In this document: one piece after another, positions 1 through 35,517 of the stretch
How the letters are laid out: the number at the start of each line of letters is the position of its first letter
How positions within the stretch are numbered: position 1 is the stretch's first letter
Virus record (IMG/VR): IMGVR_UViG_3300043446_005016
Span: 1-35,517 of that record
Source: a virus
Length of the DNA: 35,517 nt
Reading direction: 5' to 3' (one strand)
Notes under the pieces: model-generated
Told to the model about the DNA's origin: nothing
What the model saw: only the letters and a program-made list of their open reading frames with translations
Database searches by the model: none
Program-made: the position numbers and the translations under genes

Positions 1-650
1 ATTTTACACTGTTGATTAAAATACGCTTGTTCATATCCTGGGCAATTAATATTTGATAATGGATCAACAGAACAAGTATCAGAAGAATATTGTAATCTTA
101 CATCTACATTTCTAAGCTGCGGTCCATAATATCCTGCCCAAAATCGACTATCCTTTCCTGTAAAACTAACAACAAGATTACCAAGCCCAGATAAACTATA
201 CTGACTGGAAAAGTTTTGTACACCACTAACGGTTGTCCAATTAGTGGTTTGTGGCATACTGTAATTCCAAATACCTAATGTCGCCCCTGTATTGCTAGTC
301 AATCTAATTTGACTAGTTAGAGATCCTATTGAATAGTCTTGGTTCAAATACTGCCAACTATATTGATATCCACTAACTTGAATTCCAGTACCATTCAATG
401 CTGAATTAATAGCAATCGATTGCGCTACTGTTGATTGCATGTAACCAAAGTAGATAGTATTGGTAGCTGGATTGTATCCAGGAATATTTCCCCCCGAATA
501 TCCTCCTCCTGTTCCAGAATAGGGAACTACACCACTCCAACTGTTGGTAATTAAGTTAGGAGTGGTGTTGAGAGTTTGAGAATTACAAAAGGAGAAGAAT
601 GACAGCCAAAACGCCAAGACCAGCAGAAACTTTTTGCCAGAAACTTGCAT
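1..650 (-). CDS. Secreted protein with cysteine-rich repeat, 3'-truncated by window edge
   Basis: The reading frame is open from an ATG at 650 down to base 1, giving 216 visible residues. It begins MQVSGKKFLLVLAFWLSFFSFC, cut here to its features: a basic start followed by a hydrophobic stretch, a good Sec signal peptide. There is no clean lipobox before the Cys. The body is rich in Ser, Thr, Asn, Gly, Tyr and Gln (beta-rich surface protein style). The last visible part contains NCPGYEQAYFNQQC, a Cys-spaced motif that in related phage proteins I recall as repeated in tandem, so further repeats may lie beyond the edge. The start overlaps the 3' end of the preceding minus-strand gene by 68 bases in another frame. 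Function unknown; export is the firmest inference. Confidence 0.72.
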   Translation of the reverse strand, partial: MQVSGKKFLLVLAFWLSFFSFCNSQTLNTTPNLITNSWSGVVPYSGTGGGYSGGNIPGYNPATNTIYFGYMQSTVAQSIAINSALNGTGIQVSGYQYSWQYLNQDYSIGSLTSQIRLTSNTGATLGIWNYSMPQTTNWTTVSGVQNFSSQYSLSGLGNLVVSFTGKDSRFWAGYYGPQLRNVDVRLQYSSDTCSVDPLSNINCPGYEQAYFNQQCK

Positions 651-1131
651 CGTCTTTCTCTTTCATGGGAGTAGGTTTACGGTCAGGATTATCTTCCCAA
701 ATCTTCTTAGCTTCTTCACCAATCTTACCATCCACTGGGCAAGGTGTCCCCGCATTCATCATAGCAGTGAATACACGGTCATCTTGGCAAAGTGTGGCTA
801 CAGCAGCAACTTTCATTCCCATATCAAATAAAGATTTAGCTAACTTTAATCTTTCGCAGTTAAGGTCCCGAATCGTTGTTCCACCAGAAAATCCAAGAAT
901 TTGAGTTTGAACTGCACCACTGACACCTGTTGTACAAATGTCATTATTCAGAATTGTCATAGACGGCGATATAGCAGATGCCGGGGGTGATTTTACAGTT
1001 GTTTCGTTTACACTGTTGCTATTCGTAGTTACCGTACTTGAGCTTCTGGAATCAGTAACTATCACATCAGATTGTGCTTGCGCTAATGTAGTCATAACAA
1101 AAAGCAGCAGAAATGCTATCTTTTTTGTCAT
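583..1131 (-). CDS. Exported protein with signal peptide and C-terminal membrane segment
   Basis: This encodes 182 residues. The start MTKKIAFLLLFVMTTLAQA is a classic signal peptide with an AQA cleavage site, and GGAGG lies five bases before the ATG, which is why this start is preferred over an upstream in-frame ATG. A Ser/Thr/Asn-rich linker follows (residues about 20-60), then a compact domain with four Cys (in NNDIC, DLNCERL, ATLCQDD and GTPCPVDG), probably two disulfides. The protein ends in a hydrophobic segment (VLAVILLLL). Similar proteins occur in aquatic T4-type phages with no assigned role. A late-type promoter lies 22 bases upstream. The topology (N-terminal export, C-terminal anchor) would suit a periplasmic or envelope function at lysis or superinfection exclusion; that is inference. 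Confidence 0.78.
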   Translation of the reverse strand: MTKKIAFLLLFVMTTLAQAQSDVIVTDSRSSSTVTTNSNSVNETTVKSPPASAISPSMTILNNDICTTGVSGAVQTQILGFSGGTTIRDLNCERLKLAKSLFDMGMKVAAVATLCQDDRVFTAMMNAGTPCPVDGKIGEEAKKIWEDNPDRKPTPMKEKDDASFWQKVSAGLGVLAVILLLL

Positions 1132-1153
1132 GGTACCTCCTATTAGTACGATA

Positions 1154-1161
1154 TATTTATG
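1154..1161 (-). promoter_or_regulatory. T4-type late promoter -10 box (CATAAATA)
   Basis: Read on the minus strand the sequence is CATAAATA, one mismatch from the T4 late consensus TATAAATA and a fit to the NATAAATA form seen in cyanophages. It ends 22 bases before the ATG at 1131. No -35 element is expected, because T4 late promoters use gp55 and the sliding clamp. Confidence 0.55.
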
Positions 1162-1183
1162 GTTAGAAAAGTTTTTGTTGAGA

Positions 1184-1212
1184 TTGACAAACGTGTCAAA
1201 AAACTTTAATAT
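1184..1212 (+). promoter_or_regulatory. Sigma70-like early promoter with palindromic -35
   Basis: TTGACA at 1184-1189 and TAATAT at 1207-1212 are separated by 17 bases. The -35 hexamer is half of a perfect inverted repeat, TTGACA-AACG-TGTCAA (1184-1199), which could be a binding site for a dimeric regulator. It would drive the small genes starting at 1245. Confidence 0.6.
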
Positions 1213-1244
1213 ATAACCCATAGTGCACTGGATTAGGATTTAAT

Positions 1245-1508
1245 ATGAAAAAAGCAGATGTAGCTTGGCTCTCTCCGGAAACAGGAGAAGTTGCCTGTAC
1301 TCTCAGCGGTTGCCGTAAAAAGTTTAAAACTAAAGTCGTTGAGCAAAAACCTTTAACAGTTGTCAACGGAAGAGAAGTCACGTATAGTGTATTCTATTCA
1401 GTTTGCAATGAATGTGGAAGAAAACATGCGATGAGCACAGACAAGGAAAAGACGCAGGTAAGCAAAAACGAAGCGCAAAAGTCTCTTATTTTTCTTAAGG
1501 AAGTTTGA
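1245..1508 (+). CDS. Small zinc-ribbon protein, MqsA N-domain-like
   Basis: This 87-residue protein has two cysteine pairs, CTLSGC near residue 18 and CNEC near residue 54, separated by about 30 residues of predicted beta structure (VVNGREVTYSVFYSVC). The layout resembles the YgiT/MqsA-type N-terminal zinc ribbon, but there is no HTH domain after it. The C-terminal third is charged and probably helical. It is first in a short early operon; its TGA overlaps the next ATG by one base. The antitoxin-domain resemblance is by eye and may only reflect a generic zinc ribbon. Confidence 0.72.
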   Translation: MKKADVAWLSPETGEVACTLSGCRKKFKTKVVEQKPLTVVNGREVTYSVFYSVCNECGRKHAMSTDKEKTQVSKNEAQKSLIFLKEV

Positions 1509-1795
1509 TGTTACTTGACATACTGATGTTCTTGACTCCCATTCTTGTATACTTTTACATCAGAAAGTATTTTGATCTAAAGAATCAAATAAAAGAACAA
1601 GAAATAGAAGAGATTCGTACTCGTCTTGTAACAATTGAAAAGATTGAAAATGGTTCTGGTTCCCTTTGGTTGGTTTATTCTCTGGACAATAAATTTCTTG
1701 CACAAGGATATACTGAACAAGAGGCTGTAGACAATCTATATAAAATGTTTCCCGAGAAGGAATTCTTTCAAGTCACAAAAACCATCTGCCCATAG
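1508..1795 (+). CDS. Small membrane protein
   Basis: This 95-residue protein starts MLLDILMFLTPILVYFYI, a single N-terminal membrane helix, followed by a charged juxtamembrane helix (KNQIKEQEIEEIRTR) and a compact soluble domain (about residues 40-95). A TTG three bases earlier is also in frame, but the ATG that overlaps the upstream stop (TGATG) is the better start. The soluble part would lie in the cytoplasm if the N terminus is outside. The 3' end runs ten bases into the tRNA-Arg gene. Small membrane proteins of this shape are common in T4-type early regions; role unknown. Confidence 0.75.
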   Translation: MLLDILMFLTPILVYFYIRKYFDLKNQIKEQEIEEIRTRLVTIEKIENGSGSLWLVYSLDNKFLAQGYTEQEAVDNLYKMFPEKEFFQVTKTICP

Positions 1796-1861
1796 TTCAG
1801 TGGATAGAACAACAGCCTTCTAAGCTGTGGGTCGGGGGTTCGATCCCCTCTGGGCAGGCCA
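1786..1861 (+). tRNA. tRNA-Arg (UCU)
   Basis: A full cloverleaf can be folded: acceptor CTGCCCA/TGGGCAG, D stem GTTC/GAAC, anticodon stem ACAGC/GCTGT with loop CTTCTAA (anticodon TCT at 1819-1821), and T arm with loop TTCGATC. The discriminator base is G and CCA is encoded at 1859-1861. The acceptor overlaps the end of the preceding protein gene. AGA codons are frequent in the phage genes nearby, so this tRNA probably supports phage codon use. Confidence 0.93.
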
Positions 1862-1863
1862 AT

Positions 1864-1937
1864 CCCGGTGTAGTATAATGGCATTACAAGGGTCTCCAAA
1901 ACCCAAGACGGCAGTTCGATCCTGTCCACCGGGCCCA
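1864..1937 (+). tRNA. tRNA-Trp (CCA), slightly atypical
   Basis: Acceptor CCCGGTG/CACCGGG, T arm GGCAG-TTCGATC-CTGTC, and encoded CCA at 1935-1937. The anticodon loop CTCCAAA puts CCA at 1896-1898, which reads Trp. Oddities: the top anticodon-stem pair is A-A, the D arm resembles phage tRNA-Gly more than Trp, and the discriminator base is C rather than the usual G. A glycine identity would need a shifted loop that does not pair, so Trp is preferred but charging identity is uncertain. Confidence 0.8.
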
Positions 1938-1966
1938 TATATAATGTAAAATGATTTGGAGCTATT

Positions 1967-2524
1967 ATGCAGGTTCTTGCACTTGATATTGGAGGTATGC
2001 CAAGAGAATGGATCTCTCTTGAACAAGCAGTGACCTATTATGCACGTGAGCTAGTTAGTTGGCACTTAGGAGACCCCATAAAAACGTTTCGAGGGGGATT
2101 TCAGAGAAGCGGCAGACAATCATCTATTGATGCCCATCCCATCGTTGCAATAGACACTTCATCTCATACGCTACAACTTCGCGGGAAAATAGCTTTAAGT
2201 AATCGTACATTATTCGGTCGAGATCGCCACATGTGTGCTTATTGTGGGCATGTTTTTAAGAACAAAGATTTGTCTCGGGATCATATCATACCTCGCAGTC
2301 AAGGTGGTGAAAATAAATGGATGAATGTCGTTACTGCTTGTATTAATTGCAACACAAAGAAGGATGCTCGCACACCCGAAGAAGCAAGAATGCAATTATT
2401 ATTTGCACCTTATGTTCCCAACTTATATGAACACCTATTGTTGCAAAATAGAAACATCCTTGCAGATCAAATGGAATACTTGAAAGCTGGTGTGCCCAAA
2501 CACTCGAGGTTGTTACATGGATAA
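1967..2524 (+). CDS. HNH endonuclease
   Basis: This 185-residue protein has a C-terminal HNH domain: CAYCG at residues 90-94, SRDHIIPRSQGG at 103-114 (D105, H106), N120, and CINC at 125-128. The two Cys pairs form the structural zinc site, while the DH and N form the metal-dependent catalytic core that nicks or cuts DNA. The N-terminal 80 residues are the conserved lead domain of the bacterial HNH-5-like family. A GGAG precedes the ATG. It sits directly behind two tRNA genes, a typical place for free-standing homing endonucleases in T4-type phages, but a role in DNA packaging or host DNA breakdown cannot be excluded. Confidence 0.9.
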   Translation: MQVLALDIGGMPREWISLEQAVTYYARELVSWHLGDPIKTFRGGFQRSGRQSSIDAHPIVAIDTSSHTLQLRGKIALSNRTLFGRDRHMCAYCGHVFKNKDLSRDHIIPRSQGGENKWMNVVTACINCNTKKDARTPEEARMQLLFAPYVPNLYEHLLLQNRNILADQMEYLKAGVPKHSRLLHG

Positions 2525-2699
2525 AAAAGTTGATGCTATCAATAAAATTCTGCTTTCACTACTGGGGAGTGACCAATTGGTAAAGGCCTGGTGGAAAAGT
2601 CCCAACTACGCTTTTGATCTGAAACCCCCAGAAATTGTATGGCAAGAAGGTGACCAAAGTAAAGTAGTGGATTATATCCTAGCAGCGTATGGACGCTAG
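2517..2699 (+). CDS. Small protein resembling the Xre/MbcA/ParS toxin-binding domain
   Basis: This 60-residue protein starts at an ATG that overlaps the HNH gene by eight bases. Its sequence has the order LVKAWWKSPNYAF, then PPEIVWQEG, then VVDYILAA. This matches the pattern of the DUF2384 (MbcA/ParS/Xre) domain: a Trp-rich turn, SPN, a P-E-V/L segment, and a closing helix. The usual N-terminal HTH is missing. In full-length antitoxins this domain binds RES-type toxins. No toxin partner is visible here, so a solo function such as binding a host toxin is only a guess. Confidence 0.68.
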   Translation: MDKKVDAINKILLSLLGSDQLVKAWWKSPNYAFDLKPPEIVWQEGDQSKVVDYILAAYGR

Positions 2700-2708
2700 G
2701 CGGTTCTA

Positions 2709-2790
2709 GGGTGTTGTTTTTTTACAACACCCGTAAAAATACTGGTTGCACTTTCTTCTAGAATCTGTATAATAGATAGTATTGATTGAT
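2709..2790 (+). repeat. Hairpin-promoter cassette, copy A (PeSL-like)
   Basis: A nine-pair hairpin, GGGTGTTGT (2709-2717) and ACAACACCC (2724-2732), has a TTTTTT loop. It is followed by TTGCAC (2746-2751), a 16-base spacer and TATAAT (2768-2773), then a leader containing TTGATTGATTG. Bases 2725-2756 are identical to copy B (12108-12139). The stem is not followed by a T tract, so it is not a canonical intrinsic terminator. It separates the 2517 gene from the 2803 gene and provides its promoter. Confidence 0.85.
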
Positions 2791-2802
2791 TGCGAGGACA
2801 GA

Positions 2803-3498
2803 ATGTTCGAGTTTGCTACCGAAGCGGATAAAGAGATATACTTGTCTCTGAAGTCTAATCTTAATAAGAACATGGGCTTCTTCAAAAGCGACAAGCAAGC
2901 ATTGTTCTTGTTCAAGTCCTACAGTGCTCGCCCCGAGCCAGATCGTGAGGGTTTTAAAAAGTTCATGGGTGTAGATGTTAGTCCCGACCAAATTGGAGTA
3001 ACCGTCACTGCTTACAATCGTTGGGCAGGTTACGGATCTCGCTCAGTGATTCCTTCGCTTTCTGTCTTTGTACTCGACAAGTTTGGCGTGGTCGCTCTAT
3101 ATAAAATTCGCGGTAACGGCAATCTACGTGATGGTTGGGGTCCCAACCCCGAAAAGACAGAATTGGTTTGGTCGCGCCCTGCTGATGCAGTATGCCCATG
3201 GACCTTCCCGACACTTGAAGAAGTTGCTAAGGAAGTTCGTTCGAACGAATGGATCGGATCGCCCGGTCAGAAAATCGAGGTGGTTCTTAAGTTTCTTCGC
3301 GGACGTGATATGGGTTCTTCTCAATGGGGCAATTCTTACCTGTCAGTGTTCGAAGATGAAGCAGGTAACGTAGTCAATATTTGGAAGTTTATTGACGTAC
3401 AACCCAATGAATTTATCAAAGTCAAGGGCACAGTCAAGTCGACTGATGACTATAAAGGTCGTAAACAAACCACACTAATTCGAGTAAAAGAAGTATGA
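2803..3498 (+). CDS. Conserved phage protein of unknown function, possible C-terminal OB-like fold
   Basis: This 231-residue protein starts at an ATG preceded by GAGGA; an upstream in-frame TTG falls inside the promoter leader and is rejected. The N-terminal part has a mixed alpha/beta pattern with NRWAGYGSRS near residue 75. The last 60 residues look like a five-strand barrel (SYLSVFEDEAGNVV, IWKF, EFIKVKGTVKS, YKGRKQTTLIRVK), similar in rhythm to OB folds that bind single-stranded nucleic acid. No catalytic motif was found. It has its own promoter (copy A) and heads an operon of overlapping small genes running to about 5315. Confidence 0.85.
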   Translation: MFEFATEADKEIYLSLKSNLNKNMGFFKSDKQALFLFKSYSARPEPDREGFKKFMGVDVSPDQIGVTVTAYNRWAGYGSRSVIPSLSVFVLDKFGVVALYKIRGNGNLRDGWGPNPEKTELVWSRPADAVCPWTFPTLEEVAKEVRSNEWIGSPGQKIEVVLKFLRGRDMGSSQWGNSYLSVFEDEAGNVVNIWKFIDVQPNEFIKVKGTVKSTDDYKGRKQTTLIRVKEV

Positions 3499-3695
3499 CT
3501 CTTCCGCATGAAAGGCTCCGCTCAGTGAATAATACAAGAGACTTCTTGTATGACTTACTTGACCCCAAAGCATACCCGCGTGTTCCTCGCAATGTGCGGG
3601 AAAAGGCGCGCAATTTACTAAGGCACTATCCCACAAGTTACGATATGAGTAGAATTTGTGAAGGGGATAGTACTGTTTTTAATTATAGAGAGTAA
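3495..3695 (+). CDS. BPSL0761-family small protein
   Basis: This 66-residue protein matches the BPSL0761 pattern: MTLPHERLRSVNNTRDFL, then DPKAYPRVPRNVREKARNL and LLRHYP. The family is widespread in Burkholderia, Pseudomonas and their phages and has no known function; it is predicted helical and soluble. Its ATGA start overlaps the stop of the previous gene by four bases, which suggests translational coupling. The family link is the main hint that the host lies among beta- or gammaproteobacteria. Confidence 0.85.
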   Translation: MTLPHERLRSVNNTRDFLYDLLDPKAYPRVPRNVREKARNLLRHYPTSYDMSRICEGDSTVFNYRE

Positions 3696-3696
3696 T

Positions 3697-3951
3697 ATGA
3701 AAAATAGATACGGTGATGAATACAATTTTAAGAAGCTAGATGAGAATCTGTATACTATTGAAGGTGATTTACAGTATTGGCGATTCGGGTTTCGTGAGGA
3801 CAGCGCTGATTTAAATGATCTTGCTTTTGCAGATCCCAGTGGAGGTCCTTTCATTGAACCAGGTATGAAGATCGATGGGCGAGTGATTCTTCGCATTCGA
3901 TCTGGTCATAAAATTGGTGATAAAGAATATCTTGTCTTTGAGGTTGAATAG
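3697..3951 (+). CDS. Small conserved phage protein, beta-rich
   Basis: This 84-residue protein has LYTIEGDLQYWRFGFRED in its first half, FADPSGGPFIEPG in the middle, and strands VILRIR and YLVFEVE at the end. It starts one base after the upstream stop. The pattern is that of a small beta-sandwich or barrel. I recognise similar unannotated proteins in T4-type phages but no function. Confidence 0.78.
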   Translation: MKNRYGDEYNFKKLDENLYTIEGDLQYWRFGFREDSADLNDLAFADPSGGPFIEPGMKIDGRVILRIRSGHKIGDKEYLVFEVE

Positions 3952-3952
3952 T

Positions 3953-4129
3953 ATGCCGGCAATTTTAGGATTACTACTTGGGCTTTTGATTGCAATCGTA
4001 GCAACTTTGTTCTTTCCTGAATATACGCACCTGTACCGTCAAGGGCAGATCGATGCTGTCAATGGTAAAGTGTTATTTGAACTGAAACCACAGCCAGATG
4101 GGACTACTACTTGGGAACGCAAGAAGTGA
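3953..4129 (+). CDS. Small single-pass membrane protein
   Basis: This 58-residue protein begins MPAILGLLLGLLIAIVATLFF, condensed here to one membrane helix at about residues 3-21. A short tail, YRQGQIDAVNGKVLFEL, ends with PDGTTTWERKK. The tail pattern (GQ-DA-NGK followed by PDGT and W) recurs in small phage membrane proteins of unknown role. The next gene begins inside its stop codon. Confidence 0.72.
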   Translation: MPAILGLLLGLLIAIVATLFFPEYTHLYRQGQIDAVNGKVLFELKPQPDGTTTWERKK

Positions 4130-4566
4130 ACCTTGAACTACAAAAAAAGCTAATCGAAAAATATCCTAAGATTTTTCCAATTCAAACCATGACCAAGATT
4201 TATCCGATGGCTATGTTTGGATTTGAATGCTCTGACGGTTGGTACAATATTCTCTATACTTTATGCGGTAGGATTCAATCGTATATTGATTCAAGAGAAA
4301 AGTATAGAGATTATTGTATTGAAAAAGGTCTGAACAATGATGTACCTTCCATACCCCAAGTTGTAGCTACACAAGTCAAAGAAAAGTACGGTACACTGAG
4401 ATTCTATTATGATGGAGGTGATGAACAAATTCAAGGTATGGTTACGATGGCTGAAGCTATCACTGAATTCACTTGTGAACGATGCGGTAATGTAGGCAAA
4501 CTGCGAGGTAAATCTTGGATGTACACGGCTTGCGATGAACACACCAAAGCAGAGGACAAAGAATGA
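4126..4566 (+). CDS. Conserved phage protein with C-terminal zinc-ribbon half
   Basis: This 146-residue protein starts at GTG (4126), which overlaps the upstream TGA (GTGA); a TTG at 4111 is an alternative giving five more residues. It contains FGFECSDGWYNILYTLC early on, KEKYGTLRFYYDGG in the middle, and a C-terminal CERCGNVGKLR followed by CDEH, which together could bind zinc. The same three-block architecture is found in many Caudoviricetes hypothetical proteins. No activity is known. Confidence 0.8.
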   Translation: MNLELQKKLIEKYPKIFPIQTMTKIYPMAMFGFECSDGWYNILYTLCGRIQSYIDSREKYRDYCIEKGLNNDVPSIPQVVATQVKEKYGTLRFYYDGGDEQIQGMVTMAEAITEFTCERCGNVGKLRGKSWMYTACDEHTKAEDKE

Positions 4567-4835
4567 ACAAACGAATTCGTGAACTCGCCAAACAGGCTCG
4601 AAAACTAGCAGCAGATGAACATACTAATGGTGATGAATACAAACTTAATATAAATGATGATTCTTATTATGTTCAAGAATTAATCCAAGAAAAGTTTGCC
4701 GAGTTGATTGTGCAGGAATGTATTGACATTGTTAGTAAGGTTCCAAACGGTTATCGTGATTACAGAAACCAAATCGAAGATGCTATTCGGACCGATTGCC
4801 TACAAGCGATCAAGGAACATTTCGGAGTTGAGTGA
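4563..4835 (+). CDS. Small helical protein, FAELIV family copy 1
   Basis: This 90-residue protein has a helical N terminus (MNKRIRELAKQARKLA), a core FAELIVQECIDIV, and a C-terminal AIKEHFGVE. Short proteins with this FAELIV-x-EC core and an HFG-like end occur in long tandem sets in many phages and are of unknown function. It overlaps both neighbours, by four bases and by one base, so the run is probably translated as a unit. Confidence 0.78.
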   Translation: MNKRIRELAKQARKLAADEHTNGDEYKLNINDDSYYVQELIQEKFAELIVQECIDIVSKVPNGYRDYRNQIEDAIRTDCLQAIKEHFGVE

Positions 4836-5032
4836 TGAACAATCGAATTGAAGAACTCGCACAATGCAATGAACGCATTCTAAATTTCTTTCAAACAGGT
4901 CCAGTTCAACGTGCAGCTATCGAACAGTTTGCCGAGTTGATTGTTCGGGAATGTGCTGACATTGCAAATATAAACCAATTCCAATGGAATTCTGTTGGCT
5001 ATTTTGTGCTAAAACATTTTGAAATTGAATAA
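4835..5032 (+). CDS. Small helical protein, FAELIV family copy 2
   Basis: This 65-residue protein is a shorter relative of the preceding gene product. It shares the NRIEELA start, the FAELIVRECADIA core and the HFEIE end, but lacks the central insertion. The ATG overlaps the upstream stop as TGATG; a GTG three bases earlier is possible but less likely. The pair looks like a tandem duplication that has diverged. Confidence 0.74.
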   Translation: MNNRIEELAQCNERILNFFQTGPVQRAAIEQFAELIVRECADIANINQFQWNSVGYFVLKHFEIE

Positions 5033-5139
5033 TGTTTGCTGATGCATTCCTACACATACTTCTTCGAACAGTAAGAATATTATCGTTGGTGTTTTGTGTG
5101 ATTTTATTTTTTGCTCAACTATTGGGAGTCATATACTAA
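5032..5139 (+). CDS. Tiny membrane protein (35 residues)
   Basis: The ATG overlaps the previous stop (TAATG), and the stop overlaps the next ATG in the same manner, so the ORF fits exactly between two supported genes. It has a basic segment (HILLRTVRI) and then a hydrophobic helix (LVFCVILFFAQLLGVIY). There is no strong Shine-Dalgarno, so expression would rely on coupling. The perfect fit is the main support. Confidence 0.5.
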   Translation: MFADAFLHILLRTVRILSLVFCVILFFAQLLGVIY

Positions 5140-5315
5140 TGTCAGATATAGAAGTAAGATGGCTAGTTGTTAGCGGACAAGAGAAAAAGCTACAGTTTCG
5201 AACTAGAACAACTCGGGTTGAATATAGCAGTATTTCACAACAACAGTATAAAGTTTACTTTTGGTCTGAATGGGAAGATGTTCCCACTTTCTTCGCTACA
5301 GACAATATAATTTAA
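5139..5315 (+). CDS. Small protein of unknown function
   Basis: This 58-residue protein begins MSDIEVRWLVVSGQEKK and is rich in beta-type residues, with KVYFWSEWEDVPTFF near the end. The ATG overlaps the stop of the tiny membrane protein; GGGAG lies about 12 bases upstream. It ends six bases before tRNA-Leu. No family recognised. Confidence 0.62.
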   Translation: MSDIEVRWLVVSGQEKKLQFRTRTTRVEYSSISQQQYKVYFWSEWEDVPTFFATDNII

Positions 5316-5320
5316 GTTTT

Positions 5321-5409
5321 GCCCGGGTGGTGGAATAGGTAGACACAACGGACTTAAAATCCGTCGCTACTAAAATAGCGTACCGGTTCGACTCCGGTTC
5401 CGGGCACCA
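5321..5409 (+). tRNA. tRNA-Leu (UAA)
   Basis: A class II tRNA with acceptor GCCCGGG, anticodon stem ACGGA/TCCGT, loop CTTAAAA (anticodon TAA at 5355-5357), and a long variable arm built on CGCTA/TAGCG. The T arm is CCGG-TTCGACT-CCGG. The discriminator is A and CCA is encoded at 5407-5409. UUA codons are common in these AT-rich phage genes. Confidence 0.95.
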
Positions 5410-5412
5410 ATT

Positions 5413-5488
<76 letters not shown>

Positions 5489-5533
5489 TTGCATTCTTTG
5501 CCCTCCTATGTTATTATAATGTTTTACAAGGAG
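5489..5533 (+). promoter_or_regulatory. Polymerase gene promoter and possible RBS-masking stem
   Basis: TTGCAT (5489-5494), 17 bases, then TATTAT (5512-5517) is a plausible early promoter; TATAAT at 5515-5520 is an alternative -10 with poorer spacing. CTCCT at 5503-5507 is complementary to AGGAG at 5529-5533, the Shine-Dalgarno of the polymerase gene. Transcripts reading through from the tRNAs would contain both arms, whereas transcripts starting at about 5524 would lack the anti-SD arm. T4 gp43 is known to repress its own mRNA at a hairpin near the RBS, so this could also be an operator. Confidence 0.5.
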
Positions 5534-5537
5534 AGTC

Positions 5538-8033
5538 ATGTCTAAGTTTTATACCAGTGTAATTCAGTATGGTAACAACATACTTTATAGAGGTATCGAT
5601 AACGGATATCCTCTAATGGCAAAACAGGCCTTCGAACCTAAGCTGTTCATCAAGTCAAATAAGGAAACCCAATACCAATCTTTATTTGGTGATAACCTTG
5701 AACGTGTACAGTTTACAGATATTAATGAGGCAAAAGATTTCATCAAAAAGTATAGTGACGTAGAAAATTTTGAAATCTTTGGCAATAAAAACTTTGCCTA
5801 TCAATACATTACCGAACACTACTTTGGAGAGATACAGTTTGACATCTCCCAACTAACAATCTATTCGATTGATATTGAAACATCTTCGGAGAATGGATTC
5901 CCGGATGTAAACAATCCCACCGAGCAAGTGTTGCTCATCACTTTGCAAAACTCTGTCACAAAAGAAATCATCACCTTTGGTTGTGATGAGTTTAACAAAA
6001 CTAAGGACAATCACATCTACAGCAAATGTAGAGATGAATATGATCTACTTAGTAAGTTTCTTTCATTCTGGCAGAAAAGATATCCAGACATTGTTACTGG
6101 ATGGAATTGTGATACGTTTGACATTCCTTACTTGATTCGTCGAATGGAAAAGGTTCTTGGTGAACCGATGACTCGCCGTTTGTCACCTTGGAATGTTATT
6201 AATGACAAGTCATTTGAGCGTGCAGGAAAGGAAATACTTTCGTTTGAAATCCTTGGTGTTGCATTGCTTGACTATCTTGATTTATACAAGAAGTTTACTT
6301 ATAGCGCACAAGAATCATATAAACTTGATTATATCGCTCGAGTCGAATTAGGAAAACAAAAACTTGAGCACAACTATGACACATTTCGAGAATTCTACAC
6401 CAATGATTGGCAAACATTTGTAGAATATAACGTTGTCGATACTGAACTGGTCGACCAACTTGAAGATAAGATGCGACTCATCGAACTAATTGTTACGATG
6501 GCGTATGATGCTAAATGTAACTTTGCAGATGTATTCTCGGCGGTTCGCACGTGGGATTGTATTCTATATAATCATTTGTGGAATAAAAATATTGTAGTAC
6601 CTCAAAGAGATGAATCGCGGCGTGGTAGACAAATCATTGGAGCATTTGTAAAGGAACCTGTTCCCGGCAAGTATGATTGGGTTGTGTCATTCGATGCAAC
6701 TTCGCTTTATCCTTCTATCATTATGCAATATAATATGTCTCCTGAGACAATGCTGCGAGGTATGGCACATGATACATCTATTGAAGGTATGGTAGATCAT
6801 AAGTTTAACTTTACCGATGATGCAATTGAGAAAGATTACACGATGGCAGCGAATGGTTATTGTTATGTAAGAGACAAGCAAGGATTGTTTCCTGAAGTTG
6901 TTCAGAAGTTGTTTGATGACCGGCAACGATACAAGAAGTTGATGATTGCAGCACAAAAGCAATACGAAGAAACGAAAGACAAAAAGTATCAAAAAGAAAT
7001 TTCGAAGTACAATAACTTTCAAATGGCAAGAAAGATTCAGTTGAACTCCTTGTTCGGTGCGTGGGGCAATGAATACTTTAGATTTTATGATGACCGGATT
7101 GCTGAAGGAATCACTATCACAGGTCAGTATATCATTCAACGTGTTGGCAAAGCATTGAACGAATATTTGAACAAGATATGTGGCACACAAAAGTTTGATT
7201 ATGCATTCTATAGTGATACAGATAGTTGTTATATTACACTTGATCCATTAGTAAGGAAATATTATGCTGGGCAATCGAAGGACAAGATCATTGAGATCCT
7301 CGATAAAATATGCGAAGAAAAGATTGTTCAAGTTATTAACCAAGCATGCGATGGTATTGCCGAACACACCAACGCCTTTGAGAGAAAGATCATATTCAAG
7401 CGCGAGGCAATCAGTGACCGCGGGATCTGGGTTGCTAAGAAAAGGTATGCGCTAAATGTTTATGACAATGAAGGGGTGCGATACAACGAACCTAAACTAA
7501 AAGTGATGGGTTTGGAAATCGTTAAATCATCGACCCCAGAGCCTGTTCGAGAAGCATTGCGAGAAGCAGTTCGAATTGCTTTGACTGCTACAGAAAGTGA
7601 TTTGCATAGATATATTGATGAAACAGAAAGCAATTTCAAGAAACTAAAGGCACATGAGATTGCTTTTCCTCGAGGTGTAAAAGGTTTGTTAAAGTATTCT
7701 GATAATGCCAATATCTATAAAAGTGCAACACCTATGCACGTAAGAGGGAGTTTGTTGTATAATTTCTATATCAAGAAGAAGAATCTTGAAAAGAAGTATG
7801 AACTAATTCAAGAGGGTGAGAAGATAAAGTTTTTATATCTAACTGAACCTAATCCGATCTCAGAAAATTGTATTGCCTTCATTGGAACACTACCTGAAGA
7901 ATTGGGATTGACAAAATTTGTTGACCATAATACAATGTTTGAGAAGGCATTCATTGAACCACTAAACGCAATCATACAAGGCATGGGATGGAGTTCTAAA
8001 CCTCAAGCATCTCTTGCAAGTTTGTTTGACTAA
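5538..8033 (+). CDS. 43: Family B DNA polymerase, T4 gp43-like
   Basis: The 831-residue replicative polymerase carries a 3'-5' exonuclease domain with Exo I YSIDIETSS (D112, E114) and Exo II VTGWNCDTFDIPYL (about 186-199). The polymerase motifs are A SFDATSLYPSII (about residue 384), B ARKIQLNSLFGAWGN, and C YSDTDS (about 558) with the two metal-binding Asp. Length is slightly below T4 gp43 (898). The C terminus has QASLASLFD, a plausible clamp-binding tail like that of gp43. AAGGAG precedes the ATG. It heads the block polymerase-uvsX-helicase in the same order as T4. Confidence 0.98.
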   Translation: MSKFYTSVIQYGNNILYRGIDNGYPLMAKQAFEPKLFIKSNKETQYQSLFGDNLERVQFTDINEAKDFIKKYSDVENFEIFGNKNFAYQYITEHYFGEIQFDISQLTIYSIDIETSSENGFPDVNNPTEQVLLITLQNSVTKEIITFGCDEFNKTKDNHIYSKCRDEYDLLSKFLSFWQKRYPDIVTGWNCDTFDIPYLIRRMEKVLGEPMTRRLSPWNVINDKSFERAGKEILSFEILGVALLDYLDLYKKFTYSAQESYKLDYIARVELGKQKLEHNYDTFREFYTNDWQTFVEYNVVDTELVDQLEDKMRLIELIVTMAYDAKCNFADVFSAVRTWDCILYNHLWNKNIVVPQRDESRRGRQIIGAFVKEPVPGKYDWVVSFDATSLYPSIIMQYNMSPETMLRGMAHDTSIEGMVDHKFNFTDDAIEKDYTMAANGYCYVRDKQGLFPEVVQKLFDDRQRYKKLMIAAQKQYEETKDKKYQKEISKYNNFQMARKIQLNSLFGAWGNEYFRFYDDRIAEGITITGQYIIQRVGKALNEYLNKICGTQKFDYAFYSDTDSCYITLDPLVRKYYAGQSKDKIIEILDKICEEKIVQVINQACDGIAEHTNAFERKIIFKREAISDRGIWVAKKRYALNVYDNEGVRYNEPKLKVMGLEIVKSSTPEPVREALREAVRIALTATESDLHRYIDETESNFKKLKAHEIAFPRGVKGLLKYSDNANIYKSATPMHVRGSLLYNFYIKKKNLEKKYELIQEGEKIKFLYLTEPNPISENCIAFIGTLPEELGLTKFVDHNTMFEKAFIEPLNAIIQGMGWSSKPQASLASLFD

Positions 8034-8042
8034 AGGAATAAC

Positions 8043-9095
8043 ATGTCATTACTAGAAAAACTAAAGAAGAACACTACAATTAAAGAAACTGCAACGTTGT
8101 CGGAATCTAAATTTTTCAATAAGAAGGATATGATTCAGACACCTGTACCTATTCTGAATGTTGCCTTATCAGGTAGTATGTCAGGGGGATTGACTCCCGG
8201 ATTGACTGTCTTTGCAGGACCTTCGAAACATTTTAAAACTGCTTTTGCTTTGATGTTGGCAAAATCTTATCTGGACAAATATGATGATAGTGTTGTTTTA
8301 TTTTACGATTCTGAGTTTGGTAGTCCTCAATCTTATTTCGATAGCTTTGGTATTGACACTTCTCGAGTCATCCACACACCCATCACCGACATTGAACAGC
8401 TTAAGCACGACGCTATGGCTCAGCTTAGCAACATCAATCGGGGCGACCATATCATCATTATTGTTGACTCTGTAGGTAATCTGGCATCAAAAAAAGAAGT
8501 TGAAGATGCGATTGAAGGCAAGTCAGTTGCTGATATGTCTCGAGCAAAACAAATGAAGTCATTGTTTCGTATGATTACTCCTCACTTGACTATCAAAGAC
8601 ATTCCGATGGTTGTAGTCAATCATACTTACAAAGAGATTGGATTGTATCCGAAAGATGTTGTGTCGGGTGGTACAGGTGTATACTATTCAGCAGATAATA
8701 TCTTTATCATTGGGCGTCAACAAGAAAAAGATGGAACTGATCTGACAGGATACAATTTTATTATCAACGTCGAAAAGTCACGTTACGTGCGCGAGAAGTC
8801 AAAGCTAGCAGTTGAAGTATCGTTCGAAGGTGGTATTAGCAAATGGTCAGGATTGCTTGATATTGCACTTGAAGGTGGTTTTGTTACCAAACCCAGCAAT
8901 GGTTGGTATAGTCGTGCGGGTGAAGATAAAAAGTATCGCCTCGCGGATACTAGCAATAAAGATTTTTGGTTACCTATTGTCAGCAGCAAACAGTTCAATG
9001 ATTATGTTGAGTCGAAATATAAAGTATCTTCAAACAGTATTATGGGAGACATGAGCACAGCTGATATTGAAGGAGAATATGATGCAGTTGAGTGA
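8043..9095 (+). CDS. uvsX: UvsX-like RecA-family recombinase
   Basis: This 350-residue strand-exchange protein has the UvsX-type Walker A GPSKHFKT (residues 59-66), where classic RecA has GPESSGKT, and Walker B HIIIIVDSVGNL (about 136-147). The DNA-binding loop region contains VVVNHTYKEIG and VVSGGTG. It would form filaments on ssDNA and drive recombination-dependent replication together with the polymerase and helicase next to it. T4 UvsX has 391 residues; this one is shorter at the C terminus. It starts nine bases after the polymerase stop. Confidence 0.96.
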   Translation: MSLLEKLKKNTTIKETATLSESKFFNKKDMIQTPVPILNVALSGSMSGGLTPGLTVFAGPSKHFKTAFALMLAKSYLDKYDDSVVLFYDSEFGSPQSYFDSFGIDTSRVIHTPITDIEQLKHDAMAQLSNINRGDHIIIIVDSVGNLASKKEVEDAIEGKSVADMSRAKQMKSLFRMITPHLTIKDIPMVVVNHTYKEIGLYPKDVVSGGTGVYYSADNIFIIGRQQEKDGTDLTGYNFIINVEKSRYVREKSKLAVEVSFEGGISKWSGLLDIALEGGFVTKPSNGWYSRAGEDKKYRLADTSNKDFWLPIVSSKQFNDYVESKYKVSSNSIMGDMSTADIEGEYDAVE

Positions 9096-9366
9096 GCTTT
9101 ATCGCCCTTGGGCAGTTGACAACGCTCGATGGGGTATTGAAATCATACAAGGAAAGTTCAAGGATTCAGTTATTCAGATTGAAAGTGTGGAGTTTGCAGA
9201 GAACGATCCAAATAGTTTACAACTTGACTATCATACTATTAACATACCAGATGGATTGTTAAAAAATGACTATGATTCTCCTGAGTTTGTTGATACAATG
9301 CAATTGATTATATCTCACATACTTTCAGAAGCAATTCAAGATTATAAGGAAAATAATGGCGATTGA
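9082..9366 (+). CDS. Small acidic protein between uvsX and helicase genes
   Basis: This 94-residue protein starts at ATG 9082, six bases after AAGGAG; a second ATG at 9079 would add one Met. It overlaps the end of uvsX by 14 bases and the start of the helicase gene by 11. Sequence features are WAVDNARWGIEIIQGKF, DYHTINIPDGLL and a C-terminal helix. It sits where T4 has gene 40, but it has no membrane helix, so it is not an evident gp40. Function unknown. Confidence 0.82.
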   Translation: MQLSELYRPWAVDNARWGIEIIQGKFKDSVIQIESVEFAENDPNSLQLDYHTINIPDGLLKNDYDSPEFVDTMQLIISHILSEAIQDYKENNGD

Positions 9367-10726
9367 ACAAACTATTCTTTCGAATCTCATGTACAATGAA
9401 CAGTACATGAGAAAAGTATTTCCGTTTCTAAAAGAAGAATATTTCACTGAACACAACACCAAGATCATTTACAAACATATTTGTGAGTTTATCAACAAGT
9501 ATAACTCACTTCCTAACAAAGATGCACTTGAGATTGCCTTTCACAATGACAAAAACATACCAGAAGATAGTTATTCAGATATCATGTGTATGGTCAATGA
9601 TTTTGAAAAAGCAGATACTAATCTTGAATGGATAGTCAACGAGACAGAAAAGTATTGCAAAGATCGTGCTGTCTACAATGCTATTGTTACATCAATTAGT
9701 ATTCTTGATGGGCGAGACAAAGTTCATTCAAAGGATGGTATTCCAACACTTTTGCAAGAAGCATTAGGCGTTTGTTTTGATACATCTGTGGGACATGACT
9801 ATATTGATGATGCACTTAATCGTTATGAATTTTATAATCGTGTTGAAGATCGCATTCCATTTGACTTGCATCACTTCAATCTTATCACCAAAGATGGTTT
9901 GCCAAGAAAGACATTGAATATCGCCTTGGCAGGTACTGGTGTGGGTAAGTCATTGTTTATGTGTCATGTGGCGGCATCTTGTTTGCAACAGAACAAAAAT
10001 GTTTTGTACATCACATTAGAGATGGCTGAAGAACGTATCGCAGAAAGAATCGATGCTAATCTGATGGACACTCCGATTGATGAACTAAAGGACCTACCTA
10101 AGTCAACATTTGAAAATCGTGTGAGTAAGATTACTAACAAGACACAAGGCAAACTGATTATCAAAGAATATCCCACTGCATCAGCACATGTGGGTCACTT
10201 CAAGGCACTTCTGAATGAACTTAGTTTGAAGCGTAACTTCAAACCTGATATTATCTTTATTGACTATTTGAACATTTGTTCCAGTGCCCGATTCAAACCT
10301 AGTTCAAACGTAAATAGTTATACTATGGTCAAGGCGATTGCAGAAGAATTGCGAGGATTGGCAGTTGAGTATAATCTTCCTATCGTATCTGCAACACAAA
10401 CGACTCGAGGGGGATACGGCAATACAGATGTTGAATTGACTGATACATCAGAATCTTTCGGATTGCCTGCAACCGCTGACTTCATGTTTGCCTTGATTAG
10501 CACAGAAGAACTAGAAAAGATGGGTCAGTTGATGGTTAAGCAATTGAAGAATCGATACAATGACCCCTCACAATATAAAAGATTTATGATTGGTGTAGAT
10601 CGTTCAAAGATGAGATTGTATGATCTGGAAGAATCTGCTCAGAAAAATATCCATGATTCTGGTAGAATAGAAGTAGAAAGTATAACTAGGAAAGCAATTC
10701 GAGATTTTTCTGAAATAAGGATATAA
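9356..10726 (+). CDS. 41: Replicative DNA helicase, T4 gp41 (DnaB family)
   Basis: This 456-residue protein (T4 gp41: 475) has an N-terminal helical domain (to about 150) and a RecA-like motor. The motor has Walker A AGTGVGKS (192-199), the DnaB-type H1a segment YITLEMAEERIAERI, Walker B DIIFIDYLNI (about 295-304), and the H3/H4 segments SATQTTRGG and MKQLKNRYNDP-like (VKQLKNRYNDP). It unwinds the fork ahead of the polymerase and recruits the gp61-type primase encoded at 25724. Its last codon overlaps a late promoter for the next gene. Confidence 0.96.
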   Translation: MAIEQTILSNLMYNEQYMRKVFPFLKEEYFTEHNTKIIYKHICEFINKYNSLPNKDALEIAFHNDKNIPEDSYSDIMCMVNDFEKADTNLEWIVNETEKYCKDRAVYNAIVTSISILDGRDKVHSKDGIPTLLQEALGVCFDTSVGHDYIDDALNRYEFYNRVEDRIPFDLHHFNLITKDGLPRKTLNIALAGTGVGKSLFMCHVAASCLQQNKNVLYITLEMAEERIAERIDANLMDTPIDELKDLPKSTFENRVSKITNKTQGKLIIKEYPTASAHVGHFKALLNELSLKRNFKPDIIFIDYLNICSSARFKPSSNVNSYTMVKAIAEELRGLAVEYNLPIVSATQTTRGGYGNTDVELTDTSESFGLPATADFMFALISTEELEKMGQLMVKQLKNRYNDPSQYKRFMIGVDRSKMRLYDLEESAQKNIHDSGRIEVESITRKAIRDFSEIRI

Positions 10727-10729
10727 ATA
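10722..10729 (+). promoter_or_regulatory. T4-type late promoter (TATAAATA)
   Basis: An exact match to the T4 late consensus, overlapping the stop codon of the helicase gene and ending 25 bases before the ATG at 10755. It implies that the metallopeptidase-like gene is expressed late, unlike the replication genes before it. Confidence 0.75.
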
Positions 10730-10754
10730 CTAAAAAAGCCCAGAGGAGAGCGCC

Positions 10755-11426
10755 ATGTTTCAGGGAAAAGCTATCTGGAGTAGAATCAAGAAGAATTCGT
10801 CATGGGCTAAGGGGAGAGTTCTTTCCTCAGTGATAAAAGAAGAGGTTGATAAAATCATCGCTCCTTTTCGAGCGAAGGTGCGTATTATTAACCAAAAGTT
10901 TGCAAGCAAAAAAACAGAATTTATGGTCGGGGGTGAATTTGCTCCCGACGTTTACCGCAAACCCATCACCATAGACATATGTGTTTCCTCTGAAAAGGGA
11001 TATGTCTACTTCACTAAAAAAAGAAAAGATCGCTTCTTTTTTCTTATTAGTCAAACACTTCAACATGAACTGGTTCATCTCTACCAACTAAAGAATCGTG
11101 GAGATGAAAAGTTTTATACACACTACTTTAACTTCTCAAAAGGACAGTCTCGTAGTTCAATGGCGAAGCTAGAATACTTTGCTATGGTGGAAGAGATAGA
11201 TGCATATGCCCATGATCTGGCGATGGAAATTTGTTTTAACTATCCTTTTGCACAACCTCGAGATATACTTAAACACATAAATGAGTATGAGGGGCTAGAA
11301 ACTTGGAAAATTTACAAGAAATATTTCAAAAAAGCCCGGTGGTTGCACGTAAGAAATGAGTTGTTGCGTAAAACATACAGATGGCTTCCAGAAGTAGAAA
11401 ACCAATTTTTATGGTTGACAAAGTAA
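10755..11426 (+). CDS. Putative late zinc metallopeptidase
   Basis: This 223-residue protein has QHELVH at residues 103-108, a HExxH zinc-binding motif within a helix (LISQTLQHELVHLYQLKNRG). VEEIDAYAHDLA (145-156) follows at a distance suited to supply the third ligand (Glu), as in gluzincins or minigluzincins. The N-terminal third is basic; the C terminus is rich in Trp, Tyr and Lys. There is no signal peptide. GGAGAG precedes the ATG. With its own late promoter, it could process virion proteins or act on the cell wall at lysis; neither is shown by sequence alone. Confidence 0.85.
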   Translation: MFQGKAIWSRIKKNSSWAKGRVLSSVIKEEVDKIIAPFRAKVRIINQKFASKKTEFMVGGEFAPDVYRKPITIDICVSSEKGYVYFTKKRKDRFFFLISQTLQHELVHLYQLKNRGDEKFYTHYFNFSKGQSRSSMAKLEYFAMVEEIDAYAHDLAMEICFNYPFAQPRDILKHINEYEGLETWKIYKKYFKKARWLHVRNELLRKTYRWLPEVENQFLWLTK

Positions 11427-11443
11427 ACTTTCTACTTCATAAT
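11415..11443 (+). promoter_or_regulatory. Sigma70-like promoter for the SWIM-type gene
   Basis: TTGACA (11415-11420), 17 bases, CATAAT (11438-11443). The -35 box lies inside the last codons of the metallopeptidase gene. It restores early-type transcription right after the single late gene. Confidence 0.6.
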
Positions 11444-11465
11444 AGTGGTTCTTTCGGAGCCAGAA

Positions 11466-11873
11466 ATGCTAAATATCCCCAAAGTTGGTTCAACTATTAC
11501 GGTTACCACTAAGCATAGAAACGTGCGCTTGGGAGAAGATCCTTTCATCTATCGAACCTTTAGCGGTGTCGTTTTGTCACCCGACAAGTGGTTGATACCG
11601 TCAGAATTCGCTTTGGCTACGGGAAACAAAGATTTTCCCAAAGCAATCGTCAACATGTCTGCCGTGGTTGATGTTAAGTATACCTCAGGATCTGCTGGCG
11701 CGGCAGTAGATACTAACACTCGAACCTTTAAGGTTACTAGCAAGTCTACTGGGAAATCATATATTGTAACTTCCATGGGAAGTTCTATTACGTGTACATG
11801 CACTGGGTTCTCCTATCGTAGGACTTGCTCTCATTCAGCAAAAGTAGCAAGCCATGTTAAAGGAAAAAGATGA
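11466..11873 (+). CDS. SWIM-type zinc-finger protein
   Basis: This 135-residue protein starts at an ATG preceded by GGAG; an upstream in-frame GTG is rejected. The C-terminal part carries the pattern CxC-x8-CxH (C110, C112, C121, H123), the SWIM zinc finger, with the usual basic FSYRRTCSH context. SWIM domains bind DNA or proteins. The N-terminal 90 residues form a beta-rich domain (VGSTITVTTKHRNVRL, FSGVVLSPDKWL) that looks like a small barrel. Similar genes occur in cyanophages and other T4-type phages without a proven role. Confidence 0.84.
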   Translation: MLNIPKVGSTITVTTKHRNVRLGEDPFIYRTFSGVVLSPDKWLIPSEFALATGNKDFPKAIVNMSAVVDVKYTSGSAGAAVDTNTRTFKVTSKSTGKSYIVTSMGSSITCTCTGFSYRRTCSHSAKVASHVKGKR

Positions 11874-12094
11874 GATTAATAGGTCTCAGTAAGCGACAAA
11901 GAGAGCTAGCAGACATGATATGGGCTCAGCAGTCCCGAGAAGAGCTGCATATTTTCCTGGATAGCCTTGAAAACGATAGAGACAAGCGAGATTGCACTCT
12001 CCTTCTAAAACTTATGATGCTAGAGCTGATTGATGAGCAAGTGGATGAGATGCAAGAATTCCCCTTTGTAAACGACTATCTGAGGCAGTTCTGA
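11870..12094 (+). CDS. Small helical protein of unknown function
   Basis: This 74-residue, mostly helical protein begins MRLIGLSKRQRELADMIW, followed by FLDSLENDRDKRD and LMMLELIDEQVDEMQE. The ATGA start overlaps the SWIM gene stop by four bases. The start resembles other phage LSKRQ(R/K)E-LADMIW proteins. The stop codon is immediately followed by hairpin cassette B. Confidence 0.76.
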   Translation: MRLIGLSKRQRELADMIWAQQSREELHIFLDSLENDRDKRDCTLLLKLMMLELIDEQVDEMQEFPFVNDYLRQF

Positions 12095-12175
12095 TGTTGT
12101 TTTTTTGCAACACCCGTAAAAATACTGGTTGCACTTTCTACCAGAAGATGTATAATAGATAGTGTTGATTGATTG
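12095..12175 (+). repeat. Hairpin-promoter cassette, copy B (PeSL-like)
   Basis: The hairpin TGTTGT (12095-12100)/GCAACA (12107-12112) with a TTTTTT loop starts directly at the stop codon of the preceding gene. TTGCAC (12129-12134), 16 bases and TATAAT (12151-12156) follow, then GTTGATTGATTGG. A 32-base stretch is identical to copy A nearly 9.4 kb away. Confidence 0.85.
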
Positions 12176-12183
12176 GATAGACA

Positions 12184-12558
12184 ATGAATATCGCAAAAGT
12201 TTGGGAAGAGATGAGTGAACTGGAACAAGCCTCTGCTATTTGGTGGGACTTGTATAAAGATGTTCATGGGGTCCGTCCTCGAGGTGTTGATACATCTAAC
12301 TGGACACTAGAAGGGTTTAATGCCCAGATCAACGCTCTTTCTATTGCTCTGGAAGAGCAAAATGCAGAAGAGCAAAAGAACCAAGCTCTTGCTGTAGAAA
12401 GATTCGAAAATCGTATCCGTCAACATATTATGGACGGCGCAGGTGACCGTGAGACCGCGCTTCTTTGGATTAAGCGTGACAGCGGTATGGGTGATGATCT
12501 GGAATATCTTGAGTACCGATTCAATCTGCCCTTTGGCTATCTAAGCAATGTTGCATAA
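12184..12558 (+). CDS. Conserved phage protein of unknown function
   Basis: This 124-residue, acidic and largely helical protein contains IWWDLYKDVHGVRPRGVDT near its start, a Glu/Gln-rich central helix (likely coiled coil, about 55-85), and YLEYRFNLPFGYL near its end. The WWDL-KD-GVRPR block is shared by many hypothetical proteins of proteobacterial phages. It is the only gene between cassettes B and C, so it forms a self-contained unit that could move as a block. Confidence 0.82.
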   Translation: MNIAKVWEEMSELEQASAIWWDLYKDVHGVRPRGVDTSNWTLEGFNAQINALSIALEEQNAEEQKNQALAVERFENRIRQHIMDGAGDRETALLWIKRDSGMGDDLEYLEYRFNLPFGYLSNVA

Positions 12559-12628
12559 AAACAACACCCAGTTACCCCCGGTTGACAAAGTTTCTAGATC
12601 CTGTATAATTGATTGTGTTGATTGATTG
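12549..12628 (+). repeat. Hairpin-promoter cassette, copy C (diverged)
   Basis: A weaker stem, TGTTG (12549-12553)/CAACA (12562-12566), starts inside the last codons of the preceding gene. It is followed by TTGACA (12582-12587), 16 bases and TATAAT (12604-12609), a near-perfect promoter, then GTGTTGATTGATTG as in copies A and B. The hairpin has decayed but the promoter and leader are kept. Confidence 0.75.
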
Positions 12629-12639
12629 AACGGAAGAAA

Positions 12640-12882
12640 ATGAACGAATTGAAAGTTGGTAGTGTTGTGAAGTCTCTGGACTTCAATGGAATCAATGATT
12701 GCTACATGGTAGGCAAAGTTGTAGCGATCCAATCTGACGGGTCTTTCCGTGCTCGGTGTACCGCCCGGGTCTGGCAGGGTTCGGTAGACAGAAAATTCAA
12801 ACCCGACTTCTTTACCGCGCCGCTGCAGGGCGAGCATTTCATGGATTCTGCAGAATTTCCTCGCATTATCGTTCTCGCCTAA
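12640..12882 (+). CDS. Small beta-rich protein
   Basis: This 80-residue protein begins MNELKVGSVVKSLDF and continues with YMVGKVVAIQSDGSFRARC, a KOW/SH3-like barrel pattern (V-G-x-V ... V-G-K-V). It may bind nucleic acid or protein. An earlier in-frame TTG lies in the cassette C leader and is rejected; GGAAG precedes the ATG. The gene and those following it look richer in G and C than the surrounding genes. Confidence 0.72.
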   Translation: MNELKVGSVVKSLDFNGINDCYMVGKVVAIQSDGSFRARCTARVWQGSVDRKFKPDFFTAPLQGEHFMDSAEFPRIIVLA

Positions 12883-12894
12883 TCGGAGTTTATC

Positions 12895-13302
12895 ATGGCA
12901 TACGTTTCTCAAGATCTCAAAGCAAAAATCGCCCCCAAAGTCAAAGCCATTCTCGCTCGCAATGGGCTGAAAGGTACCCTGGCGGTTCGCAACCACTCGA
13001 CTCTGGTGCTGAATATCAAGTCAGGCAAGATTGATTTCATCAAGAACTTCAATGAAACTTGCCAAACTGAGTTTGGTCGGCGAGTAAGTTTTACACCTGC
13101 TACAACCTCTATTGGTGTGAACCCTTATCATTTCCGCAACCACTTTTCCGGAAAAGCAAAGCAAGCACTCGAGCAACTTCTTGCTGCTATGAATAACGGC
13201 AACCATGATAATTCCGACATTCAAACCGACTATTTTGATGTGGGTTGGTATGTAGACGTCAACATTGGAAAGTGGAACAAACCTTACGAACTTTTGAAAT
13301 AA
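12895..13302 (+). CDS. Conserved phage protein, widespread in Caudoviricetes
   Basis: This 135-residue protein begins MAYVSQDLKAKIAPKVKAIL, then GLKGTLAVRNHSTLVLNIK and SGKIDFIKNFN. Near the end it has DYFDVGWYVDVNIGKWNKPY. All three blocks are strongly conserved in phages of many hosts, which implies a real but unknown early function. CGGAG precedes the ATG by eight bases. It is co-oriented with the 12640 gene and probably shares its promoter. Confidence 0.88.
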   Translation: MAYVSQDLKAKIAPKVKAILARNGLKGTLAVRNHSTLVLNIKSGKIDFIKNFNETCQTEFGRRVSFTPATTSIGVNPYHFRNHFSGKAKQALEQLLAAMNNGNHDNSDIQTDYFDVGWYVDVNIGKWNKPYELLK

Positions 13303-13311
13303 GGGCTTGAC

Positions 13312-13404
13312 ATGAATCGAGAAATACTTTATGATGTTATTTCTGCTTTCGGAATAGTTGGGTTTCCTGTGCTTGCACTTTTGGTATCTCAACTTTTCGA
13401 TTGA
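13312..13404 (+). CDS. Tiny hydrophobic protein (30 residues), tentative
   Basis: ATG at 13312 has AGGG eight bases upstream. The product is a short polar start, then FGIVGFPVLALLVSQLF, one membrane helix. The stop overlaps the -35 box of the next promoter. It fits the gap between two supported genes, but nothing else proves it is expressed. Confidence 0.38.
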   Translation: MNREILYDVISAFGIVGFPVLALLVSQLFD

Positions 13405-13429
13405 CATTCCGTTGTTTTTCTTCTATAAT
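13401..13429 (+). promoter_or_regulatory. Consensus sigma70 promoter
   Basis: TTGACA (13401-13406), 17 bases, TATAAT (13424-13429) is a perfect consensus promoter. TATAA of the -10 can also pair with TTATA at 13445-13449, next to the start codon of the following gene. That is a weak echo of the primase arrangement at 25698. Confidence 0.8.
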
Positions 13430-13448
13430 ATGTTTTTTGTGAGGTTAT

Positions 13449-13847
13449 ATGAGCAACATTGCTAAATACAATTTTGGTGGTATTTCGAAGCGTATCGGAC
13501 AGTATAAAGTTCGAGTCGGTCAAGGTGATATGGTTACTCGCATCAAGATGATGCACAAAGAGGAACATACCGAGATCGATCTGATTGAGTTTGACCGCAA
13601 GCTAACCAAAGCACAAGTGTGTGAGGAACTGCTTAAAATCGAACGCTTTCAGAAGTTTCGAGATGTCATTGAAGCGACACTTGACAAGAAGAATGGTGTC
13701 GCTGTGCCTGCCACTCCCAAAGTGAGCAAAGCACCTGCACAAAGTAAAGTTACTGCTGGGAAGCAGAAACCAAAGGTTGTGCTTAACAAGCCCCAGAAAC
13801 AAGACGATGATCTTGTCCTGGAAGAACTGAAACAACTTGTAGCTTAA
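13449..13847 (+). CDS. Hypothetical protein with basic Pro/Ala/Lys-rich linker
   Basis: The first 80 of 132 residues look folded (AKYNFGGISKRIGQYKVRVG, TEIDLIEFDRKLTKAQVCEELL). Residues 85-118 form a low-complexity Ala/Pro/Lys/Val linker, and a short acidic helix (DDDLVLEELKQLV) ends the protein. A basic linker with an acidic tail suggests binding to nucleic acid or a protein partner. No family recognised. Its promoter is the strongest in the window. Confidence 0.78.
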   Translation: MSNIAKYNFGGISKRIGQYKVRVGQGDMVTRIKMMHKEEHTEIDLIEFDRKLTKAQVCEELLKIERFQKFRDVIEATLDKKNGVAVPATPKVSKAPAQSKVTAGKQKPKVVLNKPQKQDDDLVLEELKQLVA

Positions 13848-13860
13848 TTATGGAGGTTTT

Positions 13861-14103
13861 ATGAAACCACAAACTCAAAAGGTCCTTCGCGCTCTTCAAT
13901 CTGGTATGAATCTTACCAGCACTCAAGCTAGCCGTCGCTTCGGCGTCAAAGCGCTTCGCGCGCGCATCAGCGAACTTCGTAGCGAAGGCTATGCAGTTTA
14001 CACCAATCGTAGCGATAGGGGCACCTCTTATCGCCTTGGCACTCCCAGCCGCCAGATGGTTGCGCTGGCTTACAAAGCGGCAGGACAACGCGCTTTCCAG
14101 TAA
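13861..14103 (+). CDS. Small winged-HTH-type DNA-binding protein
   Basis: This 80-residue protein has MKPQTQKVLRALQSGM, then LTSTQASRRFGVKALRARI and SELRSEGYAVYTN: a helix-turn-helix with the recognition helix around FGVKALRARISELR and a following wing (RGTSYRLG). The family is common in phages and is thought to regulate transcription or bind DNA. TGGAGG precedes the ATG. A strong terminator follows, so it closes this early operon. Confidence 0.88.
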   Translation: MKPQTQKVLRALQSGMNLTSTQASRRFGVKALRARISELRSEGYAVYTNRSDRGTSYRLGTPSRQMVALAYKAAGQRAFQ

Positions 14104-14128
14104 GTTTTCTGCTCCTTAGGTTGGATTT

Positions 14129-14152
14129 GGGCGCTTCGGCGCCCTTTTTTTT
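14129..14152 (+). terminator. Intrinsic terminator
   Basis: GGGCGC-TTCG-GCGCCC (14129-14144) is a perfect six-pair GC stem with a stable TTCG tetraloop, followed by eight T residues. It separates the early block from the late virion block. It is the only textbook intrinsic terminator I found in the window. Confidence 0.93.
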
Positions 14153-14156
14153 ATTT

Positions 14157-14164
14157 TATAAATA
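14157..14164 (+). promoter_or_regulatory. T4-type late promoter (TATAAATA)
   Basis: An exact consensus match five bases after the T tract of the terminator, ending 23 bases before the ATG at 14188. Terminator and promoter together form a clean early/late boundary. Confidence 0.78.
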
Positions 14165-14187
14165 TTAAAAAATATATCGGGGGCAAT

Positions 14188-15195
14188 ATGGGGTTATTCA
14201 AGGAATTTCTGCAAGAAGCTACTATCAGAGCTTCAGGTTCAGCAGCAAACGACCATGCTAAAAAGTATATTACACCTTATTTGCCTAAGGGTGAAAAGCA
14301 CACTACAGGGTCGCATACATTAGCAAAAGCTGTTCATGGGCATAGTGCAGGCACTGCAGTAACTTTAATTTCTCATACTGTCGAAGGTGATAAGCATTAT
14401 GTGACAGTTTCTGCTGGAAAAGATAAATTTAAAGTTCTTGCTAATAAACTTAACAAACCTGTTACAAAGGCTAACAGAGGATTCGAACAAGAAGCAAAAT
14501 TAGCTGACCATTTAAGGAAGCATGGATTGATGGAAGGTGAAGCAGCAGGGTTCACCGCAGGAAATGATTTCCACCTCATCGATAAACGTGGGCATAAAAA
14601 GAAAAAAATTCGCGGATCAGAAGGTTTTCATGCTGAAAAACACAAACTTTCAGAAGAAAAAGGCATTCAGGGAGAACATAAATCAGATATACGCACGACA
14701 GCATTCGGGCAAATAACAATTTCGCGTCACCCAAAGACACAAAAATGGTACATTAGTGACGAAGCAAGAGCGAAAAGACCAGAATACGCTGCTGCAGTAG
14801 AAAAAGCCACTGTAACCGTCGGTGGTAAAACTAAATCTTTACTGCAACATTTAAATGATACAGAACCCCCCGGCACATCAAATAAAACAGGGTTTCATTC
14901 TGATGAAACAACACTTCACCCGGCACATGCATACATGCGAGACCATCATGTGGATATAGTGCATATTGACTCGCATGGTACATATCGAGCAGGCATGAGC
15001 GAAACAAGAGACAGGCATAAATTGGGATTACCTGTGATGCAAGGTGTTGGTAGATTTAGGGTTCGTCAAAAACAAACTTATAATAACAACTCAAGAACAG
15101 CGCAATTTAGTATTAAAAAATTAGAAAAATCAGATATCAACATTGGTACAGATGAAGGCGCTATTGAAATGAAAAAACGTTTAGGTCATCAATAG
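14188..15195 (+). CDS. Putative head-targeted PD-(D/E)XK-like nuclease
   Basis: This protein has 335 residues. The start MGLFKEFLQEA resembles the T4 capsid-targeting peptide (MKTYQEFIAEA type), with L-Q-E/A as a possible gp21-type cleavage site. The middle has the order expected for a PD-(D/E)XK fold: helix FEQEAKLADHLRKHG (99-113), D127 in GNDFHLID, GEHKSD with E163 and K165, then FGQITIS (173-179). The C-terminal part is His-rich (DHHVDIVHIDSHGTYRAG). Driven by a late promoter, it could be packaged and injected to cut host or competitor DNA. The nuclease call is by motif spacing only. Confidence 0.8.
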   Translation: MGLFKEFLQEATIRASGSAANDHAKKYITPYLPKGEKHTTGSHTLAKAVHGHSAGTAVTLISHTVEGDKHYVTVSAGKDKFKVLANKLNKPVTKANRGFEQEAKLADHLRKHGLMEGEAAGFTAGNDFHLIDKRGHKKKKIRGSEGFHAEKHKLSEEKGIQGEHKSDIRTTAFGQITISRHPKTQKWYISDEARAKRPEYAAAVEKATVTVGGKTKSLLQHLNDTEPPGTSNKTGFHSDETTLHPAHAYMRDHHVDIVHIDSHGTYRAGMSETRDRHKLGLPVMQGVGRFRVRQKQTYNNNSRTAQFSIKKLEKSDINIGTDEGAIEMKKRLGHQ

Positions 15196-15247
15196 ATTTT
15201 CATCATTCCCAACAAAGCAATTTTACACACCTTGTCAATGCCTGTCA

Positions 15248-16006
15248 ATGCAATCTATTAAAGAGAAAAAACTATTAGTCAAGTTCGCTCAGTCAATGGG
15301 TCAACCTATAGATCCTGCTATTGTAGAAGAAGTGAAAAAATATGAAGAAATGCAAACTTCAGTCAAAGAGAGTGTGCGTTCAAATATTTTAGAGGATCTT
15401 AGGGAGTTATTTGATACAGCGGTAGAAAATAAGGTTACGACACTTGAACCAGCAAAAGAAGAAGTAAAGGTAGAAGAAGTTGTTGAGATTGTTGAGAAGG
15501 TTGTTGAACCTGTAAAAGAAGAAGTAAAGCAACCCTCATTGATTGAGAGATCTGCTGTTGCAATTGAAAAAGCTGAGAAAGCAAATGCAATAAAAGAAGA
15601 TTCATATCAGCAACCTTCAGTCCCCGCCCCTACCGACCTTAAGGCAGTAAAGGAAAAAATAAAGTTTCTTGAACAATGGCTTGCTAAAATATCTTTGACT
15701 GGTCCTGGTGGTGGTGCCGGATCAATTGAAACATTAGATCGTGCAACAAAAGTAGTCAGCACAAATTATACGTTTCAAAAAAGTGACTATTATGTGGGAG
15801 TCAATGCCTCGAACCCAGTAACTATTACTTTGCCATCAACAGCAAAGGCAGGTAGTATGATTGTGGTGAAGGATGAATCGGGCAATTGTTCAAACAACAA
15901 CATAACTTTAAGTGGAAACATAGATAACGATCCGGGAGGAGCTATTCTTGCAATCGACAATGGTGCCTTACAATTCATCTATAGAAGTGGCTGGAGAATA
16001 ATATGA
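15248..16006 (+). CDS. Structural protein with coiled-coil N terminus and fibre-like C domain
   Basis: The first 120 of 252 residues are Glu/Val/Lys-rich and probably coiled coil. From residue 160 a glycine-rich hinge (GPGGGAGS) leads into a beta domain, VVSTNYTFQKSDYYVGVN ... VTITLPS ... MIVVKDESGN ... GALQFIYRSGWRII. This domain is common in phage tail-fibre and baseplate-attached proteins. No Shine-Dalgarno precedes the ATG; the TGTCAATGC start region is repeated ten bases earlier in another frame. The stop overlaps the start of the next gene, so the two products may act together. Confidence 0.82.
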   Translation: MQSIKEKKLLVKFAQSMGQPIDPAIVEEVKKYEEMQTSVKESVRSNILEDLRELFDTAVENKVTTLEPAKEEVKVEEVVEIVEKVVEPVKEEVKQPSLIERSAVAIEKAEKANAIKEDSYQQPSVPAPTDLKAVKEKIKFLEQWLAKISLTGPGGGAGSIETLDRATKVVSTNYTFQKSDYYVGVNASNPVTITLPSTAKAGSMIVVKDESGNCSNNNITLSGNIDNDPGGAILAIDNGALQFIYRSGWRII

Positions 16007-17664
16007 CATATCTTTTTGTAAATGACCAAGAAATAAAAAATGATAGTGGTAACGCCATTTCTGTTACAGGAAATGTCGCTGTTTCCCAAATTACTTCTCC
16101 TTGGGTTGTAACAGGCAATGTAAATGCAAATGTCATTGGAACAGTGAGTGTTCAACCCTATGGTGCCTCATCGACTTCTGCTTTTGGTGAACCGTACGCT
16201 ATAACAATCACTCCCGTTATTCAACTTGATTCCATTTACGGTGTTACATCAGAAGTGATTCAAACTTACACTTCGGGCGCTAATGCATCGGCGGGGGCTA
16301 ATGTTACAACAGCAATGTGGGAAGTTCAAACCGGAACTTCTGTGGGTGGTTATGGTGTACTTAGAAGTAAAAGATTTTTAAGGTATCGTCCGGGGCAAGG
16401 TGCATTAGCAAGATTCACCGCTGCATTTACTACAGGTGTTGCAAATAGCACACAAAGGGCTGGACTGTTCAATCAAGAGAACGCAATTCAAATCGGATAT
16501 AATGGAACAACCTTCGGTGTGTTACGTGCAACTGGAGGAAAGGCACATAAAACTGTTTTAACTATCAACACAGCTCCCAATGCAACACAAACTGTCACCA
16601 TTACATTAAATAATGTCACATTTAGTTTTACGATAAACTCAGGAACAACTACACAAGCTGCTGCACAAATTGTTGCAATTAATAATTTTACTGGGTGGCT
16701 AATCGACCAAGTTGACAATACAGTTGTTTTCATGGCAGACAGTTTGGGACCCAAATCAGGCACTTTTAGTTTTTCAAGCACCGGAAATGCTACAGCAACC
16801 TTTTCAACAAAACAAGTGGGAGTCGCGCAAACAGAAAATTGGACCCCCCAATACGATTGGAATATTGATACTTTGGGGGTAACAGATCCTACAACAGGTC
16901 AAAGACATACAAGAAATCCCAGTGGTATGACTTTGGATCCCACAAAGTTAAACGTTTACCAGATCAATTTTCGATGGTTGGGTGTAGGTGAAATACGCTA
17001 CGCCATTGAAGATCAAACTACTGGAAACATGGTATTCTTTCATCGAGAACATTACACTAACCAAAATTTGTTGCCTCATACTGCACAACCTTCATTTAAA
17101 ATCGGATATGTTGCCTATAGTCTAGGGAGCACAACTAATGTAAAAGTTATCGGTGCTTCTTTGATGGGGGCAATAGAAGGAACCATTTTTCAGAATGAAT
17201 TAAATCGTTCTACAAGTACAAGTAAATCAACGTTAGCTCAAAATACACTTCACCACCTTCTAACTTTAAGAAATCCCTATGTTACAAATGGGGCAGCTAA
17301 TGCTCTCAATGGTGCTTATGTATTAAACGCTAAGGAATGCATACTAAAAAACATTAGTGTTGCTACCCAAGGAAACGACCCGGGCATGATTTACATTTTT
17401 TATGAGCCCACTAGCTTTTCGGGAACACATTTATACTATAGTCAACCAAAAGACAATGAAATGATTAGTACTGAAACCGGCACTTTAGACGCAACAACAG
17501 ACACTGCAATCACTAGATTTGTGACAGCAATTAACGGACAAGCATCCTACGATCTTGCATCATTTAGAATCGCTATACCTCCGGGTTCATATATTAGTAT
17601 AGGAATACAATCAACGTCACAGATAAGTAGAGTGTCTGTTGCATTAGTTTTCTCTGAGGATTAA
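16003..17664 (+). CDS. Large fibre-type or surface structural protein
   Basis: This 553-residue protein is almost entirely beta-type, rich in Thr, Ser, Asn, Val and Gly, with very few Cys. The N terminus (NDSGNAISVTGNVAVSQI) has short repeated VTGNV/TGNVN strands like a phage fibre shaft. From about residue 60 a globular part follows (FGEPYAITITPVIQLDSIYG, YRPGQGALARFTAAF). The style matches exposed virion proteins of aquatic phages and giant-phage fibres. It is translationally coupled (ATGA) to the 15248 gene. It is a likely host-contact protein. Confidence 0.84.
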   Translation: MTYLFVNDQEIKNDSGNAISVTGNVAVSQITSPWVVTGNVNANVIGTVSVQPYGASSTSAFGEPYAITITPVIQLDSIYGVTSEVIQTYTSGANASAGANVTTAMWEVQTGTSVGGYGVLRSKRFLRYRPGQGALARFTAAFTTGVANSTQRAGLFNQENAIQIGYNGTTFGVLRATGGKAHKTVLTINTAPNATQTVTITLNNVTFSFTINSGTTTQAAAQIVAINNFTGWLIDQVDNTVVFMADSLGPKSGTFSFSSTGNATATFSTKQVGVAQTENWTPQYDWNIDTLGVTDPTTGQRHTRNPSGMTLDPTKLNVYQINFRWLGVGEIRYAIEDQTTGNMVFFHREHYTNQNLLPHTAQPSFKIGYVAYSLGSTTNVKVIGASLMGAIEGTIFQNELNRSTSTSKSTLAQNTLHHLLTLRNPYVTNGAANALNGAYVLNAKECILKNISVATQGNDPGMIYIFYEPTSFSGTHLYYSQPKDNEMISTETGTLDATTDTAITRFVTAINGQASYDLASFRIAIPPGSYISIGIQSTSQISRVSVALVFSED

Positions 17665-17670
17665 TAAATA
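17663..17670 (+). promoter_or_regulatory. T4-type late promoter variant (AATAAATA)
   Basis: One mismatch from TATAAATA and a fit to NATAAATA, overlapping the stop codon of the fibre gene and ending 16 bases before the ATG at 17687. Confidence 0.5.
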
Positions 17671-17686
17671 AAAATAAAGGGTTAAG

Positions 17687-18835
17687 ATGTTTACACTAAA
17701 GGGTTATTTACAGGAAGCAAGAACAAAGACATCTGTTGACGCAGAGCTTTTGTCACATCTTACTCACGCTAAAGATCTGCCCCATGAACTTCCTGGTCCT
17801 GGACATGAACATGGTGTAAACTTAATACATGAATTCCACAAACTTCGTATGGGTCAACCCAGTTCAGTTGTTGCAACACATAAGGTAGATGGCGGTGCAT
17901 CTGTTGTGGTTGGGCATGATGAAAAAGGACCTTTCGTATCAGATAAACATCGTCATGCTCGAGGGGTAGTTGCACGTACTCCTGAAGAAGTAGATGAACA
18001 TTTTGGTCACGCTCCTGGATATGCAGCTGATATGAAAAATGTTCTTGAACATGCTCATCATATTGTGAACAAAGGACACACTGTACAGGGAGATTTGCTT
18101 TTTACCGAGCACAGTAAAGATCAAAGAAAAGGTCAGACGATTACTGCACACGCTAATCGTTTACAGTATAAGATAAAAACTCCTGCGAAGCTAGGAATCG
18201 CTGTTCATACAGAAATCACTAACGGAATAGCACATAAACCATCTGCTAAAGCTATAGCGCATAGCCCAGAAGTATTTAAACCAAACCTTGATTTTAATCC
18301 AAAGGAACATAAGTATTCTCCTCAAGATAGAAAAATGACTGAACAACATCTTGAAGCGGCTAAAAAACTTATCAAAGATAATCCTGATACCAGTCATTTA
18401 ACTGAAGAACATCAGACACAATTTACCACTTACATGAATCGTACTACTCGCAAAGGTACAAAACCTTCCATTGAAGGGTATAAAACACACTTGCTTGAAG
18501 AGGGTGCAAAGAAAGCCGCTACTGTCAAAACTGAAGCTGCTAAAGCTACACATATCAATAAGTTCAAAGCGATGGCACAACATGTTGATGACAATAAAGG
18601 AGCTTTTGAAAATACTTTAAAAATCAATCATCACTTGTCTCAAGCAACTGAGCATGTGCTAAAAGGCATCAAACATACCGATATGGATACCGCAATCGAC
18701 AATAAACCATCTGACACAGAAGGGGTTGTTCTTCTGAAAAAAGATGCTCAGCGTCGTTTAAGACCTGTTGCAAAGTTGGTTCCTAAAGAAGTTTCTCATC
18801 AGATTCTCAACAATCCTAGATTTGCGAAGGCATAA
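17687..18835 (+). CDS. Ligase-like nucleotidyltransferase (DUF6267-like) with head-targeting start
   Basis: This 382-residue protein starts MFTLKGYLQEA, a capsid-targeting-like peptide. KVDGG at 66-70 matches the KxDG active-site lysine motif of ATP-dependent DNA/RNA ligases and capping enzymes. QGDLLF (134-139) resembles motif III, EGVVLLKK (345-352) motif IV, and the nearby AKLVPK motif V. The order and spacing fit the covalent nucleotidyltransferase superfamily, with a His/Lys-rich helical insert between about 200 and 335. I recall the same core as DUF6267 in aquatic T4-type phages. The substrate is unknown; neighbouring genes suggest a virion-associated role. Confidence 0.82.
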   Translation: MFTLKGYLQEARTKTSVDAELLSHLTHAKDLPHELPGPGHEHGVNLIHEFHKLRMGQPSSVVATHKVDGGASVVVGHDEKGPFVSDKHRHARGVVARTPEEVDEHFGHAPGYAADMKNVLEHAHHIVNKGHTVQGDLLFTEHSKDQRKGQTITAHANRLQYKIKTPAKLGIAVHTEITNGIAHKPSAKAIAHSPEVFKPNLDFNPKEHKYSPQDRKMTEQHLEAAKKLIKDNPDTSHLTEEHQTQFTTYMNRTTRKGTKPSIEGYKTHLLEEGAKKAATVKTEAAKATHINKFKAMAQHVDDNKGAFENTLKINHHLSQATEHVLKGIKHTDMDTAIDNKPSDTEGVVLLKKDAQRRLRPVAKLVPKEVSHQILNNPRFAKA

Positions 18836-18836
18836 C

Positions 18837-20003
18837 ATGGCAGAAAAAACAACGGTATTTGCCTTTGGGCGCATGAATCCCCCAACAGTGGGGCATGAGA
18901 AACTTGTCAATAAAGTTAAAGAAATTGCTAAAGAGCACGGAGCAGAACATTTAATAGTGCTTTCTCATACACAAGATAAAATAACGAAAAGAAAAAAGGT
19001 AATTAAAAATCCTTTATCTCCGCAACAAAAGCTAAAACATGCAAAGAGATTTTTTCCCAAAACAAATTTAAAACTCTCATCAGAAGAGGCGCCTACTTTT
19101 CTACAACATGCACAAGAATTACACAAATCCGGAACGTCTCATTTGGTTATGGTAGCAGGTTCAGATAGAATTGACGAATACAAAAAGAAATTAAGTCATT
19201 ATAATGGTAGAGGAGAAGGTAAACTTTTTAACTTCAAATCAATGAAAGTTGTGTCTGCCGGAGAGCGTGATCCCGATGCAGAAGGCGTTGAAGGCATGTC
19301 AGCATCTAAGATGAGAGAACATGCTAAGAATAATAACTTTGATGAGTTTAAAAAAGGTGTTCCCGCCCATGTTCCAGAAAAACATGCAAAAGAACTTTTT
19401 AATGATGTGCGTCGAGGAATGCACTTAACTGAGAGTTTTGCAAATTGGGTTAAAGATGCTAGTGTTTTAGAAGAAAATAAATATAGGACGGCATCAGGTG
19501 CGTATGAGAAGAATCCAAGAAATAAGTCGGGTTTAAGTAAAAAATATTCCGGAAACTTGTCACATTCTACACAATTAGCAAGAAAATCTCACTGGAATAA
19601 AACGAGTAAAATGGCAGATAACAACCCTGCAGCATATACACCTGCTCCTGGAGACAAAGGCACAAAAACTAAAGAATCTGTTTACACCAAGAGGTATAGA
19701 GAAAGGTTCGGAGAAGAGGCTATGAAAATTCCATATTTGTTAATGAGCAATGAACAAAAAGTCGCCCTTCAAGAGAAGAATGGTGGGGCTGAACAGATTA
19801 CTTATTTGAACACCAAGACACAAAATTTCGATATGTGCCCCAAGGCGTATGATGCATTTAAAGCCCTTATAGGAACACAAGCAGGACCTGAGATGAAGAT
19901 GATGAGAACAACAAAGGAGCTGCATTCGGCAGTGTCAGCGGGTCTTGAAGCAAAACCAGATCGCCTTCGCCATATGCAATTTAAACAATACTTAGGACTT
20001 TAA
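18837..20003 (+). CDS. Cytidylyltransferase-like (HxGH superfamily) protein with virion-type C region
   Basis: This protein has 388 residues. FAFGRMNPPTVGHEKLV (8-24) is the (H/T)xGH nucleotide-binding loop, VAGSDRIDEY (106-115) the middle strand, and GMSASKMREHA (153-163) the ISxTxxR-like motif. Together they define the nucleotidyltransferase fold of cytidylyl- and NMN adenylyl-transferases. After residue 195 comes LTES, a possible gp21-type cleavage site, then a basic low-complexity region with YTPAPGDKGTKTK and YTKRYRERFGEE as seen in other phage virion proteins. An in-frame TTG upstream is rejected; the ATG follows the previous stop by one base. It is probably coupled with the ligase-like enzyme. 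Confidence 0.88.
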   Translation: MAEKTTVFAFGRMNPPTVGHEKLVNKVKEIAKEHGAEHLIVLSHTQDKITKRKKVIKNPLSPQQKLKHAKRFFPKTNLKLSSEEAPTFLQHAQELHKSGTSHLVMVAGSDRIDEYKKKLSHYNGRGEGKLFNFKSMKVVSAGERDPDAEGVEGMSASKMREHAKNNNFDEFKKGVPAHVPEKHAKELFNDVRRGMHLTESFANWVKDASVLEENKYRTASGAYEKNPRNKSGLSKKYSGNLSHSTQLARKSHWNKTSKMADNNPAAYTPAPGDKGTKTKESVYTKRYRERFGEEAMKIPYLLMSNEQKVALQEKNGGAEQITYLNTKTQNFDMCPKAYDAFKALIGTQAGPEMKMMRTTKELHSAVSAGLEAKPDRLRHMQFKQYLGL

Positions 20004-20004
20004 A

Positions 20005-20442
20005 ATGAAAGAACAATTAGTCAATCAGCTTAAAAAGACCCTTGCGGATGTTGTAACTTTTTATCTAAAAGCTCACAACTATCATTGGAATGTAGAAGGT
20101 CCTGATTTCAGCCAATACCATGAATTGTTTGGCGAACTTTACGGAGAAGTTTATGGGTCAGTAGACAGCATTGCAGAACTCATCAGAACCCTTGATGCTT
20201 ATGCACCAGGAACACTTGCTCGTTTAAAATCTCTATCTACGATTGTAGAAGATGATGATATTCCTTCTGCCCTAGAAATGGCAAGAAGACTTTATACAGA
20301 AAATGAAAAACTAATTCTTACTTTAATTACAACTTATAACATGGCTGAAGCTGAAAACGAATTTGGTGTATCTAATCACATTCAAGATAGAATAGAAGCA
20401 CATAAAAAGCATTCATGGATGCTTAGATCAACAGGAAAGTAA
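20005..20442 (+). CDS. dps: Dps-like ferritin family protein
   Basis: This 145-residue protein has KAHNYHWNVEGPDF (22-35) and a complete Dps ferroxidase set, H27, H39, D54 and E58. The spacing (12, 15, 4) equals that of E. coli Dps H51, H63, D78 and E82. Dps proteins form 12-subunit shells that oxidise Fe(II) with H2O2 and shield DNA. The length is a little short, lacking the long Lys-rich N-terminal tail that binds DNA in E. coli. It lies within the late virion block, starting one base after the previous stop, so it is made late and may enter or protect the packaged genome. Confidence 0.93.
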   Translation: MKEQLVNQLKKTLADVVTFYLKAHNYHWNVEGPDFSQYHELFGELYGEVYGSVDSIAELIRTLDAYAPGTLARLKSLSTIVEDDDIPSALEMARRLYTENEKLILTLITTYNMAEAENEFGVSNHIQDRIEAHKKHSWMLRSTGK

Positions 20443-20443
20443 A

Positions 20444-21595
20444 ATGGATACAGTTCTTCGACAAGATCTTATTGATATAGCCCTTAGGGCGACCGATTCG
20501 TATTTGGGTGTTGAAAAACACGCTATGAAAAATGGGTTTGCCACTAATCAAGACATACACGATTTTTCAATGTACTTGTCGAAAGCCCATGATGCTTTGA
20601 CACAATTGGGTGAAATTGATAAGCATTATGGTTATATGATAAATCATGTGAACACAATGATGAAACTTGCTAACCACGATGACAGCACACTCGCTGATCT
20701 TCCCTTTGTGCATGTACCCAAAGCCGATTTTGGTGATATTGAAGAAGAAACACAATTAGATGAGATAAGTCAACAAGTAAAACAAAGTTACACACAAAAA
20801 GCAAAAGAACAAGTGCGTCAGTTGAAGCCCTTTGCTAAGAAAGGTGAATATCGAGATTTAGCGAAAAACCTTATCAGACGCCGAGAAGCTGGAATAGCTA
20901 TGGCTGAAGAGGTCGAGACGCTTGATGAAGAAGCTGAAAAAGGTTTAGCTGCCAAAGCTGCTAAATCAGGCATCTCATTGGGAACCTTGAAAAAAGTTTA
21001 TGCTCGTGGAATGGCTGCTTGGAAAACAGGTCATCGTCCTGGCACTACTCCACAACAGTGGGGCATGGCACGTGTAAATTCCTACATCACTAAAGGTAAG
21101 ACATTTCACACCGCAGATAAAGATTTACACGAAGGCACTAAAAAAAAGACAAAGCAGGATGTAAATACTGATGAGTTAGAGCGTTTAGCGAATACGTTAT
21201 CTTGGGAAGATATTGCCGACACATACGAAAAAGAAGATTATGTCACCGAGGAAGTAGAACCTTTAGATGAAAAACTATCTGCTGCTGCAAGATTAAAAAA
21301 ACAAAGAGATTTTAGAAGAACAGGTGTAAAAAGAAATATTATTAGAGGTATGAGATTGCATCGAGTCTCATCTCCTGAGAGATTAAGACAAAGATCAATT
21401 GTTGCTGCAAGAAGATTATTATCAAAGAAATTTTTAAGAGGTCGTGACAAATCTCAATTATCACCTCAAGAAAAGGATCTGCTGGAACAACGTTTAAAGC
21501 GATTACAAGAGTTGGGTGTACAAGCAACTCTGGCTCAAAGATTAATGCCAAAGATTCGTAAAATAGAACAAGCAAGATTGAAACATAAAAAGTAA
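20444..21595 (+). CDS. Modular virion protein with DUF5824-like domain and LDE linkers
   Basis: This 383-residue protein has a helical N-terminal domain (1-95), then three acidic linkers ending in LDE: TQLDE (107), EEVETLDE (162), EEVEPLDE (276). Between the last two lies TLKKVYARGMAAWKTGHRPG (181-200) and QQWGMARVNSYITKG, the DUF5824 pattern. The C-terminal 100 residues are strongly basic (RLKKQRDFRRTG, RRLLSKKFLRG). L-x-E is the cleavage rule of T4 prohead protease gp21, so the protein may be cut into several head-internal peptides. No prohead protease gene is visible in this window. Confidence 0.85.
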   Translation: MDTVLRQDLIDIALRATDSYLGVEKHAMKNGFATNQDIHDFSMYLSKAHDALTQLGEIDKHYGYMINHVNTMMKLANHDDSTLADLPFVHVPKADFGDIEEETQLDEISQQVKQSYTQKAKEQVRQLKPFAKKGEYRDLAKNLIRRREAGIAMAEEVETLDEEAEKGLAAKAAKSGISLGTLKKVYARGMAAWKTGHRPGTTPQQWGMARVNSYITKGKTFHTADKDLHEGTKKKTKQDVNTDELERLANTLSWEDIADTYEKEDYVTEEVEPLDEKLSAAARLKKQRDFRRTGVKRNIIRGMRLHRVSSPERLRQRSIVAARRLLSKKFLRGRDKSQLSPQEKDLLEQRLKRLQELGVQATLAQRLMPKIRKIEQARLKHKK

Positions 21596-21602
21596 ATAAA
21601 TA
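21595..21602 (+). promoter_or_regulatory. T4-type late promoter variant (AATAAATA)
   Basis: It lies just after the stop of the 20444 gene and ends 20 bases before the ATG at 21623. It is a NATAAATA form; the position supports it more than the sequence alone. Confidence 0.48.
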
Positions 21603-21622
21603 ATGTAATAACCGAGGATCCT

Positions 21623-22546
21623 ATGAAAACTTTCAAACAATTCCAAGAAGAATTTTGCTGTGAAGAGTGTGATGACTCCCATTATGGCATTGTTGAGGAA
21701 GAATTTGAAGTTACAGGGAATGAACAATATGAGGATTGGGGTGAGCTTGATGAGGGTGAAGGTATTGTAACTCCTAGAAAAACAAGAGCATCGTTTTTAC
21801 CTCCTGCTCCGGGAACTTATGCGGCTGATTTAGCTGCAGGAAAATACGCTAAGTATGGCTTTACCAAATCAGGTAAAGAAACTGCTGCTGCAAAGCGTGA
21901 AAAAATAAGTAAGCAAAGTGTGGCAGAAGCCCGAGTTACCCAACTGCCAACTCAAGGTGCAGATTACAGTAAATACGACACAGACCATTTGAAAATGCTA
22001 CTGCGTCCAGGCATCCTACATCGCAATGAAGCAAGATTCAAAGCACTAATTCGTAAAGAATTACAAAAGCGTGAACAGCAAAGTCAGCAAAGTGTGGCGG
22101 AAGGTTCTCTACATGAAATGGATAATCGCACTCAAAGCAGTGATCGTAGAGAACAGCGTTACTATAGTTCAGAAGAAAAAGCGAAGCGTGAGAAAGAACA
22201 ACAGAAAAGATTAAAAAATCTAAGCCCTGAAATGCGTAAAAAATTACGTTTACCTGAACCTAAAGAAGAAGTAACAGAAGAAGCAGATAAATCTCGCGTT
22301 AAATTAGGCAAACCCTTTTTAACTCCTGGTGGTCCTAAGAAACGTGCTGTTTACGTTAAGAATGATAGAGGTAACGTTGTCAAAGTAAGTTTTGGTGATC
22401 CCAATCTTGAAATCAAGCGGGACAATCCCGAACGTAGAAAGAATTTTAGAGCAAGACACAATTGTGACCAACCTGGTCCTCGCTGGAAAGCTAAATATTG
22501 GTCCTGCAAGTACTGGTCAAAAACCCCCGTAAGTAAACTAGACTAA
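21623..22546 (+). CDS. Modular virion protein with capsid-targeting-like start
   Basis: This 307-residue protein starts MKTFKQFQEEF, very close to the T4 capsid-targeting consensus. It then has CCEECDD (possible metal site), GELDEGEG, and two modules ended by SVAEA (about 99-103) and SVAEG (about 155). The C-terminal 80 residues, KLGKPFLTPGGPKKRAVYVK to SFGDPNLEIKRDNPERRKNF and ARHNCDQPGPRWKAKYWSC, form a conserved basic domain found in many T4-type head proteins. The repeated V-A-E and L-D-E ends could be protease sites. Probably head-internal; the detailed role is unknown. Confidence 0.85.
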   Translation: MKTFKQFQEEFCCEECDDSHYGIVEEEFEVTGNEQYEDWGELDEGEGIVTPRKTRASFLPPAPGTYAADLAAGKYAKYGFTKSGKETAAAKREKISKQSVAEARVTQLPTQGADYSKYDTDHLKMLLRPGILHRNEARFKALIRKELQKREQQSQQSVAEGSLHEMDNRTQSSDRREQRYYSSEEKAKREKEQQKRLKNLSPEMRKKLRLPEPKEEVTEEADKSRVKLGKPFLTPGGPKKRAVYVKNDRGNVVKVSFGDPNLEIKRDNPERRKNFRARHNCDQPGPRWKAKYWSCKYWSKTPVSKLD

Positions 22547-22556
22547 GAGAGAAAAA

Positions 22557-23672
22557 ATGAGCAGACAATTATTCGAAGAGGCTAGAAAGGTCCTACAAGC
22601 TGAAGCAGCCGTTAAACTTGATCCGGTTGGACAAGAAGATAAAGACATTGACAATGATGGCGATTCAGATAGGACAGATTCTTATTTGAAAAAGCGTCGG
22701 GGTGCCATCAGTGCTGCTATCGCTAAATCAAAAAATGAAAGCAAAGAGCTTTCACAAGAAGATGCACAGCGCATTTCAGATATTCTCAAAGGTGTGGCGG
22801 AAGAAACAGAACAAGTCGATGAGATGAAAGGACAGGCAACTGTTCCCCCCAAAGGTCCCAAACCCGGAGAAGTTCCTGCCTACATGCGTAAGGGAAATGC
22901 TCGCCAAAAGTTTCCTATTGACTTAAAAGATCTGAAAAAGAATGAAGAAGTTGAACAGATTGATGAAGTTGGAGACACCCCAGCAGGTAAAGCTGCATTA
23001 AGAGCAGTGCAAGATCGAGCCTATGGAAAAATGGACGCTTGGAGCAAAAATCCCAAAAGTGGATATTCATCAACACCTAAGGAAGTTAAAAAGGCAACCA
23101 GTACTGCTGTTAGAGCAGGAAACAGATTGCAGGGATTTGGCCCTGACAAGTTAAATGCAAACACAGTAATGGCCCGTGATGCTCTGCGTAAGAAATTAGC
23201 CTCACAAGGAATTGGTGAAGAAGCTGAAGGAGTCGACAATGATCCTGTCTCAGAAATCATAGAAGCAAGGGATGCATTCACCATTGAACTTCCAGAAACT
23301 TTAACGTATCAGCATTATCTTAAAGCTGCTATGCAAGCAGAAGGCATTGAGTCATTAAGAGAACTAGATGACGAAATGCTTATGCCTTTCCTCGCAGTTG
23401 TTGAGGAATTGTTTATGGAAGGTGAGGAAGAATTTGTAATTTTAGAATTGTCATACAGTGAAATGCAAGATAAGATTTATATGCACCAGAGACAAGGAAA
23501 TAAAGTTACTGGTGTTGAGCGTAAGACAATGAATGGTCAACCCTACGCTGCTTACGTTGTGACTGACAAAAATGGAATGCGCCGTAAATACATATATCAG
23601 GGAAATGTGAGGCGTGTTCAAAATTTAGGTCAAACTACAAAACCTAACGAAACAAATCCATTAGAAGATTAA
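22557..23672 (+). CDS. Modular virion protein with EF-hand-like loop
   Basis: This 371-residue protein has an N-terminal SRQLFEEARKVLQAEAA and a Ca-binding type loop, DIDNDGDSDRTD (30-41), followed by YLKKRRGAISAAI. Linkers EQVDE (85-89) and EEVEQIDE (130-137) separate the next modules. A helical domain (VQDRAYGKMDAWSKNP onward) leads to an acidic region, and the C terminus holds a small beta domain (KTMNGQPYAAYVV, RRKYIYQGNVRRV). The EF-like loop and acidic linkers are shared with head proteins of aquatic T4-type phages. It is the next gene in the same late operon. Confidence 0.84.
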   Translation: MSRQLFEEARKVLQAEAAVKLDPVGQEDKDIDNDGDSDRTDSYLKKRRGAISAAIAKSKNESKELSQEDAQRISDILKGVAEETEQVDEMKGQATVPPKGPKPGEVPAYMRKGNARQKFPIDLKDLKKNEEVEQIDEVGDTPAGKAALRAVQDRAYGKMDAWSKNPKSGYSSTPKEVKKATSTAVRAGNRLQGFGPDKLNANTVMARDALRKKLASQGIGEEAEGVDNDPVSEIIEARDAFTIELPETLTYQHYLKAAMQAEGIESLRELDDEMLMPFLAVVEELFMEGEEEFVILELSYSEMQDKIYMHQRQGNKVTGVERKTMNGQPYAAYVVTDKNGMRRKYIYQGNVRRVQNLGQTTKPNETNPLED

Positions 23673-23683
23673 GGAGACATTAA

Positions 23684-24259
23684 ATGTCATCTTGGGGAAA
23701 ACTAGATAGCAAACAGTTAACTGGTAATGTTACAGTAACTTCTGGAAGCAAAGCGGTATCGAATGCATCAGGTAATGCAACACTTTTTTTAAGTGAAGTT
23801 AAACCCGGTGACTACTTTGTCTTTGGTCCAGTACAAGGTAACTCAACAGTTAAGTATTACGTTGCCAACGTTCTTTCAAATGTTTCATTGAATTTGACCA
23901 CCAATTACAGTGGTTCTACTTCAAGCGGAAAAGCAAACGTTCAACAGGGTCCAAAGTATGTTAATGTGGTTGAAAACGTTCGCGGGAATGCATATACCAT
24001 TCAGAAAATTTATGGTATTGATTCTAATGAAGCAGGCAATACCATGAATAAGGCAAACAACATCAATCAACCCGGTTGGGTTCATCAGATTGTTTGGACA
24101 GACGGATTCGGCACTCGCCGCGTTAAGACTGAAACATTGGTTGCAATGTCGAAGAACTTTAACCGTGACAATACCGCCAACGCATCCTTGTCACCCACAA
24201 CAGGCAATCTGCAAATCGACGCTGATGATGATGCTGCAATAAGAGACAATAATGCCTAA
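23684..24259 (+). CDS. Structural protein, probable neck/tail or decoration component
   Basis: The first 85 of 191 residues are beta repeats (LTGNVTVTSGSKAVSN, VKPGDYFVFGPV). Next comes a compact domain: YGIDSNEAGNTMNKANN, GWVHQIVWTDGFGTRRVKTE and LVAMSKNF. The tail has DADDDAAIRDNNA. AAGGAG precedes the ATG. Similar proteins lie beside tail and neck genes of aquatic T4-type phages; the exact place in the virion cannot be told from sequence. Confidence 0.82.
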   Translation: MSSWGKLDSKQLTGNVTVTSGSKAVSNASGNATLFLSEVKPGDYFVFGPVQGNSTVKYYVANVLSNVSLNLTTNYSGSTSSGKANVQQGPKYVNVVENVRGNAYTIQKIYGIDSNEAGNTMNKANNINQPGWVHQIVWTDGFGTRRVKTETLVAMSKNFNRDNTANASLSPTTGNLQIDADDDAAIRDNNA

Positions 24260-24521
24260 ACTTTCTGAGCAGACTGCCACAAATTCTGCTGTTTCTGCAG
24301 ATCAGCTATACATTGTAGCTAGCGGAAACAGCAGAAAAATTACTGCTGGCAATCTTATATCATCACTTACACAAGTAAAGACAGCACCTACAACCACTGT
24401 AGGTGCTTCTGGTGATAAGAAAGGTATGATTGCATTTGACTCCAATTACATTTACATTTGCACTGCCGACTATACTGGTTCGGCAAATGTATGGAAGAGG
24501 GTAACAATAAGCACTTGGTAA
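24252..24521 (+). CDS. Small structural protein with fibre-type C domain
   Basis: This 89-residue protein starts MPKLSEQTATNSAVSADQLY, followed by KITAGNLISSL. The second half (GDKKGMIAFDSNYIYICTA, then NVWKRVTISTW) is a beta module typical of tail-fibre tips and baseplate attachments. It overlaps the preceding gene by eight bases. It may be an adaptor or decoration protein for the 23684 product. Confidence 0.8.
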   Translation: MPKLSEQTATNSAVSADQLYIVASGNSRKITAGNLISSLTQVKTAPTTTVGASGDKKGMIAFDSNYIYICTADYTGSANVWKRVTISTW

Positions 24522-24522
24522 A

Positions 24523-24882
24523 ATGATATTTGAGTTGAATGAAGATAACTTTTTAATGTATGCCATAAAGAATTACGATAATCCGGCGTGTAAAGGATTG
24601 TCAGAATTCAATGAGGACATAAAAAGGTTTAAGTATTTAAAGCGCCTGTTTGGTAGATACCACGCAGGTAAAGGTTTAAAAGAAAGATTAATACTAAATC
24701 ATCTTATTGTAATTAGCAACTTGTTTGGTTCTGAAGCATCTGTTAAAATGTTGTTTTATAAAGTAGACAAAAAACATTGGTCAGCTCTAAAAACATTTTT
24801 GTTATTTCTAAACTTAATGCCCGAGAGTGAGTCAACTATACCAATAGATATGAACATAGCAGAAACTCTAAGAAGAATCTAA
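24523..24882 (+). CDS. Conserved T4-type protein (DUF7207-like)
   Basis: This 119-residue protein begins MIFELNEDNFLMYAIKNYDN, then FNEDIKRFKYLKRLFGRY and ERLILNHLIVISNLFG, ending in LLFLNLMPESE. This all-helical protein is highly conserved in T4-type phages of aquatic bacteria, next to structural genes; I recall the domain as DUF7207. No function is known. It starts one base after the previous stop, and its own stop overlaps the next ATG. Confidence 0.83.
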   Translation: MIFELNEDNFLMYAIKNYDNPACKGLSEFNEDIKRFKYLKRLFGRYHAGKGLKERLILNHLIVISNLFGSEASVKMLFYKVDKKHWSALKTFLLFLNLMPESESTIPIDMNIAETLRRI

Positions 24883-25433
24883 TGCCAAACCGCTTTATCG
24901 ACGCTGCAATTGTTTATCGCATTCTACGAATGCTAGTTACCCCCTTTGACAAAACAGATGCATATCGTTTAGGCATCATCGATGCAAAGGGTAAAATTTT
25001 AAAAAAGTCAAGTCAATTAAATACCGTTGAACAAAAAAATGCCTATACGCTTCTTCATCGTCTGGTGTTTCGTTTAAAACGAATCATTGAAAAGGTGCCA
25101 ATTGACAACAAAAAATTTCTTTCTTTTGCAGCGGCTTTAGCTTTGATACGCGAAAATTATGAAAAAGGAACAGAGCCGATTGAATTGGAAAGAATGTTTC
25201 TTGAGTCGTTAAAGCAACCCCATGATACGACTTTGGTTGAGCATTTTCTATCAGATAAATATATGAAATCTTTCAAGCAGTTTATGGAAGAAGATGGTGG
25301 AGTAGCTGCCAATAACGCTGCGGTGACGGGTGGTATAGCGGGTCTTCCTCCTGATGAACCTCCGGTACCGAAGATGAATAAACTTAACATGTTTAGAAGG
25401 AAGAGAAAAAATGAGCTTATGGGCCAATCTTAA
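24882..25433 (+). CDS. Conserved T4-type head-assembly candidate
   Basis: This 183-residue protein has a helical N-terminal domain (NRFIDAAIVYRILRMLVTPF, TDAYRLGIIDAKGK, AYTLLHRLVFRLKRIIEK) conserved in T4-type phages. From residue about 127 the sequence MKSFKQFMEED matches the capsid-targeting pattern but in the C-terminal part. It is followed by GGVAANNAAVTGGIAGLPP and PPVPK, a tail motif seen in many related phages. The domain order suggests a core or scaffold-associated role, but that is inference. Confidence 0.82.
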   Translation: MPNRFIDAAIVYRILRMLVTPFDKTDAYRLGIIDAKGKILKKSSQLNTVEQKNAYTLLHRLVFRLKRIIEKVPIDNKKFLSFAAALALIRENYEKGTEPIELERMFLESLKQPHDTTLVEHFLSDKYMKSFKQFMEEDGGVAANNAAVTGGIAGLPPDEPPVPKMNKLNMFRRKRKNELMGQS

Positions 25434-25674
25434 AAATTACTTTTTTGGTGTACCTTTGCCAAAAGCAGAAGCAGCTCCTGCACCTGCAGTGGTTGAAGCA
25501 CCCAAAGTCGAAGCGAAACAATTAGATTTGAAACTTGAAGAGGCAAAGCAAGAAGCTACTCTGACAGTTACACCTGCAACCGTTGATGTTGTTGTTTCAA
25601 CAAAACCCCCTGTTGTTGAGTCTGAAAAGAAAAAGGCTCCAGCAAAAAAACGCTCGCCAAAGAAAAAGTCGTAA
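25411..25674 (+). CDS. Small Ala/Pro/Lys-rich protein with basic tail
   Basis: This 87-residue protein starts MSLWANLKNYFFGVPLPKAE. The rest is low complexity: Ala/Pro/Val/Glu in the middle and KKKAPAKKRSPKKKS at the end. The basic tail resembles histone-like or nucleic-acid-condensing peptides. It overlaps the previous gene by 23 bases and has a good Shine-Dalgarno (GGAAGAG). As the last late gene here it could be a head-internal DNA-binding peptide; this is not proven. Confidence 0.75.
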   Translation: MSLWANLKNYFFGVPLPKAEAAPAPAVVEAPKVEAKQLDLKLEEAKQEATLTVTPATVDVVVSTKPPVVESEKKKAPAKKRSPKKKS

Positions 25675-25703
25675 TTGACAATCTGATTGTTATGTACTAT
25701 GAT
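25675..25703 (+). promoter_or_regulatory. Sigma70 promoter of the primase operon
   Basis: TTGACA (25675-25680), 17 bases, TATGAT (25698-25703). Transcription would start at about 25710, inside the loop of the hairpin listed next, so transcripts from here lack the 5' arm of that hairpin. Confidence 0.78.
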
Positions 25704-25726
25704 AGGTTTCAAGGAGGCCTATCATG
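25698..25726 (+). promoter_or_regulatory. Hairpin covering the primase start codon
   Basis: TATGATAGG (25698-25706) pairs with CCTATCATG (25718-25726): eight Watson-Crick pairs plus one G-U. The loop TTTCAAGGAGG holds the Shine-Dalgarno and the ATG is in the stem. RNA that reads through from the late genes could fold this way and block primase translation; RNA from the local promoter could not. T4 gene e shows the same logic with early and late reversed. Confidence 0.65.
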
Positions 25727-26743
25727 TCTTTGTATATTGATCTAAAGTATATCAACTTTATCGCAGGTCGACTTCCTTTATTCAAGAGGAAGTCGGATTA
25801 CCTTTTTAATTTTCGATGTACTATTTGTGGTGATTCTTCTAGTAAGAAAAACAAAGCGCGAGGATACTTCTATAAAGTAAACAATGATATGTTTATGAAG
25901 TGTCACAATTGTGGAGTGTCGATTCACTTTGGAACATTTCTTAAACAGACAGATCAAATACTTTATTCACAGTATGCATTAGAAAGATATGCGGATGGTG
26001 CGGCTCCAAATAAAGCACATAAAGATCCTCAACTAACTTTTGTTGAACCGGTTGTCGAAAAGAAAACGTTGCTTGATGAGATCATGGATCGGGTTGATGG
26101 ATTACCTGTAGATCATATTGCAAGAAAGTTTTGTGATAGTCGCTTGATACCTGAAGATAAGTTAAAAAACTTATATTTTATCGACAATATCAAAAAGGTT
26201 GAACAGCTTTCTGATAAAATGATAGATCGTATACAAGGAAAGGAACCTCGCCTTGTTATTCCTTTGTATGATGATAAATTACAACTGGCAGGCATTACAT
26301 GTCGGGCATTGGGAAATGAAAGTTTACGATATATAACAGTCAAAATTAAATCTGATGCATTGCTGGTGTTTGGACGTGAATCTCTAAATTCGAAGAAGCA
26401 TATATATGTCACAGAAGGACCTATCGACAGTTTGTTTTTGCCTAACGCTATTGCCGTAGTCGGCACAGGGTTTAACAAACTTGAACTGCTTGAGTATTCA
26501 AAAGATAATATGACTATCATTGTTGACAATCAACCGAGAAACAAAGAAGTTTGTAACGTGATAGAAAATTTGATAGAAAAAGATTATGCAATTGTGATCT
26601 GGCCTCAGTCACTCAAAGAAAAAGATATTAATGATATGGTGAAGGCAGGTAAGTCGCTTGCATCAGTCAAGGCATTGGTAGATAAACACACATGCCGCGG
26701 CTTGCAAGCACGAGCTAACTTCTATGCTTGGAAGAGGTGCTAA
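25724..26743 (+). CDS. 61: DNA primase, T4 gp61-like
   Basis: This 339-residue protein (T4 gp61: 342) has an N-terminal zinc ribbon, C32, C35, C60 and C63 (CTICG, CHNCG), that recognises the priming site. The TOPRIM core is YVTEGPIDSLF (Glu near 228) and TIIVDNQPRNK (acidic metal site). It makes short RNA primers for lagging-strand synthesis and partners with the gp41-type helicase at 9356. It is separated from that gene by about 15 kb, unlike in T4 where 41 and 61 are close. Start and expression are discussed under the hairpin. Confidence 0.96.
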   Translation: MSLYIDLKYINFIAGRLPLFKRKSDYLFNFRCTICGDSSSKKNKARGYFYKVNNDMFMKCHNCGVSIHFGTFLKQTDQILYSQYALERYADGAAPNKAHKDPQLTFVEPVVEKKTLLDEIMDRVDGLPVDHIARKFCDSRLIPEDKLKNLYFIDNIKKVEQLSDKMIDRIQGKEPRLVIPLYDDKLQLAGITCRALGNESLRYITVKIKSDALLVFGRESLNSKKHIYVTEGPIDSLFLPNAIAVVGTGFNKLELLEYSKDNMTIIVDNQPRNKEVCNVIENLIEKDYAIVIWPQSLKEKDINDMVKAGKSLASVKALVDKHTCRGLQARANFYAWKRC

Positions 26744-27003
26744 TGAGCGATGAAGAAACCAAAGAAAAAAGATCCCGTCGAATTCAACAAGAGGAGAATG
26801 CAATCAAGCGGCAAGTAAGAATTGCAAAGGCCCACAACGTCCCCGAGTACGACAAACATCCTGGCGAGTATCACCGCTATCACAAACATCATGCAATGAA
26901 TTGCGGAAACCCAAAATGTATCTTGTGTTCCAATCCGCGACATACATGGGGTGAAAAAACGATACAAGAAAAAAGATTTGAACAAACAGATAATTGGGAG
27001 TAA
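26743..27003 (+). CDS. Small His/Cys-rich conserved protein
   Basis: This 86-residue protein has a basic, charged N terminus (KEKRSRRIQQEENAIKRQVR), then HPGEYHRYHKHHAMNCGNPK and CILCSNPRHTWGEK. The His cluster with CGNPKCILCSNPR could bind zinc. The NCGNPxC-xxC-NPR block is strongly conserved in aquatic phages, but no function is known. It starts inside the primase stop (TAATG) and lies just before thyX. Confidence 0.82.
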   Translation: MSDEETKEKRSRRIQQEENAIKRQVRIAKAHNVPEYDKHPGEYHRYHKHHAMNCGNPKCILCSNPRHTWGEKTIQEKRFEQTDNWE

Positions 27004-27004
27004 T

Positions 27005-27688
27005 ATGAAAGTTACATTAGTGAGTTATTCAAAACCCTCAACAGATTTACAAAAGGAAGGCATGTATGACGTACAAGAACTTATTGCATATTGTGCCCGT
27101 GTATCCAATCCAACAAACCAACTTAACACACAAACATCAGAAAAACTCATCCGCTACCTCATCAAACATAAACACTGGTCACCCCTTGAAATGGCGTCCG
27201 CATGCCTTGAAATCGAAACAACCAGAGATATTGCAAGACAAATATTGCGCCACAGAAGTTTTAGCTTCCAGGAGTTCAGTCAAAGGTACGCGGACCCCAC
27301 CAAAGAATTGGATTTCGTATTACGAGACGCCAGATACCAAGACACATCAAATCGACAAAATAGTGTAGACATTGATGTTCGAAATGATAAAGATCGTCAA
27401 ATTCTTTATCAATGGCAAGCTATGCAAAATCGAGTAATCACAGAAGCGAAGAATGCATATGAGTGGGCAATTAGTAAAGGTCTTGCAAAGGAAGTAGCCA
27501 GAGCAGTATTGCCTGAAGGTAACACTGTTTCAAGATTGTATGTAAATGGTACATTAAGATCATGGGTGCATTATATTGAACTTAGATCAGCTAACGGAAC
27601 ACAAAAAGAACATATTGAAATCGCAAGAGCGTGTGGTGAAGCGATTGCAAAATGTTTTCCGATGGCACAAGAATTTGTGGGGGAATAA
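27005..27688 (+). CDS. thyX: Flavin-dependent thymidylate synthase ThyX
   Basis: This 227-residue protein carries the ThyX signature RHRSFSFQEFSQRY (82-95, pattern RHRx7S), plus NTVSRLYVNGTLRSWVHYI for FAD and dUMP contacts. It methylates dUMP to dTMP using methylene-folate and NADPH via FAD. The start ATG follows the previous stop by one base; a TTG 54 bases upstream is rejected. ThyX replaces the ThyA-type td of T4, as in many marine T4-type phages, and works with the dCMP deaminase at 31435. Confidence 0.97.
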   Translation: MKVTLVSYSKPSTDLQKEGMYDVQELIAYCARVSNPTNQLNTQTSEKLIRYLIKHKHWSPLEMASACLEIETTRDIARQILRHRSFSFQEFSQRYADPTKELDFVLRDARYQDTSNRQNSVDIDVRNDKDRQILYQWQAMQNRVITEAKNAYEWAISKGLAKEVARAVLPEGNTVSRLYVNGTLRSWVHYIELRSANGTQKEHIEIARACGEAIAKCFPMAQEFVGE

Positions 27689-27689
27689 T

Positions 27690-28058
27690 ATGGATACTCG
27701 AGATGATGTTGCAAAATTTATGCAAGCGGGACAGCACACTGTACACAATGAACTTGTGACATTTAATAATCAGGCAGCCATGTATTATGACCTAGTGCGT
27801 GAAGAATTTTATGAACTATCTTACGCTTTAAAGCGGTTTGATATTGTTGCAACTGCCGATGCCTGCGCTGATTTAATTTGGGTAGTAGAAGGACTTTGTC
27901 ATTCTTTAGGCATACCTTTGCAGAAGGTTTGGGATGAAGTCGCCAGATCAAATATGTCAAAATTTGTCGATGGAAAAATAATAAAGCGAGAGGATGGTAA
28001 GGTTTTGAAACCGGATACATATTCACCTCCAAACATAAAAGCTATCTTAGAAAAATAA
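27690..28058 (+). CDS. MazG/HisE-like NTP pyrophosphohydrolase
   Basis: This 122-residue, all-helical protein has REEFYEL (37-43) with metal-binding Glu, then ATADACADLIWVVEG (54-68) with two Asp. It closes with RSNMSKFVDGKIIKREDGK and SPPNIKAIL, the ending of the Af0060-like MazG family. It would hydrolyse a non-canonical or excess (d)NTP to NMP and PPi. It stands between thyX and nrdA, fitting a nucleotide-pool role (for example dUTP to dUMP, the ThyX substrate). The substrate assignment is inference. Confidence 0.88.
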   Translation: MDTRDDVAKFMQAGQHTVHNELVTFNNQAAMYYDLVREEFYELSYALKRFDIVATADACADLIWVVEGLCHSLGIPLQKVWDEVARSNMSKFVDGKIIKREDGKVLKPDTYSPPNIKAILEK

Positions 28059-28078
28059 CAACACAACCAGGAATTCAC

Positions 28079-29878
28079 ATGGGCAAAACTGTTTTGCATG
28101 GTATTACTTTAGATTATTCAAGAGATTCTCTTTTCGATGAGCTGGGCCTTCGACGTCTTAAAGAGTCTTATATGAAAGACGATGAAAACTCTCCCCAAGA
28201 AAGGTTTGCATATGTCTCGAAGGCCTTCTCTTCCTCGCCGGAACACGCTCAAAGGTTATATGAGTACAGCAGTAAGCATTGGCTCAGTTATTCTACTCCC
28301 ATTTTGTCTTTTGGGCGCAGCCGTCGGGGTTTACCTATTTCTTGCTTTCTACCATATCTCCACGATAGCGCAGAAGGTTTGGTGGACTGTTTATCGGAAG
28401 TAAATTGGTTATCAATGTTAGGAGGGGGAATTGGAATTGGTGTTGGTATTCGTTCAGCGGATGATAAATCGACTGGAATCATGCCGCATCTTCGCACATA
28501 TGACGCATCATCTCTCGCTTATCGACAAGGTAGGACTCGGCGTGGCAGTTACGCTGCCTACCTTGATATTAGTCATCCAGATATTCTCCTTTTTCTGGAT
28601 ATGCGAAAGCCTACAGGTGATCCGAACATGCGCGCTCTCAATCTACATCACGGCATTAATATTACTGATGATTTTATGCACATCATCGAAAAGTGTATGT
28701 TGGATCCTAACCAAGACGACACATGGGAACTACGAGACCCTCACAATAAAGAAGTAAGAGATAAAGTATCAGCGAAAGATCTTTGGCAGCGCATTTTAGA
28801 ATTGCGTATGCACACCGGTGAACCTTATTTGCACTTTATTGATACAAGCAACAAGCAAATGCCACAGTTTCAAAAAGATAAAGGATTATCAATACGGCAA
28901 TCTAATCTATGTTCTGAAATTGTTCTTCCTACAGATAAAGATAGAACAGCGGTGTGTTGCTTGTCATCCGTTAATTTAGAATATTATGATGATTGGAAAG
29001 ACAACAAACTTTTTCTTCGAGATGTAGCAGAGATGCTTGATAATGTGTTACAATATTTTATTGATAATGCACCTGATAGCATTTCCCGGGCCCGATACAG
29101 TGCTTCCATGGAACGCTCTATCGGTGTTGGTGCTCTGGGGTTTCATGCATATCTGCAAAAGAAAAACATTCCTTGGGAATCACCTTTAGCTATTGGTGCA
29201 AATAGAAAGATGTTCAAAGGAATCAAAGAAGGTTTAGACAACGCGAACATTGAATTAGGCAAAGAGCGCGGCGAAGCTCCTGATGCCGAAGGAACCGGAC
29301 GTAGGTTCTCGCATACGATGGCTATCGCACCTAACGCTAGTTCTAGTATTATTATGGGAAATACAAGTCCTTCTATAGAGCCTTATCGTGCGAATGCTTA
29401 TCGCCAAGATACATTATCAGGGGCTTATCTAAATAAGAATAAGTTCTTAGACAACATCATCAAGGAGAAATGTGATGCAGACAAACGGTTGGATTATCAA
29501 GAAATCTGGTCAAGCATTATTGCAAACGATGGATCAGTACAGCACCTTGACATTCTATCTGACTGGGAAAAGGACGTATTCAAAACGGCTATGGAGATTG
29601 ACCAACGATGGATTGTGGAGCACGCAAGTCACCGACAGGGTTACATTGACCAGGCGCAATCCCTTAATCTCTTTTTCCGTCCCGATGTGAGTGTGAAGTA
29701 TCTTCATGCGGTGCATTTTCAAGCATGGAAACAAGGATTGAAAACGCTATATTATTGCCGATCTGAAAAGATTGCAAAGGCAGACAAAGTATCTAATAAG
29801 ATCGAGCGACAGGTCATTCAAGAGATAGATTTGAAGGCACTTGCACGAGGTGAAGAATGTTTGGCATGTGAGGGATAA
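28079..29878 (+). CDS. nrdA: Ribonucleotide reductase class I, large subunit
   Basis: This 599-residue protein is shorter than E. coli NrdA (761) because the N-terminal ATP-cone is absent, so the usual overall dATP inhibition is probably lost. Catalytic features: PISCF (C89) and CCLSSVNLE for the redox cysteine pair, NLCSEI for the thiyl cysteine, LKTLYYC for the radical-transfer Tyr pair, and C-terminal ECLACEG, the CxxC reloading pair. It reduces NDPs to dNDPs together with NrdB at 30052. AGGA precedes the ATG. Confidence 0.97.
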   Translation: MGKTVLHGITLDYSRDSLFDELGLRRLKESYMKDDENSPQERFAYVSKAFSSSPEHAQRLYEYSSKHWLSYSTPILSFGRSRRGLPISCFLPYLHDSAEGLVDCLSEVNWLSMLGGGIGIGVGIRSADDKSTGIMPHLRTYDASSLAYRQGRTRRGSYAAYLDISHPDILLFLDMRKPTGDPNMRALNLHHGINITDDFMHIIEKCMLDPNQDDTWELRDPHNKEVRDKVSAKDLWQRILELRMHTGEPYLHFIDTSNKQMPQFQKDKGLSIRQSNLCSEIVLPTDKDRTAVCCLSSVNLEYYDDWKDNKLFLRDVAEMLDNVLQYFIDNAPDSISRARYSASMERSIGVGALGFHAYLQKKNIPWESPLAIGANRKMFKGIKEGLDNANIELGKERGEAPDAEGTGRRFSHTMAIAPNASSSIIMGNTSPSIEPYRANAYRQDTLSGAYLNKNKFLDNIIKEKCDADKRLDYQEIWSSIIANDGSVQHLDILSDWEKDVFKTAMEIDQRWIVEHASHRQGYIDQAQSLNLFFRPDVSVKYLHAVHFQAWKQGLKTLYYCRSEKIAKADKVSNKIERQVIQEIDLKALARGEECLACEG

Positions 29879-30042
29879 TGGAAACGCATCCCGTTACAAT
29901 AATTGTGGGAACTATTGGCACAATTATTTTAGTTGCTCTTACAGGTATGGGATTAACATGTGTGGCATATAAACAAGAGCCACAAAATTATCCATATTTA
30001 AAATTATATTATGAATGGTCAAAGTCAAAAAAGATTTGTTAG
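29878..30042 (+). CDS. Small membrane protein between nrdA and nrdB
   Basis: This 54-residue ORF has its ATG overlapping the nrdA stop (TAATG). It contains VTIIVGTIGTIILVALTG, a membrane helix, followed by a Tyr/Lys-rich tail with YPYLKLYYEWSKSKK. It fills the gap exactly, and the nrdB Shine-Dalgarno overlaps its stop. Found by reading the gap; similar tiny membrane ORFs occur in other phage operons. Function unknown. Confidence 0.68.
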   Translation: METHPVTIIVGTIGTIILVALTGMGLTCVAYKQEPQNYPYLKLYYEWSKSKKIC

Positions 30043-30051
30043 GAGATAACA

Positions 30052-31044
30052 TTGGCACCTAAAAAGAAACTAAGATTAACAGACGAAAGGTCGCATTTTA
30101 AACCTTTCAATTATCCGTGGGCATATGAGTCATGGTTAAAGCATGAGCAGACACATTGGTTGCATACCGAAGTTCCTATGTTAGAAGATGTAAAAGATTG
30201 GAAAACTAAACTAACAGATTCAGAAAAGAATTTCCTTACGAACATCTTTCGTTTCTTTACTCAAGGTGACGTAGATGTTGCAGGGGGATATGTTAAAAAT
30301 TATCTGCCACACTTTCCTCAACCTGAAATTCGAATGATGCTAGCAGGGTTCGCTGCTCGGGAAGCCCTTCATATTGCTGCTTATAGTCATTTGATTGAAA
30401 CTTTAGGTATGCCTGAATCGACTTATAATGAGTTTCTTCAGTATCAGGAGATGAGAGATAAACATGACTATGTTTTGAACCAATCAAACTGGCCCACAAA
30501 CAACGCATCAGTTGCGAAGAATATTGCTTTATTCTCTGCATTTACTGAAGGAATGCAATTGTTTAGTTCATTTATTATGTTACTAAACTTCCCGCGCCAT
30601 GGAAAGATGAAAGGTATGGGTCAAATCGTTACATGGTCAATTGTGGATGAAACACAACACGCCGAATCAATGATTAAACTTTTTAGAACATTCATAGAGG
30701 AAAATCGTGAAATTTGGAACGATACTCTCAAATCTGAAATCTACACTATTGCAACAAGAATGGTTGAACTCGAAGATAAGTTTATTGATTTATCATTTAG
30801 CATGGGCGATATGCTTAACTTATCTGCTAATGACGTTAAACAGTATATTCGTTATATTGCTGATAGGCGTCTTATTAGTATGGGCCTCAAAGGCATAATG
30901 AAAGTAAAAAAGAATCCTCTGCCTTGGGTTGAGGAAATGATTAACGCACCGACTCATACAAACTTCTTTGAAAATCGCGCTACCGATTATGCAAAAGGTG
31001 CAATGAGTGGGACTTGGGATGAGGTTTGGGGGAGAGCAGCATGA
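30052..31044 (+). CDS. nrdB: Ribonucleotide reductase class I, small subunit
   Basis: This 330-residue protein uses TTG as start, with AGGAG eight bases upstream; no ATG is available near the conserved N terminus. The diiron site and radical are intact: an Asp in QGDVDVAGG (73 or 75), E104, H107 and the radical Tyr Y111 (REALHIAAY), then Glu in FTEGMQL, and DETQHAE for the last Glu and His. E-x2-H-x3-Y spacing equals E. coli E115, H118, Y122, so this is a class Ia type enzyme. It supplies the radical used by NrdA. Confidence 0.97.
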   Translation: MAPKKKLRLTDERSHFKPFNYPWAYESWLKHEQTHWLHTEVPMLEDVKDWKTKLTDSEKNFLTNIFRFFTQGDVDVAGGYVKNYLPHFPQPEIRMMLAGFAAREALHIAAYSHLIETLGMPESTYNEFLQYQEMRDKHDYVLNQSNWPTNNASVAKNIALFSAFTEGMQLFSSFIMLLNFPRHGKMKGMGQIVTWSIVDETQHAESMIKLFRTFIEENREIWNDTLKSEIYTIATRMVELEDKFIDLSFSMGDMLNLSANDVKQYIRYIADRRLISMGLKGIMKVKKNPLPWVEEMINAPTHTNFFENRATDYAKGAMSGTWDEVWGRAA

Positions 31045-31445
31045 GATATACACTTGAGCCTATTTGGAAAAAGTCAGTAATGGATATAGAATCATGGTAT
31101 CATCCGGAAAAGAAAGTTTGGTTTGAAAAAGAAAATGGTTGGCGCTGGGGGTCAGCGACCTTTGAGTCAGAAGAATTTCCTGACATTGATTTGAAGAATG
31201 AGCATTGTATCAATGTCACTGAGGATCTTCAAGATCCCGATTTGAATTATGATGATGGATGTTGGGGTACTTATACCTTCGCAGAAGAATTAAATGAGGA
31301 CCAACAACTAGAAATCGAAGAAATGGATTTCAATGACTTAGAAGAAGCAGGATGGGTGCTAAAATATGTAGACACTTACTACACAGGTCCTTTGAAATTG
31401 ACAGATGAAAATGGTAATGAATGGCGAGGGGATGATGAAAGCTAA
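31041..31445 (+). CDS. Acidic protein of unknown function
   Basis: This 134-residue protein is strongly acidic, with many Asp, Glu and Trp. Blocks are YTLEPIWKKSVMDIESWYHP, WFEKENGWRWGSATF, and FNDLEEAGWVLKYVDTYYTG. The ATG overlaps the nrdB stop by four bases, and the end overlaps the deaminase gene. Acidic Trp-rich small proteins can mimic DNA, but nothing specific supports that here. Confidence 0.78.
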   Translation: MRYTLEPIWKKSVMDIESWYHPEKKVWFEKENGWRWGSATFESEEFPDIDLKNEHCINVTEDLQDPDLNYDDGCWGTYTFAEELNEDQQLEIEEMDFNDLEEAGWVLKYVDTYYTGPLKLTDENGNEWRGDDES

Positions 31446-31896
31446 TTTGATGAAAGCACATTTGCAAGTTGCAGAAATTTACGCTGAACTTTCATATGCA
31501 AAACGATTGAAGGTTGGAAGTATCATTGTAAAGAATGAAAGAATCATTAGTATTGGATACAATGGGACACCCGCGGGTTGGGATAACAATTGTGAAGATG
31601 AGATTGCATTAGCCCAAAAAGAAATTTCACCCGGAGTATACGACTTAGTATATCGCTATGAATTGAAAACCAAACCCGAAGTTATTCATGCGGAAGCAAA
31701 TGCTATTGCTAAACTTGCCAGATCATCTGAATCGGGTGAGGGGGCAGAGATGTTTATAACTCATGCCCCTTGCATGGAATGTGCTAAGTTAATTTACACT
31801 TCAGGTATTTCTCATGTGTTTTATCGAAACACCTACCGAGACAATTCAGGAGTTGAATTTTTACAAAAGTGCAAAGTCGAGGTTAACCAAATTTAG
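31435..31896 (+). CDS. cd: dCMP deaminase
   Basis: This 153-residue protein has the zinc-binding and catalytic motifs HAEANAIAK (H85, E87) and PCMECAK (C113, C116), typical of deoxycytidylate deaminase. GYNGTPAG (41-48) is the substrate-side loop. It converts dCMP to dUMP, the substrate of ThyX. ATG 31435 has GAGGG at a workable distance; ATG 31432 is an alternative. It closes the nucleotide-synthesis operon. Confidence 0.95.
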   Translation: MKANLMKAHLQVAEIYAELSYAKRLKVGSIIVKNERIISIGYNGTPAGWDNNCEDEIALAQKEISPGVYDLVYRYELKTKPEVIHAEANAIAKLARSSESGEGAEMFITHAPCMECAKLIYTSGISHVFYRNTYRDNSGVEFLQKCKVEVNQI

Positions 31897-31904
31897 GAGA
31901 GGTG

Positions 31905-32060
31905 ATGCAAAAACAATATGCCTGCGTCCATTGCAACGCAGAATTCAAAATAAAGCATACCCTTGAGTCAGATTACTATAAAATTGAATTTTGCCCCTTT
32001 TGTGGCGACAACCTAATTGAGGATATTGAAGATGATTTTGATGATGAGGATACATATTGA
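31905..32060 (+). CDS. Small zinc-ribbon protein (51 residues)
   Basis: AGGAG precedes the ATG. CVHC (7-10) and CPFCG (30-34) form a two-knuckle zinc ribbon with 19 residues between, and the C terminus is a run of Asp/Glu (EDIEDDFDDED). This shape, a zinc ribbon plus acidic tail, is common among phage proteins that bind host factors such as RNA polymerase, but no target can be named. Confidence 0.8.
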   Translation: MQKQYACVHCNAEFKIKHTLESDYYKIEFCPFCGDNLIEDIEDDFDDEDTY

Positions 32061-32072
32061 TTTGGAGTCAAT

Positions 32073-32477
32073 ATGTGGTTATACCAGGGTAAGGAATTCA
32101 GTGAACCGATAGAAAAGTATGTCGGGTTTGTTTATTTGATTACATGCCTTACCTCAGGTCGTAAATATATTGGCAAGAAATTGTTTTGGTCATCACGAAC
32201 CAAACAAGTCAAAGGAAAAAAGAAAAGATTCAAGGTCGAATCAGATTGGAAAACGTATTGGTCCTCATCCGATGAACTCAAAACTGATGTTCAAAAGATG
32301 GGAGAAGAAAATTTCAAGCGAGAAATTATTCACCTATGTTTTGGCAAGGGTGAGCTTTCCTACCTTGAACTACGTGAGCAGATCGACAATCGTGCATTAG
32401 AGCATCCTACAATCTGGTACAATAATCTAATCCACTGCAGAATCCACGGATCTCACCTAAAAACCCTCCGAAAATAG
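32073..32477 (+). CDS. Putative GIY-YIG-type endonuclease
   Basis: This 134-residue protein has KYVGFVYLITCLTSGRKYIG (15-34), a variant GIY-YIG motif (VYL ... KYIG), followed by KKLFW and a basic region (KQVKGKKKRFK). SDWKTYWSSSDELKTDV and FKREIIHLC continue the fold. Cyanophage relatives are annotated SegE-like or as putative endonucleases. It may be a homing enzyme or cut host DNA. It is followed at once by hairpin cassette D and a second GIY-YIG gene. Confidence 0.84.
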   Translation: MWLYQGKEFSEPIEKYVGFVYLITCLTSGRKYIGKKLFWSSRTKQVKGKKKRFKVESDWKTYWSSSDELKTDVQKMGEENFKREIIHLCFGKGELSYLELREQIDNRALEHPTIWYNNLIHCRIHGSHLKTLRK

Positions 32478-32530
32478 TGTTGTTTTTGTGCAACAACCCC
32501 GGTTGCACTTTCTGCCAGAAGATGTATAAT
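32478..32530 (+). repeat. Hairpin-promoter cassette, copy D
   Basis: TGTTGT (32478-32483)/GCAACA (32490-32495) hairpin beginning directly after the stop codon, then TTGCAC (32503-32508), 16 bases and TATAAT (32525-32530). The spacer CCAGAAGATG matches copy B. The leader seen in copies A-C is replaced by the next gene, which starts seven bases after the -10. Confidence 0.85.
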
Positions 32531-32536
32531 GTACAT

Positions 32537-32851
32537 ATGATGAGAAAACGACGCTCCGACAGAAACCACGTTCTGTACCAGATCACCAATCTTTCTACTG
32601 GTGATACTTACGTGGGCTTGACTGTTGCTCAAGGCCAGGCCTATCTGCGCTCGGTCAAGATTCGGTGGCAGAAACATGTCTCTGCTGCGCTCAAAGACGG
32701 CAAAGATTGGGCCTTTAGCAAGGCATTACGGGCGCAGCAAGACAGTTCTTGGCGGTATCAGGTGCTAGAGGTCGTCCGGGGGCGTAAAAACGCTCATCAG
32801 CGCGAGCGCCAACTAATCGCTGAACTTTCCCCCTCTCTGAACACTTTTTGA
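32537..32851 (+). CDS. GIY-YIG nuclease-like protein, possibly leaderless
   Basis: This 104-residue protein has HVLYQITNLSTGDTYVGLT, a variant GIY-YIG core, then a basic helix with R and H (SVKIRWQKHVSAAL), and RERQLIAELSPSLNT, which includes the Glu and Asn-Thr ending typical of the fold. The TATAAT of cassette D ends six bases before the first ATG, so the transcript would begin at or next to the start codon (32537 or 32540). The gene is visibly richer in G and C than its upstream neighbours. It forms a one-gene unit between cassettes D and E. Confidence 0.82.
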   Translation: MMRKRRSDRNHVLYQITNLSTGDTYVGLTVAQGQAYLRSVKIRWQKHVSAALKDGKDWAFSKALRAQQDSSWRYQVLEVVRGRKNAHQRERQLIAELSPSLNTF

Positions 32852-32911
32852 TGTTGTTTTTTTACAACACTCTCAGAAATCGGTTGCATTCTTTCCCAGA
32901 TTCTGTATAAT
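32852..32911 (+). repeat. Hairpin-promoter cassette, copy E
   Basis: TGTTGT (32852-32857)/ACAACA (32864-32869) with a TTTTTT loop, starting right after the stop codon. TTGCAT (32884-32889), 16 bases and TATAAT (32906-32911) follow. The leader differs from copies A-C. Confidence 0.83.
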
Positions 32912-32953
32912 TAAAGTATAGTAAGAAACATTGATGAGTAAACGGAGCGAACA

Positions 32954-33157
32954 ATGAAAACCTACAAAGAAGCGATTCAAAGGCAAGCCCGGGGTGTCAT
33001 CGCTAGCTGGATGAGCGGTGGTAGCTTCAGGGACATCCCTAGTCAAGTCATCCACACCATTGCTTGGGTCTACGATGTCTCACACAGCAAGGTCCGCGCT
33101 GACATCCAACAACTTTTGGACAGCCCTAAGTTCGTAAGCGAAGCCAAAGGCTGCTAG
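32954..33157 (+). CDS. Small protein, possible HTH
   Basis: This 67-residue protein starts MKTYKEAIQRQARGVIASWM, then SFRDIPSQVIHTIAWVYDVS and HSKVRADIQQLLD. The segment VIHTIAWVYDVSHSKVRADI has the helix-turn-helix rhythm (helix, short turn at VSHS, second helix), so it may bind DNA. CGGAG precedes the ATG. The only promoter nearby is cassette E. Confidence 0.72.
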   Translation: MKTYKEAIQRQARGVIASWMSGGSFRDIPSQVIHTIAWVYDVSHSKVRADIQQLLDSPKFVSEAKGC

Positions 33158-33168
33158 AAACCCTACGG

Positions 33169-33197
33169 TTGACAGGGCTATCCAATTCTGCTATATT
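33169..33197 (+). promoter_or_regulatory. Sigma70-like promoter
   Basis: TTGACA (33169-33174), 17 bases, TATATT (33192-33197). It has no TGTTGT hairpin and a 17-base spacer, so it is not a cassette copy. It drives the 33232 gene and probably the tRNA-Cys and the genes that follow. Confidence 0.7.
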
Positions 33198-33231
33198 GTG
33201 TTCATAGCGTAAACAATTAGGAGCGAACCGA

Positions 33232-33534
33232 ATGTCTAAACTGCTAATCCAAACCCAAGTCTACGAGAACTATGGCGATGCTGACAAACCCCACTGGAAG
33301 GCCAAGGGTGGTGGTGACTACGTGGTCAAGGAGTTTAAAGGCAACCATAGCAAAGCTCTGAAAACAGTGATGGCGGTGCGTGGTCAGATCGAGCAGGACA
33401 GCGAATACTTCCGCGAGCACATTATTGGCTGGGAAGTGGTTGCCGATGACTACCTTACTGAATTCGAGCGTAGCCAGTTGCAGTACGAAGGCAAGATCAT
33501 GTATCCCGCCAAAGTATTGGTTGCTAGTGTTTAA
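33232..33534 (+). CDS. Widespread conserved phage protein
   Basis: This 100-residue protein begins MSKLLIQTQVYENYGDADKP, then HWKAKGGGDYVVKEFKGNHS, and REHIIGWEVVADDYLTEFE near the end. These blocks are nearly invariant in hypothetical proteins of many Caudoviricetes and of some plasmids. It is predicted alpha/beta with no membrane part. Function unknown. TAGGAG precedes the ATG. It ends four bases before tRNA-Cys. Confidence 0.88.
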   Translation: MSKLLIQTQVYENYGDADKPHWKAKGGGDYVVKEFKGNHSKALKTVMAVRGQIEQDSEYFREHIIGWEVVADDYLTEFERSQLQYEGKIMYPAKVLVASV

Positions 33535-33537
33535 TAT

Positions 33538-33615
33538 GCACAGGTGGCAGAGTGGCCCAATGCAAGAGTCTGCAAAACTCTAAAGTCGTCGGTTCGAATC
33601 CGACCCTGTGCTCCA
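33538..33615 (+). tRNA. tRNA-Cys (GCA)
   Basis: Acceptor GCACAGG/CCTGTGC, anticodon stem AGAGT/ACTCT with loop CTGCAAA (GCA at 33572-33574), T arm with loop TTCGAAT. The discriminator is T (U73), the hallmark of tRNA-Cys, and CCA is encoded at 33613-33615. It stands alone, about 28 kb from the other four tRNAs. Confidence 0.92.
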
Positions 33616-33632
33616 AATTTCAAGGAATCAAA

Positions 33633-33950
33633 ATGAAAAAAGTGACCCCTGCAATGAATGATCTACTTTCCACTTACGCTAAAGCTATCAAAGACGCTTA
33701 CTACAATAACTATAAAGGAAAACTTGCTTTTGATGTACAACTTGAGTTTGGTCGTAAATATGCGAAAGTTATCAATACCTTTGATGGCAGTCGGTCGATC
33801 CATGCTTTCGTTGATCTGAAAACTGGCGATGTTTACATGCCTGCCTCTTGGAATAGTCCTGCCAAGCATGTTCGATACAACTTGGTGAATAATTTTCCAT
33901 CATCAATTGATTGGTCAGGCAGTTATTTGTATATGCGGAGGAGTATATGA
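33633..33950 (+). CDS. Small conserved phage protein
   Basis: This 105-residue protein has a helical N terminus (LSTYAKAIKDAYYNNYKGK), then FGRKYAKVINTFDGSRSIHA and VDLKTGDVYMPASWNSPAKH. The GDVY-x-ASW-x-PAK block is a frequent phage motif of unknown role, perhaps a small barrel. AAGGA precedes the ATG; an in-frame start inside the tRNA is rejected. Confidence 0.83.
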   Translation: MKKVTPAMNDLLSTYAKAIKDAYYNNYKGKLAFDVQLEFGRKYAKVINTFDGSRSIHAFVDLKTGDVYMPASWNSPAKHVRYNLVNNFPSSIDWSGSYLYMRRSI

Positions 33951-34120
33951 TGTTTAGTTTATTGCTTTCGGAGGTAGAATCAATCAGTAGTGCCTATGGA
34001 TATGATACAATTGATTCTATCGAGTTTATTCGAACCCACTTAGTTGAGTATTCGCACCTGCCGGAATTTGTAGAAGAGTTCAAGCTGTTTTTAGAGCATG
34101 GGAAAGAGATATTGGGATGA
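33947..34120 (+). CDS. Small helical acidic protein
   Basis: This 57-residue protein starts at an ATG five bases after GGAGG and overlaps the previous stop by four bases. Sequence features are SLLLSEVESISSAYGYD and FVEEFKLFLEHGKEIL. It is entirely helical by eye. No family recognised; support comes from the strong ribosome-binding site and the overlaps on both sides. Confidence 0.68.
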   Translation: MMFSLLLSEVESISSAYGYDTIDSIEFIRTHLVEYSHLPEFVEEFKLFLEHGKEILG

Positions 34121-34392
34121 AAATAGTTATTAATTGTTGTCATGGTGGGTTCGCTCTTAGCACCAATGCTTTACAAGAATACCGTCGCCGTAAGGGTGAC
34201 GAGAGCATTTATGAGTATGATATTGCTCGAGATGATCCTATTCTAGTTGAGATTGTTGAAACTATGGGATCAGATGCAAATACTAGATTTTCAGATCTTA
34301 AAATAGTAGAAATCCCATATGGGGTGAATTGGTTTATTCAGGAATATGACGGCGATGAGTGGGTTGCCGAACGGCACCGTACTTGGAGGTAA
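34117..34392 (+). CDS. Widespread conserved phage protein
   Basis: This 91-residue protein begins MKIVINCCHGGFALSTNALQ, then YEYDIARDDPILVEIVETMG and LKIVEIPYGVNWFIQEYDG, ending in ERHRTW. All four blocks are typical of a family found across very different phages, including T4-type and siphophages. An alpha/beta fold is likely. No function is known. It overlaps the previous gene as ATGA. Confidence 0.88.
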   Translation: MKIVINCCHGGFALSTNALQEYRRRKGDESIYEYDIARDDPILVEIVETMGSDANTRFSDLKIVEIPYGVNWFIQEYDGDEWVAERHRTWR

Positions 34393-34393
34393 C

Positions 34394-34642
34394 ATGCATT
34401 CTATTATTAAAGATCTTGCACTACAAGCAGGTTTTTGTTTTTGGGATGACGAGGGTTGGAAACCCTATGGGGAGGCAGAAATCGATTGGGCAGGACGATA
34501 TGATGAAGAGTTCAATATGTTCGTTGAACTGTTGCTTCGAGATGCTGCTAGTTATATTGACAATAAAATTGCCTTTGGTATAGGTGACAAACTTTTAGAA
34601 AGATATGGAGTAGAGAATGAGTCAGTACACAACTTGGAGTGA
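34394..34642 (+). CDS. Small acidic phage protein
   Basis: This 82-residue protein begins MHSIIKDLALQAGFCFWDDE, then EIDWAGRYDEEFNMFVELLL and DKLLERYGVE. Proteins with this short layout (helix, FxFWDDE, WxGxYDEEF, FxELL) accompany the FAELIV family in other phages. A strong GGAGG precedes the ATG. Role unknown. The end overlaps the next gene by 26 bases. Confidence 0.78.
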   Translation: MHSIIKDLALQAGFCFWDDEGWKPYGEAEIDWAGRYDEEFNMFVELLLRDAASYIDNKIAFGIGDKLLERYGVENESVHNLE

Positions 34643-34901
34643 AGATGACCGACTTGCTTTTCGAGATTGGTTGAAAAGTATGCTGCGAATGGGCGGTGTC
34701 CAACTTACTTTTACTAAAACGGATGGGTCGGAGCGTGTTATGAACGCTTCTCTTGAGGAAGATAAAATTCCCGTCTATGAAAACAAAACTGGTCGAACAA
34801 AAGTACCCAATGATGAAGTAATTTCTGTAGTTGATATTGACATTGGTGAGTGGCGTGCTGTACGATATGATTCCATTAAACGAGTGAATATTACATTATG
34901 A
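34617..34901 (+). CDS. SH3-like barrel protein
   Basis: This 94-residue protein begins MSQYTTWSEDDRLAFRDWLK, then LRMGGVQLTFTKTDGSERVM and DIDIGEWRAVRYDSIKRVNI. The pattern FTKTDGSERVM followed by WRxxRYDSI is the phage SH3-type barrel family seen in T4-type genomes. Its role is not known; DNA or RNA binding is often suggested for this fold. It overlaps both neighbours. Confidence 0.86.
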   Translation: MSQYTTWSEDDRLAFRDWLKSMLRMGGVQLTFTKTDGSERVMNASLEEDKIPVYENKTGRTKVPNDEVISVVDIDIGEWRAVRYDSIKRVNITL

Positions 34902-35517
34902 GTAAAGTAGTTGCCCATCCGGAACCTGTTGCAACAGAAATCGATTTTGCAAATAAATCTTATACCATCAAGTTGGTTAGTGCATTAAATTGGTACAACA
35001 CCGAAAAGGATAAGAAGGATGCAAGAAAGTATATAGAAGATTATGCGAAGCGCACAGGGGTTCGATTGGGCGACTACACCGACTCAGACATAGTCCTTAC
35101 TATGGGTTGGTTGGCGCGTCTTGCAAACAAAGGGGCAATACTTTCTGCAGACCATGTGCACCACCTGAATCGTTACATGGCTCGATTGAGTGCTCTTAAG
35201 AAAGTACAAGTACAAGCCTCGGTGCAGCGTGTATCAATTCAGGAAGCCACTCAAAATCGAATCAGTTCGTACCTGGGGGAGCTAGAGGGTGTATTTGACG
35301 AGATCGCTAAGAACCCAAAACAAGAATTCTCACTTTTGGCAGATCTGAAGAAAAATCAACTGCCACAGGCAGCAGCATCAGATGTTGGCGATTGGACTAA
35401 AAGTAAAGTAAGAGAACTTGTTGCAGCATATGAAGGTAAAGATAAAGATCTTGCTGAAGGATATTCAAACTTCAACAAGCGAGATTTGATGGCAGTTATT
35501 AAGCGTCTGGCTTCGTT
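34898..35517 (+). CDS. Conserved protein, 3'-truncated by window end
   Basis: An ATG overlapping the previous stop (ATGA) opens a frame that stays open to the end of the window, 206 residues visible. It contains LVSALNWYNTEKDKKDARKY, DYTDSDIVLTMGWLARLANKG, and QNRISSYLGELEGVFDEIAK. It is mostly helical with many charged residues, soluble. I recognise the LNWYN-x-EKD-x-KDARKY block from other T4-type phages but not a function. Confidence 0.82.
   Translation, partial: MSKVVAHPEPVATEIDFANKSYTIKLVSALNWYNTEKDKKDARKYIEDYAKRTGVRLGDYTDSDIVLTMGWLARLANKGAILSADHVHHLNRYMARLSALKKVQVQASVQRVSIQEATQNRISSYLGELEGVFDEIAKNPKQEFSLLADLKKNQLPQAAASDVGDWTKSKVRELVAAYEGKDKDLAEGYSNFNKRDLMAVIKRLAS

Follow-up and report, generated by a model that had tools for sequence, protein, structure and literature searches.

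T4-type capsid-targeting leaders on a putative nuclease and a predicted ligase-type protein in a presumed late gene block of a T4-like myovirus

Introduction

The internal proteins of phage T4 (IPI, IPII and IPIII) are products of late genes in which a ten-residue N-terminal leader is attached, as a module, to unrelated mature proteins. The leader (CTS) has hydrophobic residues at positions 4 and 7, L or I at position 8 and E at position 10, followed by a small residue at position 11; residues 4 and 7 govern targeting, and residues 8 and 10 govern processing (PMC9026906). They enter the host by injection and act there against restriction, which they block (PMC12373910). T4 also packages an ADP-ribosyltransferase, Alt, which acts on the host at entry. 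Phages of the SPN3US/phiKZ type, which have a prohead protease, package ejection proteins in the head and deliver them to the cell. Among marine phages, cytidylyltransferase T4-GC190 was found in the S-SM1 virion by MS (PMC3037559), and the NMNAT SSCSM1_91 was detected in the S-SCSM1 virion by MS (PMC9602691). Data on these virions and on that of S-CREM2 are quoted here from the accessible parts of the published papers.

We analyzed a virus record of 35.5 kb (the window; the whole stretch of 35,517 nt) in which a preliminary description had noted capsid-targeting-like starts on two enzymes. Two predicted late genes of the window share with IPI, IPII and IPIII the ten-residue leader and its modular use on unrelated proteins. 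They differ in location, between gp41 and gp61, and in cargo, which here would be a conserved enzyme set, whereas that of T4 consists of small restriction inhibitors. A packaged enzyme acting on the host at entry would also recall Alt; this likeness was drawn independently of the leader, and the enzymatic activities differ. The likeness to SPN3US/phiKZ-type ejection proteins, drawn independently of propeptides, lies in presumed head packaging and delivery, but the abstract of PMC7411985 describes a much greater cargo mass for them. A third enzyme of the window belongs to the family of the virion NMNATs/cytidylyltransferases of S-SM1, S-SCSM1 and S-CREM2. The S-SM1 and S-CREM2 copies are likewise situated in the region before gp61; the copies of all three phages carry the leader, whereas that of the window does not. 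The predicted core of the ligase-type protein shares KxDG, QGD, EGxV and K with ATP-dependent RNA/DNA ligases (T4 Rnl1, archaeal RNA ligase), from which it differs in a long helical insertion and an identity of only about 8-12 percent.

Results

The window encodes, as judged from translations, a B-family DNA polymerase, a UvsX-like protein, a gp41-type helicase and a gp61-type primase, and also a ribonucleotide reductase. This gene content and its order match T4-like phages of Kyanoviridae, and the window represents part of a T4-like myovirus of the Kyanoviridae type. Megablast against phage records revealed no close relative, and no capsid genes or gp21 were found within the fragment. HTVC008M (a Pelagibacter phage) and Melnitz (a Methylophilales phage) have a similar helicase-primase gene run followed by ribonucleotide reductase, and the gene arrangement of cyanophages S-SM1 and S-CRM01 is like theirs.

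The block of interest (14157-25674) sits between the gp41 helicase and gp61 primase genes (Table 1). All five previously described open reading frames (ORFs 14188, 17687, 18837, 20005 and 20444) were present, and the one-base gaps reported between the last four were exact (18836, 20004 and 20443). Virion structural genes were also present inside the block. The terminator before it was the strongest terminator-like site within 9000-28500, and a near-consensus sigma-70 promoter forms its right border, the last base of the block being 25674. In 14 of 17 related loci, some of which are near-duplicates, a NATAAATA box precedes the nuclease gene by 30-50 nt, often directly behind a terminator. Only the placement of TATAAATA is informative, because the number of octamers in the window (2 observed, 2.19 expected) was no higher than chance. 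When leader and non-leader genes were compared, strict TATAAATA showed no significant difference (p = 0.16), whereas the looser NATAAATA did (p = 0.0009). The earlier assignment of these genes to one late block thus agreed with the placement of TATAAATA after the terminator and of NATAAATA in the relatives. The region is predicted to be a late-transcribed virion-cargo cassette, which we consider likely as part of the overall explanation given below.

Table 1. Features of the predicted late block and its borders in the window
Feature	Position	Strand	Remarks
Intrinsic terminator, end of preceding early genes	14129..14144	+	6 G-C pairs, T8 tail
T4-type late promoter TATAAATA	14157..14164	+	31 nt 5' of ATG 14188, just past terminator
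Capsid-targeting leader MGLFKEFLQE	14188..14217	+	Register-exact to T4 CTS; predicted cut before A11
CTS-tagged nuclease-like protein (putative), 335 aa	14188..15195	+	PD-(D/E)XK-type signature E102, D127, E163-x-K165, Q175
Tail-fibre-like virion protein	15248..16006	+	Weak PHROG tail matches, C-terminal half
Virion structural protein, phrog_1645 (head and packaging)	16003..17664	+	E 2e-19
Capsid-targeting leader MFTLKGYLQE	17687..17716	+	Register-exact to T4 CTS; predicted cut before A11
DUF6267 protein, predicted ligase-type covalent nucleotidyltransferase	17687..18835	+	PF19782 E 7e-31
Cytidylyltransferase/NMNAT-like protein	18837..20003	+	phrog_3041 E 3e-73, PF01467; no leader
Dps-family ferritin-like protein	20005..20442	+	PF00210 E 1e-22; no leader
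DUF5824-containing protein	20444..21595	+	Matches C-terminal region of larger phage cytidylyltransferases
Predicted late protein, degenerate leader MKTFKQFQEE	21623..22546	+	
Predicted late protein, second leader-like segment MKSFKQFMEED... at C-terminus	24882..25433	+	Resembles T4 gp61.1
Sigma-70-type promoter TTGACA-17-TATGAT	25675..25703	+	11/12 matches; precedes gp61 primase

The starts of ORF 14188 (MGLFKEFLQE/A) and ORF 17687 (MFTLKGYLQE/A) matched the IPII/IPIII propeptide of T4 (MKTYQEFIAE/A; slash, cleavage site) position for position. Both have hydrophobic residues at positions 4 and 7 (L and Y in ORF 17687), L at 8, E at 10 and a small residue at 11. Among 13 diverse homologues of ORF 14188, F4 was invariant and E10 near-invariant. 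Across about 100 related loci collected by searches, almost every nuclease homologue kept the leader, as did many of the DUF6267 homologues, despite varying surrounding sequence. Some DUF6267 homologues have no leader and begin directly at the domain, which fits the expectation for a detachable module. The DUF6267 proteins of S-SM1 and S-CRM01, whose starts have no leader, count against the cargo explanation given below. In addition to the nuclease and DUF6267 families, the leader heads unrelated ones (cytidylyltransferases, HAD-like phosphatases, one adenylate kinase and proteins of unknown family), as a detachable module would. Genes at the position of the late gene with the degenerate leader (21623..22546) start MSLTFKEFVTE and MPLTFKDYLQE in relatives.

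Of 1004 non-redundant ORF starts in the related loci, 72 had the leader pattern, compared with 3 of 4866 internal methionines. Leaving out the two query families reduced the count at these starts to about 28-32, and leaving out UvsX as well gave about 28 (p < 1e-18), although such p-values overstate the evidence because related ORFs are not independent. UvsX starts, which were matched by the loose regex, were taken as chance. The capsid-targeting-like starts noted in the preliminary description are therefore real: they keep the exact IPII/IPIII register and occur far above the internal-methionine rate.

A DNA pattern for the leader was scanned over the whole genomes of T4, S-SM1, S-SCSM1 and S-CREM2. 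In T4, it matched gp61.1 and two genes starting MKTYQEFIAE, which we take, from their sequence and general knowledge of T4, to be IPII and IPIII. The sole match in S-SM1 was SSM1_190, the cytidylyltransferase T4-GC190. In S-SCSM1, two matches were assessed: SSCSM1_91, the NMNAT annotated as a virion protein, and SSCSM1_30, a second gene-start match whose annotation does not include virion protein; two further matches lay outside the comparison. Three of the four matches in S-CREM2 were gene starts, all three of them MS-detected; the fourth fell inside nrdA and was attributed to chance. The leader is common to the virion-found cytidylyltransferases/NMNATs of S-SM1, S-SCSM1 and S-CREM2. Within the annotated genes of the first 150 kb of S-CREM2, a small sample, 5 of 6 leader ORFs were MS-detected, versus 21 of the remaining 176 non-structural ORFs (p = 2e-4). 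Two of the five were included by a regex relaxed after their starts were known. With the regex fixed beforehand, the count was 3 of 4 (p = 0.01). No nuclease-family or DUF6267-family protein appeared in the published virion MS tables checked, which were those outside the supplements; the MS support comes from leader-bearing proteins of relatives that belong to other families.

These results bear on two alternative explanations. The N-terminal likeness might be chance, or an unrelated amphipathic start uninformative on packaging; the motif is indeed very short, and both the UvsX starts and the site inside nrdA show that loose patterns pick up such sequences. We disfavor this explanation and regard it as extremely improbable, given the excess at ORF starts over internal methionines and the recovery, by whole-genome matches, of T4 internal proteins together with proteins MS-detected in published virions. 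A quite unlikely alternative is a late function of the enzymes in the cell that makes the phage, in genome maturation or processing of recombination intermediates, with any presence in virions being incidental carry-over. The late promoter fits this possibility, nuclease and ligase activities would suit DNA maturation, and the S-SCSM1 authors allow for carry-over in CsCl preparations (PMC9602691). However, carry-over explains neither a conserved T4-type leader nor the preferential detection of leader ORFs in the published MS data.

ORF 14188 had been called nuclease-like. Its residues E102, D127, E163, K165 and Q175 were invariant in all 13 homologues, and since the signature E...D...ExK...Q is typical of PD-(D/E)XK nucleases, we retain the product as a putative nuclease on the strength of this signature. 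A PDB sequence profile search gave no match, and an AlphaFold (AF2) model built from six sequences was unusable (pLDDT 55.7). In HTVC008M, Melnitz and S-SM1, a nuclease-like gene also adjoins DUF6267 between gp41 and gp61. The proteins at this site have a TD...S-x-K pattern other than that of ORF 14188. Those of HTVC008M and Melnitz, which carry the leader as do the DUF6267 proteins of these phages, at first seemed to align with ORF 14188, but the identity was 21 percent and included spurious columns; we regard them as another type of nuclease at the equivalent position. Because these phages have other proteins at the site, the conserved theme appears to be a nuclease-like protein beside DUF6267.

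The AlphaFold (AF2) model of ORF 17687 had a pLDDT of 89.9, with a helix at residues 4-12 and a low-confidence linker at 10-22, both outside and before the domain. In a fold search of the PDB, the top matches were almost all RNA/DNA ligases, each of them weak (best E 0.07). Annotated viral RNA ligases were among the matches in a viral library. A PDB sequence profile search with DUF6267 found no ligase. In the alignment, the motifs K66xDG, QGD134-136, EGxV345-348 and K363 were invariant in 59-60 of 60 sequences, and the long helical insertion lies between QGD and EGxV. By predicted fold and motifs, we class ORF 17687 as a nucleotidyltransferase of the ligase type that contains a helical insertion, in keeping with the earlier term ligase-like. 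In some phages (L022, L031, L032 and S-PM2), DUF6267 and a cytidylyltransferase form one fused protein, which links the two functions.

The identities proposed for the next two genes, cytidylyltransferase-like and Dps, were confirmed by Pfam and PHROGs. Neither protein has the leader; they start MAEKTTVFAFGR and MKEQLVNQL, respectively. The LxE sequences LTESF and VLEEN in the cytidylyltransferase were rejected as candidate cleavage sites, because a motif so short is expected by chance. ORF 20005 matched solved Dps in the PDB (8ff9, E 3e-27). Four residues past the second His, Gly (HELFGELY) takes the place of the acidic ferroxidase ligand, and both aligned PDB Dps relatives have E at the corresponding position. 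Because Gly replaces this ligand, ORF 20005 is classed by its sequence as a Dps-family protein with an altered ferroxidase site, and not as a proven ferroxidase.

Discussion

We consider it likely that ORFs 14188 and 17687, in a late cassette, encode T4-type CTS-tagged virion cargo that is cut and injected. Packaging of these two enzymes is well supported at the sequence level, because the T4 CTS register is exact, the leader is conserved in relatives and the pattern agrees with virion MS of other phages. The preliminary description had extended packaging to four proteins. It remains probable for the two leader-bearing enzymes. The cytidylyltransferase may be packaged by homology, leader-bearing homologues having repeatedly been found in virions in the published data at hand. 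For Dps, which has no leader and had been included by its position, packaging is not supported. The analogy then drawn with T4 internal proteins is exact at the leader.

Proteins with the leader could instead serve assembly, as factors of the prohead core or of head maturation working within the head, and have no effector role in the next cell. The CTS of T4 attaches to the core, and the same prohead core receives the core proteins gp22, gp67 and gp68 (PMC9026906); in the window, structural protein genes sit between the two enzyme genes. This explanation is nevertheless rather unlikely, since the enzymatic domains hold invariant catalytic motifs, the leader occurs on numerous unrelated enzymes for which no part in assembly is apparent, and T4 internal proteins with the same tag are injected (PMC12373910). 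It is probable that the phage delivers the nuclease-like and ligase-like enzymes into its next host cell, because they have a T4 head-targeting tag and other tagged proteins were found by MS in virions of relatives.

By analogy with T4, the ten-residue leader would dock each protein on the prohead core, a gp21-type prohead protease would cut after L-Q-E, and the mature enzyme would stay in the head and enter the cell with the DNA. We infer such cleavage and injection for the phage of the window, and the substrates, role and counter-defence function suggested here are of the same kind. The cargo would be the nuclease-like protein and the ligase-type covalent nucleotidyltransferase, with the cytidylyltransferase/NMNAT-like enzyme encoded directly 3'. 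Most probably, they would process or repair nucleic-acid ends as soon as the DNA enters the cell. The targets may be host damage, DNA ends or RNA cut by a host defence, and the NMNAT-like enzyme possibly supports NAD+.

The accessible parts of the virion-proteome papers on S-SM1, S-SCSM1 and S-CREM2 draw no link to the T4 CTS, and in the open-access literature we found no paper tying the T4 CTS to these marine phage enzymes. A variant of the T4 internal-protein system has apparently gone unrecognised in these phages, as far as this literature extends. We suggest, tentatively and with more doubt than confidence, that aquatic T4-like phages use the T4 leader as a general cargo tag to supply the head with a modular kit that heals and seals nucleic-acid ends (nuclease, HAD phosphatase, P-loop kinase and ligase) and with NMNAT-like enzymes, for repair or counter-defence at entry, and that virion cargo may be readable from sequence alone. 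If this is true, the T4 ten-residue rule would predict which proteins are carried into cells by cyanophages, pelagiphages and their relatives, and unexplained "non-structural" proteins in the virion proteomes of these phages would become interpretable. Injected enzymes could then also be listed for direct testing, among them a ligase-type one hitherto known only as DUF6267.

Leaders on other proteins

In related loci brought in by searches (L-numbers), T4-type capsid-targeting leaders were also found on other enzymes. An adenylate kinase begins with the capsid-targeting-like leader MKGFRDFIFEQ, and HAD-type phosphatase-like proteins (FDIDDTLFHT) encoded near the ligase-type family DUF6267 have a leader. 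The Cas9-like virion protein of S-CREM2 and g128 of S-CRM01 share a common start, with a leader-like segment (LRFASFMAEA and LSLDSFIKEA, respectively) ~16 residues from the N-terminus.

Positions of features in the window and related loci
Feature	Position	Remark
Adenylate kinase	L066:1244-1828
HAD-type protein	L014:9477-10100
HAD-type protein	L028:5272-5889
HAD-type protein	L077:8484-9089
HAD-type protein	L097:6860-7468
Cas9-like virion protein	L109:7704-10313
g128	L108:5702-6253
Sigma-70 promoter	12582-12609	perfect consensus
Sigma-70 promoter	13401-13429	perfect consensus
TATAAATA	10722-10729	33 nt upstream of ORF 10755
T4 gp61.1	L126:3467-3631 (T4 18966-19130)	minus strand, 54 aa

Other features of the window

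Both tabulated sigma-70 promoters lie among the early genes that immediately precede the late block. The T4-type late promoter octamer has a sole further copy in the window, before ORF 10755, possibly a metallopeptidase judging from its HELVH motif. In Dps (20005-20442), Gly in HELFGELY replaces the acidic metal-ligand residue of two aligned PDB Dps proteins, and is also kept in close relatives (L003-L006). The window encodes five tRNAs (Arg, Trp, Leu, Met, Cys), at 1786-1937, 5321-5488 and 33538-33615; ORF 33552, which overlaps the tRNA-Cys gene, probably has a spurious start.

T4 gp61.1

The C-terminal end of ORF 24882-25433 (MKSFKQFMEEDGGVAANNAAVTGG...) is similar to T4 gp61.1 and one HTVC008M protein. 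Because its leader-like segment is internal and the L003 counterpart lacks Met there, the sequence suggests that this ORF is a fusion. The N-terminus of T4 gp61.1 is MKTFKEFIKE/D (slash, predicted cleavage point), and its gene lies in the gp41-gp61 interval, which the leader-tagged cassette occupies in related phages. It may be an unrecognised packaged protein of T4.

Follow-up and report, generated by a model that had tools for sequence, protein, structure and literature searches.

The primase gene of a 35.5-kb virus record carrying T4-like genes (the window, meaning the whole stretch of 35,517 nucleotides that was analysed) begins within an RNA hairpin whose 5′ arm is embedded in the gene's own promoter, and we consider it probable, at roughly three chances in four, that this element is a barrier to read-through RNA. 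The hairpin, the promoter match, its conservation, the geometry and the specificity for primase were computed, and from these we infer the transcription start site, late read-through and the block to translation. In the proposed mechanism, a polymerase arriving from the late virion genes would transcribe both arms, the RNA would fold, and ribosomes would be blocked at the primase start. Initiation at the local sigma70-type promoter, whose +1 is predicted to be 25710, would skip the 5′ arm and leave the start open, such that the gene's own early/middle promoter would be the sole source of primase. In several sister lineages, a hairpin followed by a T tract would probably halt the read-through RNA outright. 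Selection of the hairpin as an RNA structure is well supported. Absence of the 5′ arm from the local RNA is predicted from promoter geometry, poor translation of the long RNA is predicted from opening energies, and the purpose would be to silence primase late. A sequence-only reading of the window had interpreted the hairpin as a read-through lock, an interpretation that these predictions support.

Gene layout and predicted folding at the primase start

The primase gene is followed by genes for thymidylate synthase and two ribonucleotide reductase subunits, and is preceded by a block of virion-type genes (Table 1). In T4-like cyanophages, g61 is described as an early/middle gene (PMC5082946, in part). 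The upstream gene's stop codon ends at 25674, and the primase −35 box begins at the very next base, 25675. TTGACA-N17-TATGAT has four matches in the window, compared with 0.25 expected, and the primase promoter is one of them. This local promoter is of the sigma70 type, and the T4-late-promoter-like TATAAATA is absent within 45 nt of the primase start. Elsewhere in the window, two near-perfect sigma70-type promoters (13307-13335 and 13401-13429), 94 bases apart, precede gene 13449.

Table 1. Positions of features in the window, and hairpin arms of five related lineages.
Feature	Position	Strand	Sequence	Basis or remark
DNA polymerase, UvsX, helicase	5538-10726			
Strong intrinsic terminator	14129..14152	+	GGGCGCTTCGGCGCCC + T8	opens late block
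T4-late-promoter-like box	14157..14164	+	TATAAATA	31 bases before start of gene 14188
Upstream block, virion-type genes	14188..25674	+		homology (virion structural, head, tail matches)
Possible late-promoter box	17663..17670	+	AATAAATA	upstream of gene 17687
Possible late-promoter box	21595..21602	+	AATAAATA	upstream of gene 21623
Last gene of upstream block, 87 aa	25411..25674	+		without family match
−35 box of primase promoter	25675..25680	+	TTGACA	
−10 box of primase promoter	25698..25703	+	TATGAT	17-nt spacer; doubles as outer half of hairpin 5′ arm
Hairpin 5′ arm	25698..25710	+		predicted fold
Predicted local transcription start	25710..25711	+		from promoter geometry; 7-8 bases past −10 box
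Shine-Dalgarno (SD)	25711..25717	+	AAGGAGG	first three bases form loop, last four paired
Hairpin 3′ arm	25714..25726	+		predicted fold; holds part of SD and whole ATG
Primase gene, 339 aa	25724..26743	+		phrog_47 DNA primase (3.4e-62); T4 gp61-like
L210 arms			TATAATAGTC/GACTATTATG	
L209 arms			TATACTT/AGGAGTATA	
L212 arms			CATGGTTTA/TAAACCATG	
L369 arms			TATAATAAGACTC/GAGTCTTATTGTG	GTG start
L398 arms			TATAATAAGGCT/AGCCTTGTTATG	

Homology, together with TATAAATA-like boxes, suggests that the genes upstream of primase are late. NATAAATA boxes lie upstream of genes 10755, 17687 and 21623; such late-promoter-like boxes are suggestive only, because TATAAATA occurs in the window no more often than chance alone would give (2 compared with 2.19 expected). 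Terminator scans of the + strand of the upstream block before 25698 revealed weak terminator-like sites only, such as 23388-23408 within a gene, and we infer from this that late RNA likely enters primase. At the head of the block (14129-14188), a textbook terminator, TATAAATA within 5 bases and the next gene make a clean early-to-late boundary. Three proteins of the virion region (18768-20003, 20444-21595 and 22557-23672) match cytidylyltransferase-type families (PF01467, phrog_3041 and phrog_764).

The predicted fold of 25698-25726 has 13 pairs and an AAG loop (25711-25713), with an energy of −14.5 kcal/mol. Nine of these pairs (25698-25706 with 25718-25726), proposed earlier from the sequence alone, were confirmed as eight Watson-Crick pairs and one G.U pair, and the ATG was found, as claimed, to lie inside the pairing. 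The SD had been thought to be free in an 11-nt loop; this is not the case, as four pairs beyond the nine close the loop and leave the SD largely paired. Opening the primase start region in long RNA would cost 14.5 kcal/mol, the highest value among 36 gene starts in the window (next highest 9.7; median 4.05). When the −35 box, −10 box, SD and start were held fixed, the number of pairs spanning +1 in the window was reached in 2% of 200 shuffles. A plain dinucleotide shuffle of 58 nt gave z = −2.0, with 5 of 150 shuffles as low; because this z is only −2.0, the window alone is weak evidence and the comparative data carry the case. Rfam covariance models run over 25000-26500 gave no match at the hairpin and one weak, chance-level match elsewhere. 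A second hairpin, of 12 pairs within primase codons (25768-25796), was considered as an attenuator and rejected; it is strong in the window, L207 and L208 but weak in L002 (−5.1) and L003 (−9.5), and is therefore probably a coding coincidence.

Overlap of the 5′ arm with the −10 box, also part of the sequence-only reading, was borne out, with 12 of the 13 arm bases belonging to the −10 box and discriminator. If transcription starts 7 bases past the −10 box, +1 would be C25710, and the same number of arm bases would lie upstream of it, hence outside the local RNA predicted from promoter match and geometry. That RNA would start with CAAGGAGGCCUAUCAUG and have a leader of 14 bases, and would escape the barrier because it is without the 5′ arm. 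Folding of both transcript forms agreed with the difference anticipated between them: the predicted cost of opening the region from SD to AUG was 14.6 kcal/mol for read-through RNA compared with 7.3 kcal/mol for local RNA, at which value the window's local RNA is still partly closed. Read-through RNA was the costlier to open in 27 of the 28 loci for which both were computed.

Conservation of the hairpin in related phages

Five other IMG/VR contigs contain the exact 29 nt of the hairpin, in each case immediately ahead of a primase ATG. Primases of the compared relatives with this 29-mer are 83, 76 and 72% identical to that of the window. The 72% relative, L085, has TTGCAT as its −35 box; by eye, its spacer agrees with that of the window at only 8 of 17 bases, whereas the hairpin agrees at all 29. 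A further contig, with a primase 85% identical, has three inner positions changed and the nine-pair arms kept. Among lineages at 50-69% identity, the arrangement is kept and the letters are changed (Table 1).

To be credible, the pairing should persist in relatives along with the gene, and within the clade around the window this was observed. Of the 49 loci of this clade, taken as the tail of a midpoint-rooted FastTree order, 43 have a hairpin with an energy of −8 or lower, half or more of the 5′ arm upstream of +1, and the 3′ arm on the SD, start or T tract. The same criteria are satisfied by 42 of 392 shuffles (10.7%) in which promoter boxes, SD and start were kept; P values from this comparison overstate the case, because the criteria and the clade boundary were fixed after the hairpins were viewed and the loci are related. 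Three of the six misses (L004, L417 and L425) seem to be without a strong hairpin, and three (L212, L386 and L392) have a hairpin there but fail on the called promoter or on thresholds. Viewed within the clade, L004 is without a hairpin, and L417, L422, L425 and L409 look different or weak.

Under a relaxed test, a hairpin spanning the transcription start was detected at 44 of the 49 primase promoters compared with 6 of 76 other sigma70-type promoters from four related phage records, and the mean number of pairs spanning +1 was 10.5 compared with 5.1. The control promoters came from 80 matches: one was the L213 primase promoter, and 76 of the 79 others were used, with three minority-strand matches excluded. 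They replaced an earlier control set inside the short loci, which had only 14 promoters.

Over a wider range of primases, 30 clusters averaged 8.63 pairs spanning +1, compared with a null of 5.63 ± 0.59 and a maximum of 7.51 over 200; marine cyanophage-like and pelagiphage-like primases, which have very short leaders, add little to this excess. For this set, 159 starts were reduced to 115 distinct ones, and L052, L210, L211 and L248-L250 were dropped (match start not at an ATG). L210, L211 and L248 were put back to give 118 rows, 95 of which scored 10.6 or more for the promoter, in 30 clusters. Adding 71 hand-picked loci (17 of 79 and 54 of 80 from two lists) gave 180 distinct upstream regions. 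The wider relatives, marine cyanophage-like and pelagiphage-like, are mostly without the hairpin, which is therefore not essential to primase control in general. Among named phages, Melnitz, Mosig, P-RSM4 and S-SZBM1 have no such lock at primase. Separately, the cultured cyanophage Synechococcus phage S-CREM2 (L445, ~1436-1500) has a strong GC-rich hairpin with the end TCTCTTT directly before its primase ATG. In L062 and L068, the −35 box plus the next base (TTGACAT) can pair with the start ATGTCA, and long stems result in promoters with very short leaders.

Compensatory changes, a proposed check on the pairing, were present in relatives. Five distinct 29-nt versions were aligned without gaps, and four pairs changed on both sides. 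Covariation in this alignment, which consists of five hand-picked rows of equal length including L299 from outside the clade, was 0.400; shuffled rows gave 0.222, with 1 of 500 reaching the observed score, and sliding the partner gave no more than 0.169. Across 39 distinct sequences, four or more standard pair types occur at every 5′-arm position from −6 to +2, with G.U accounting for 66 of 523 pairs. When 21 sister hairpins were aligned with MAFFT, the result was out of structural register and was not counted. A search of viral contigs with the pattern ATGATAGG-N5-20-CCTATCAT returned at least 120 stretches, mostly chance among the matches listed, and was set aside.

Terminator-like forms and alternative explanations

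In L213, L217, L221, L228-L247, L374, L388, L391, L405-L408, L413, L414, L416 and others, the hairpin has a T5-T8 tract behind it and resembles an intrinsic terminator. In the T-tract lineages that were checked, the 5′ arm begins in or just past the −10 box, and their local RNA would be without part or all of it. A terminator downstream of the promoter core cannot shield the promoter but can stop a long RNA, and for this reason we read the lock and terminator forms alike as read-through barriers. It is also conceivable, though unlikely, that the hairpin is the 3′ end of the late RNA, a weak or factor-assisted terminator that overlaps the promoter through tight packing and blocks ribosomes only incidentally. 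The sister lineages, with hairpin and T tract at the same place, are consistent with this, and a pattern scan lists 25698-25726 as terminator-like. However, an intrinsic-terminator test on the window detected no T tract directly after the stem; the tail is TCTTTGTAT in the window, and TCTTTGTAT or TCGTTATAC in its group, without a T run. Many lineages, including L210, L369, L368, L398 and L212, likewise have the lock geometry without a T tract, and in the window group the pairing covers the SD and ATG exactly.

Alternatively, the inverted repeat could be a DNA operator, with a repressor covering the −10 box and start site. The palindrome does span the −10/+1 region, and L006, L007, L293 and L296 have one with the −10 box at its centre. 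We nevertheless consider an operator improbable. No second copy of the palindrome was found in five records searched whole (the window and four relatives, all fragments), nor was more than a single copy found in each of the four contigs, also fragments, with the −10-centred version; repeats of the regulon type were not found. Letters vary freely between relatives while pairing is kept, with G.U pairs among those counted above, and T tracts follow the hairpin in sister lineages. The other sigma70-type promoters of the four related phages are, moreover, mostly without a hairpin. The −10-centred palindromes themselves (AATGTA...TACATT, centred exactly on the −10 box) have no overlap with a ribosome-binding site and no clear T tract, and are candidates for an operator or a late-T terminator.

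Slightly less probable again is that the hairpin serves as a binding site or switch, responding to a translational repressor or to temperature, in whatever RNA contains it, rather than as a simple read-through block. Hairpins at T4 starts can be protein targets, as for the gp43 operator (PMC3014915, in part), and the 29-mer is letter-perfect in the five other contigs, with primases down to 72% identical. Loop and stem letters are, however, wholly different in neighbouring lineages, no Rfam family matches the hairpin, and the local transcript as predicted does not include the 5′ arm. Finally, chance complementarity, in which −10 boxes (TATRAT) resemble the complement of starts (ATTATG/ATCATG) and so partly force the outer stem, is disfavoured to the point of being very improbable, as 43 of 49 loci compare with the 10.7% of element-preserving shuffles that pass, the inner stem co-varies although it is outside all fixed elements, and of 76 other promoters sharing this −10 box only 6 pass the relaxed test.

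Significance and comparison with known systems

The evidence for a read-through barrier bears on a broader proposal, which we consider about as likely as not: that an uncultured group of T4-like phages guards primase by a promoter-embedded RNA barrier of fast-evolving sequence, with two outputs (ribosome block or termination) at one fixed site, turning an early replication gene off in late RNA, opposite to the T4 rule. If this is true, late primase production would be costly to these phages, and the question arises why primase, among the replication genes, needs late shut-off. A compact rule would follow, by which packed phage genomes shield early genes against late transcription and use no extra space for it, the promoter itself supplying one of the lock's arms. 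An exchange of ribosome block for terminator at a single site would be a clear case in which RNA structure persists through changes of sequence and output. With the wide comparative set, a lock working in the opposite direction is directly testable with reporters. No description of a primase element of this kind was found in searches of open-access papers. The logic of a read-through lock is already known from T4 e, I-TevI and Bacillus subtilis sigG, and shutting an early/middle gene in late RNA appears to be the reverse of T4. A related principle operates in the IS10/IS50 transposases, in which RNA from an external promoter folds and hides the start; there it protects a mobile element against chance insertion and is not a phage time switch.

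In T4, the SD and/or AUG of e, soc, 49 and I-TevI are sequestered in longer RNA, and the local promoter lies in the 5′ strand of the hairpin, such that its RNA is without that strand (PMC3014915 and PMC2988022, each in part). An e-type hairpin cuts synthesis ~100-fold (PMC3014915, in part), and the T4 genes so controlled are described as all being late genes carried on early and middle RNA (PMC2988022, in part). The primase of the window resembles gene e in that its SD and AUG are predicted to lie in a stable helix in the long RNA. The sequence-only reading had called gene e a mirror-image design; this holds for timing but not for the predicted geometry, which is the same as in gene e. In T4 both the local promoter and the gene are late, whereas here the promoter is of the sigma70 type and the gene early/middle; what T4 silences is a late gene in early RNA, and what would be silenced here is an early/middle replication gene in late RNA. 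The primase hairpin also differs from the e type in having a terminator-like version in sister lineages.

For B. subtilis sigG, read-through RNA from PspoIIG is proposed to be kept from translation by a hairpin that RNA from PsigG cannot form (PMC5942855, in part), one confined to read-through RNA as proposed here for primase. In contrast to primase, sigG is a cellular developmental gene with a long hairpin of 20 or more pairs, and turnover into terminators between lineages, seen at the primase hairpin, is not noted for sigG in the excerpted account (PMC5942855).
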